From Argopecten irradians (lineage: Eukaryota > Mollusca > Bivalvia > Pectinida > Pectinidae): a DNA stretch of 64,000 bases. The position numbers were made by a program, and so were the translations under genes. Below the pieces are notes generated by a model. The model had not been told where the DNA came from. It did not search any database and was given only the letters and a program-made list of their open reading frames with translations. This document shows positions 1-64,000 of this stretch, in pieces. Positions within the stretch are counted from its first letter, which is position 1. Each line of letters starts with the position of its first letter. The stretch covers positions 13,759,765 through 13,823,764 of the forward strand of contig NC_091137.1 in the NCBI RefSeq assembly GCF_041381155.1. Direction: 5' to 3'.

Positions 1-116
1 CTGAGTAAAAACATACAAAAAATATTTCTGTAAGTAATTCTCCTGGTCAACTATTACATTGGGTATCGTATCCTTTAATGATATAGACAATTGAAGAGGC
101 ACGTATTTCTACTTAC

Positions 117-3100
117 TTTCAAAGTATATGATGAACCCTTTGCCTGTTTTTGATCTGCCTGATACAGTAAGATAAATTTCCACGACTCCTTCTGACAAAG
201 TGGCGTTAAAGCGTTTTGTATTCCCTTTAACAACTAGTGTCTGTGTGTTGACCTTAGTGTGAATGATCCTAAATGTATCACGATCCTCGTCAACTTCAGC
301 GGCCTCTAGTCTTAATAGTAGTTGTTTCCCTTCGCCTATCTGTAAAATGTAAGTAGTTAAAATTTACGTAGTAGACAAAATGACTTCCAGTGACAAAAAA
401 CAACAAAAACAACATCCAGCTTAAATAAGAACATGATTAGCATGGGACATTTCCTTTCTATTTCAGTGAGTATTCCATTGTTTATCTCCACTTGATGTTG
501 CAATTCCCTAAGCTACACGGGCTAGTACGGCAAACATAGTTTTGTTACACTTGAGTAGTAGATAGAAGACTAACGAATTCTGATCATGCGATTTCTGGAT
601 TACCAATAATAATATGGCGATGTTTGTTTACCTTTATGGTGAATGACCATAGTGATTTATACGATAATAATTCTATGCTTTTTTATCAACTGTCAGGTAA
701 ACATATTGTTCATTGTTTCAAATCTTCGCCCTGATCTACCTTGATGACTTTTCTGCAGTCCACCGATTCTGCACCGTAGTCCCAAGGGTAGATGTTGTGA
801 CTCCGAATGATACCGACCTCTTTGTCCACCAGCTCTGGTTTGTAACGACTGCACATATTTATAACGTTGTCTGAAAATAGTAATTTTTGAAGCCTGGAAA
901 TAAAGTGTTCGCATACATTGTTCGACATAATGATGTGAAATAATTTTCACTGGTGCATCAACATTACGTTCTAAACACGGATTTATTAGTGAGACTCATA
1001 TATGTCTTTGGTTTTGGGGAATTAAGTAAGATTAGAACTATACGACATTTTTTTAAAAACGAAGACGTGGGAATAAAGTAGAGTAGAACTGTACGACAGT
1101 ATTTAGACACGAAGACGTGGGAATTAAGTAGAGTAGAACTGTAAGACAGTATTTAGACACGAAGACATGGGAATTAAGTAGAGTAGAACTGTAAGACAGT
1201 ATTTAGACACGAAGACGTGGGAATTAAGTAGAGTAGAACTGTAAGACAGTATTTAGACACGAAGACGTGGGAATTAAGTAGAGTAGAACTGTAAGACAGT
1301 ATTTAGACACGAAGACGTGGGAATTAAGTAGAGTAGAACTGTAAGACAGTATTTAGACACGAAGACGTGGAAATTAAGTAGAGTAGAACTGTAAGACAGT
1401 ATTTAGATACAAAGACGTGGGAATTAAGTAGAGTAGAACTGTAGACAGTATTTAGACACGAAGACGTGGGAATTAAGTAGAGTAGAACTGTAAGACAGTA
1501 TTTAGACACGAAGACGCGGGAATTAAGTAGAGTAGAACTGTAAGACAGTATTTAGACACAAAGACGTGGGAATTAAGTAGAGTAGAACTGTAAGACAGTA
1601 TTTAGACACGAAGACGTGGGAATTAAGTAGAGTAGAACTGTAAGACAGTATTTAGACACGAAGACGTGGGAATTAAGTAGAGTAGAACTGTAAGACAGTA
1701 TTTAGATACAAAGACGTGGGAATTAAGTAGAGTAGAACTGTACGACAGTATTAAGACACGAAGACGTGGGAATTAAGTAGAGTAGAACTGTAAGACAGTA
1801 TTTAGACACGAAGACGTGGGAATTAAGTAGAGTAGAACTGTACGACAGTATTTAGACACGAAGACGTGGGAATTAAGTAGAGTAGAACTGTAAGACAGTA
1901 TTTAGACACGAAGACGTGGGAATTAAGTAGAGTAGAACTGTAAGACAGTATTTAGACACGAAGACGTGGGAATTAAGTAGAGTAGAACTGTACGACAGTA
2001 TTTAGACACGAAGACGCGGGAATTAAGTAGAGTAGAACTGTAAGACAGTATTTAGACACGAAGACGTGGGAATTAAGTAGAGTAGAACTGTAAGACAGTA
2101 TTTAGACACGAAGACGTGGGAATTAAGTAGAGTAGAACTGTAAGACAGTATTTAGACACGAAGACGTGGGAATTAAGTAGAGTAGAACTGTAAGACAGTA
2201 TTTAGACACGAAGACGTGGGAATTAAGTAGAGTAGAACTGTAAGACAGTATTTAGACACGAAGACGTGGGAATTAAGTAGAGTAGAACTGTAAGACAGTA
2301 TTTAGACACGAAGACGTGGGAATTAAGTAGAGTAGAACTGTACGACAGTATTTAGACACGAAGACGCGGGAATTAAGTAGAGTAGAACTGTAAGACAGTA
2401 TTTAGACACGAAGACGTGGGAATTAAGTAGAGTAGAACTGTAAGACAGTATTTAGACACAAAGACGTGGGAATTAAGTAGAGTAGAACTGTACGACAGTA
2501 TTTAGACACGAAGACGTGGGAATTAAGTAGAGTAGAACTGTAAGACAGTATTTAGACACGAAGACGCGGGAATTAAGTAGAGTAGAACTGTACGACAGTA
2601 TTTAGACCACGAAGACGTGGGAATTAAGTAGAGTAGAACTGTACAACAGTATTTAGATACGAAGACGCGGGAATTATGTAGAGTAGAACTGTACGACTGT
2701 ATTTTGATACGAAGACGCGGGAATTAAGTCACCACGAAAGTAGCTTTGTTTGTAGTATACGTCTCTTCTGATGGTATACCTTGTCTTATAACACTCATGA
2801 AATATTACTGTAAATGTATAATTAACATCTATTGAAATATTACTGTAAAATGTATAATAACATCTATTGAAATATTATTAAATGTATAATTAACATCTAT
2901 TGAAATATTACTGTAAAATGTATAATTAACATCTATTGAAATATTACTGTAAAATGTATAATTAACATCTATTGAAATATTACTGTAAAATGTATAATTA
3001 ACATCTATTGAAATATTACTGTAAAATGTATAATTAACATCTATTGAAATATTACTGTAAAATGTATAATTAACATCTATTGAAATATTACTGTAAAATG

Positions 3101-6100
3101 TATAATTAACATCTATTGAAATATTACTGTAAAATGTATAATAAACATCTATTGAAATATTACTGTTAAATGTATAATTAACATCTATTGAAATATTACT
3201 GTAAAATGTATGATTAACACATCTATTGAAATATTACTGTAAAATGTATAATTAACATGAATCTATTGAAAAGTATATTACTGTAAAATGTATAATTAAC
3301 ATCTATTGAAATATTACTGTAAAATGTATAATTAACATCTATTGAAATATTACTGTAAAATGTATAATTAACATCTATTGAAATATTACTGTAAAATGTA
3401 TAATTAACATCTATTGAAATATTACTGTAAAATGTATAATTAACATCTATTGAAATATTACTGTAAAATGTATAATTAACATCTATTGAAATATTACTGT
3501 AAAATGTATAATTAACATCTATTGAAATATTACTGTAAAATGTATAATTAACATCTATTGAAATATTACTGTAAAATGTATAATTAACATCTATTGAAAT
3601 ATTACTGTAAAATGTATAATTAACATCTATTGAAATATTACTGTAAAATGTATAATTAACATCTATTGAAATATTACTGTAAAATGTATAATTAACATCT
3701 ATTGAAATATTACTGTAAAATGTATAATTAACATCTATTGAAATATTACTGTAAAATGTATAATTAACATCTATTGAAATATTACTGTAAAATGTATAAT
3801 TAACATCTATTGAAATATTACTGTAAAATGTATAATTAACATCTATTGAAATATTACTGTAAAATGTATAATTAACATCTATTGAAATATTACTGTAAAA
3901 TGTATAATTAACATCTATTGAAATATTACTGTAAAATGTATAATTAACATCTATTGAAATATTACTGTAAAATGTATGATTAACATCTATTGAAATATTA
4001 CTGTAAAATGTATAATTAACATCTATTGAAATATTACTGTAAAATGTATAATTAACATCTATTGAAATATTACTGTAAAATGTATAATTAACATCTATTG
4101 AAATATTACTGTAAAATGTATAATTAACATCTATTGAAATATTACTGTAAAATGTATAATTACATCTATTAAATATACTGTAAAATGTATAATTAACATC
4201 TATTGAAATATTACTGTAAAATGTATAATTAACATCTATTGAAATATTATGTAAATGTATAATTAACATCTATTGAAATATTACTGTAAAATGTATAATT
4301 AACATCTATTGAAATATTACTGTAAAATGTATATTAACATCTATTGAAATATTACTGTAAAATGTATGATTAACATCTATTGAAATATTACTGTAAAATG
4401 TATAATTAAAATTATTGAAATATACTGTAAAATGTTAATTAACATCTATTGAAATATTACTGTAAAATGTATGTAATTAACATCTATTGAAATATTACTG
4501 TAAAATGTATAATTAACATCTATTGAAATATTACTGTAAAATGTATAATTAACATCTATTGAAATATTACTGTAAAATGTATAATTAACATCTATTGAAA
4601 TATTACTGTAAAATGTATAATTAACATCTATTGAAATATTACTGTAAAATGTATAATTAACATCTATTGAAATATTACTGTAAAATGTATAATTAACATC
4701 TATTGAAATATTACTGTAAAATGTATGATTAACATCTATTGAAATATTACTGTAAAATGTATAATTAACATCTATTGAAATATTACTGTAAAATGTATAA
4801 TTAACATCTATTGAAATATTACTGTTAAATGTTTAATTAACATCTATTGAAATATTACTGTAAAATGTATAATTAACATCTATTGAAATATTACTGTTAA
4901 ATGTTTAATTAACATCTATTGAAACTACATCGCAGTGGTTTTTATATATATTAACAAATAAAACAATAATAGAGTGACAAAATGCACATACAAATGTGGT
5001 GTCACATATATATATGAATACTAAATCATATAAGACTAATAAAGCAAATACTGTATGAAAACTAGTTGGAAGTGTAGAGCGGTGTAAATATTGATATTTT
5101 ATTACCCAGTTTGAAATATAATGATATGTTCATTTGTTTTAACTGCAGCGACTCCGATTTTCATGCTGTTGGACCATTGAGATATTCGATATGTCTTGAT
5201 CTATGTAATGATACGATACGAGTTAATTTAATGTTTTATGATAGCCATGCGTAATCCGTTTGTTGTACGGGTGCCACTTAAAATTGTTTTAACCATTGAT
5301 ATAACCGGCTATAGATCACTTAGATTTCGAGGAAAAGGTGAATCAGACATAAATAATTCTTTGTATTGGTTATTTCATGCATGTTTACAAATCGTGTGTT
5401 CAAAGAAAACCTCTGTTTAGTTTTAAACTACACACCTTAGATCAAAAGACCTGCCGTGCTTTATCGGCAACAAAAATCGTTCAAACCCTCATTCACTACC
5501 ATAAACGAATTTTATAAATTTGATCCGGTACTTAAGAATTCGTGTAAGTAACGGCAATATTAATAGAATTTGTTCATTGTACTGGTGCGATTTGTAGATT
5601 TGAGTCATTTCTGTTCTAGCGAGGTGTTTTGTTTATAACTGAGAGTTTTACCATCTAAATATTTAATGTCCACATGATACCAATATGCACATTCGTTGAT
5701 ACTTGTATAATGTGGAATCAAATAATCTGATCGCTTTATGATTTGCCCAATATCTATTAGTGCCAGAGGGATATTATACATGTATATCAGATATTTTGTA
5801 CTTACAACACTTATTGTTGTAGTACTTCCTTGTACAGATTAACATCGATTTACATTAAGATACGTGTATTTGAATTTAGTCGTTTTTAAAACAACTATAA
5901 AATGTACCCGACCGAGGTCATGTAAAACACCCCAGCCATTGTTTGTAACTACGGCCCATTAATATTACATTCTGGTCTTATGTAGGACAATCTCTCTGTA
6001 TTTTAAAATAACGCTTTATTTCGATTGGTTAATTCAGCCAGGAAGTGAAATGTTTTGATTTGGTGAAGACCATATTAGCTTCCGGAACTGATCACAGGTG

Positions 6101-9100
6101 CTATGATTGGCTGAGTAGGAATATGATATACAGGAAGTAAGTTTAATATCTATGTTTTGATTGGTTTGGTTGTTATATAAATCGCAATAGTTCTTAACAT
6201 TTAAAGATTGACATAAGCATCTCTTTCAATGAAGTCTCGTTATATTGTATATAATGTATATAGGGCGGCTGTATATAACATTTCAAAAATAAAACCAAAA
6301 TTTACACCTGAATAGTTTTTGAATATACAAACATTACAAAGCATTAACCTTTTACCTGATGTAACACGTGTTTGGTAAGCCAACTTGTTATTTAAACTAA
6401 CTTGTCTCGACTGATGCTTAAACATTTTTTTATAGTAAACAATATACATGTTTAAAGTATACTAGATATACTTCGACTTAAATATATGCAATGTGTTTAT
6501 AAAATGTCAAGAATAGTTAAATGTTTATGGGACGTCGACAATTTTTATGACACCTCTCAAAACTTACAATATACATTTTAAAAGTTCTCTTTAAAGCGAT
6601 GCAATCTATATCATAATAATTCTAAAGTGTTTCATAAAAATATTTCACGATATAACATCTAATAAATTTATTCAAGACATACCTTTTAGGAATTGAACTT
6701 TGTTTACCAAACATATACATGTACATGAGTGATGGAAGTGATATATTTGACTTGTGATCTTATCCTTATCTAAAAATTGTTTAATAATTGTCGTGCTTAA
6801 TGGCGCTTATCATGGTTTTAAAAAACCCGCTACATTATGAGAATATTTTAAAACCTGTTTTGTAGCTAGAAATAAGTGTACGTTTATCTTAATTCCCTTT
6901 TAATGTTCGATAACGAATAACTCTGTAACATTCAAAACACGCATGCAATAACCTATGTCCAGAAAACTTTTTGTGGTTCGTACTTACTTAATGATACTTT
7001 TATGATATTTCCAAGCACAGCTTAAGACTATGTCGCAGTTTTGGCACGTGTGATTATTTAGAATACTTGATACAGGAGAGGGTACTTTGATGGAGGGTAT
7101 GCTGGCGGAGGGTATGTCGTGGTATTGTTCACCTACCTGTCTTTAGATCGGGTACGTATCTCTGTATGGCGCTTTCTAGGGCATGTGTCCCATCATATTG
7201 CAGTACTGTGGGGAAATGATATCACACTTTAAGAAAATATAATGGAGGTAAATATTCAGTTTGTGTATTAAACACTTACCTCAACACTTCTTAAATTATG
7301 TCTTGCAAACTTATGTGGTGTCAAATATCTATTTTTTCAAAAAGGTTTAAAGATACGTGTGATAAATAGAGGATCTTACATGAGTGGCTATGTGATATGA
7401 AATTTATCAACGCGTTCAATAATCCGATATGCCACGAGCCTTGGTTGGACATAGTTTTTCAGGAAATGATATCAATATTTCAAAATACGTCAACTAGAAT
7501 GTTATCAGATGAAAATTCAAAATGTTTTATATGATAGAAAATACGACGAATAATTCAGAATTTCTGTAATGTTTAACCGCATTTTAGCTAAAAGCAAACT
7601 ATTTTTTATTTTTTTTATCATATTGCACAACTTCATTGATGTCAGTTCACAGAATGGATGTAGGTACGTACCATCATAAATAAGGTAAAAGCTAGATTCT
7701 TCTTGATTAGGATTCTCCCAAGTCAAAGTAAAATTATCTCCCGTTCCAATGAATGTTTCATGGTTATATCTCAAGGTCCTCGTCTCTCTAAATCCATGTG
7801 TAGTCGTCCATTGGACCGTCACATAATAACTGGTATCGGTATCAAACTTTTCCAGTGTCAGTGCGAGTGTTATAGAGATTGAAAATGACATTACTTTATA
7901 GCATGACTTCCCTGTCGCGCTGGTGGCTGGAATATCTGGATGACGCCCGAGGATACCTCGTAAATAGGTCCCCGTTGTCCACTCCGAACATATATCAAAT
8001 ATCTCTTCTGTAACGTAATACAAAGTGTCTTATTAAACTAGGATCAATGTAAAGAACGTTATCATTACCAGCAGGGATTCCATTACAACATCTCATACCT
8101 GCCTTACATTGAAACCTCTATACAGAAGTGACCACAAGGACGACATACTCGCCATCACCGCATCATTAATGTTGGTTTGAATACAACAGGCAAGTGCTAT
8201 TATACTATTGAAATATTTCAAATTATGATATAATTGTCTTGAAGTAGTTGCCTTTTTGACTGCTGCTGAAACTTTTTTTCATCAAGTATGATGTCCTAAC
8301 AAGTTATCATTTATGCATCGACAAATGTTGGCAAAAATTGAAACAATTTACAAAGTATTGATATGCTGACTGATGTTCAATGAACCCATGTCGTCACAGC
8401 AGCACAGTATCAATGAAAATAGCATTCATGACAACATTCCGTATCAGCAATCATATCGTTATTCTGGTCGGTTCAAATGAATTCTGACAACTTAATGTGG
8501 GGTAGCAAATGGTTTATTTTGGTCTTTTTTGTGTCCAAATTCGCGCGATTTTGAATAAGTGGTCTTTTAATTTATGAAACGACAGTGCATTGACATTGAT
8601 TAACTTAATATTATTTTAATATTCAAGTTTAGCCATCCTCATTTCTTAAAATGTCGAAATGTAAACACCATATAAAACACAAGAAATGACCATGTGCTGT
8701 AAAAGGCAACTTCGACGAACTTGTGCCAGCCAGAATTTGACTTTCTTCGATGTCAATACAGTACAAGGTGTAATGCTTTATTGCTTGAACATATTACACA
8801 TTTGTAATAATTATCATGGAAACTTACCTCTGGGTACACATTTCGGTAATGATATTAGGATAAACTTTGGAAAACGTTTAAGACATTTGCGTTGCGGTCC
8901 ACTTAGGATATGTGTTAGTCTCAGTCCCTTTCTTAATGATATGCTACACGTATTGTTTCTCAAACATTGTTCCGACTGTTTGACTAATTGACTGTTAGTA
9001 CCCAAACAATCCTTTTCGAGACGCAGACTTGACGTACGACGCCTGATGGACGCTCCGTACGCTACGAAGGGGGTCAACATCAGGTGATTATCTGGACAGA

Positions 9101-10625
9101 CAAGGTCAACCTGTTCTTTACTGTTTGATAGTCGCCTGATCACGAACGGACGAGTAGACATCGTCTCACCTGAAAAACATGAACAGGTTTGCTAAGGCAT
9201 ACTGCAGTGGTGGATATAATATCAGTGGTAGTAACTCATTTTATTCTACATTCTACTTGAAACATTAATACAACACATACATAGAAGATGACGTTTAAAT
9301 TATCAGGTCTAACTCTCAGGATGGGAAGTGGGGGAGCTTAAACGTGTGTATTGCAAAATGTTAACCGTTGGAAAAATATTCCAGGCAGATGCTTTTCTAC
9401 ATTTTATCTATCACAATATCATATAACGAAATTCCTCTGACGTCAAGATTAAATCATGGCCTCATCAACACTTTCTGTGCCGTCAATATTCCCATTAATT
9501 ATTGAAGGTATGCGACTGATCAAACCCTTATCACTCAATCTGCTTGGGTTCCTCTTGCATCAATTTGAACGTCAGCTTTCCCCCAAGGTCAAGCGTAGTG
9601 CAGTATGGAAGATGAGTACCCAGTACATATACTATCCTTGTGGTGATGTAGATATGTCAAACGAACTTTCCTGTTATCGGAGGCGTGTTCAGTACACGCG
9701 GAGAGAATCTCCATTGCCCTAATTTCACTCGTTGCCAACATTGAAATAGCCAAGTAACGATGACAACGCACAAAGAACATTAATTAATTTCATGGTTACT
9801 TTGTATCCGCATGCTTCATTGGAACCTGTAAAGTCTACAGCAGATTAACCCACGTACAAAGTAATGTTATCTAATTTAATCTGAACGTAAACCTTGGCAG
9901 TCGACACAAAGATTAACATTACAGTCAACCGTTCGATAATGCCTGTGATATTGTCATTGTTCATAGTTTGATCAATAAACTGATTAATGTTTAATTGTAT
10001 TCATAGCTAATACGACAAGAGATAAAATCCGTGATGTTGATTAGATACGACACACGCCATTCGCATTTACAGCCACTATTCATCAGAGTATCATGGAAAA
10101 AACAACAAGTAAACAAACAACAATTGTTACCTAGCGTCACTAGTTTCTATTTAACATAAATAAGCAGCATAATTGAACCGATTTCCAAGCGTTCATATGA
10201 TATAACTCACGCAAACATGACGAAGTTCAACTAGTATTTAGATATGTTCTCTTCCAGCTAACCTGTCTTGCAATCGACAACTTAAGGTACATATAGTGAA
10301 TTTGAATTGTAAATAGTGAAAAGTTTGTCATCATTTGTATGATGAATGTATGGTAAACATGAAATTGTGATAAATTTCTGTCGTATATCTTTATCTATTC
10401 TTCCATAGAAAATCAAGACACTTATGAAAATAAATGAAGATATTTTTAAAACGTTACAGATTTTTTTCCAAACAGAAAGTACCTAACTACATACTATTAT
10501 AGCATATCTAAATTTATCTGTACATGGTAACCATACTTACGGATATCCCAGATAGCGAATCCATTGGTAATCAATACCAAGATCACGAGTATGAAATATC
10601 CCAGTCTGCTATGTAGGACGGCCAT
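117..10625 (-). CDS. Secreted SUEL-type lectin / CUB-domain protein, 5' part (continues past left edge)
   Basis: Six exons are visible: 10625-10541, 9169-8828, 8007-7672, 7205-7137, 870-740 and 339-117. All join in frame (1186 nt, about 395 codons). Exon 1 encodes a signal peptide (MAVLHSRLGYFILVILVLIT...), so the product should enter the secretory pathway. Exon 2 is a SUEL/galactose-binding lectin domain: LVCPDNHLML, an AYGA core, KDCLGT, SEQC, NNTCSI and a final Cys in LPKCVP follow the family spacing. Exon 3 (two Cys, GILGRH...P, KFDTDTSYYV, SSFYLIYD) reads as a divergent CUB-type beta-sandwich. Exon 4 is a 23-residue linker. Exons 5-6 are a clearer CUB domain (GIIRSHNIYPWDYG, DCRKVIK, GKGFIIYFE). 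Exons 2 and 3 are both phase 1-1, typical of shuffled extracellular modules. Positions 1-2 look like the acceptor of the next exon just off the edge. A role in glycan recognition or immunity is inferred; the substrate is unknown. Confidence 0.8.
1018..2730. repeat. Minisatellite, 50-bp unit, about 34 copies
   Basis: Tandem 50-bp units lie in the intron between the exons at 7137 and 870. Most differ by one or two substitutions (GTAAGAC versus GTACGAC, ACGTGG versus ACGCGG). Edge units are more diverged at both ends, which suggests growth from the middle. On the gene's sense strand each unit contains CTAAATACTGTCTTACAG, which resembles a branch site, pyrimidine tract and 3' splice site. Confidence 0.95.
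2796..4925. repeat. Minisatellite, 36-bp unit, about 59 copies
   Basis: An AT-rich 36-bp unit repeats within the same intron as the 50-bp array. Because 36 is divisible by three, one minus-strand frame stays open as a repeated 12-residue motif (NISIDVNYTFYS); this is a by-product. The sense strand carries ATACATTTTACAG in each unit, again acceptor-like. Indels cluster at 2850-2880, 3220-3280 and 4160-4460. Confidence 0.95.
4926..7136. other. Remainder of lectin/CUB intron 4; no gene seen
   Basis: AT-rich intron sequence between the 36-bp array and the exon at 7137-7205. The short plus-strand frame at 5238-5420 has no recognisable domain or splice support. Confidence 0.6.
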
Positions 10626-10660
10626 ATGGGTAAGTTTCCTCGATACATGGTAAACCCCTC

Positions 10661-10672
10661 GTTTATATATAG
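10661..10672 (-). promoter_or_regulatory. TATA box of the lectin/CUB gene
   Basis: Read on the minus strand the sequence is CTATATATAAAC, about 40 bp upstream of the ATG at 10625. That spacing would give a very short 5' UTR. It is a consensus TATA motif in the expected place, but the start site is not shown by the sequence. Confidence 0.45.
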
Positions 10673-11282
10673 ACACAGCATGGCTTTTCCAAAATGTGAC
10701 GTGTTCTGCTTTACAAATTAGGGAGAATGTTCTGTTTGTTTTGACAACAATCGATATAGCATCACTTTGTTTTTTCTATTCCGTCTCTTTTTTCATTTAA
10801 CATAACATCAATACCACTATAGCAACGAAAACACAGCAACAGTGATACCTGACCATTCTTTATTTGCTTTGAAGCGAGGCAAATCTAAGTGCTGCACTTT
10901 TTTCTGGCGCCATGTATTATTTTTTGACCTATTTCGAAACCCAATAAACAGTCTAGTCTAGTTGATGTTGTTATTGGGTTAATGTTACTCCTTCATAACC
11001 CGAGTCTCTAGTTTAATACCTTAATCGGGTTACTAGGTCAGGGACGGTCAGGTTAGATGACCATTGTATATCAATATTAACCAAACAACAGGCTTAATTA
11101 GGACTATCTACTAGGCAAATAGAAACTAAATCAGATGTTTGTACCTTAAGGTGATACAATACAGACATTCTTAGACAATACTAACTAGTGGGAACTTCAT
11201 AGCGTTTCTACTTAACGGAATTTATGTAATATTACTAAATGTGTATACAAACCCTTTCAAATATAGAATAGAAATATCAGGA

Positions 11283-11455
11283 TCAGTACCCAAAGTACCT
11301 AGGTTCAGAGGATGATGAACACTAGACAACATCTAGAGATACAAAATAAAGTACCTATACGTATTCAGAAGATGAACACAAAACAACAGCTAGAAATATA
11401 AAATGTGTGATTAACAAAAAGTATACGTATTCAGAAGATGATGAATACAAACAAG
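11283..11455. repeat. Diverged copies of the 69-bp repeat
   Basis: About two and a half degraded units contain CATCTAGAGATA and TACGTATTCAGAAGATG. They match the homogeneous 69-bp array at 12.8 kb but lie about 1.35 kb away and carry substitutions and deletions. They may be an older outlier of the same family. Confidence 0.75.
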
Positions 11456-12796
11456 TTGCTCTCCTTTAAAAAAGGAAAGCAATCCTGGGCGTGCGAAAAG
11501 CCTTTTAAAGTATAAGGAACAAAAATTGTATGTATTTAATAATAAAAAAAATATTTTATTCAATATAACAATGAGTAAGCTTAAGATATACACTGTAAGT
11601 AAAGTGACATTGTTAAGAAACTAAATTTCTACTAATATTATCTTTAATACATAACTCGGCAAAAATGAAATACAAAATTGAATAGACATGAAATATTTGA
11701 TATAAAATTGTTTGTTTCATACGGAATGCAATTACAGATGGGTTATTTTTTCTTCATGGAATTGTCAAAAGGGATGTTTGTACAATTGAAAAAAAATAAT
11801 ATCTTAAATTGAAGATTATAAAAAATGGCACTAGTATTATCATGATCAGTTTTCTGTAAATAAATGATATTGAATAGCACCATCTTAAAAGCTTTTCATA
11901 CATTAATATCCCTGCTGTAAATAATCTATATAAATGAATTTGAGTACATTTTGTATTTGATATAAAAACATCTTCGCACAAAAATAATGGGATTGAAAAA
12001 TAACAAAATACAAGTTGACTGGTAAAAACTACATAGACTATTGCAAACTACATTGTTGTGCAAATTATAAGATCCAAGAATGTAGTGATTTGTTGATTAA
12101 CTGATGATATCAAAATAAATGTTTCTCTTAAGAAGAAGTATGCTATCGAACATTTTACATATTTTGTGGCTTATGTTCCTACCTTCCACACAACAATGAC
12201 TGTTTCCTGCAGATCAATCAAACAGTTCAAGTGTGCTATAGTTAAGCACTAAGGTTGGGGCCTTAATTACCTGTTTGCTGTATAGCATGTTGACCCAAGG
12301 AAGCATACATTGCTGTGAACATAGCAGATCAGAACAGCTGGAATATTTCAAACGTAATGTAGCTGTAATTTGCAAAAGTCAGATTATGCTTGTTCTTTTC
12401 AACAAGTTGGTATAATTAATGCATGTAAGCATTCAATAAAGTATCATAAAAGCCATTCATGTAATATTGAATATCGTCAGCTTGTCCACGCAACACCTCA
12501 GCCTCAGACACAGCTAGGTCAACGCCGTGTTTTTGAAACGATAGGGTTTCAAATTACTGAAAAGGGCACGGTGCTGTGAAATATCAACCAGGTACATTAT
12601 AAACATTCACGCGTTTAGTACACATCAATGAGTGTGTTATGATGATAACGCTTGCTTATTCAGGGTGATGCTGCGATGACAACATACAGGTTACTAAAGA
12701 AACTCAGCTGGTGTACACACTTCAATTCCTGTCAATCAAATGTCCCATAGCACAGCACAAAATGTGGCTGATATCTTTCGATTCCCTGGGCGCCCA
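11456..12796. other. Intergenic, no gene seen
   Basis: AT-rich sequence between the two blocks of the 69-bp repeat, upstream of the lectin/CUB gene. The short frames here show no domain, codon bias or splice structure. Confidence 0.5.
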
Positions 12797-13452
12797 GGGA
12801 AACAACATCTAGAGATATAAAATGTATGGTTAACATAAAGTATACGTATTCAGAAGATGATGAATACAAAACAACATCTAGAGATATAAAATGTGTGGTT
12901 AACATAAAGTATACGTATTCAGAAGATGATGAATACAAAACAACATCTAGAGATATAAAATGTGTGGTTAACATAAAGTACCTATACGTATTCAGAAGAT
13001 GATGAATACAAAACAACATCTAGAGATATAAAATGTGTGGTTAACATATAGTATACGTATTCAGAAGATGATGAATACAAAACAACATCTAGAGATATAA
13101 AATGTGTGGTTAACATAAAGTATACGTATTTAGAAGATGATGAATACAAAACATCATCTAGAGATATAAAATGTGTGGTTAACATACAGTACCTATACGT
13201 ATTCAGAAGATAATGAATACAAAACAACATCTAGAGATATAAAATGTGTGGTTAACATAAAGTATACGTATTCAGAAGATGATGAATACAAAACAACATC
13301 TAGAGATATAAAATGTGTGGTTAACATAAAGTACCTATACGTATTCAGAAGATGATGAATACAAAACAACATCTAGAGATATAAAATGTGTGGTTAACAT
13401 AAAGTATACGTATTCAGAAGATGATGAATACAAAACAACATCTAGAAATATG
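12797..13452. repeat. Minisatellite, 69-bp unit, about 9-10 copies
   Basis: Tandem 69-bp units are present; some are 73 bp because of a 4-base insertion (AAAGTACCTATACG versus AAAGTATACG). The longer form recurs at intervals, suggesting occasional duplication of two- or three-unit blocks. The array lies about 2.2 kb upstream of the lectin/CUB start codon. Each unit contains GATATAAAATG on the plus strand. Confidence 0.95.
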
Positions 13453-16400
13453 AAATGTGTGGCCACCATATCCTCATTAAACACACCGGCACTTAATAAA
13501 ACCTGGCTGATTCAGTATTGTATATGAAGTGGACGGTATACCTGGTATCATGAACTGCAAAGATTGGCTATGACCGTGCAAGGAAGCTATTGCCGAATAA
13601 GATACCCTTTTGTTTATGCACGATGAGGCTGCTCACGTTTGGTGTCTCGCTGCTGTTTGCATCACACCTTCAGCAAGTATTAATCACAATTAGACTTAAG
13701 AAAATAGAGCATATAATATTGACGATGCGTTGTGAACTTTTTCTCAGTTGTTGACAATATTCCAACATTGAAATATTAACATTTCAATTGATTTCAAAAT
13801 ATTAAGCGAAGAAATTTAACGGTTAAAGTAACAAGCTCCCATTTATTTTGACAATCTTCAACAGAAATATCGTTGTTCTGTAAACGCAGCTTCCCTAAAC
13901 ATCAAATGATATCATTCAATTTCTGTACAATTTCGTCGCTAGTATTTTATTAAACCCGACATGAGACACTTTTAGATGTTATTAATTTATTACATGTTTT
14001 GGCATGTTATTGTATTCATATACCAACCACTATATAACGGTATCGGGCTTTTAGAAAAATAGATATTCTGTAGGTGTTTCTCATACTTCTGCATAGAATA
14101 TGGCCTTAATATTTATAAGAAACTTTTGTATTTATCATGTTTAGGTTTAAATTGAGGATGAGACTATTGAACTTTGTACTAGAATAAATGCATATTGTAC
14201 TTTTAAAATTGTCTGTGGTAATTAATTAAAATGAATGTTGGTACCATGCCAAGTGGAATGAAGATTTTCTCAAAACTGCGTCATTATCGCAAAAACGCAG
14301 AAGGGAATCCCCATCTATGTAGAAGACGGGGGAGGGAGGCGGGGAAGAGATGGAACTTGATACGTGACGTAGTATTGTAGCTCAATTATAACACCGCCTA
14401 ATAGCAGGGCCACTTGACTAAAGATAAACAGGCTCCAGTAATTAAGTATAGATAAAGTTGAAAAGGCAGACAGGTTGCCCTAACATAAACACAATCTCTC
14501 CATTATAGGAATGATTTACAAACATTAAAACTGTTCAAATTACCTGTTCTTGGAATCGTTACGTCATGGAATAGTCTTACAACTGTTATGAAAAGCGTGG
14601 GTGATTGTGAGTGCTGGTAACAATACATAATGTATGATGCGTAGGCAGGATTACTTATTAATTCATACATTTTAATTGGCAAACCACCATCCCGACCATC
14701 CCGAGTTTATTACACACTTTAAATCAATTTTGTACAGATTCATCAATGGTCGCTATTATATTCACTAACTATCCAGCATATCAGAAGTATGTGGTTAACA
14801 TATGGTTTGTTTAATGTTGCTTTGTCATTGACCCGAAACTGTGGTTTGATGCTTTCGACACTTTTGCGTAGTGAAAAGCTCCCGGGATTTCCGAATTAAA
14901 CCCTTTATTGGATTCAGATATATAATGAGTCTGATATACACAAATGTTGACTATGGTGGGCGTTTTGATTGATCACTATGAACCAGGTTATACACATTCA
15001 ATCAATACGCGCCAAACACCAATGTGTGCTAGTGATCTTGAACAGAAACAAAGCATTCGGTGGTGCAAAAATGTTAATACTTCCTCTTCAAAGACATTTT
15101 TACTAAACAAATGTTGAAATGAATGGATCGTTACATTAGCTGACTATTAGATGTATGTGTCATACATAAAACCTACAGAATTTCGAGTTAACATTTTTCT
15201 AACACATGTCACTTTGAAAATATCTATAGTTTCGGGACTTTGACACAGCAGGAAAGGCGGTCTATTCCAATCTTTATGATATCAAAAGTCTAAATGTTTT
15301 GACCTCAAAAATAAAAAAAATAAAAAAACCAAAAAACAAATAAACAAAACTGAAAATAGTACACAAACGTGTAATGAATCAATAATTTTTGTATGTCATG
15401 GTACAAAACTGTGCCGAATTTATTTAGTCTTTGAAACTAACCAGTGGTCAGAAACGGAACATTAAAATCCCCAGTCCTAAATTTGGTTGCTTTCAGGTAT
15501 TTGTACTTTGTCAAAAATTGACATACACAAAGCATCCATGTTTTTTTAAGTCAAAATATAAAGTTTTGCCCCCAAATGCTGAAAATCTTTTTTTTTTTTT
15601 TTTTTTTTTTTTTTGTAATTTGAGCTTAGTAATCCCGATCTATCTATCTTCCATGTTTGGCGGATCATTTAATCTGATGTTGTCGCCGATCAGTCTTCCG
15701 TACGTATCGCTTCCACGACTGCATGGCAATAATTACACGGGGTAAGTTTGAATATAGACAGAAAAAGGGATATTTCTAGGTTTTTACAGCCTGTTTCAAT
15801 TGATCAACTTCATAGTAATTGTTTAGGCTATAGTTATAGATGGACTGATATTGCTGTCTCGGGCTGATAAAGGGTGCGATATCGAAATTGGCATATACTA
15901 ACCTCTAAGTATTACATTGTATTTTATTAATTCCTTATATCCAGAGGATTATTCTATAACTGGAGGTGCGGACTGACATCATTTCGGATATAGTTTTCTT
16001 CTAGTGAAGTTCTTGATCGCCATGGAAATCTATTTGGTGTTTCCTCTCCAATTGTTAAACAAGACGTGATCTCAGGCACCCATTCTCCTACATGCTAACA
16101 TTGATGAGTTCAAATTTCTAGATATTCGAGATCATTAATTCCCGGCAAACATGTTGTACTGTTTCCAAATCTTGTAATATAAGTAATAGTAAGTACTGAA
16201 TAGAATACATCTGCATATATAATTATGCGATTTAGGAATAAACGGTAAGTATGCAATTGCTGTTTACTCAAAACTGCAGCATTTTCATAACAAGAGTTGT
16301 TTAAGAACAGCAAAGCGTGCCTCTGGGCTTGCACTAAAAGCTTTAACCAGGTAAGTTCGGTCCATCGGGTCTCTTGAAATTCTCGAAATCATGCATTTTC

Positions 16401-16741
16401 AAGTTTTAAATAATTGTCCGTGTCTATTGAAGAAAAATTAATGTCAGTTACGGATAACAGAATTTGCACCAAGACTTTAACCTGGCCAATTCCAACGCCC
16501 CTTCTCTTTGAGAGGCAAGTTCGAAATACTATTCCTCACTTCATTTCATTTCCTATTTTACAGATATTCGTTGGCACTTTCTTTCGTAGTTTTCAGCTTT
16601 AAAATTATTTTGCGGGTACACTGATTGAAACAAAGTTATTCTTCCTATTATTCGCGATCGTCCTTTCATATCAATGTAAAAGATAACAAAGTTTCTACAC
16701 TAGGAAAATTTCATGTTATTAAACAGTTTGTGTTTATAAAA
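13453..16741. other. Intergenic, no gene seen; 27-base T run
   Basis: No exon with domain or splice support was found. The only simple feature is an uninterrupted T run at 15588-15614, possibly the tail of an old retroposon in reverse orientation or a simple repeat. Confidence 0.5.
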
Positions 16742-17105
16742 GTTAAAAGATTTGCCAATGATATCTCGATGTCAAAGATTTGCCAATGCTATCTCGATGT
16801 CAAAGATTTGCCAATGCTATCTCGATGTCAAAGATTTGCCAATGATATCTCAATGTCGAAGATTTGCCAATGATATCTCAATGTCGAAGATTTGCCAATG
16901 ATATCTCAATGTCAAAGATTTGCTAATGATATCTCAATGTCGAAGATTTGCCAATGATATCTCGATGTCAAAGATTTGCTAATGATATCTCAATGTCGAA
17001 AATTTGCCAATGATATCTCGATGTCAAAGATTTGCCAATGATATCTCAATGTCAAAGATTTGCTAATGATATCTCAATGTCAAAGATTTGCCAATGATAT
17101 CTGGA
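16742..17105. repeat. Minisatellite, 28-bp unit, about 13 copies
   Basis: A 28-bp unit (GATTTGCCAATGATATCTCA plus 8 bases) repeats with a few alternating variants (CGATGTC/CAATGTC, CAAAG/CGAAG). It ends about 320 bp beyond the ABCF1 stop codon and is probably downstream of its 3' UTR. Confidence 0.9.
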
Positions 17106-17297
17106 TATCCCTTTTCCTGTCTCTATTTCCTGCTGAATGCTAATGCAATCCCATCAAAGGGAGATAAGCTTCGAGAAGCTGGTGATTCAGGCTAAATACT
17201 TGTTAGTAGATGATTGTTGTGTCTTTGTAAAGGAAATCAGTCTCTTTTTAAGAAGGAATAAAAAAGATGGGAATACCTTGGTTTCAAAATGTTGCCT

Positions 17298-17303
17298 TTT
17301 AAT
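17298..17303 (-). terminator. Candidate ABCF1 poly(A) signal (ATTAAA)
   Basis: ATTAAA on the minus strand about 120 nt after the stop codon. A canonical AATAAA also overlaps the stop codon itself (17420-17425), which is probably too early to be used. Confidence 0.3.
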
Positions 17304-17420
17304 CAAATTGTAACCAACAAAGACATAATTGTCTGTCTAGACCAGATTTCATTATCTAGAAGAGACTTCATACATAAATAAGTTTGTCTCTGAGAAGTTT
17401 AAAGTCTGTGACACATAAGT

Positions 17421-20400
17421 TTATTCCCCCGTTATATCCGGCTGAGGTAACATGACTTCCTCTCCTAAAGATTCCAACAGTTCTCGTCTGTAGTCGTCAA
17501 ATCCACCGTCAATCTCATTTACTGACTGGTCCTCCACAACCCACAACTGACAGTCTGTCTCTCGAATCAAACGCTCGTCGTGGCTCACAATGATCACACC
17601 TAGAATACAGGACACAATTCATTGCTATTTACGGGGTTCAAAATATGTTGCTGCAATGTCTATATATAAGACAAATTGTTCCTGGACATAGTTTTGTTAG
17701 GAAAGCATTTTATCAACACCATGGATTACACAATCAAGAGTTTTCAAAATCTAACCTCTGATATTTGAAAAGCAATTATACAATTATATAAGATGATATT
17801 GTGGTGACTTTGAACAAATTTGTTTATAAGGAGTCTATAGAAAATAATGAATTCATCAAGAGGGGAGATAATCGGTTAAAGCCTACATCAATACCTCTGT
17901 TTGTTGTTACTTTGTCCTTACCTCCTTTGTAGGCGTTAATGGCATCTGCAAGGGCATCAATAGACTCAATGTCTAAGTTGTTGGTAGGTTCATCCTGAAA
18001 TGATATGTAAATAAACATGTATTATGACTAAGTCACCTAATAAATATATGAAACTATACTACTTCACCAAAGATTACTCTAGAACTGATTACAGACGTTA
18101 TTTTATACATTGTAGACGCCTGATCATTTGGCCTCGGGTACAGACTTGGACATTATGGCAGATAAAGTTTGGTTAAGATATTGTAAAATTCAAGAGGACA
18201 GAGAAATTTTGGGGGCATTCCACCCCCTCTCCTAATTAGCCCATGAAAAAGATAATTTTGATATTCTGAGAGAAAGCCAAACTAATATAAAGGCCATTGA
18301 CACTTAAGTTTGGGACTTCTATTGATTATGATAACGCATTGTGTAAACAAGATATTACTCTTGCTGAAATATACAGACCCTTTACAAACATACAATTGCC
18401 TTACCAATATTAGTACATCAGGTGCTCGGCATGAAAGGTCAGCCAGTGCGACCCTTGACTTCTGACCTCCAGACAGATTGGAGATTTTGATTGTGTGGGC
18501 ATGACTGGCTAGTCCAAATTTACCCAACATCTTTCTGGAGTCCTGAACAGGCAGGTTAAACAGTCTCTGTGGATGTAAAAATTTACAAAATTGTATTCTG
18601 TTTTAGTTTAGTACTTTAAAGACTTCAGGGATAGAAGTGGATAAATTCTTTCATCCAATTTCAATTGATTAACCTACTCAATATAACTAACTGATTTTTT
18701 TTTGCCTTTGATAATATTCTGTACACAAACGTTTTCTATTTGGAGCAGGAAGAATGGATTATTCAATTTAAAACAACTAAAATGAATCTGTTATCAAAGT
18801 CTGATATGACAGAGGTTCTTGCAACCGACCTGTAAGTATTCCACGGCAGATTCTTCCGAGTTCAACTGGTCTCCTGAGTGCTGGTCATATTTACCAATTC
18901 TCTGTAAAAAAAAAATCAAGTTTTAAATGTATTAATCTATCAATACGAACAAAATACTATAATTTTTGTGTTACTAACAATTTTGTTACAGGACAGCTAA
19001 AAAATATTTTCACTTCAGACACAAATATTGCGTGTATTGAACGAATTTTGTTGTATTTTATATCCATGGTTTTATAGCAACAATGAATACTGCAAATGGT
19101 TTAAACATATGTCAACATAAAGTTCATATTATACAGTAGTTAACTCTATCAAATACGAAATGAGAAGATTTGTTCACAGTCCTCTGTTAAAATTGAAACG
19201 CTGATAAACTACTTACCAGTCTGTGGTTCTTCCGCACTTCTCCATTTATCTAGGATAAGAAAGTCATTAAAAGATTTTAAATAGATGTATGAATATTGCA
19301 AAGACACAGTTACATTAAACAAATTGCGCACCTTTAATTTAACTTGTCATTATTTTGCTTTTATATCAGCATTTTAGCTACTTTAGATTTTTGGTTTTGA
19401 AAATTATTTAGGAATGATCAAATTCATGTAACCATTGGTCCTGGATGTGTTATAGGAATAACACAGTACCAAAGTATGGAATAACACAGTACCAAAGTAT
19501 GGAATAACACAGTACCAAAGTATGGAATAACACCGTACCAAAGTATGGAATAACACAGTACCAAAGTATGGAATAACACCGTACCAAAGTATGGAATAAC
19601 ACCGTACCAAAGTATGGAATAACACAGTACCAAAGTATGGAATAACACCGTACCAAAGTATGGAATAACACAGTACCAAAGTATGGAATAACACAGTACC
19701 AAAGTATGGAATAACACAGTACCAAAGTATGGAATAACACAGTACCAAAGTATGGAATAACACAGTACCAAAGTATGGAATAACACCGTACCAAAGTATG
19801 GAATAACACGTACCAAATATGGAATAACACCGTACCAAAGTATGGAATAACACCGTACCAAAGTATGGAATAACACCGTACCAAAGTATGGAATAACACC
19901 GTACCAAAGTATGGAATAACACCGTACCAAAGTATGGAATAACACCGTACCAAAGTATGGAATAACACCGTACCAAAGTATGGAATAACACCGTACCAAA
20001 GTATGGAATAACACCACCGTACCAAAGTATGGAATAACACCGTACCAAAGTATGGAATAACACCGTACCAAAGTATGGAATAACACCGTACCAAAGTATG
20101 GAATAACACCGTACCAAAGTATGGAATAACACCGTACCAAAGTATGGAATAACACCGTACCAAAGTATGGAATAACACCGTACCAAAGTATGGAATAACA
20201 CCGTACCAAAGTATGGAATAACACAGTACCAAAGTATGGAATAACACTGTACCAAAGTATGGAATAACACCGTACCAAAGTATGGAATAACATATGGAAT
20301 AACACCGTACCAAAGTATGGAATAACACCGTACCAAAGTATGGAATAACACGTACCAAAGTATGGAATAACAAGTACCAAAGTATGGAATAAACACTACA

Positions 20401-23400
20401 AGTATGGAATCTACCAAAGTATGGAATAACACCGTACCAAAGTATGGAATAACACCGTACCAAAGTATGGAATAACACCGTACCAAAGTATGGAATAACA
20501 CAGTACCAAAGTATGGAATAACACGTACCAAAGTATGGAATAACACAGTACCAAAGTATGGAATAACACCAGTACCAAAGTATGGAATAACACGTACCAA
20601 AGTATGGAATAACACCAGTACCAAAGTATGGAATAACCAGATACCAAAGTATGGAATAACAAGTACCAAAGTATGGAATAACACCGTACCAAAGTATGGA
20701 ATAACACCAGTACCAAAGTATGGAATAACACAGTACCAAAGTATGGAATAACACCGTACCAAAGTATGGAATAACACAGTACCAAAGTATGGAATAACAC
20801 CAGTACCAAAGTATGGAATAACACAGTACCAAAGTATGGAATAACACCGTACCAAAGTATGGAATAACACAGTACCAAAGTATGGAATAACACCGTACCA
20901 AAGTATGGAATAACACAGTACCAAAGTATGGAATAACACCGTACCAAAGTATGGAATAACACCGTACCAAAGTATGGAATAACACAGTACCAAAGTATGG
21001 AATAACACAGTACCAAAGTATGGAATAACACAGTACCAAAGTATGGAATAACACCGTACCAAAGTATGGAATAACACCGTACCAAAGTATGGAATAACAC
21101 CGTACCAAAGTATGGAATAACACAGTACCAAAGTATGGAATAACACCGTACCAAAGTATGGAATAACACAGTACCAAAGTATGGAATAACACCGTACCAA
21201 AGTATGGAATAACACAGTACCAAAGTATGGAATAACACGTACCAAAGTATGGAATAACACGTACCAAAGTATGGAATAACACCGTACCAAAGTATGGAAT
21301 AACACAGTACCAAAGTATGGAATAACACCGTACCAAAGTATGGAATAACACAGTACCAAAGTATGGAATAACACAGTACCAAAGTATGGAATAACACGTA
21401 CCAAAGTATGGAATAACACCGTACCAAAGTATGGAATAACACCGTACCAAAGTATGGAATAACACAGTACCAAAGTATGGAATAACACGTACCAAAGTAT
21501 GGAATAACACCGTACCAAAGTATGGAATAACACCGTACCAAAGTATGGAATAACACCGTACCAAAGTATGGAATAACACAGTACCAAAGTATGGAATAAC
21601 ACCGTACCAAAGTATGGAATAACACAGTACCAAAGTATGGAATAACACCGTACCAAAGTATGGAATAACACCGTACCAAAGTATGGAATAACACCGTACC
21701 AAAGTATGGAATAACACCGTACCAAAGTATGGAAATAACACCGTACCAAAGTATGGAATAACACCGTACCAAAGTATGGAATAACACCGTACCAAAGTAT
21801 GGAATAACACCGTACCAAAGTATGGAATAACACAGTACCAAAGTATGGAATAACACCGTACCAAAGTATGGAATAACACCGTACCAAAGTATGGAATAAC
21901 ACCGTACCAAAGTATGGAATAACACCGTACCAAAGTATGGAATAACACCGTACCAAAGTATGGAATAACACCGTACCAAAGTATGGAATAACACCGTACC
22001 AAAGTATGGAATAACACCGTACCAAAGTATGGAATAACACAGTACCAAAGTATGGAATAACACGTACCAAAGTATGGAATAACACAGTACCAAAGTATGG
22101 AATAACAGTACCAAAGTATGGAATAACACAGTACCAAAGTATGGAATAACACAGTACCAAAGTATGGAATAACACCGTACCAAAGTATGGAATAACACAC
22201 AGTACCAAAGTATGGAATAACACAGTACCAAAGTATGGAATAACACCGTACCAAAGTATGGAATAACACCGTACCAAAGTATGGAATAACACAGTACCAA
22301 AGTATGGAATAACACAGTACCAAAGTATGGAATAACACAGTACCAAAGTATGGAATAACACTGTACCAAAGTATGGAATAACACAGTACCAAAGTATGGA
22401 ATAACATATGGAATAACACCGTACCAAAGTCTGGAATAACACCGTACCAAAGTATGGAATAACACCGTACCAAAGTATGGAATAACACCGTACCAAAGTA
22501 TGGAATAACACAGTACCAAAGTATGGAATAACACTGTACCAAAGTATGGAATAACACAGTACCAAAGTATGGAATAACACCGTACCAAAGTATGGAATAA
22601 CACAGTACCAAAGTATGGAATAACACCGTACCAAAGTATGGAATAACACAGTACCAAAGTATGGAATAACACCGTACCAAAGTATGGAATAACACCGTAC
22701 CAAAGTATGGAATAACACCGTACCAAAGTATGGAATAACACCGTACCAAAGTATGGAATAACACCGTACCAAAGTATGGAATAACACCGTACCAAAGTAT
22801 GGAATAACACCGTACCAAAGTATGGAATAACACCGTACCAAAGTATGGAATAACACCGTACCAAAGTATGGAATAACACAGTACCAAAGTATGGAATAAC
22901 ACAGTACCAAAGTATGGAATAACACAGTACCAAAGTATGGAATAACACCGTACCAAAGTATGGAATAACACAGTACCAAAGTATGGAATAACACCGTACC
23001 AAAGTATGGAATAACACCGTACCAAAGTATGGAATAACACCATACCAAAGTATGGAATAACACCGTACCAAAGTATGGAATAACACCGTACCAAAGTATG
23101 GAATAACACAGTACCAAAGTATGGAATAACACAGTACCAAAGTATGGAATAACACCGTACCAAAGTATGGAATAACACAGTACCAAAGTATGGAATAACA
23201 CAGTACCAAAGTATGGAATACAAAGTATAATAACACAGTACCAAAGTATGGAATAACACAGTACCAAAGTATGGAATAACACGTACCAAAGTATGGAATA
23301 ACACCGTACCAAAGTATGGAATAACACCGTACCAAAGTATGGAATAACACAGTACCAAAGTATGGAATAACACAGTACCAAAGTATGGAATAACACAGTA

Positions 23401-26400
23401 CCAAAGATGGAATACCAAAGTATGGAATAACACCGTACCAAAGTATGGAATAACACCGTACCAAAGTATGGAATAACACGTACCAAAGTATGGAATAACA
23501 CAGTACCAAAGTATGGAATAACACAGTACCAAAGTATGGAATAACACAGTACCAAAGTATGGAATAACATAGTACCAAAGTATGGAATAACACAGTACCA
23601 AAGTATGGAATAACACCGTACCAAAGTATGGAATAACACCGTACCAAAGTATGGAATAACACAGTACCAAAGTATGGAATAACACAGTACCAAAGTATGG
23701 AATAACACAGTACCAAAGTATGGAATAACACCGTACCAAAGTATGGAATAACACAGTACCAAAGTATGGAATAACACAGTACCAAAGTATGGAATAACAC
23801 AGTACCAAAGTATGGAATAACACCGTACCAAAGTATGGAATAACACCGTACCAAAGTATGGAATAACACAGTACCAAAGTATGGAATAACACAGTACCAA
23901 AGTATGGAATAACACCGTACCAAAGTATGGAATAACACAGTACCAAAGTATGGAATAACACAGTACCAAAGTATGGAATAACACGTACCAAAGTATGGAA
24001 TAACACGTACCAAAGTATGGAATAACACCGTACCAAAGTATGGAATAACACCGTACCAAAGTATGGTATGGAATAACACCAGTACCAAAGTATGGAATAA
24101 CACCGTACCAAAGTATGGAATAACACAGTACCAAAGTATGGAATAACACAGTACCAAAGTATGGAATAACACCGTACCAAAGTATGGAATAACACCGTAC
24201 CAAAGTATGGAATAACACCAGTACCAAAGTATGGAATAACACCGTACCAAAGTATGGAATAACACAGTACCAAAGTATGGAATAACACGTACCAAAGTAT
24301 GGAATAACAGTACCAAAGTATGGAATAACACCGTACCAAAGTATGGAATAACACAGTACCAAAGTATGGAATAACACCGTACCAAAGTATGGAATAACAC
24401 AGTACCAAAGTATGGAATAACACAGTACCAAAGTATGGAATAACACCGTACCAAAGTATGGAATAACACCGTACCAAAGTATGGAATAACATAGTACCAA
24501 AGTATGGAATAACACCGTACCAAAGTATGGAATAACACCGTACCAAAGTATGGAATAACACAGTACCAAAGTATGGAATAACACCGTACCAAAGTATGGA
24601 ATAACACCGTACCAAAGTATGAAATAACACCGTACCAAAGTATGGAATAACACCGTACCAAAGTATGGAATAACACCGTACCAAAGTATGGAATAACACA
24701 GTACCAAAGTATGGAATAACACCGTACCAAAGTATGGAATAACACCGTACCAAAGTATGGAATAACACCGTACCAAAGTATGGAATAACACAGTACCAAA
24801 GTATGGAATAACACCGTACCAAAGTATGGAATAACACAGTACCAAAGTATGGAATAACACCGTACCAAAGTATGGAATAACACCGTACCAAAGTATGGAA
24901 TAACACAGTACCAAAGTATGGAATAACACCGTACCAAAGTATGGAATAACACCGTACCAAAGTATGGAATAACACCGTACCAAAGTATGGAATAACACCA
25001 GTACCAAAGTATGGAATAACACCGTACCAAAGTATGGAATAACACCGTACCAAAGTATGGAATAACACCAGTACCAAAGTATGGAATAACACCGTACCAA
25101 AGTATGGAATAACACCGTACCAAAGTATGGAATAACACCGTACCAAAGTATGGAATAACACAGTACCAAAGTATGGAATAACACCGTACCAAAGTATGGA
25201 ATAACACAGTACCAAAGTATGGAATAACACCGTACCAAAGTATGGAATAACACAGTACCAAAGTATGGAATAACACCGTACCAAAGTATGGAATAACACA
25301 GTACCAAAGTATGGAATAACACCGTACCAAAGTATGGAATAACACCGTACCAAAGTATGGAATAACACAGTACCAAAGTATGGAATAACACCGTACCAAA
25401 GTATGGAATAACACCGTACCAAAGTATGGAATAACACAGTACCAAAGTATGGAATAACACAGTACCAAAGTATGGAATAACACAGTACCAAAGTATGGAA
25501 TAACACATAACACAGTACCAAAGTATGGAATAACACCGTACCAAAGTATGGAATAACACCGTACCAAAGTATGGAATAACACCGTACCAAAGTATGGAAT
25601 AACACCGTACCAAAGTATGGAATAACACCGTACCAAAGTATGGAATAACACCGTACCAAAGTATGGAATAACACCGTACCAAAGTATGGAATAACACCGT
25701 ACCAAAGTATGGAATAACACAGTACCAAAGTATGGAATAACACAGTACCAAAGTATGGAATAACACAGTACCAAAGTATGGAATAACACAGTACCAAAGT
25801 ATGGAATAACACCGTACCAAAGTATGGAATAACACAGTACCAAAGTATGGAATAACACCGTACCAAAGTATGGAATAACACAGTACCAAAGTATGGAATA
25901 ACACCGTACCAAAGTATGGAATAACACCGTACCAAAGTATGGAATAACACAGTACCAAAGTATGGAATAACACAGTACCAAAGTATGGAATAACACCGTA
26001 CCAAAGTATGGAATAACACAGTACCAAAGTATGGAATAACACCGTACCAAAGTATGGAATAACACAGTACCAAAGTATGGAATAACACCGTACCAAAGTA
26101 TGGAATAACACCGTACCAAAGTATGGAATAACACCGTACCAAAGTATGGAATAACACCGTACCAAAGTATGGAATAACACCGTACCAAAGTATGGAATAA
26201 CACAGTACCAAAGTATGGAATAAACGTACCAAAGTATGGAATAACACCGTACCAAAGTATGGAATAACACCGTACCAAAGTATGGAATAACACCGTACCA
26301 AAGTATGGAATAACACAGTACCAAAGTATGGAATAACACCGTACCAAAGTATGGAATAACACCGTACCAAAGTATGGAATAACACCGTACCAAAGTATGG

Positions 26401-29400
26401 AATAACACCGTACCAAAGTATGGAATAACACCGTACCAAAGTATGGAATAACACAGTACCAAAGTATGGAATAACACCGTACCAAAGTATGGAATAACAC
26501 AGTACCAAAGTATGGAATAACACCGTACCAAAGTATGGAATAACACCGTACCAAAGTATGGAATAACACCGTACCAAAGTATGGAATAACACAGTACCAA
26601 AGTATGGAATAACACCGTACCAAAGTATGGAATAACACAGTACCAAAGTATGGAATAACACGTACCAAAGTATGGAATAAACACAGTACCAAAGTATGGA
26701 ATAACACCGTACCAAAGTATGGAATAACACCAGTACCAAAGTATGGAATAACACGTACCAAAGTATGGAATAACACGTACCAAAGTATGGAATAACACAG
26801 TACCAAAGTATGGAATAACACCGTACCAAAGTATGGAATAACACAGTACCAAAGTATGGAATAACACGTACCAAAGTATGGAATAACACATACCAAAGTA
26901 CCAAAGTATGGAATAACACAGTACCAAAGTATGGAATAACACAGTACCAAAGTATGGAATAACACCGTACCAAAGTATGGAATAACACACGTACCAAAGT
27001 ATGGAATAACACCGTACCAAAGTATGGAATAACACAGTACCAAAGTATGGAATAACACAGTACCAAAGTATGGAATAACACCGTACCAAAGTATGGAATA
27101 ACACAGTACCAAAGTATGGAATAACACAGTACCAAAGTATGGAATAACACAGTACCAAAGTATGGAATAACACCTGTCAATTGAACGTACCAAAGTATGG
27201 AATAACACCGTACCAAAGTATGGAATAACACCGTACCAAAGTATGGAATAACACCGTACCAAAGTATGGAATAAACACCGTACCAAAGTATGGAATAACA
27301 CAGTACCAAAGTATGGAATAACACCGTACCAAAGTATGGAATAACACCGTACCAAAGTATGGAATAACACTGTACCAAAGTATGGAATAACACCGTACCA
27401 AAGTATGGAATAACACAGTACCAAAGTATGGAATAACACCGTACCAAAGTATGGAATAACACCGTACCAAAGTATGGAATAACACAGTACCAAAGTATGG
27501 AATAACACCGTACCAAAGTATGGAATAAACACCGTACCAAAGTATGGAATAACACAGTACCAAAGTATGGAATAACACCGTACCAAAGTATGGAATAACA
27601 CCGAACCAAAGTATGGAATAACACCGTACCAAAGTATGGAATAACACCGTACCAAAGTATGGAATAACACAGTACCAAAGTATGGAATAACACAGTACCA
27701 AAGTATGGAATAACACAGAACCAAAGTATGGAATAACACAGAACCAAAGTATGGAATAACACTGTACCAAAGAATGGAATAACACCGTACCAAAGCATGG
27801 AAAACTTACTGGTTCCAGTTCTTGTGTCAGCAATTTTAGGAATGTACTTTTTCCAACACCATTAGGTCCAACAATGGCAACTGTGGGTACAAAATTAATT
27901 ATATATTGTGACTACAGTTATGCTCTCTCTTTTACATCAGTTAATTACTAATTCTAATATCTATAACAGGGGGACAACAGATCAGTGACCTATCTTTCTT
28001 ATGGATAAGGAAAAGGCATTGTGATGTAAAACTCGTATTTAATTTTCAATCTTAACCATGTAACTAAATCTAACGCGAATTCAAGAAACTAGGATACTTA
28101 AGTATATAAATTAATGATATAAAATGTGATATGTAATATTGCATGTTTGCTAGTCGTAATAATCTGAGGTTGAAGACCAGACTAACAAAGACATATGTGT
28201 ATCATCTACTTACTTCTGGAGCTCATGTCAATACCAAAGTCCAGGTTTTTAAACAATATTTCCGACTTCTTGTACCAGAAGTTCACATCTATAAAAGTAG
28301 GGGAACATTGATTTAAGCAATATTTCAAAAATGTAAAGCAAATACTGGATAATTTAAGTTTTGTGTAGCAAGAAAGCCGCAAATGTGGAAAAATGTTAGT
28401 TTTAAAGTATTCCAAAGGATACTTAATCAAAATTGGCAGTGGCCAACAAAATGGCAGAATTGGTACTAAGATATTAGTACGGCTAGAAGAACACAGTTTG
28501 AGATAATCCCAACTTTAATCTATTTAGTGAGTTAATTAGATTGCAAATCATTTCAACCAACAAAGGCTAATTTCTAATAAGAACTAACTCATAGCCCCCA
28601 GAATCGGAGGGTTGAGGGGTGTAGGATCTGGAAAGTGGAATTTAACTGTGTAATCCTTTGGCCTCTGTAGAAGTTCTGTCTTTTTCTCTTCTTCAGCAAA
28701 CACTTTCTGTTTGTCTTTGTTCTTCTGTTGTTTCCTGGTTAGGGCTTCTTTCTGTTTTGCTTCCTATGAAACACAGAAGATCATGTTATATAAAAGCCTG
28801 GAATAAATAAATCTTTGTATTCTTCTCCTATCTTTTACATCTTTACAAGAGATCCCAGAGGGATCTTGGCACCCACCAAAGAATGATCTATGTCTGACAA
28901 TGGAAAAAGGGATCTTTTCCCTGCTTTTCAAACTTTTTCAAACATACTTCATATGAAATTTGACAGATTGCTTCATTACTTTCTGAGAAACAGAGATGAA
29001 ATCCAAGATGGCAGCCGGTTGGCCATCTTGTTGACACATCAGTCTCAAAAGGTACTATGCACAACTAGGGCCAAAGGGGAACCTATGCATAGAATTTGAG
29101 AGATATCCCTTCAGTAATTTCTGACAAAAAGCGTTAACTATTAAAATCCAAGATGGCTGCCAGTCGGCCATCTTGTTGACCGATCAATCCCAAAATGCAC
29201 CATGCACAACTAGGGCTCTAGGGGAACCTACATATGAAATTTGAGAAAGGTTTCTTCAGTACCTTCTGAGAAATAGCAGTAACAAACTTTAACTATCAAA
29301 ATCCAAGATGGCTGCCTGGCGGCCATCTTGTTGACCGATCAGTCCCAAAACGTAATATGCACAACTAGGGCCCTAAGGGAACCTGCATATGAAATTTGAA

Positions 29401-32400
29401 AAAGATCCCTATAGTACTTTCTGAGAAATAGCGGTAACAAGAATTGTTAATGGACGGACGGATGGACGAACGGACACCGACCACGGACGAAATGCGATTT
29501 GAATAGCCCACCATCTGATGATGGTGGGCTAATAAACAGATTAAAAGATGTATTTAGGTAAACTAACAAGGTCCATAAGACAACGCCCAAGCCTCCATAC
29601 GGAATCTAAATAGGACAACACAGAACGCAACAAGATGTGTCAGAATGTGCATGGACAATTCTATCTGACAGGATGGCGATGAATTGGGATAGATAGCAAT
29701 TAGTAAAGTCTGTTGTCTTATCCTTAGATATACTGTTTAGCCAGTTATTTTTGCGGCGTTTAGATCTTCTCAAGTTTACAGGTTCATTTCTGTATTCACG
29801 AAAACGAACATTTGATCCACTTAGTAGTGGGAAAAGTTTTAATAATCATTAAAGCCAGATAGCAAAAATTTTGATCTGGGTAAATTAACTGGCTATACAG
29901 TATTACCAAACCATTTAAACAGTGTAACATTATGAATTCAATTCATAAATACTTTCTGTTTCATTGTTTTCTTTACAATGAAACAATGACAAGGAAGAAA
30001 GAGTTCAGCAGGTGTATTACTGTAAAATTCGGTCAGTAGACTAAGCTATCTACATAAAAATGTGAGAGGAAGAAAAAGGAGGGAAATAGACAGGAACTAA
30101 TTCTATTGATGTCACACCAACATAATCACGATCACATGATTACATTTCTGTAACCATAAAACCCGTCAGCAGGAATTAATTCTCTTTTAATCTTTGTCAT
30201 GAACTACATTTCTTATGTTTTGAATAGGACATTGACCCAGTCCGAGAGAGGAAATTCTAGTCGGTTTTCACAAGTATACAGATACATGTACTGGTAACCT
30301 AATTTCTGTATCACATTCCTCAAAGATGGAAGTTTGTCACTGGTTATACCACCAGCCATGTCCCTATTTGAGATGACTACTTACAAAAAATACCAAGTCA
30401 TATGATGATAAGAAAACTATGCTGACCTTTAGAATAGGCTTTACTCATTAACAGGCAAGAATACTGACAGGTTGAGGTGGTTAATTATCTAATGCGTAGG
30501 TGTCAGAGTTATGGGGAAATTAAACTCTGCAAGGTACAAATATTTTGCCCATTACACTTAAAATCACCGTAATATCCATTAAAAGATGCCCACCCCAAAA
30601 CAATAAGTCACCGTAATATCCCTTAAAAGATGCCCACCCCAAAACAATAAGTCACCGTAATATCCATTAAAAGATGTCCACCCCAAAACAATAAGTCACC
30701 GTAATATCCATTAAAAGATGCCCACCCAAAACAATAAGTCACCGTAATATCCCTTAAAAGATGCCCACCCAAAACAATAAGTCACCGTAATATCCATTAA
30801 AAGATGTCCACCCCAAAACAATAAGTCACCGTAATACCCCTGAAAAGATGTCCACCCCAAAACAATAAGTCACCGTAATATCCATTAAAAGATGTCCACC
30901 CCAAAACAATAAGTCACCATAATAATATCCATTAAAAGATGCCCACCCAAAACAATAAGTCACCGTAATATCCATTAAAAGATGTCCACCCCGAAACAAT
31001 ACGTCACCATAATATATCCATTAAAAGATGCCCACCCAAAACAATAAGTCACCGCAATATCCCTTAAAAGATGTCCACCCCAAAACAATAAGTCACCATA
31101 ATATATCCATTAAAAGATGCCCACCCAAAACAATAAGTCACCGCAATATCCCTTAAAAGATGTCCACCCCAAAACAAAAAGTCACCGTAATATTCATTAA
31201 AAGATAAACAACCCAAAATAATAAGTAACCATAATATCCCTGAAAAGATGCCCACCCCAAAACAAGAAGTCACCGAAATATTCATTAAAAGATGCCCACC
31301 CCCCAAAAAAAGTCATTGTAATATTCATTAAAAGATGAAAGATGCACACCCCAAAACAATAAGTCACCGTAATATCCCTGAAAAGATGCTCACCCCAAAA
31401 ACAATAAGTAACCGTAATATCCCTGAAAAGATGCACACCCCAAAATAATAAGTCACCGTAATATCCCTGAAAAGATGCATACCCCAATATAATAAGTCAC
31501 CGTAAAATCCCTGAAAAGATGCCCACCCAAAACAATAAGTCACCATAATATCCATTAAAAAATGCCAACCACAAAATAAGTCACCGTAATATTACTTAAA
31601 AGATACACATCCAAAAACACAACATATTATTAAGTAAAACACGCTTACAATGACCTTGTGGTTATAACATAGTAATTTAATTTTCATTCCCAGTTAAGAA
31701 TCCTATAAGATGTCTGTAATATGTGTAGAATGAACTATGCTTTTAAAGAAGTGATTTTGTTGATGTCGGTAATGCACATACCGGTAATACATAATATATA
31801 GTGGTCAACCTGAACTACTTGACCACAGTGACACCATGATACAACAATATAGTAACAAGTTCTACAGGGCAAACAATAAACAACAGATTCTTAATCACTA
31901 GTATTTATATACACTCCTATCTACAGCTGTTCTAATGGTGGCCAGTTATTACCGTACATTAAATACAACGTTTTGTATTTCCCTGAATAGCTGGAAATAC
32001 CTGACCCCATCCCCATGTACTATCTAGCTGGGAGTGTCATACAACCACAAACTGTCTATTTCCTGGTCATCCAGTAACCTTTTAGACTTTGAAACTAGCA
32101 TGTTGGGTGAAAACCTATATCAAAATGATGCTTCAAAAAATGTGTTACTCTGTAAGTAAATAATGTCAACAAATTCTAACCCCATCTCTTGATCTAGGTA
32201 GCTATGTACACGTCTATATGTTGAACAATAACAATAGTTATTACATAAATTCATTTGATTAATAACATAAATGATCTGAACCACTTTAAGTTAAAATGCT
32301 ATAACTAAAGGTATTTCTATCTTATTGTTTTAAATGATACATTTAACAACTGAACTTACTTACATCCCTACTGGACATTGGAAAGCATACATTTTATCTT

Positions 32401-35400
32401 TTATTACTCAAACTTTTGAAACAAACAAATGAACATAATTTTTCAATTCATTATACTTAGCTCTTGTAATACAACCCTAATCTCTCATCCGTGAAAGAAC
32501 TTTAGCATTAGGATTTGAAAGATTTTATGTATATCAGATATATATTAACAAGAGGACCAAGGACTGTAATGGTCATCTGACTACCTTGGCAACAGTCATA
32601 TAGGAAATTAATTATGTGTTAAGGCAGCCATCTTGGATTATGGATAAGCACAAAAAATAACAACACATTTTTCGGCCCATGTCAGGATCATTTCAGGCAA
32701 GTCTCAGCTAATTATTAAATCGCACTGGTAGAACTGGAGTAGAAGTTAAAAATGTGTTTTCAAGATGGCTGCTGTGGTGGCCATCTTGGATTTCAGATTG
32801 ACACAAAAAATAACAACGCTTTGTCAGGACCATGTCAAGATCATTTCAGGCAAGTTCAGGTACCTGGTAAACCATCATCATTAAACTAAGGAAGCCTTAT
32901 TTTGAAGTTAACAAAGTTATCATTTGTTTACATACTGTCATTGGGAAATTAATAATCAGTATAAGTACATGCCTCCTCACTCTGAATCCCTATAGGTAAA
33001 GGTTTACTTTGAGTTAGAAACGACCAATAATGACATCTACAGCAGAGTTTTCGACTAAGAGGGCACAATTCAATAATTTTACAAAGTTAATGTATCTTTA
33101 ATACACCATAAATGCAGATATTTTCGATGTGGTCATATTTTGGCTTATTTGGTGTTTGGCATGAAAGTGCCAAAATTTAGCACAACAAATTTGGCTACTT
33201 ATTTATTTGTTTGTATGTAACTATTGATACATGTACATGTAATTTATTAGGTATGTGAACTTGTACTCTCGAGTAAATTACTCGATCATGTTACATAAAC
33301 ATACATTTCAGGTATGTGCTGTCAACCAGAAAAACGTTACCTGTGCAAGTCTTTCTTTCTGTGCAAACATGTATGTAATTAGTACTTGACAATTAATTAC
33401 TTACATTCAAGACCGGTATTTCAGAGGGTTGTCTTTATATCAATAAGGCTTCAAAATTAATCACATCAGTTTTTTTTTTTTTTTTTTTTTTTACATATTT
33501 TTTTTCTTCTCATGAATTTATTTTTATAAGTTTTCAGCATAATAATTCAATTCACAGTACCATAACAATGAGTACAGTACATACAATGGACAATTCTTAT
33601 TGTTACATTGGAATTCACATACTTGTAGCTATGAATCACGTCAGTTTTTCATAATTGTGGGATCTATGTGTATAGACAAAGTAAATTTTTCAGATTTTTT
33701 TTTCTTTTGTTCAAATCAAAGCCATGTAAACCAAAAAGTTACATGGCTTAGGGAAATGCCATATTTAAATGCACCAAAATTTAACCACCTCATTTTGATA
33801 CAAAAATGCCAATTTTTCACAACGTCAAAATATCCCAATTTACAGTATAGTGTATTTTAATACAGGTAAATTCTTTTGTTTAAACATTATGATATGATGA
33901 CTCTGGAGAACAATATGGCCGATGTACCACTTACAGCTTGTTTTGAGGATTTCCCTGATGATTTCATCTCCCTGAGCATCTTCTCTTGTTTCTCGTAAGC
34001 CTTCAATTGTTCTTTCCGTTTTTGCACCAACATCTTTTTAAATGTACCTGGAAGATATACAAATAGACATGTTTAAATTGAAATCAACCATCACCTTTAA
34101 CTATGTACTGTATTAGCTTCCATACAGGACAATATTCATCATCACATTATCTGTATAGAAATGTTCCCCATAAAAACAAACAGGCAACAATGCATGTTTT
34201 CTCCTCAGTCTTTCTATATTGTGAAGCAGTCTAATATTGAAGTTGTCTTTGTGATTATACATATTTTCTATTAGACAAAAAAATGGATATACAAAGCATA
34301 TCATCATGTAAACAAACTTATATTGCTCTAATCTTACAAAACACTGAAAAGATTTTGTACCTACCGTAATTGCCTCTGTAGTAAAATAGTTTTTGCTGGT
34401 CAAGATGGATAATGTCTGTGCATACATTGTCGAGGAAACTCTGGTCGTGAGACACAACTAGTAATGTCTTCTTCCATCCCTGTAGGTAACTAACACAAAA
34501 CAGCTGATGTCAATACTATAGGTAACTAACACAAGCACATGTCAATATTGTAGATAACTAACACAAAACAGACCATGTCAATATTGTAGGTAACTAACAC
34601 AAAGCAGACAATGTCAATATTGTAGGTAACTAACACAAAACAGATGATGTCAATACTGTAGGTAACTAACACAAAACAGACCATGTCAATACTGTAGGTA
34701 ACTAACACAAAACAGACCATGTCAATACTGTAGGTAACTAACACAAAACAGACCATGTCAATACTGTAGGTAACTAACACAAAACAGACCATGTCAATAC
34801 TGTAGGTAACTAACACAAAACACATGTTAATACTGTAGGTAACTAACACAAAACAGACATGTCAATACTGTAGGTAACTAACACAAAACAGACCATGTCA
34901 ATACTGTAGGTAACTAACACAAAACAGACCATGTCAATACTGTAGGTAACTAACACAAAACAGACCATGTCAATACTGTAGGTAACTAAACACAAAACAG
35001 ACCATGTCAATACTGTAGGTAACTAACACAAAACAGACCATGTCAATACTGTAGGTAACTAACACAAGCACATGTCAATACTATAGGTAACTAACACAAG
35101 CACATGTCAATACTGTAGATAACTAACACAAAACAGACCATGTCAATACTGTAGGTAACTAACACAAAACAGACCATGTCAATACTGTAGGTAACTAACA
35201 CAAAACAGACCATGTCAATACTGTAGGTAACTAACACAAAACAGACCATGTCAATACTGTAGGTAACTAACACAAAACAGACCATGTCAATACTGTAGGT
35301 AACTAAACACAAAACAGACCATGTCAATACTGTAGGTAACTAACACAAAACAGACCATGTCAATACTGTAGGTAACTAACACAAAACAGACCATGTCAAT

Positions 35401-38400
35401 ACTGTAGGTAACTAACACAAAACAGACCATGTCAATACTGTAGGTAACTAACACAAGCACATGTCAATACTATAGGTAACTAACACAAGCACATGTCAAT
35501 ACTGTAGATAACTAACACAAAACAGACCATGTCAATACTGTAGGTAACTAACACAAAACAGACAATGTCAATACTGTAGGTAACTAACACAAAACAGATG
35601 ATGTCAATACTGTAGGTAACTAACACAAAACAGACCATGTCAATACTGTAGGTAACTAACACAAAACAGACCATGTCAATACTGTAGGTAACTAAACACA
35701 AAACAGACATGTCAATACTGTAGGTAACTAACACAAAACAGACCATGTCAATACTGTAGGTAACTAACACAAAACAGACCATGTCAATACTGTAGGTAAC
35801 TAACACAAAACAGACCATGTCAATACTGTAGGTAACTAACACAAAACAGACCATGTCAATACTGTAGGTAACTAACACAAAACAGACCATGTCAATACTG
35901 TAGGTAACTAACACAAAACAGACCATGTCAATACTGTAGGTAACTAACACACAAAAACAGACAATGTCAATATTGTAGGTAACTAACACAAAACAGATGA
36001 TGTCAATACTGTAGGTAACTAACACAAAACAGACCATGTCAATACTGTAGGTAACTAACACAAAACAGACCATGTCAATACTGTAGGTAACTAACACAAA
36101 ACAGACCATGTCAATACTGTAGGTAACTAACACAAAACAGACCATGTCAATACTGTAGGTAACTAACACAAAACACATGTCAATACTGTAGGTAACTAAC
36201 ACAAAACAGACCATGTCAATACTGTAGGTAACTAACACAAAACACATGTCAATACTGTAGGTAACTAACACAAAACAACACCATGTCAATACTGTAGGTA
36301 ACTAACACAAAACAGACCATGTCAATACTGTAGGTAACTAACACAAAACAGACCATGTCAATACTGTAGGTAACTAACACAAAACAGACCATGTCAATAC
36401 TGTAGGTAACTAACACAAAACAGACCATGTCAATACTGTAGGTAACTAACACAAAACAGACCATGTCAATACTGTAGGTAACTAACACAAACACATGTCA
36501 ATACTATAGGTAACTAACACAAGCACATGTCAATACTGTAGGTAACTAACACAAAACAGACCATGTCAATACTGTAGGTAACTAACACAAAACAGACCAT
36601 GTCAATACTGTAGGTAACTAACACAAAACAGACCATGTCAATACTGTAGGTAACTAACACAAAACAGACCATGTCAATACTGTAGGTAACTAACACAAAA
36701 CAGACCATGTCAATACTGTAGGTAACTAACACAAAACAGACCATGTCAATACTGTAGGTAACTAAACACAAAACAGACCATGTCAATACTGTAGGTAACT
36801 AACACAAAACAGACCATGTCAATACTGTAGGTAACTAACACAAAACACATGTCAATACTGTAGGTAACTAACACAAAACAGACCATGTCAATACTGTAGG
36901 TAACTAACACAAAACAGACCATGTCAATACTGTAGGTAACTAACACAAAACAGACCATGTCAATACTGTAGGTAACTAACACAAAACAGACCATGTCAAT
37001 ACTGTAGGTAACTAACACAAAACAGACCATGTCAATACTGTAGGTAACTAACACAAAACAGACCATGTCAATATTGTAGGTAACTAACACAAAACAGACC
37101 ATGTCAATATTGTAGGCAACTAACACAAAACAGATGATGTCAATACTGTAGGTAACTAACACAAAACAGACCATGTCAATACTGTAGGTAACTAACACAA
37201 AACAGACCATGTCAATACTGTAGGTAACTAACACAAAACAGACCATGTCAATATTGTAGGTAACTAACACAAAACAGACAATGTCAATACTGTAGGTAAC
37301 TAACACAAAACAGACCATGTCAATACTGTAGGTAACTACCACAAAAAAGACCATGTCAATATTGTAGGTAACTAACACAAAACAGCTGATGTCAATACTG
37401 TAGGTAACTAAACACAAAACACATGTCAATACTGTAGGTAACTAATACAAAACAGACCATGTCAATACTGTAGGTAACTAAAACAAAACAGACCATGTCA
37501 ATACTGTAGGTAACTAAAACAAAACAGACCATGTCAATACTGTAGGTAACTAAAACAAAACAGACCATGTCCATACTGTAGGTAACTAAAACAAAACAGA
37601 CCATGTCAATACTGTAGGTAACTAACACAAAACACATGTCAATACTGTAGGTAACTAACACAAAACAGACCATGTCAATACTGTAGGTAACTAACACAAA
37701 ACAGACAATGTCAATACTGTGGGTAACTAACACAAAACACATGTCAATACTGTAGGTAACTAACACAAAACACCTGACATAATATTAATACACACACTAG
37801 CATTAAAACACATGTTATAGGCCATAACCACAAACCAGAGCATATTTCATATGAATACACACATCAAAATACTAAAGCAGCAAACTTAATAAATCTACTG
37901 AAGAGACTTAAAGAGCAGAGTACACCTACTTATCGAGCCAAATGACAGCATTGAGATCTAAGTGATTTGTAGGTTCGTCCAACATGAGGAGTGTGGGTTC
38001 CAGAAAAAGAGCTCGAGCCAGGGAGACCCTCATCCTCCAACCTCCAGACAATGCTACAGTAGGTCTGTTCATCATCTCCAGGGTAAATCCCAGACCAGCC
38101 AGAATACGCCGCGCCTTTGGTTCAGCAGCATCAGCCCCAATAGCTATAAGCTCCTCATACACCTGGGTAATGTCATCAAATATAATATCTATTAGATTAG
38201 ACTATTAATGCCTGCATTAAAAATTTGAAAGTTCATATAGCACACTAATACAAGATAACTGAAAGTGTAATTTCTTAAAAGCAACAAAATTAATATGAAA
38301 CTCATTTCTTTTGTCCTACATCAAATGTCTGGCATTTATTCAAATAATTTTCAAATAGAATTTCATACAAAGATTGCTGATTAATTGATTGTTTAGTTTC

Positions 38401-41400
38401 CTAGATATATTTACTAGTATGCAACTCAAAATTACCTCATTCAAACGATCATGATTTTTGTTATTGCCCTCCTCTTGTTCAGCGACCAACTTTTTCTCCT
38501 CAGCTAGCAGCTCTGTTCTCTTCACATCTGCCTTTAACACAGCCTCAATAGAGGGAGTCTCATCAGCTACAACCTCTGTAAAATTTAATTTATACCTTTA
38601 TAATATTCCTGGGCATTCAACAGGCTGCCTAGTATGGAAAACATTCTTTAAGAATATTTATAGCATTAGGAAATCACTTTTAACAATTGATTTTTGTAAA
38701 AAATCTTCTCTATTTTTAGTATCATCAAATGACATTTTATCCATCAAATGGAATAAACAGATGATATGAAAATTGGATCATTTGTTTATATGTTGTTTTT
38801 CTCTTGAAAGTGATAAGTGATTGAATATTGACTCCATATGTTACAAGTGCGGTATTACAGGAACTATTTTGTGGATGATGACACTTGCATCCTCAATATA
38901 GGGACCGCAGAATCAAACCAAAAATAGATTCTTGGAAATCCCCTTTTGGGCATAGAGATTTCATAGAGAGGTGAATGTTTCGGAGCCTGCTGATTTGGTA
39001 TTCAGGGCGCATCAGTTTCAAATGTTTAATTTGTGGGTTGGGCAATACATGTAGATGTAAAATATGTAAAGAAATTTTAAAATTCTGTCAAGTGTGTGTC
39101 TGACAGGGGGAGGTAATCAATATTGGAATTTCATGAATATTTTGGTCAATTTTTGGTGCGGAATTCAACATAAGATGGAACCCCCCACATAAAAGTTTAG
39201 CAAGATGGTAGATCTTTATTTCTTTTTATTCACAGGTATGCCAGATGCCATTCTTCAAAATTAGTGACAGGTGACCAGACTTGAAAACTCCATTTAACCT
39301 GGACAGTGGCAAACTTTGACATTAATGTTTCAATCAGAAATTTTGATTTTGCATTGAGTTGTAGCGAGATGACATAGATAGGAACTAGCATAGAGGTAAG
39401 TTTGTTTTCTATCCCATAGAGGTAAGTTTGTTTTCTATCCCATAGAGGTAAGTTTGTTTTCTATCCCATAGAGGTAAGTTTGTTTTCTATCCCATAGAGG
39501 TAAGTTTGTTTTCTATCCCATAGAGGTAAGTTTGTTTTCTATCCCATAGAGGTAAGTTTGTTTTCTATCCCATAGAGGTAAGTTTGTTTTCTATCCCATA
39601 GAGGTAAGTTTGTTTTCTATCCCATAGAGGTAAGTTTGTTTTCTATCCCATAGAGGTAAGTTTGTTTTCTATCCCATAGAGGTAAGTTTGTTTTCTATCC
39701 CATAGAGGTAAGTTTGTTTTCTATCCCATAGAGGTAAGTTTGTTTTCTATCCCATAGAGGTAAGTTTGTTTTCTATCCCATAGAGGTAAGTTTGTTTTCT
39801 ATCCCATAGAGGTAAGTTTGTTTTCTATCCCATAGAGGTAAGTTTGTTTTCTATCCCATAGAGGTAAGTTTGTTTTCTATCCCATAGAGGTAAGTTTGTT
39901 TTCTATCCCATAGAGGTAAGTTTGTTTTCTATCCCATAGAGGTAAGTTTGTTTTCTATCCCATAGAGGTAAGTTTGTTTTCTATCCCATAGAGGTAAGTT
40001 TGTTTTCTATCCCATAGAGGTAAGTTTGTTTTCTATCCCATAGAGGTAAGTTTGTTTTCTATCCCATAGAGGTAAGTTTGTTTTCTATCCATAGAGGTAA
40101 GTTTGTTTTCTATCCCATAGAGGTAAGTTTGTTTTCTATCCCATAGAGGTAAGTTTGTTTTCTATCCCATAGAGGTAAGTTTGTTTTCTATCCCATAGAG
40201 GTAAGTTTGTTTTCTATCCCATAGAGGTAAGTTTGTTTTCTATCCCATAGAGGTAAGTTTGTTTTCTATCCCATAGAGGTAAGTTTGTTTTCTATCCCAT
40301 AGAGGTAAGTTTGTTTTCTATCCCATAGAGGTAAGTTTGTTTTCTATCCCATAGAGGTAAGTTTGTTTTCTATCCTATAGAGGTAAGTTTGTTTTCTATC
40401 CCATAGAGGTAAGTTTGTTTCTATCCTATAGAGGTAAGTTTGTTTTCTATCCTATAGAGGTAAGTTTGTTTTTTATCCAAGTTTCATTATTATGGAGCTG
40501 AAAAGTAATTGTCAGGAAGTATTTTTCAAGCGACCAATTAGAGCCTTTACCCAGTAAATCATGAGACAACATGGTATCTGAGGTACAGGCTATTTTCTAT
40601 TGTTCCAAGATATTTAATTACATTTCTACACTATGAAACATCACACCAAATTAGATTAAAGACAAATTTAAATTGTATGATCATTCCATTGTCATATCTT
40701 ATACATTTTGTTAACGATTACAGTGAAACCTCACCTTACGACCACCTCAGAATTAAGACCACCCCGCTATTACGGGCACTTGTTTTCAGTCCCGTTATTT
40801 TCCCCTCTATATCTTTGTACTGGTCATCTCAGTATTACGACCACCCCGCTATTCCGTATTACGACCAGCCCAGGCAGTCCCAACGACCACTGATCAACGG
40901 TAATTGACCCCCTAATTACGACCATTCACCTGTGTCAGTTTACCGTGTGTACAGCAGTCCTTCAGACCACTAGCCAACGCTAATTGACCCCTTCATTACG
41001 ACCATTCACCCGTGTCCGTCAATCGCTTGTCAAGTGACAGACCGTTACCTGTACGGTCGGTTGTGTACTAAGCGGGGTATTGGAGTGACGGAATCGAGGT
41101 CAATTATAATCCAATTAATTACCCGATATATACGCATAATTACTGTGACCAAAAGAAAGCATAGGACTTTTGATGGTAACCATTGTTTAGCCAAGACGAC
41201 CAGTGTGTACGTGCGGATTTCGATCTTCGGTCGTCGCCCTTGTCACATGTTGACCTAGAAGCTAGGTGGCGCTTTGAAAGTGAAACTAGACCAATTAATC
41301 GGATCACTTGAAAGAGTGTGTGTAGTAATCGATCTTTTGTTTACTAATCAAAACATTAACATGGGCTCTAATGATTTTACGGTAGCAGTATTTAAAGCCC

Positions 41401-44400
41401 TATCTTCACGGGTGAGTAAAATAAACTTCGTGGATCTAAGGCGTTTCGTTATGATTGTGAAATTAATCCGGTAAGAATGTCGCCGTATTTTTGTTTTGAC
41501 AAAACTTCAATTAAATTTCCGTACAAACACGATAACTTTCGAACGTTTGTATGTAATATTTCCACCTCTTTTAAATTCATATGCAATTTAAATCAAGAAG
41601 GGTACACCACGTAAACGAAACGAGCTGCCGCTGAATAAGAAAGTTGAACTCCTTATACAACTGTAGCAAAGGACGTTGTCAACTCGCCGAACAAGATTGC
41701 ATCGGTAAAACACAAGTGCAGTCGATATTGAAGAGAAAGGCAGAAATCTTTGTGTGTATGTTATGTGAATTAGAATTTGTTAATTAGATTATTTAATTTA
41801 AAACAAAATATCTTCTTTATTTTCTTTATGCTTATTCAACTAAATAAAAATATACACGTCTATTATGTAACTGTATACATATGAGACATACATTGTATAA
41901 TCATAATGTGCAGAGTTACGGTTCTTACTGATTAGAAGTCAATCTGATGCACCTCGGTAATAAGACCACCCCGCTATTAAGACCACTTTCACTCAGACCC
42001 TCAAGTGGTCTTAATAGAGAGGTTTTACTGTATACCACCTTTGACTAAAATTGGTCACAGGGCCAACAGAGTTGTAGAACTTGACCCAGAATTACGTATA
42101 TGGAGGTGTATATATATATTGTAACATACCTTAGATATGTTAATAAGCACAGTCAAATTTACACCAAATGCAGAAAATTGTAAATTATGATTCATTAGTG
42201 CAGATATAAATATGGTAAGCGCAATTTGATGGTTCAATACTGGAAATACCCTTTTACATAAGTTAGTGCTGTAAATTAATTAGTGCTTCAAAGACACCAA
42301 AAAATAAAACTAGTAAATAAGACACCATTAAAATAAAATAAAACTACCGGTAAAATAAGACACTTAAAATAAAAAACCGCTAAAATAAGACCATTAAAAT
42401 AAAACTCCGCTAAAATAAGACACATAAATAAAAATACCGCTAAAATAAGACACCATTAAAATAAAACTACCGCTAAAATCCCTTTGTTTACAGTATAGGT
42501 ATATGAGGCATGTTTGTATATGAGAATAAAAACTGTAGTCTTACAGTACAATAACAAACTATGTTTCCTGTGCTTCATAGAACTTAGTAACTTGAACTTA
42601 CCCTGTTCACAATACAGAACATCTATGTTTGATGGGATATAAAGTGCCCTTTTCTGTATGTGTCTCAGCAAAGTTGTCTTTCCGTGTCTGTAAATAAAAA
42701 TTAATATCTACAATTGACAGAATAATTGATCAGTGCTACAAAGAACTTGGCACAATCTTAACTCATAAGCATTTCATTTAGAAGTTTTAGAAAGTAAATA
42801 TTTAAGATAAAGACTCCAGTTTTCATATTGTTTTCTGGTCGCTCTCAACATGGGGTATTTAGAACTACATACATTGATGTTTTCACATTTCAGATTTGAA
42901 TAGCCCACTATCTGATGGTGGCAAGTTGAAAATCAAACCGAAATTTTTCATTTTATTTTCTACTTATTAGGTCTTATTCATCTGCCTATGTATATCATCC
43001 TAGTCCTAGCTTTGACATTTTTTGTTTACCCATTAGGTCCCACAAGTCCATATCTTCGTCCAGCAGTAATATGTAAAGTGGCATTCACAAATAGATCTTT
43101 TCCAGCTGCAGATATAGAAAAATTCTCCACCTGGAACAGAACACCACCTCATACATCATCACAGATAAACCAGCCGTGCAACAGTACATTACCTTGTTGT
43201 CTAGCTGAGAAAGTATAACCTTGATATCTTGTTAGTTGTCTAGCTGTTTCACACCTTAATATCTAGTTGGTTGTCTAGCTGAGATAGTATAACCTTGATA
43301 TCTAGTTAGTTGTCTACTTGTGTCATACCTTGATATCTAGTTGGTGGTCTAACTGAGACAGTATTACTTTGATATCTAGTTGGTTGCCTAACTGAGACAG
43401 TATAACCTTGATATCTAGTTAGTTGTCTAGCTGTGTCATCCCTCGATATCAAGTTTGTCGTCTAGCTGTGTCATACCTTGATATATAGTTAGTTGTCTAG
43501 CTGAGATAGTATTACCTTGATATCTAGTTAGTTGTCTAGCTGTGTCATACCTTGATATCTAGTTAGTTGTCTAGCTGTGACATACCATGATATCTATTTA
43601 GTTGTCTAGCTGTGACATACCATGATATCTAGTTAGTTGTCATAGCTGAGATACAGTACTTAATGCGTCTAACATTCCCTCGAAACGAACGCGAAACGCA
43701 AAACGCAAACGAAATGTTAAACGAAAACGAACGAAAACGCAAACGAAAAACGAAAAACGCAAACGAAAAACGATTAGCGTAAAACGAAAAACGCGTTTCG
43801 TCAAGCGCTAAACGCAAAACGAAAAACGCAAACGAAAAACGAAAAACGTAAACGAAGTGAAAGCGTGACCGGAAGACCAGAATGCAATCATAAATGTCGA
43901 TCGGGACTTCGGTAGCTTAGTGATCCGGATTCTGAAAGCGATGTCTATTTTACGTTCGCAACTTTGATTTAGTACGATTTATCATTATGAAAAATATATC
44001 TTGTCTTAGAAAATATGCAATTGTTATAAATATATTACCAATAAGTATGTGATTACGTATATATATCCAAGCATTAATACATTTTTTTTAACTTATAAAG
44101 CGAGATTTTAAAAATAATTATAAAACATGCATGTGTATAAATAGTCTTCAATCAATGCTAGTATTTATAAGTCTGCTCTGAATTTGTCACACATACTAGT
44201 ACTGTTTTATAGAAATTATCAGTTTCAGAAAAGAAAACACTTAAGAAGAACTTCTTATTTTAGTGTAAGTATTGTGAACATGTACGTTTGATTACTGCAA
44301 GTATAAACCCTAGGCCTAGCGGTTAGGTAGTTATATTTTACATGTATATATATATGACTCCAGAGGAGGTCCCCGTACCGGCCGTTATATAGATATCAAT

Positions 44401-47400
44401 GTGGACACTCACCTGTAGCATTTACATGTACCCGACCCATTTGGAGGTCTTATATAAATTTGCTTTATAATTCACGGACAACAAATGTACATTTGTACAA
44501 CACTCTACCCCTCTCCATCCCCACTCCCCCTCTCGATTTACCTGCTTTCATTTATACCATTTGTTATTTGACAGCGGCATATTTTGATTTTGTGTCAACT
44601 TGTATCACACCTGGTCAAGTGCAGTCACCCATGAACAATGGCTCACTGATACGTAGCCTCAGACGCGCACGGCCCCTCACATGTTTATTTAGGCTACGAT
44701 GTGTATAATACGCGTACGTGACCCCGTGCATGTACATGTACCAAAGCATACCACAAAAACAACAATTTTGTGTTATTCTAGTCATTACAGAAAACCAGCT
44801 CTATGGTGTTTTATTCCTCGTGTGTTTTGTTACATCAACATACCAATAAAATACATGATCAATCATATCAATGGCCAATACGTGTAAATACAGAGATACA
44901 GTTGAATGTACATGTATCAACTGTCAGTTCGTGTTGTATATGTATATATATATAAGTCAATTATGATTTGATATCTATTGACATCGGTACGTTCTTAATT
45001 TCACATAAAATATGTAAAAAAAAGTATTCGTTGTATGGTTGAGATATTATTAATTGTGTTATTTTATTATTAGAATAGTGTGTACCACTAGAAAATAATG
45101 TGATCCAATGCTAACAGTGATGAGTCGGATATAATTTTTTTATAATGTATGCACCAGTGAGTTATATAATATATTATGACCAGCAGTACGGCGTCCTGTG
45201 GCGTGAGTTCACACCTGTGTAATCCTTCAGTCCACTTTATCGAGCCCCGCGGGTGTTACAAGTGTATATTGTACCTGTCCCCCTGTAGCACATACACGTG
45301 TATAGTTAGTACTATATAAGACCTTGCAGAAAGGTATACAAATGATCATTACTATCAAACAATGTGTGTAGGTTACACGTATCAAATGTAATTAATGTCT
45401 AGATACAAAAGGATTTTTTTTTAAATTTATTTGTGTATGTTTACTACATTGTCCAGAACACGTAAATTTATCGGCCTACACCGTCGTTTGACTCCACTTT
45501 TAGTTTAGCCAACACATGCGCAGTCAACCATTCCTAATCAAATATCAATGAATAACATCCGGTAAACGAATTGGAACGCAAACGCACGCAAACGCAAACG
45601 AACGAAAGCCAAAACGAATCAAAACGCAAACGAACGCAAACGAAATCGAATCGAAACGCAAACGAACGAAAACGCGAAACGCAAACGAAAAACGCTCGAC
45701 GAAACAAAACGCAAACGAAACTAAACGAAAGAAACGCAAACGAATCTAAAACGCGTTTGAGGGAATGTTAGACGCATTAAGTACTGTAGTATTACCTTGA
45801 TATCTAGTTAGTTGTCTAGCTGTGTCATACCTTGATATCTAGTTAGTTGTCTAGCTGTGACATACCTTGATATCTAGTTAGTTGTCTAGCTGTGTCATAC
45901 CTTGATATCTAGTTAGTTGTCTAGCTGTGACATACCATGATATCTAGTTAGTTGTCTAGCTGTGTCATACCTTGATATCTAGTTAGTTGTCTAGCTGAGA
46001 TAGTATTACCTTGATATCTAGTTAGTTGTCTAGTTGATATCTAGTTAGTTGTCTAGCTGTGTCATACCTTGATATCTAGTTAGTTGTCTAGCTGTGTCAT
46101 ACCTTGATATCTAGTTAGTTGTCTAGCTGTGTCATACCTTGATATCTAGTTAGTTGTCTAGCTGAGATAGTATTACCTTGATATCTAGTTGGTTGTCTAG
46201 CTGTGTCATACCTTCATATCTAGTTAGTTGTCTAGCTGAGATAGTATTGCCTTGATATCTAGTTAGTTGTCTAGTTGTATCATACCTTGATATCTAGTTA
46301 GTTGTCTAGCTGTGTCATACCTTGATATCTAGTTGGTTGTCTAGCTGTGTCAAACCTTGATATATAGTTAGTTGTCTAGCTGAGATAGTATTATCTTGAT
46401 ATCTAGTTAGTTGACTATCTAATCATACCTAGATATCTAGTTAGTTTTCTAGCTGTGACAAACCATGACATCTAGTTGGTTGCCTAACTGAGACAGTATT
46501 ACCTTGATATCTAGTTAATTGTCTAGCTGTGTCATCCCTCGATATCTAGTTAGTTGTCTAGCTGTGTCATACCTTGATATCTAGTTGGTTGTCTAGCTGT
46601 GTCATACCTTGATATCTAGTTAGTTGTCTAGCTGTGTCATACCTTGATATCTAGTTAGTTGTCTAGCTGTGTCATACCTTGATATCTAGTTAGTTGTCTA
46701 GCTGTGTTATACCTTGATATCTAGTTGGTTGTCTAGCTGTGATCCCTTGGTTGACCTCTCTGCTTGTGATACAGAAAACTGTTCGATACTGTCAGGCCCA
46801 AGACTCTCCAACTGTTTTTGATATTCGGCCTTCAAACCAAACATATGATTATCAGTTACAAGTCAGGTATTATATCAAAGGTTTTGGAGATCCTGACCAT
46901 CCTCCATATAAATGGTAACTTGTTATTTTGAAATACATTGATGGCTTTAGGCCGAGGATGTTGTCTTGACTTGAGGTGATTCAAATTTTTTAATATCAAT
47001 CCTTAAACAATCCTGGTTCTCCTCTAGATCTATGAAAGACAGATTTATATGATATTGATAAGATGTGGATATGAAGGATAGGGATAACTTGAGGGTCACA
47101 GAATCTTGTAATACTCAAGGCTTGTTGAGGGTTTTTCAACTTTCTGTAATCCTGAAGGTAGAATATTTCAATCCTTCCTATCCACATGAATGAGAATTTT
47201 TGTCTTGTACATCAACATTAATATTAGATATTACATCTTTTTTAGCATCCATTAATACAAGCATGTTTTGTGAAATTTGTATGAAAATTTTATAGAGATT
47301 GTTGATGCTATGACGTCATGAGATTCTATTCCATGGTTAGCCACATCATATCGCCTCAGATGACATGAGCATATTGCATGATATATGTCAGTGTCACACT

Positions 47401-50400
47401 TGTTGGTAGGAGAGAATCAAACAAATCATGTACAGAAATTGATATTATTTTCTACCTACCTTTTTCTTTAATTTCTTTAGTTCTTTTTTACTAAGTTTAG
47501 GCTTTGCTTCTTCTTCCACTTCTTCTTTTTCTGTAACATCAGATACAGTTAAATAGTTAAAACAATTGTTACATATCATACGTTTGTTTGCCAGTGCTCC
47601 AGTTAAGATGTACACAGGTAAAATACCCATTGAAAACCTTTCAATTACCCCTAAAAATTGTATGAAAGTGTACATATTACCCCTACAATATTTGTATTAC
47701 TCAAACTTTTAAGTATGAGCGCTTACATCCAGAAACTAGGGGTGGATTGGTATATCGATATACCGGTTTGTACCGGTATTTAAGAATGTATCGGTTCCCA
47801 ATACGGCAAAGTGCTGTTGTATCGCTGTATCATTCAAATATTAAAAACTCAACCCAATAAGTATGCACGCTTACATTCAGAAAGTAGGGCTGGATTGGTA
47901 TACCAATAAACCGGTTTGTATCAGTATTCAAAAACGTATCCGTTCTCCATACGGCAAAGTGTTGTTGTATCATTGTATCATTCAAATATTAAAAACTACT
48001 GTTTTTCACAACTTTTGACAGAAAATATCCATTAAAGCTCAACCAGGCAAAGGATTTCTGTAGCATATTCTATTGATAGGAAGGGTGAAGCGTTTGCCTA
48101 ACCACGAATACAACTTAGCAGAGCACATGAAGGCTAAATTGCATTTGGCGTGACTTGCAAACAACTATTTTGTTCAGAATATGTCTTTAGTTCTCACAAT
48201 ATCAGTAACAATTTTAACATGAAAAATATTTCCTTTGTATCATCAATACGTATCTTGTATTGTTTCAGTGTATTGCCAATACATATCGGTTCGGCTGTTC
48301 GAATACCTAGCCCTACCAGAAATAAAAGCAGAAGAAATTTGGTACAAGAGGTCCATGGGCCTTAACTATCTGATATTTGATACAACTAGTTATGTCATTT
48401 ACTAGCCAACTGATGTTGTTTGTTCACGAAATAGAAACATAGATCTAAAAGTTTTCATTAAGCTTGGTGCATATTAACTCACATTATCATGTTCAAAAAG
48501 TTAAATAATTATTATTGCAAAGGGCAATAACTCTCTAATTAAGTTAGAGACGAATCAAGCTGATTTTCGAACGCATCCGAGATCTTTCCGATGTTAGTCT
48601 ACATACAAAGTTTCATTAAGTTCGGTTCATATTTACTCAAGTTATCATGTTCACAAGGTCCAATAATAATTATTAGTGCAAAGGCAATATCTCTGTCAAT
48701 TACTGTCGAATCACGCTGATTTTCGAATTCGTCAGAGATCTTTTCAATTTTAGTCTGCATACAAAGTTTCATTAAGCTTAGTTTATATTTACTGAAGTTA
48801 TCACATTCACATGGATATGTTAAAGGATGTCGCACGACGGAAGACGACAGACAAAAGACTATCAGGGTCAAGTGACCTAAAAATCAGATGAATATCAGTC
48901 ATTTTTTAAGAGTCTACATCAAATGTGCTCTTGTTTCAGATAGATAATTGCACAATTGCTTGTTAACCATAGATTACTTTATACTATAATCACATAACTT
49001 TTATAGAAATATCTCTGTTAAGTTTTGGGTTCACACAGAAGTCAGAGTTGTAACGGTACCCCTCTCCTTCAAAAGTGTGAGTACAATTACCCCCCCCCCC
49101 CCTCAAAAAATTATCTGGAGCACTGTTTGCTACACATCACATATAATATTAGAGCTCTGCATCTGCAGAGGATACTTCTGAAATTCATACAATATGTTTA
49201 CCTTTTGTTTTACCAACTAAAGCCTTTAACAATGTATTTACCTTTTTTTCACCAACTGAAATCCTACACAATGTGTTTACCTTTTTGCTCGTCGCTGTTA
49301 TATATTTCTCCATCCTCCTCCTCCTCCTCCTCCTCCTCGTACGTGTCTGGTGATACACGATCAGCAGCTGATGAAGCTTTCTGTGGTGGTGTGTCTGGTT
49401 TTGTATCTGTAGACTAAATTGGACAAAAGGATTCAATTTAATTTACATACATTTATATATTAGACATTTAATAATAGAAAGCAGAAGATTGAGTAACACA
49501 TGGACAGATGACAGTATCTGTAACCACTAATATAATACTATCTATACCCACATTTATGAAGGGTTTCTATAATGTATTTCAATTCTTTTTGAAAAATGTT
49601 ACAAAAACAATTTTAATTTTTTTTTATTTTACATTGATTGCAAAACATATCACACTTATATACAAAGGTTTATATTACATACTAAATATATACAACTATT
49701 TGACAATAAGTGTACATGTAATGTAATTGTACTTCCTCTTCAAAAATCAAAAAAAATATTAAAACAATATGGAATTTTATTTTGTAAGTTAAACCTTACT
49801 TCTTCTTTTGAAGCGTCGTCATCACCTTCATCTTCTGCAGCCAAAAATTCAGCAAGCTTTTTCAGCTTTGCTGATTTCCCCTTAAAAGGAAAACAGATTT
49901 TAATCATTTGGATGTGTTAAATGTAAGATGAGTTAGTGTGTGGGTTGAGGAACAATTAACACTTGAGATAAAAGAACATGAATACCATGCATTAATATAA
50001 TTATACAACCCAAACAGGAATACTGTCTATCTGTATGGGACCCCTACCATGTCAACCAGATTACATGAATCGAAAGAAATACAGCACAGAGCAGATCAAT
50101 ACATACAAAACAGATACCACAACACAAGCTCAGATACACACATGATACACGGCCTTAAACTACCATCACTACATGTAAAATTCAATCCAGATTAACATTT
50201 GTCTTCAAAATCATACACAAACAAGTTGTAGTCAACACCCCAATACTTACCAGAACATACTGCAAAACTAAACACACGCCCAAACATACTGATACTTCTG
50301 GATCTGCTACTAAAGACATATGCAAATAGTGATACCTGTGTGCGTGGTACTCTTTCTTTCCACATACAATCACCTAATGGAATCTCTTTCCGGTAGCAAC

Positions 50401-52186
50401 AGTACAAGCACAACATTGGAAGACTTCAATGCCTTCACAACAAACTGAGTAAATCATACTCTTTTTATTTTGTTATCTTGTTTTTTTTATCTTCTTCTTC
50501 CAATTTATGGGACAGGCTCATATTGAGTGCATTTGTCCTTGGGAGGTTGCATTGATATATAGATAAAAACAGTATAATATATGAATACATTACTACTATT
50601 CCTCCAGTTTTGACATAGCTTTATATTTTCTATATTTTTGCCTGAACCATTATCAACGGAAAAGAATTTCAACAATAATGAAATGACTATATATATTCTT
50701 TTAAGCAACCAGAAGTTCATAGTACGCATTAGGAGTACACTATGATATTGTTTGAAGAAACTATAATACATCTTCACAAGCTAGTCCTTAGCTTACAAAT
50801 GATGTCATCTGAGGGAATAGGCATTGTGAGAATTTGGTCAGGTATAATTCACTAGATTGTTTACTAAAATCTAGCCAGGGCAGCCCTGAATGAGTCCAGG
50901 AGGACAGGCTCCTATGCTAACCAGGGATGCTTGTAAAGAATTCCACTTGATGATGGTTTGAGTATCTGTATAGGTTTTTATTGAATGATACAAGTATTTG
51001 GTTTAGTCTGTGTATGCCTATTGTTATCCTGTCATCTGATGTTACAGTGTATATGTGTTGTGATAACATTATGATTCTGGCTTTAGCTCTTCTAGTAACC
51101 AATGGTTCAAAGTTAAGGAATGTTATATATGTTATGTTGGTGAATGGTTCCTGGTACTCTATTTCTGTACTGATTACAGACACACCTTGCAGCTCTTCTC
51201 TGAATGTTTTTGAGTGTCAGGATTTATTAAGGTTGTATGGATCCCAGCAGGATGCTGAATACTCAAGAAATGCCATGGTCTTACAAGTGTGGTGTATGAT
51301 TCTACTTTCCGACTTGCATGATGACATATTGCGTTTAATTGATGACATATTGAATTGCGTTTAATTATATAAGGGATCCTTAATTTCTGTTGGCCTTCTC
51401 TGTTACAGAATGAATGTGTGTGTTCTAATTTAGATCATATTTGACAGTGACCCCTAGATATTTCCCAGATTCTATATGTATATTTAAAATGTCTTAAAGT
51501 GTAATGTGTAATTAAATTTCAGAATAGTTTTCTTCCTATAGAGTTTTATTTACTAACAAAACACTTCTTAGCATTAAATTGCATTTGCCATCTAACCTCC
51601 CCCTCGTCCAAATAATCATCAACATGATGGCATGGTACAATCGTGGGACACAAGTATTCGTCACTGTTGTTTTGTTGCTATATATTCTATGTATTTTTAC
51701 TTTTTTCTTAGAATTTTCCTGGTTTCATTTATTGATAGATTTTCACCAAATTTTCCGATGCTAGATTTTCAAAATATCATTATTTTGGTGCACCATTTAA
51801 TTTTTATGATATCAATAGTGAAAAAACTACAGTGATGAGTACTTATGTCCCATGACAGTAGTTAAAATGTACACGAACTGTAATGTGACGAAGAAAAATG
51901 ACGGGGAGGGGGGGGGTCCATGTTTGTGATCAGTTTAATTTACATTTTATCTATGCAAGTCTATTCACTTTTAAGATTTAAATATTACCAGGGTCATTAC
52001 ATAAGCACATTTATCGACTGAAGGCCTCACTTTTTCTTTGTTTTTCTTCTTTTTGCTTTTATCTGGCACTTCAGCGCCATTCTCTCCAGTTCCCAAAGCC
52101 GCCATTCTCTCTTCCAATGTCTTATCATCGTCTTCGTCATTCCACTCTTCCTGTTGTTTCGACTTAGCTTTATTCTTCTTAGGCAT
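17421..52186 (-). CDS. ABCF1: ABCF1: ATP-binding cassette subfamily F member 1, complete, 19 coding exons
   Basis: Exons: 52186-52031, 49880-49800, 49413-49281, 47530-47460, 46829-46713, 43130-43030, 42687-42602, 38575-38436, 38162-37930, 34489-34365, 34047-33935, 28763-28589, 28288-28214, 27880-27810, 19249-19217, 18901-18830, 18566-18405, 17994-17922 and 17599-17421. They total 2196 nt (731 aa) with all phases agreeing. The N-terminus ([15 protein letters not shown]) is Lys/Glu-rich, including a 7-Glu run, as in vertebrate ABCF1, but shorter. Cassette 1 has [29 protein letters not shown] and VSHDQ. Cassette 2 has [29 protein letters not shown] and VSHDERL. The linker [16 protein letters not shown] is family-specific. 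All catalytic motifs are intact and there are no membrane segments. The family acts in the cytosol on ribosomes and eIF2 in translation initiation. The start has a purine at -3. Introns are unusually rich in minisatellites. Confidence 0.96.
19454..27800. repeat. Giant minisatellite, 23-bp unit, about 360 copies
   Basis: A near-perfect 23-bp unit (AACACCGTACCAAAGTATGG plus three bases) fills almost the whole 8.56-kb ABCF1 intron between exons 27810-27880 and 19217-19249. It starts only about 8 nt after the donor. Two major variants differ at one base (CACCG or CACAG). There are occasional 22-bp and 24-bp units and a few disrupted ones (for example near 20390-20410, 23220, 24061 and 27173). The unit has no stop codon in any minus-strand frame, producing three overlapping spurious frames of 2460-2782 codons. 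Confidence 0.98.
28847..29535. repeat. Dispersed repeat with three internal units and a terminal hairpin
   Basis: The element begins near AGAGATCCCAGAGGGATCTT and contains three units of roughly 140 bp, each with an inverted AAGATGG/CCATCTT pair. It ends with GGACGGAC-type runs and the hairpin GCCCACCATC-TGAT-GATGGTGGGC at about 29498-29531. A fragment of the same end occurs at 42894-42922, so the family is dispersed. No coding capacity was seen; it is probably non-autonomous. Confidence 0.7.
29536..30547. other. ABCF1 intron sequence, nothing recognised
   Basis: Unique-looking AT-rich intron between the hairpin-ended repeat and the 44-bp array. Confidence 0.5.
30548..31625. repeat. Minisatellite, 44-bp unit, about 24 copies
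   Basis: Tandem units contain ACAATAAGTCACCGTAATAT and AAAAGATGCCCACCCC. Substitutions, small indels and higher divergence occur toward 31200-31625. The array lies in the middle of the ABCF1 intron between exons 33935-34047 and 28589-28763, away from both splice junctions. Confidence 0.93.
32550..32880. repeat. Dispersed repeat fragment with two related units
   Basis: Two roughly 140-bp segments share CATCTTGGAT, CACAAAAAATAACAACAC and GATCATTTCAGGCAAGT. The segment begins with CAAGAGGACCAAGGACTG and is similar in style to the 28.8-29.5 kb element (CCATCTTG motifs). No coding capacity was seen. Confidence 0.55.
33470..33492. repeat. 23-base T homopolymer
   Basis: Uninterrupted T run in an ABCF1 intron; a simple repeat or poly(A) remnant of an antisense insertion. 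Confidence 0.9.
34490..37775. repeat. 36-bp minisatellite built from the exon-10 3' splice junction, about 90 copies
   Basis: Read on the ABCF1 sense strand, each unit contains a branch-like TTGAC, the tract TCTGTTTTGTGTTAG and then TTACCTACAG. The last 10 bases are exactly the first 10 bases of ABCF1 exon 34489-34365, and GTTAG is its acceptor. Thus the array is a ladder of the real 3' splice site that runs directly into the true exon. It occupies nearly all of the 3.4-kb intron 34490-37929. Variants include TGTAGATAAC and occasional 31-bp units lacking GACC. Confidence 0.95.
39388..40483. repeat. Minisatellite, 26-bp unit, about 42 copies
   Basis: An extremely homogeneous 26-bp unit (CATAGAGGTAAGTTTGTTTT plus CTATCC) degrades only at the right end (40370-40483). 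On the plus strand, antisense to ABCF1, each unit contains the consensus 5' splice site AG-GTAAGT and a pyrimidine tract ending in CCATAG. The array lies mid-intron between ABCF1 exons 42602-42687 and 38436-38575. Confidence 0.97.
40721..42030. mobile_element. Decayed pogo/Tigger-like DNA transposon (1.3 kb)
   Basis: Terminal inverted repeats CAGTGAAACCTCACCTTACG (left) and CAGTAAAACCTCTCTATTAA (right, reverse complement) are flanked by TA on both sides (40719-40720 and 42031-42032). Several subterminal copies of ATTACGACCACCCCGCTATT occur. CAGT termini with TA target duplication are characteristic of Tc1/mariner-pogo elements. Inside is a broken transposase N-terminus (separate entry). It is inserted in an ABCF1 intron and is too short and mutated to be autonomous. 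Confidence 0.75.
41604..41748 (+). pseudogene. Remnant of a pogo/Tigger transposase helix-turn-helix
   Basis: Plus-strand translation gives [20 protein letters not shown], an in-frame TAG, then [11 protein letters not shown] and [16 protein letters not shown]. The order and spacing fit the CENP-B/psq-type DNA-binding helix-turn-helix of Tigger-family transposases, broken by a stop and with no catalytic DDE region in the element. Confidence 0.7.
42290..42480. repeat. Short degenerate array, about 33-bp unit, about 6 copies
   Basis: Repeats of CGCTAAAATAAGACACCATT followed by AAAATAAAACTAC, with many small deletions, lie in an ABCF1 intron about 120 bp downstream (sense) of exon 42687-42602. 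Confidence 0.75.
43191..46739. repeat. 35-bp minisatellite built from the exon-5 5' splice junction, about 40 copies, split by a transposon
   Basis: On the ABCF1 sense strand each unit reads CAGCTAGACAACTAACTAGA then TATCAAG followed by GTATGACA or GTAATACT. The real exon 46829-46713 ends with the same sequence (CAGCTAGACAACCAACTAGA, TATCAAG, then GTATAAC). Each unit therefore copies the last 27 or so coding bases plus the donor. Most copies have TAA where the exon has CAA (Gln), giving an in-frame stop; some keep CAA. The array fills the intron 43131-46712 apart from an inserted 2.1-kb element. Interspersed GAGATAGTATTACC variants recur periodically. Confidence 0.95.
43654..45786. mobile_element. 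2.1-kb non-autonomous DNA transposon with 28-bp terminal inverted repeats
   Basis: The ends are perfect inverted repeats of 28 bp beginning CAGTACTTAATGCGTCTAAC, flanked by TA on each side (43652-43653 and 45787-45788). Removing the element restores the array sequence GCTGAGATAGTATTACC. Both subterminal regions are rich in AAACGCAAACGAA-type motifs, in the same orientation at both ends. No transposase was seen in the interior; a CAGT start and TA duplication suggest a Tc1/mariner-superfamily mobiliser. Confidence 0.85.
47737..48315. mobile_element. hAT-like MITE (579 bp)
   Basis: The left end TAGGGGTGGATTGGTATA and right end GAATACCTAGCCCTA are inverted. Flanking 8-bp sequences CCAGAAAC and CCAGAAAT form a target-site duplication with one mismatch, as expected for hAT. 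The interior has a tandem duplication of roughly 130 bp (ACGGCAAAGTG, TTGTATCATTCAAATATTAA). No coding capacity. Confidence 0.75.
48345..48890. repeat. Dispersed repeat with two internal units
   Basis: The sequence starts near ACAAGAGGTCCATGGGCCTT and ends near GACGGAAGACGACAGACAAA and TCAAGTGACCT. Two units of about 170 bp share CATACAAAGTTTCATTAAG and TATCATGTTCA. The ends match, in opposite orientation, those of the repeats at 55.5 and 57.4 kb (AGGTCA start, TTAAGGCCCATGGGCCTCTT end), so it belongs to the same superfamily. Confidence 0.6.
49186..49285. repeat. Three-copy repeat of the exon-3 5' splice junction
   Basis: On the ABCF1 sense strand, the true donor CAAAAAG-GTAAACACATTGT is followed 39 bp later by AAAAAAAG-GTAAATACATTGT, and 40 bp after that by ACAAAAG-GTAAACATATTGT. 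The first GT belongs to exon 49413-49281. Only three diverged copies exist, so this looks like a short or early-stage array. Confidence 0.8.
50860..51620 (-). pseudogene. Decayed LINE reverse-transcriptase C-terminal fragment
   Basis: Minus-strand reading gives, across frameshifts and stops, [29 protein letters not shown], and then [19 protein letters not shown] (51074-51018). These match in order the region after the RT core of CR1/Jockey-like non-LTR elements (WQM.FN..KC, YK.LVRP.LEYAS..WDPY, LNWE.LE.RRAKARL.M). It is inserted in the first ABCF1 intron on the same strand. The plus-strand open frame at 50981-51364 is its antisense shadow. Confidence 0.75.
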
Positions 52187-53010
52187 TGTGTCACCTTGGT
52201 CGTGTAGAGTTCGCTAGATCGTTTACTATAATCTCCGTCTATGTCAGTATGTTCCTGTTCTGATCTTTCACAATAATTGACGTGAAACCGGAAGCATGTG
52301 GGTACCTTCTCGAAAGAACTTACGCAACATCCGGTCCATGGTTAGTCGATCAGACGCTTGATCAAGCTGACGGTGACGCTTGATACCAAATGCGTCATCG
52401 ATAAAAATATTTATTTATGAAAACTTAATTGAGTTTTTAGCATGATTTACGTGTCATCTGAGCAGTAGATTCGTACTTGTTATCAAAGATAATCATTGAC
52501 TACAATTATCAATATGCCTTTGTAATTTGTTATGTATTCATAGGACGTAAGCGGCGAGACCAACACTGCAAGGTAATTATAATGTAAAGTGAAAGTAAAG
52601 TGGATATTGAACGATTTTTCTTCTCTTCCTGTTTAACGCAATTCCATCGATGATGATTCTATTGATGTGATAAAAAGAATTTGTATTTAGGGAGTGGGAT
52701 TGAGATTTTCAAAGTCCTTCACATTTTGGACTTGTGACTACATGTATATACAGCTGTATAAGCTGGCTCTACTCTAACATTGTTATCTCGACGTGACACT
52801 TTTGAGATATTACGTGTCGTCGTTTCTAACAGCAAAAGAATGTCCGATAAAAATAAGTTAAAAAATAGACTCTATACTGATCAAAACTGATGAGCACCTG
52901 TCTATGTACAATGTGCGTAAAATTTAATATACATGCATCTATTTACAGATGTGTATACGCAATCAATTATTATAGGTACATGTATTTACATTTCAGTTTT
53001 TTCTTTTCAG
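52187..53010. promoter_or_regulatory. Divergent promoter region between ABCF1 and the PLAAT-like gene
   Basis: The two genes point away from each other with 835 bp between start codons. The ABCF1 5' UTR lies just above 52186. The PLAAT-like 5' UTR is probably spliced, because a strong acceptor (TTTTTTCTTTTCAG, ending 53010) sits 11 nt before its ATG, so a non-coding first exon should lie inside this interval. No clear TATA box was seen for either gene. Confidence 0.45.
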
Positions 53011-53021
53011 AAATTGATAAA

Positions 53022-56000
53022 ATGTCTTCTGGTTCTGGATCACTGAACACCCACAATGCTACTCTCCTGAATGAACTTGAGATTGGGGATATGGTAGAGT
53101 TTCCAAGAGGGTGGTATTCACATTGGGGTGTTTATATAGGTAAATTGAACTGAGATAATACACATTCATATTGAGTATCCCCCTAGGATCTAGGACTCTA
53201 ACTAGAGTTTCTTGTGTGATAATTCAGAGCTCTGCCAACTGAGCAATGAAGCATGCTCCGTCAGCTGAGTATACTCACACGCTAAAATTCTACTGTATAT
53301 GTTACACCATCCTTATAGGCATTCAGCTCCGAAACACCAAGTCATTTAGACAAAAGGTGTGAATAAATATGCCAAGGTGATACCATTTGTCCCTGGCAAT
53401 GTACTTACATCTATAATATTACCATCAATATTAAGGATATGTATGTTTCTGCTAAGTGGTTTATATTGAAAATTAACCTGTAAGCTCCCTCTTTAAATGA
53501 CCATTACACAAATTGATGTTTGGCATATATTTTATTAATGTAAGACAGCTGATATGAAAAATCAAATAAGACAGACAAAATACAGTTCATCATTGTATAT
53601 ACGTATATGTATTTGACCCAGTATTTAGCACCCAAGATGCTTAAAAAATTTAACGAAATAAGTGGGCACTTCATAGAAACAAATTTGGACTAGCCTTTAA
53701 TAAAAGTATTCTAGAAAGTAAGCCATTAATCAATTTGCAAAAGATATCAATATTACAGGGAAACCAACACAGTTTCAATATTTTCAGTCTGCATGTAATT
53801 GGAAGTAAGTTAAATTGAAGCCTAAAAATGCTTGAGGGGCACCTTGAATACGGTATATATACATGTATAAGGCCAAGATAAATTCAAAGTAAAATCAAAA
53901 TAATTTCTATGGAATATATATTCAGCCACTTTAGGGCCTTCTTCAGTCCAAAATAACAATAACACGTGTTCGTCTACATGTACAATAGAGTTATTGATGA
54001 ATGGACTGCATTATTATTTTGATGAAGTTTCAGCCATTATTTTCTCTGTATCAGGTGATGGGAAGATTGTGCACCTTTCAGGAGGGGATAATGATGGTAT
54101 CAATGGTGCATTCAACTCCGGCAGTGTTTTCACAATCTGCGGGAAGCGATTCAACAAGGCTTTTGTCAAAATTGATGATTTTTGGGAAGTTGTCCTGGGA
54201 TGTAATGCCAAGAAGAACAATGGAAAGGACAGGAAATGCAGGTCAATGAGTATATGAATTATCTTCAAATTTTTGTTACAGCTGTATACAATGAATCATA
54301 TATATGTACAACAGCTGGACTTGCAATAATCCAGACACCAATTAATAGTCCGGAAAAATCACAATCCAAATGGAAATGTCAGGATGATTTGGATTGGAAA
54401 CATTAAATTTGTGTCTGAATCCAGTGCTCCATATAGAGGGAGTCAAGGAGTAAAATACTCCCAAAACATAGCTAAATACTCCTAATAGCTAAATACTCCC
54501 AAAACATAGCTACATACTCCCAAAACATAGCTAAATACTCCCAAAACATAGCTACATACTCCCTGGTTTCTGAAATTGTGGGACAAAAGTCATTCCAACC
54601 GTGGGGACAAAAAATTGTCAAATTTTTGAGGCGATCTGCCCCTTTATCAAGACACACAAAACGAACACAATTACATAATATGAGGCAAACAGTAATACAG
54701 GAAATTGTTTCTGAAACTGCCTAATACTCCCTTGATATTATGAATACAATTGTGTTTCCATCATTGACAGTAAGGATTTTCCTTGAAATTAATGGATCAT
54801 CTCTGAAATCTATCTGATTTATTGAAAGATGATGTTTACAATAACATCAACATTAAACATAGTTATTTGTAGAAATAGTGTAAAAGTCTTTATCATATCA
54901 TGTACTGGTACATTTGTACAATTTCAAAGTTTTTATACTGCTATAATACGACTACAAACATTTTCACTGTAAGCCCTTATTTGAGGGTCTTTGAAATTGA
55001 ATTTGTTCATTCGCATTTATCTCCTATTTACTTCTTATGGGAAAAAAACCCCAGAAATATGGTACTCCCTTCAAACAAAAATTATCTGGAGCACTGAGCT
55101 TATTAAGGTCTTTATGTTCTTGGTATTTGCTTTTAAGTACCTTTTTTTGGTAGAAAAGGTTACTTGCCTCCGCATTTGAATATTTCTTCCGGGACTTTGT
55201 TCATACTTAATGTAATAAACGTTTTTTTTTGTTTTGTTTTTTTGGATAAATACCATTTCTAATACATGTATAACAAATTGTGGTACTTGTCACTGAAATA
55301 AGCACATGTCTAGATGCAAATTGTTGATCTGACAGTATAAAGGATGAATATTCTTAACAATATAATGTATGCTTGGTGTATTTTCAGACCACGTCAAGCA
55401 CATGAAATAGTTCAAAATGCAATGGAGATGGTTGGAGAGATAGGCTATAATGTCCTTTGGAACAACTGTGAACATTTTGCAGCTTTCATTAGATATGGGA
55501 AAAAGTGGTCTGAGCAGGTAAGTTATTAGGTCACCTGGGACGAAGTCTCAAGTGATCTATATATGTATTCAAGTCACTTTTTGTCCACGTTGTCCGTCGT
55601 AGGTCTGTAAACAATTTACATTTTCGATTTCTTCTCCAAAACTGCTGAAGCAATTTCAATGAAATTTTGCAGAAACCTTCTAAGGCATAAGGCCAATCGA
55701 AATTGTGAACTGTATGGTCCCCACCCCCCAGGGGGCTGTGGGAGGGGCCAAAAGGGGTAAAATTGACTAAAATTTCAAAAATCTTTTTCTCCACTCACAG
55801 ATGTGGTGGAATCAAATACTTTTCATAGATTGAAAGGTCTTAAGGTTCTTTATAAAATTTGTGAATTATATGACCCTGGAGTCTCACGTTTTCCCTTGGG
55901 GAGGGGGTCAAGTTTACTATAGTTGATATAGGGAAAACACACATTTATGATCATTTTTCGCTCAATTTTCACAGGAAATGAGTCAAACTTTATTAGACTT

Positions 56001-56586
56001 ATAAGCCTGAGATATAGTATTCTAACATCAATATCAGTTGCTGACCCCCTGGGGGACCAGAGGGACGAGGCTAAACAGGGTCAAAATGACTTACAAATTT
56101 CAAAAAATCTTCTTCTGAGTTCACAGGTTTGATGAAAGCAAATACTCTTCATAGATTAAAACCGACTTCAAGGGCCAGTATATTAGTGTTTATATGTCTT
56201 TGTTTCATTCTAAACAAACTCAGGTGAACCTTAAGGCCCATGGGCCTCTTATTGAAGAAGAACAAGTTGGGAAATATATCATAGACACATCATCAACCAT
56301 TCCATCACATAAAATATATAGGAACCCGTAGAAAAGGACATCACATTCCCATTTAATTATTGGATTTGTACAAAATTGAATGACATAAAAGTACTCAATA
56401 TACATGTAATTTACCTCTGTTTCTCTTTAGATTAATGTGTTTACATTATGTGTACTGTAAATGTACCCATTGCAGGCTGATACCGCCCTGGTAACTGTCG
56501 TGGTGACTGGTGCTGTAGCTGCCGTTGGACTCTTGTTGAGTAGCCTTTTTGGTGGCACAGAGAAAAATAAGGAGGAAAGAAAATAG
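53022..56586 (+). CDS. PLAAT/HRASLS-like phospholipase A/acyltransferase (LRAT domain), complete, 4 exons
   Basis: Exons 53022-53139, 54055-54241, 55388-55517 and 56476-56586 join to 546 nt (181 aa) with matching phases. The LRAT/NlpC-P60 fold is shown by GDMVEFPRGWYSHWGVYIG (catalytic His34), GKIVHLSGG (His46) and NNCEHFAAFIRYG (nucleophile Cys129), the family's Cys-His-His set. The C-terminal exon encodes a hydrophobic segment (about residues 148-167, ALVTVVVTGAVAAVGLLLSS) followed by a charged tail, as in membrane-anchored PLAATs. Family members transfer acyl chains between phospholipids or to phosphatidylethanolamine on intracellular membranes; the substrate here is unknown. Length fits the family (about 160-180 aa). 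ATG 53022 was chosen because it is the first after the 5' UTR acceptor at 53010. An upstream in-frame ATG (52890) would require retaining that intron. Confidence 0.9.
53190..53280 (-). repeat. Possible tRNA-derived SINE fragment
   Basis: The minus strand contains GCTCAGTTGGCAGAGC, matching a tRNA A-box/D-arm. The downstream B-box is poor and no cloverleaf is evident. It lies in intron 1 of the PLAAT-like gene. Confidence 0.3.
54422..55096. mobile_element. Dispersed element with inverted ends CAGTGCTCCA
   Basis: The left end CAGTGCTCCATATAGAG and the right end ATTATCTGGAGCACTG are inverted. The same right end occurs at 49104-49125, so the family is dispersed. Inside, at 54464-54562, about five copies of a 21-bp unit (AAATACTCCCAAAACATAGC plus T) are present. 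No target-site duplication could be identified and there is no coding capacity. Confidence 0.5.
55526..56255. repeat. Dispersed repeat in PLAAT-like intron 3
   Basis: It begins TTAGGTCACCTGGGACGAAG just after the exon-3 donor and ends CTCAGGTGAACCTTAAGGCC followed by CATGGGCCTCTT. The ends resemble those of the 57.4-61.3 kb element, with different interior units (CCCCCAGGGGGCTGTGGG, TTTCAAAAATCTT). No coding capacity. Confidence 0.65.
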
Positions 56587-57350
56587 TTTTGGATACAGTG
56601 GATTTTTTAATTATTTTCAAGTATTTTGAGATGAATATATAAATGTGACTAAGAAATGAAATCAAGCTTGTTTTTTGAAGACCAATCATAGTTTTGATGG
56701 ATTGTTACCATATATATATTGATGTTGTTGGCATTTTGATTTGTGCAGTTAACACTTTACTTTGTGATATCAGATAAACAATATCAGTGTCCAATTGTTC
56801 ATCCTCATTTTTGTCTCTGGCTTTAAATCATTGCACGCTTTTAACAGAATTATATGAAACCTGGTTTAGCTTTAAATCCTCAGAACGGAAATTATTATAG
56901 CTCTGTTTGATCTATCATACAGGAGATCGTGAATAATTCATTGAATATTACATACACTGAAATACACTATATTACTTTGCAAATTAAATTAATATTGTAT
57001 CCTAATTTATTTACTTATATTACTATACTTATGCTATAAGAAAATGTCTGCGTTGAATTACCACAATCTTGATGTAGGTTTAACAGAGTTATTTCCCCTG
57101 AAACTAAATCATTGTGTTTAGTAGTAATACTTTACAAAGAAATTGTGGTTCAATGAAATTTAACAAAGGTTGATAAATTACTGAAATTATTTAGACTTGC
57201 ATTGATGATATATTTATTGTTGCGTGATACCATGTGTACATGTATTATAGAATTATGGAAATAATCTTAAGATCAGAAACCTATTTTTAAGGTTATGAAA
57301 TGTTTGTGAAGCTAGGCTCTAGTTGATTAGATACTGTAGTGCAAGATGCA

Positions 57351-57356
57351 AATAAA
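57351..57356 (+). terminator. Candidate poly(A) signal of the PLAAT-like gene
   Basis: AATAAA on the plus strand about 765 nt after the stop codon, the first canonical signal seen downstream and just before the repeat block at 57419. Confidence 0.4.
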
Positions 57357-57418
57357 CATGCAATAAGGGACTTCTCTCAACATGTCATTATCAGACACAC
57401 TAGAGATTGAGTTTGTTT

Positions 57419-60400
57419 TTAGGTCATCTGACCCAAAGGGTCAGGATGATCTATTGTCATCATGCACCGATCGTCATCGTGCACAGTCCGCCGTGCGCTG
57501 TGCTTAAACTTTTCATTTAAACAACTTCTTCTCAATAACCTAAAGGCCCAGGGTACTGATATTTGGTCTGTAGCATGCTGGGACAAAGGACTACCAAGTT
57601 TGTTCAAATGAATGACCTTGACCTTCATTCAATGTCACAGGGGTCAAAAAGGCTAAAATCTTTAAACGACTTCTTCTCAAGACCCAGAAGGCCCAGGGTA
57701 CTGATATTTGGCTTGTAGCATGCTGGGATGAAGGGCTACCAAGTTTGTTCAAATAAATGACCTTGACCTTCATTCAATGTCACAGGGGTCAAATAGGCTT
57801 AAAATCCTTTAAACAACTTCTTGTGAATAACTAAGAGGCCTAGAGACCTGATATTGGGCCTGTAACATACCTGGATGAAGGGCTATCTAGTTTGGTCAAA
57901 TGAATGACCTTGATCTACATTCAAGGTCACAGGGGTCAAAAAGGCTAAAATCTTAAACAACTTCTTATCAATAACCAGTAGTCCCAGGGTACTGATATTT
58001 GGCATGTAGTATGCTGGAATGAACGGCTACCAAGTTTGTTCAAATGAATGACCTTGATCTTCATTCAAGGTCACAGGGGTCATATAGGTTAAAAATTTTA
58101 AACGACTTCTTCTCAAGAACAGAAAGGCCCAGGATATTCATATTGGGCCTGCAGCATGCTGGGATGAAGTGCTACCAAGTTTGTTAAAATAAACGACCTT
58201 GACCTTCATTCAAGGTCAATGGGTCAAATAGGCTAAAATTCCTTTAAACAACTTCTTTTGAATAACTAAGAGGCCTAGAGACCTGATATTGGGCCTGTGA
58301 CATGCTAGGATGAAGGCTATAAAGTTTGTTCAAATGAATGACATTGATCTTCATTCAAGGTCACAGGGGTCAAAAAGGCTGAAATCTTTAAACGAATTCT
58401 TCTCAAGAACCAAAATGCCCAGGATACTCATATTGGGAGTGGAGCATGCTTGGATGAAGGGCTACCAAGTTTGTTCAAATGGATGACCTTGACCTTCATT
58501 CAAGGTCACAGGGGTCAAATTGGCTAAAATATTTTAAACGACTTTTTAGGTCATCTGACCCAAAGGGTCAGGATGAGCTATTGTCATCATGCACCGTCCA
58601 TCGTCGTGCGCCGTCCCGTCCGCCGCCGTCCGCCGTCAGTCAGTCGTCCGCCGTCCGCCGTCCGTAAATTTTTCATTCAAACGACTTCTTCTCAATAACC
58701 GGAAGGCCCAGGGTACTCATATTTGGCCTGTAGGTTGCTGGGATGAAGAGCTACCAAGTTTGTTCAAATAAATGACCTTGACCTTCATTCAAGGTCACAG
58801 GGGTCAAATAGGCTAAAATCCTTTAAAAAAACTTCTTGTGAATAACTAAGAGGCCTAGAGACCTGATATTAGGCCTGTGGCATGCTGGGATGAAGGGCTA
58901 CCAAGTTTGTTCAAATGAATAACCTTGACCTTCATTCAAGGTCACAGGGGTCAAATAGGCTAAAATCTTTAAACGACTTCTTCTCAAGAACCAGAAGGCC
59001 CAGGGTACTGATATTGGGCCTGTGACATGCTGGGATGAAGGGCTACCAAGTTTGTTCAAATAAATGACCTTGACCTTCATTCAAGGTCACAGGGGTCAAA
59101 TAGGCTAAAATCCTTTAAAAAAACTTCTTGTGAATAACTAAGAGGCCTAGAGACCTGATATTAGGCCTGTGGCATGCTGGGATGAAGGGCTACCAAGTTT
59201 GTTCAAATAGATGACCTTGACCTTCATTCAAGGTCACGGGGGTCAAATAGGCTTAAATCTTTAAACGACTTCTTCTCAAGAACCAGAAGGCCCAGGGTAC
59301 TGATATTAGGCCTGTGACATGCTGGGATGAAGGGCTACCAAGTTTGTTCAAATAAATGACCTTGACCTTCATTCAAGGTCACAGGGGTCAAATAGGCTAA
59401 AATCCTTTAAAAAACTTCTTGTGAATAACTAAAAGGCCTGGAGACCTGATATTAGGCCTGTGGCATGCTGGGATAAAGAGCTACCAAGTTTGTTCAAATA
59501 GATGACCTTGACCTTCATTCAAGGTCACGAAGGTCAAATAGGCTAAAATCTTTAAACGACTTCTTCTCAAGAACCAGAAGGCCCAGGGTACTGATATTGG
59601 GCCTATGACATGCTGGGATGAAGGGCTACCAAGTTTGTTCAAATAAATGACCTTGACCTTCATTCAAGGTCACAGGGGTCAAATAGGCTAAAATTCTTTA
59701 AAAAAAATTCTTGTGAATAACTAAGAGGCCTAGAGACCTGATATTAGGCCTGTTGCATGCTAGGATGAAGGGCTGCCAAGTTTGTTCAAATGAATGACCT
59801 TGACCTTCATTCAAGGTCACGGGGGTCAAATAGGCTTAAATCTTTTAAACAACTTCTTCTCAAGAACCAGAAGGCCCAGGGTACTGATATTAGGCCTGTG
59901 ACATGCTGGGATGAAGGGCTACCAAGTTTGTTCAAATAAATGACCTTGACCTTCATTCAAGGTCACAGGGGTCAAATAGGCTAAAATCCTTAAAAAAACT
60001 TCTTGTGAATAACTAAGAGGCCTAGAGACCTGATATTGGGCCTGTTGCATGCTGGGAATGGGCTGCCAAGTTTGTTCAAATGAATGACCTTGACCTTCAC
60101 TTCATTCAAGGTCACAGGGGTCATATAGATTAAAAATTTTAAACGACTTCTTCTCAAGAACAGAAAGGCCCAGGATATTCATATTGGCCTGCAGCATGCT
60201 GGGATGAAGTGCTACCAAGTTTGTTAAAATAAACGACCTTGACCTTCATTCTTCAATGGGTCAAAGCTAAAATCCTTTAAACAACTTCTTGTGAATAACT
60301 AAGAGCCCACCTGATATTGGCCTGTAACATCCTGGATATTAGGCCAAATGAATGACTTGCTGGATTCAAGGTCAAGGGGGGCTAAACTTAAACAAATTCT

Positions 60401-61345
60401 TTTTGTTCCAGGGTAAATAGTATGCTGGAAAAACGGCTACCAAGTTTCTTCAAATTGACCCTTCATTCAAGGTCACGAGGGTCAAATAGGCTAAAATCTT
60501 TCAACCACTTCTTCTCAAGAACCAGAAGGCCCAGGGTACTGATATTGGGCCTGTGACATGCTGGGATGAAGGGCTACCAAGTTTGTTCAAATAAATGACC
60601 TTGACCTTCATTCAAGGTCACAGGGGTCAAATAGGCTAAAATCATTTAAAAACTTGTGAATAACTAAGAGGCCTGGAGACCTGATATTAGGCCTGTGGTA
60701 TGCTGGGATGAAGGGCTACCAAGTTTGTTCAAATAGATGACCTTGACCTTCATTCAAGGTCCTGAGGGTCAAATAGGCTAAAATCTTTAAACGACTTCTT
60801 CTCAAGAACCAGAAGGCCCAGGGTACTGATATTGGGCATGTAGTATGCTGGGATGAAGGGCTACCAAGTTTGTTCAAATGAATTACCTTGACCTTCAATC
60901 AAGGTCACGGGTCAAATAGGCTAAAATCTTTAAATGACTATGTTGTATTGTACTAATAGTCAGATGACCGTTAAGGCCCATGGGCTAAAATATTTTAAAC
61001 GACTTTTTAGAATAAATAGGAGGTCTAGAGACCTGATATTGGGCCTTTGACATGCTGGGATAAAGGGCTATCAAGTTTGTTCAAATGAATGACCTTGATC
61101 TTCATTGAAGGTCACAGGGGTCAAAAGGCTTAAATCTTTAAACAACTTCTGCTCAAGAACCAAAGGGCCCAGGATACTCATATTGGGCCTGCAGCATGCT
61201 AGGATGAAGGGCTACCAAGTTTGTTCAAATGAATGACCTTGACCTTCATTCAAGGTCACAGGGGTCAAATATGCTAAAATATTTAAACGACTACATTGTG
61301 TTGTGCTAATAGTCAGATGACTGTTAAGGCCCAGGGGCCTCTTGT
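57419..61345. repeat. Nested dispersed elements made of about 145-bp tandem units
   Basis: The element starts TTAGGTCATCTGACCCAAAG and ends GTTAAGGCCCATGGGC (60985) and TTAAGGCCCAGGGGCCTCTT (about 61340). A second start lies inside at 58545, implying nesting or internal duplication. Two unit types alternate: one with CTTCTTCTCAAGAACCAGAA, the other with CTTCTTGTGAATAACTAAGA. They form a dimer period of about 291 bp. Every unit carries TGACCTTGACCTTCATTCAA followed by GGTCACAGGGGTCA. Local deletions at 60240-60450 scramble some units. The recurrent 60-codon minus-strand frames are artefacts of the unit. Confidence 0.9.
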
Positions 61346-61796
61346 GATATTTAAACCATGTACATTTGGCGTGCTTTGTTTTTCTTTGTGTTTTCGTAAC
61401 AGAATTTCAGGGTTTAGCTGACTGTTTGATCGCGATCAATGTACCTCATATATTTGTTAACACTTTTCATATACAAGCATTTGAATATTGACAGGTATAG
61501 TTTACTTAAGGTTTTACAATATTTGTTTTGTTTCTATTCGGTGCTTTAATACACTTCATACATGTATAGCGTCTGTGATAATTTGTCATTCGTAATTATT
61601 TACTAAATTAAAGAAATTATTGCATTGTATATATTATAAACTACTATCCATGAAACAAGCATATGTGATTAAATGTATATGTATCTTAGTTTGTTAGAAT
61701 TATGATTTATTTGATCAAGTTTGATGTTGCATAATTTATACAGAATTCATTATATATTCATATATATACACTTATATTTTCATATATATACACTTA
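61346..61796. other. AT-rich spacer, no gene seen
   Basis: Unique-looking AT-rich stretch separating two blocks of the 145-bp repeat. Confidence 0.5.
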
Positions 61797-64000
61797 AGTT
61801 TGTTCAAATGAATGACCTTGACCTTCATTCAAGGTCAATGGGTCAAATAGGCTAAAATTCCTTTAAACAACTTCTTGTGAATAACTAAGAGGCCTAGAGA
61901 CCTGATATTGGGCCTGTGACATGCTAGGATGAAGGCTATAAAGTTTGTTCAAATGAATGACATTGATCTTCATTCAAGGTCACAGGGGTCAAAAAGGCTG
62001 AAATCTTTAAACGAATTCTTCTCAAGAACCAAAATGCCCAGGATACTCATATTGGGAGTGGAGCATGCTTGGATGAAGGGCTACCAAGTTTGTTCAAATG
62101 AATGACCTTGACCTTCATTCAAGGTCACAGGGGTCAAATTGGCTAAAATATTTTAAACGACTTTTTAGGTCATCTGACCCAAAGGGTCAGGATGAGCTAT
62201 TGTCATCATGCACCGTCCATCGTCGTGCGCCGTCCGCCGTCCGCCGTCCGCCGTCAGTCGTCCGCCGTCCGCCGTCCGTAAACTTTTCATTCAAACGACT
62301 TCTTCTCAATAACCGGAAGGCCCAGGGTACTCATATTTGGCCTGTAGGTTGCTGGGATGAAGAGCTACCAAGTTTGTTCAAATAAATGACCTTGACCTTC
62401 ATTCAAGGTCACAGGGGTCAAAAAGGCTAAAATCTTTAAACGACTTCTTCTCAAGAACCAGAAGGCCCAGGGTACTGATATTGGGCCTGAAGTATGCTGG
62501 GATGAAGGGCTACCAAGTTTGTTCAAATAAATGACCTTGACCTTCATTCAAGGTCACAGGGGTCAAATAGGCTAAAATCCTTTAAAAAAACTTCTTGTGA
62601 ATAACTAAGAGGCCTAGAGACCTGATATTAGGCCTGTGGCATGCTGGGATGAAGGGCTACCAAGTTTGTTCAAATGAATGACCTTGACCTTCATTCAAGG
62701 TCACAGGGGTCAAATAGGCTAAAATCTTTAAACGACTTCTTCTCAAGAACCAGAAGGCCCAGGGTACTGATATTGGGCCTGTAGCATGCTGGGATGAAGG
62801 GCTACCAAGTTTGTTCAAATAAATGACCTTGACCTTCATTCAAGGTCACAGGGGTCAAATAGGCTAAAATCTTTAAACGACTTCTTGGAAATAACTAGGA
62901 GGCCTGGAGACCTGATATTGGGTCTGTGACATGCTGGGATGAAGGGCTACCCAGTTTGTTCAAATGAATGACCTTGACCTTCATTCAAGGTCACAGGGGT
63001 CAAATAGGCTAAAATCTTTAAACGACTTCTTCTCAAGAACCAGAAGGCCCAGGGTACTGATATTGGGCCTGTGACATGCTGGGATGAAGGGCTACCAAGT
63101 TTGTTCAAATAAATGACCTTGACCTTCATTCAAGGTCACAGGGGTCAAATAGGCTAAAATCCTTTAAAAAACTTCTTGTGAATAACTAAGAGGCCTAGAG
63201 ACCTGATATTAGGCCTGTGGCATGCTGGGATGAAGGGCTACCAAGTTTGTTCAAATAAATGACCTTGACCTTCATTCAAGGTCACGAAGGTCAAATAGGC
63301 TAAAATCTTTAAACGACTTCTTCTCAAGAACCAGAAGGCCCAGGGTACTGATATTGGGCCTATGACATGCTGGGATGAAGGGCTACCAAGTTTGTTCAAA
63401 TAAATGACCTTGACCTTCATTCAAGGTCACAGGGGTCAAATAGGCTAAAATTCTTTAAAAAAATTCTTGTGAATAACTAAGAGGCCTAGAGACCTGATAT
63501 TAGGCCTGTTGCATGCTAGGATGAAGGGCTGCCAAGTTTGTTCAAATGAATGACCTTGACCTTCATTCAAGGTCACGGGGGTCAAATAGGCTTAAATCTT
63601 TAAACAACTTCTTCTCAAGAACCAGAAGGCCCAGGGTACTGATATTAGGCCTGTGACATGCTGGGATGAAGGGCTACCAAGTTTGTTCAAATAGATGACC
63701 TTGACCTTCATTCTAGGTCACGAGGGTCAAATAGGCTAAAATCTTTAAACGACTTCTTCTCAAGAACCAGAAGGCCCAGGGTACTGATATTGGGCCTATG
63801 ACATGCTGGGATGAAGGGCTACCAAGTTTGTTCAAATAAATGACCTTGACCTTCATTCAAGGTTACAGGGGTCAAATAGGCTAAAATCCTTAAAAAAACT
63901 TCTTGTGAATAACTAAGAGGCCTAGAGACCTGATATTAGGCCTGTTGCATGCTGGGATGAAGGGCTGCCAAGTTTGTTCAAATGAATGACCTTGACCTTC
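61797..64000. repeat. Second block of about 145-bp units, continues past right edge
   Basis: Same unit family as 57.4-61.3 kb. Its left part matches 58190-58780 almost base for base, including the TTAGGTCATCTGACCCAAAG start and CCGTCCGCCGTCCG run at 62160-62280. Later parts match 58900-60000, indicating a segmental duplication rather than independent amplification. Confidence 0.9.

Follow-up and report, generated by a model that had tools for sequence, protein, structure and literature searches.

Intron 5 of the ABCF1 gene in the scallop Argopecten irradians appears to carry a passive minisatellite that spans the exon-intron boundary and is spliced at the copy nearest the exon, a reading to which we assign a probability of about 0.85. 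Dozens of near-identical 5' splice sites lie behind one exon of this conserved gene and nearly 100 3' sites before another, and the protein is still normal. With such arrays, nature itself puts to the test the spliceosome's choice among many equal sites, as well as intron growth by the copying of an intron's own boundaries.

The ABCF1 gene and the array of intron 5

ABCF1 was located on the minus strand by tblastn with human ABCF1 as the probe, and the homology-built model (17421..52186) comprises 19 coding exons, from exon 1 (from 52186) to exon 19 (to 17421), 18 introns and an open frame of 2196 nt encoding 731 amino acids. Against this human sequence, 415 of 618 aligned positions are identical. 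The gene is complete in the window, i.e. the whole 64,000-nucleotide stretch of DNA analysed, and its frame is uninterrupted when the first donor of intron 5 is used. Among the best 120 of 7978 relatives in the homologue search, the closest named ones are those of Ylistrum balloti (91%), Pecten maximus (90%) and Mizuhopecten yessoensis (82 and 83%). Canonical splicing is seen in one product, the deposited protein P0001, which reads LDIKVENF across the join of exons 5 and 6. BLASTP reports 100% identity between P0001 and the window, while the alignment shows two differences, a substitution and a missing E, both of them away from the intron 5 junction. Since the contig encoding P0001 measures 2438 bases, far less than the 34.8-kb gene, the protein goes back to a spliced product, either an mRNA or at minimum a processed copy of one; its source tag 'lgn' we take to denote an SRA assembly collection. 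The join in this one product and the uninterrupted frame of 731 residues both bear out the original prediction that the real junction is simply the first unit of the array.

According to the gene model, intron 5 occupies 46712-43131 of the minus strand (3582 nt) and follows an exon of 117 nt (46713..46829) that ends in CACAGCTAGACAACCAACTAGATATCAAG, after which comes GTATAA. By gene model and repeat alignment, the repeat unit takes in the last 29 bases of this exon (46741-46713), two bases plus the nine codons of QLDNQLDIK, and after them GTATGA. The array consensus differs from the exonic 29-mer at 1 of 29 positions (CAA to TAA) and continues with GTATGA, and three intronic units match the 29-mer exactly. 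Tandem Repeats Finder reports the 35-bp array as two stretches, 43218-43648 and 45793-46741, and the second of them enters exon 5 by 29 bases. A motif search gave 43 raw matches, of which numbers 27-29, lying within an inserted element, were discarded as spurious, and the remaining 40 junction motifs are the real one and 39 others. The real 5' splice site, AAG/GTATAA (46707..46712; the slash marks the junction), is the first of these in the gene model, and its join is the one present in P0001. The exon-side part of the array (45787..46712) holds 26 further motifs (46678 to 45796), after which a split unit begins, and the acceptor-side part (43193..43651) holds 13 (43621 to 43193), the first closing the split unit and the last reading CAAG/GTAATG. 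The gene model leaves a non-repeat remainder of 62 nt (43131..43192) with the real acceptor, TTCCAG/GTGGAG. GT is found at +1 and +2 in 35 of the 40 motifs, so that the predicted array of some forty copies of the intron's own donor is indeed there, and AG/GT stands at the boundary in 29 of the 39 intronic units. Nine of these 39 are of a 39-nt variant, most of which start with GTAATACT, and the last unit is divergent and only 27 nt long. The GTATAA of the real donor recurs in no other motif.

The 26-mer at donor 5 has 25 near copies (at most 5 mismatches) on the minus strand of the window, all of them within intron 5, and by the same measure on that strand near copies are absent for 34 of the 36 ABCF1 junctions, i.e. 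all but donor 5 and acceptor 9. As a control, 1500 random 26-mers were taken from outside the arrays of the gene, and 33 had at least one near copy, nine had two and none had more.

The two parts of the array are separated by a 2133-bp element with terminal inverted repeats (43654..45786), which sits inside one unit of the 39-bp type and has TA on either side (43652-43653 and 45787-45788). Its inverted arms are 33 nt long counting the TA and 97% complementary. Joining the flanks across the element yields a 40-nt unit, that is the 39-bp type with one extra base, and since the unit is thereby restored, the element was inserted later and the array is the older of the two. The notion that a 35-bp unit fills intron 5 is right about the unit, being 29 exonic bases plus the donor, and needs qualifying as to the filling, as 2133 of the 3582 bases belong to the insert and not to the array and nine of the 39 units are of the 39-bp type. 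Neither this element nor the better consensus match of 28 of the 39 other donors, which is described below, had been mentioned in the original prediction.

Descent of the intronic copies

An alignment of 28 ABCF1 proteins, hand-chosen from the 120 listed homologues and including P0001, shows the peptide QLDNQLDIK unchanged in Pecten, in Ylistrum and in the two models from Mizuhopecten. In the same alignment a single residue sets P0006 apart, Mytilus coruscus keeps LDNQLDIK, and all 28 share D183, I184 and K185. Since the residues of the exonic part are thus conserved in the scallops aligned, and partly beyond them, the exon sequence is old and the intronic copies are derived from it. Protein conservation therefore argues for exon 5 as the ancestor of the copies, as had been predicted. 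The reverse order, in which the array was already present in the intron and exon 5 was extended into it when the splice site shifted, is exceedingly improbable. It could draw on the fact that exon and array consensus differ at only 1 of 29 positions and on a tree of the units that is short-branched and has no clear root, and the direction is for these reasons not readable from the units alone. It is however at odds with the retention of QLDNQLDIK in Pecten, Ylistrum and Mizuhopecten and with the invariant DIK, and furthermore with the mirror array of intron 9, which copies codons of DNYLQ, likewise invariant in the 28 proteins. A repeat-first origin was rejected on the conservation of the exon 5 end. 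The suggestion that an alignment of all units would reveal the founder came to nothing, as the unit tree proved uninformative in this respect.

The unit tree pairs units 5 and 35, 6 and 36, and 7 and 37 with support of 0.93, 0.71 and 0.72, the pattern that a block duplication would produce. Units 1-26 have on average 1.88 mismatches to the exon and units 31-41 have 2.55 (P 0.096; the comparison omits units 30 and 42), and there is no clear gradient in mismatches to the exon along the intron 5 units such as growth from the exon side might leave. Taken as a passive minisatellite, the array would have arisen by tandem duplication of a stretch at the donor of exon 5 made up of 29 exonic and 6 intronic bases. 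Slippage or unequal exchange would then have multiplied it to about 40 units, a process that included one or more block duplications and the appearance of the 39-bp variant, before the array was split by a transposon-like insertion. All units past the first would be intronic and hence free to drift, and the array itself would be without function.

Choice among the donors

Use of any of the other donors (39 of 39) yields LDIKV followed by a stop, as GTA TAA comes straight after AAG. Since this stop precedes the CAA/TAA codon of the unit, copies with CAA are no safer than copies with TAA. The original prediction had noted that most copies have TAA in place of the exonic CAA and that a minority retain CAA; the counts agree (TAA in 30 of the 40 motifs, CAA in 8, being the exon and 7 intronic units, and another codon in 2), but the difference is irrelevant to the outcome.

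The real donor is not a strong one. By a weight matrix it scores 4.52 bits, with A at +5, and ranks 16 of the 18 ABCF1 donors, and by the same matrix 28 of the 39 decoys outscore it, 16 of them reaching 8.07 because G is kept at +5. In terms of pairing energy with U1, it ranks 14 of 18, with 23 of the 39 decoys equal or better and 7 strictly better. Site strength thus does not account for the use of the first donor. In predicted folding of 240-nt windows its single-strandedness of 0.73 is the highest of the 40 (range 0.09-0.73), but is tied with that of the last motif, whose use as a donor would leave an intron of 62 nt. The sequence does not explain why the stronger decoys, and the last decoy, lose. 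We consider it probable that the exon-proximal copy is used because exon definition favours the nearest donor, pairing the acceptor of exon 5 with it across the 117 nt of the exon, and that transcripts made from other donors would meet the immediate stop and then be degraded.

It might alternatively be supposed that the downstream donors are regulated decoys, giving LDIKV-stop transcripts destined for degradation, so that copy number tunes ABCF1 output. The 28 decoys lying nearer the donor consensus than the real site and the immediate stop in all 39 are what this would lead one to expect, and the human IFI6 gene uses two downstream repeat units as donors according to PMC4526556. The idea is nevertheless unlikely, since the one product examined, P0001, is canonical and the decoy GT is not specially kept. 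Indeed, among 38 units the two GT columns are conserved at 0.95 and 0.89, to be compared with 0.92-1.0 for the preceding exonic columns and 0.66-0.89 for the following intronic ones. That the AG/GT unit boundaries serve as ratchet points in recursive splicing, stepwise removal of the intron regenerating ATCAAG/GTATGA each time, is very unlikely, even though AG/GT is present at the boundary in 29 of 39 units and a frequent C-to-T change gives 28 of 39 units a CTAAC that resembles a branch point and is absent from the exonic 29-mer. The unit alignment shows no pyrimidine tract before the AAG, and in it CTAAC comes within some twelve bases of the AG, a further AG lying between the two. If true, recursive splicing of this kind would make the array a splice-site repeat enabling its own recursive splicing.

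Further arrays in the gene and related cases

The array at the intron 5 donor has a mirror counterpart at the acceptor of intron 9. Here Tandem Repeats Finder and a pattern search define an array of a 36-bp unit on the minus strand (34480..37772), with 93 acceptor motifs of which the real acceptor is the last, and it extends 10 bases into exon 10 (34489-34480). The unit consists of 26 intronic bases including the acceptor, TATTGACATGGTCTGTTTTGTGTTAG, and 10 bases of exon 10, TTACCTACAG, the latter encoding part of the DNYLQ that is invariant in the 28 aligned proteins. AG is intact in 93 of 93 motifs, with the qualification that the pattern allows 3 errors and badly decayed units could be missed, and each of the 92 other acceptors would put a stop in the insert. 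The acceptor 26-mer has 80 near copies on the minus strand of the window, all in intron 9. In intron 3, Tandem Repeats Finder detects a 39-bp unit (49178..49286, minus strand) that includes 6 exonic bases and gives three donor copies AAAAG/GTAAA, the real one at 49281 and the others at 49242 and 49202, spaced 39 and 40 nt apart. Furthermore, an array of 23/46 bp in intron 14 (19455..27802, minus strand, Tandem Repeats Finder) starts only at position +8 of the intron and leaves the junction out of the repeat, donor 14 having 0 copies.

Of 10 intronic ABCF1 arrays, three extend across a junction and one more comes within 10 nt of one, where 0.57-2.48 would be expected depending on the null. These 10 were hand-picked from 56 rows of Tandem Repeats Finder, the two halves of intron 5 and the insert counting as one, and the rows left out were those outside the gene, within the inserted element or in exon 3, together with duplicates that overlapped other rows and the very short ones of intron 7. 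Seeding arrays over all residual intron gives expectations of 1.53 spanning and 1.77 within 10 nt (P 0.18 and 0.08), and if each array is seeded only within what remains of its own intron, the expectations are 2.01 and 2.48 (P 0.31 and 0.17). When the three repeats of about 150 bp are omitted (7 of 10 kept), P falls to 0.017 and 0.003, or to 0.10 and 0.024, but this omission, the source of the lower values, was chosen without prior reason. As P varies between 0.003 and 0.31 with the null and the slack chosen, arrays may favour junctions, but these figures do not establish it. That a single gene holds three such spanning arrays and a fourth next to a junction may nonetheless point to more than passive drift.

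The closest known kind of repeat is the mirage minisatellites of amphioxus, which the ABCF1 arrays resemble in the features tested. In PMC3087553, which cites Canestro et al. 2002 on the subject, mirages are minisatellite-like repeats across exon-intron boundaries in Adh3 and in the globins BflGb6 and BflGb9, found at the donor or the acceptor side, unstable in length, with AG/GT in many but not all units, and reported to leave regular splicing undisturbed. The units of intron 5 (29 exonic and 6 intronic bases) and intron 9 (26 intronic and 10 exonic) likewise span the boundary, and splice signals are present in many but not all intron 5 units (GT in 35 of 40). An escape of the edge units from homogenisation would fit the divergent last unit and the GTATAA unique to the real donor, but mismatches to the exon do not clearly differ along the array. 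Unlike the 3 and 6 units of two BflGb6 haplotypes given in the same source, the bivalve gene has 40 and 93 motifs, and, set against the mirages, it combines donor-type and acceptor-type arrays in one gene. A limited literature search, scallop and bivalve included, found no report of junction-spanning arrays in molluscs. The ABCF1 arrays suggest that mirages occur outside amphioxus as well.

A second relative is human IFI6 (6-16), in which Turri et al. in 1995 reportedly described a minisatellite with multiple splice donors and where, as in ABCF1, the donors are repeated at the end of an exon. The two downstream units used as donors there, as given in PMC4526556, set that gene apart from ABCF1, where the other donors all lead to a stop at once. 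Tandem duplication of a boundary segment is also the basis of the AGGT model of intron gain, for which PMC4974935 gives the potato RdRp case. Such a gain would derive both splice sites from the duplicated segment, but in introns 5 and 9 of ABCF1 the repeat takes in one boundary only, as neither acceptor 5 nor donor 9 has a near copy on the minus strand of the window. Intron gain by tandem duplication was rejected on this ground, and the unrepeated opposite boundary implies the enlargement of an intron already present, not the making of a new one. The arrays finally resemble the human tandem repeats in segmental duplications treated in PMC2812944, which are minisatellites with an average unit of about 30 bp and lie in some cases at exon-intron boundaries.

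Junction repeats in introns 9 and 3 of ABCF1

Most of intron 9 is filled by an array (34480-37772, minus strand) in which the intron's own acceptor is repeated together with 10 coding bases from the start of exon 10. The AG is preserved in all 93 of its acceptor motifs, and a stop would result from every one of the other acceptors (92 of 92). At the start of intron 3 three donor copies are found within a 39-bp repeat (49178-49286, minus strand), and this small repeat perhaps shows the process behind the larger junction arrays at an early step.

Other intronic repeats and the exon 7 models

Nearly all of intron 14 is occupied by an 8.3-kb array of a 23/46-bp unit (19455-27802, minus strand), which has its first base at intron position +8 and holds no copy of the donor. 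The array of intron 7 (39389-40478) comprises 42 copies of a 26-bp unit with 99% matches, and since the unit includes GAGGTAAGTTT (plus strand), the RNA of ABCF1 carries ACUUACCU in each unit, the sequence of the U1 RNA 5' end. The transposon-like element that splits the array of intron 5 (43654-45786) has inverted arms of 33 nt, TA target duplication included, and inside both of its ends lie repeats rich in AACGAA/AACGCA. Two Mizuhopecten yessoensis gene models of ABCF1, P0004 and P0005, have unrelated letters in place of the exon 7 residues, possibly reflecting a mis-predicted exon.

Neighbouring genes and arrays

The gene adjoining ABCF1 (52900-56600, plus strand, outlined by eye) is transcribed away from it; one of its ORFs (55341-55529) matches the LRAT domain and is PLAAT-like. 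By eye, exons at 117-870 (minus strand) look like those of a CUB-domain gene; the three ORFs tried there gave no Pfam matches. Large arrays lie upstream of these exons (1017-2729 and 2798-4924), and a long array of a 145-bp repeat runs from 57516 to the end of the window at 64000.
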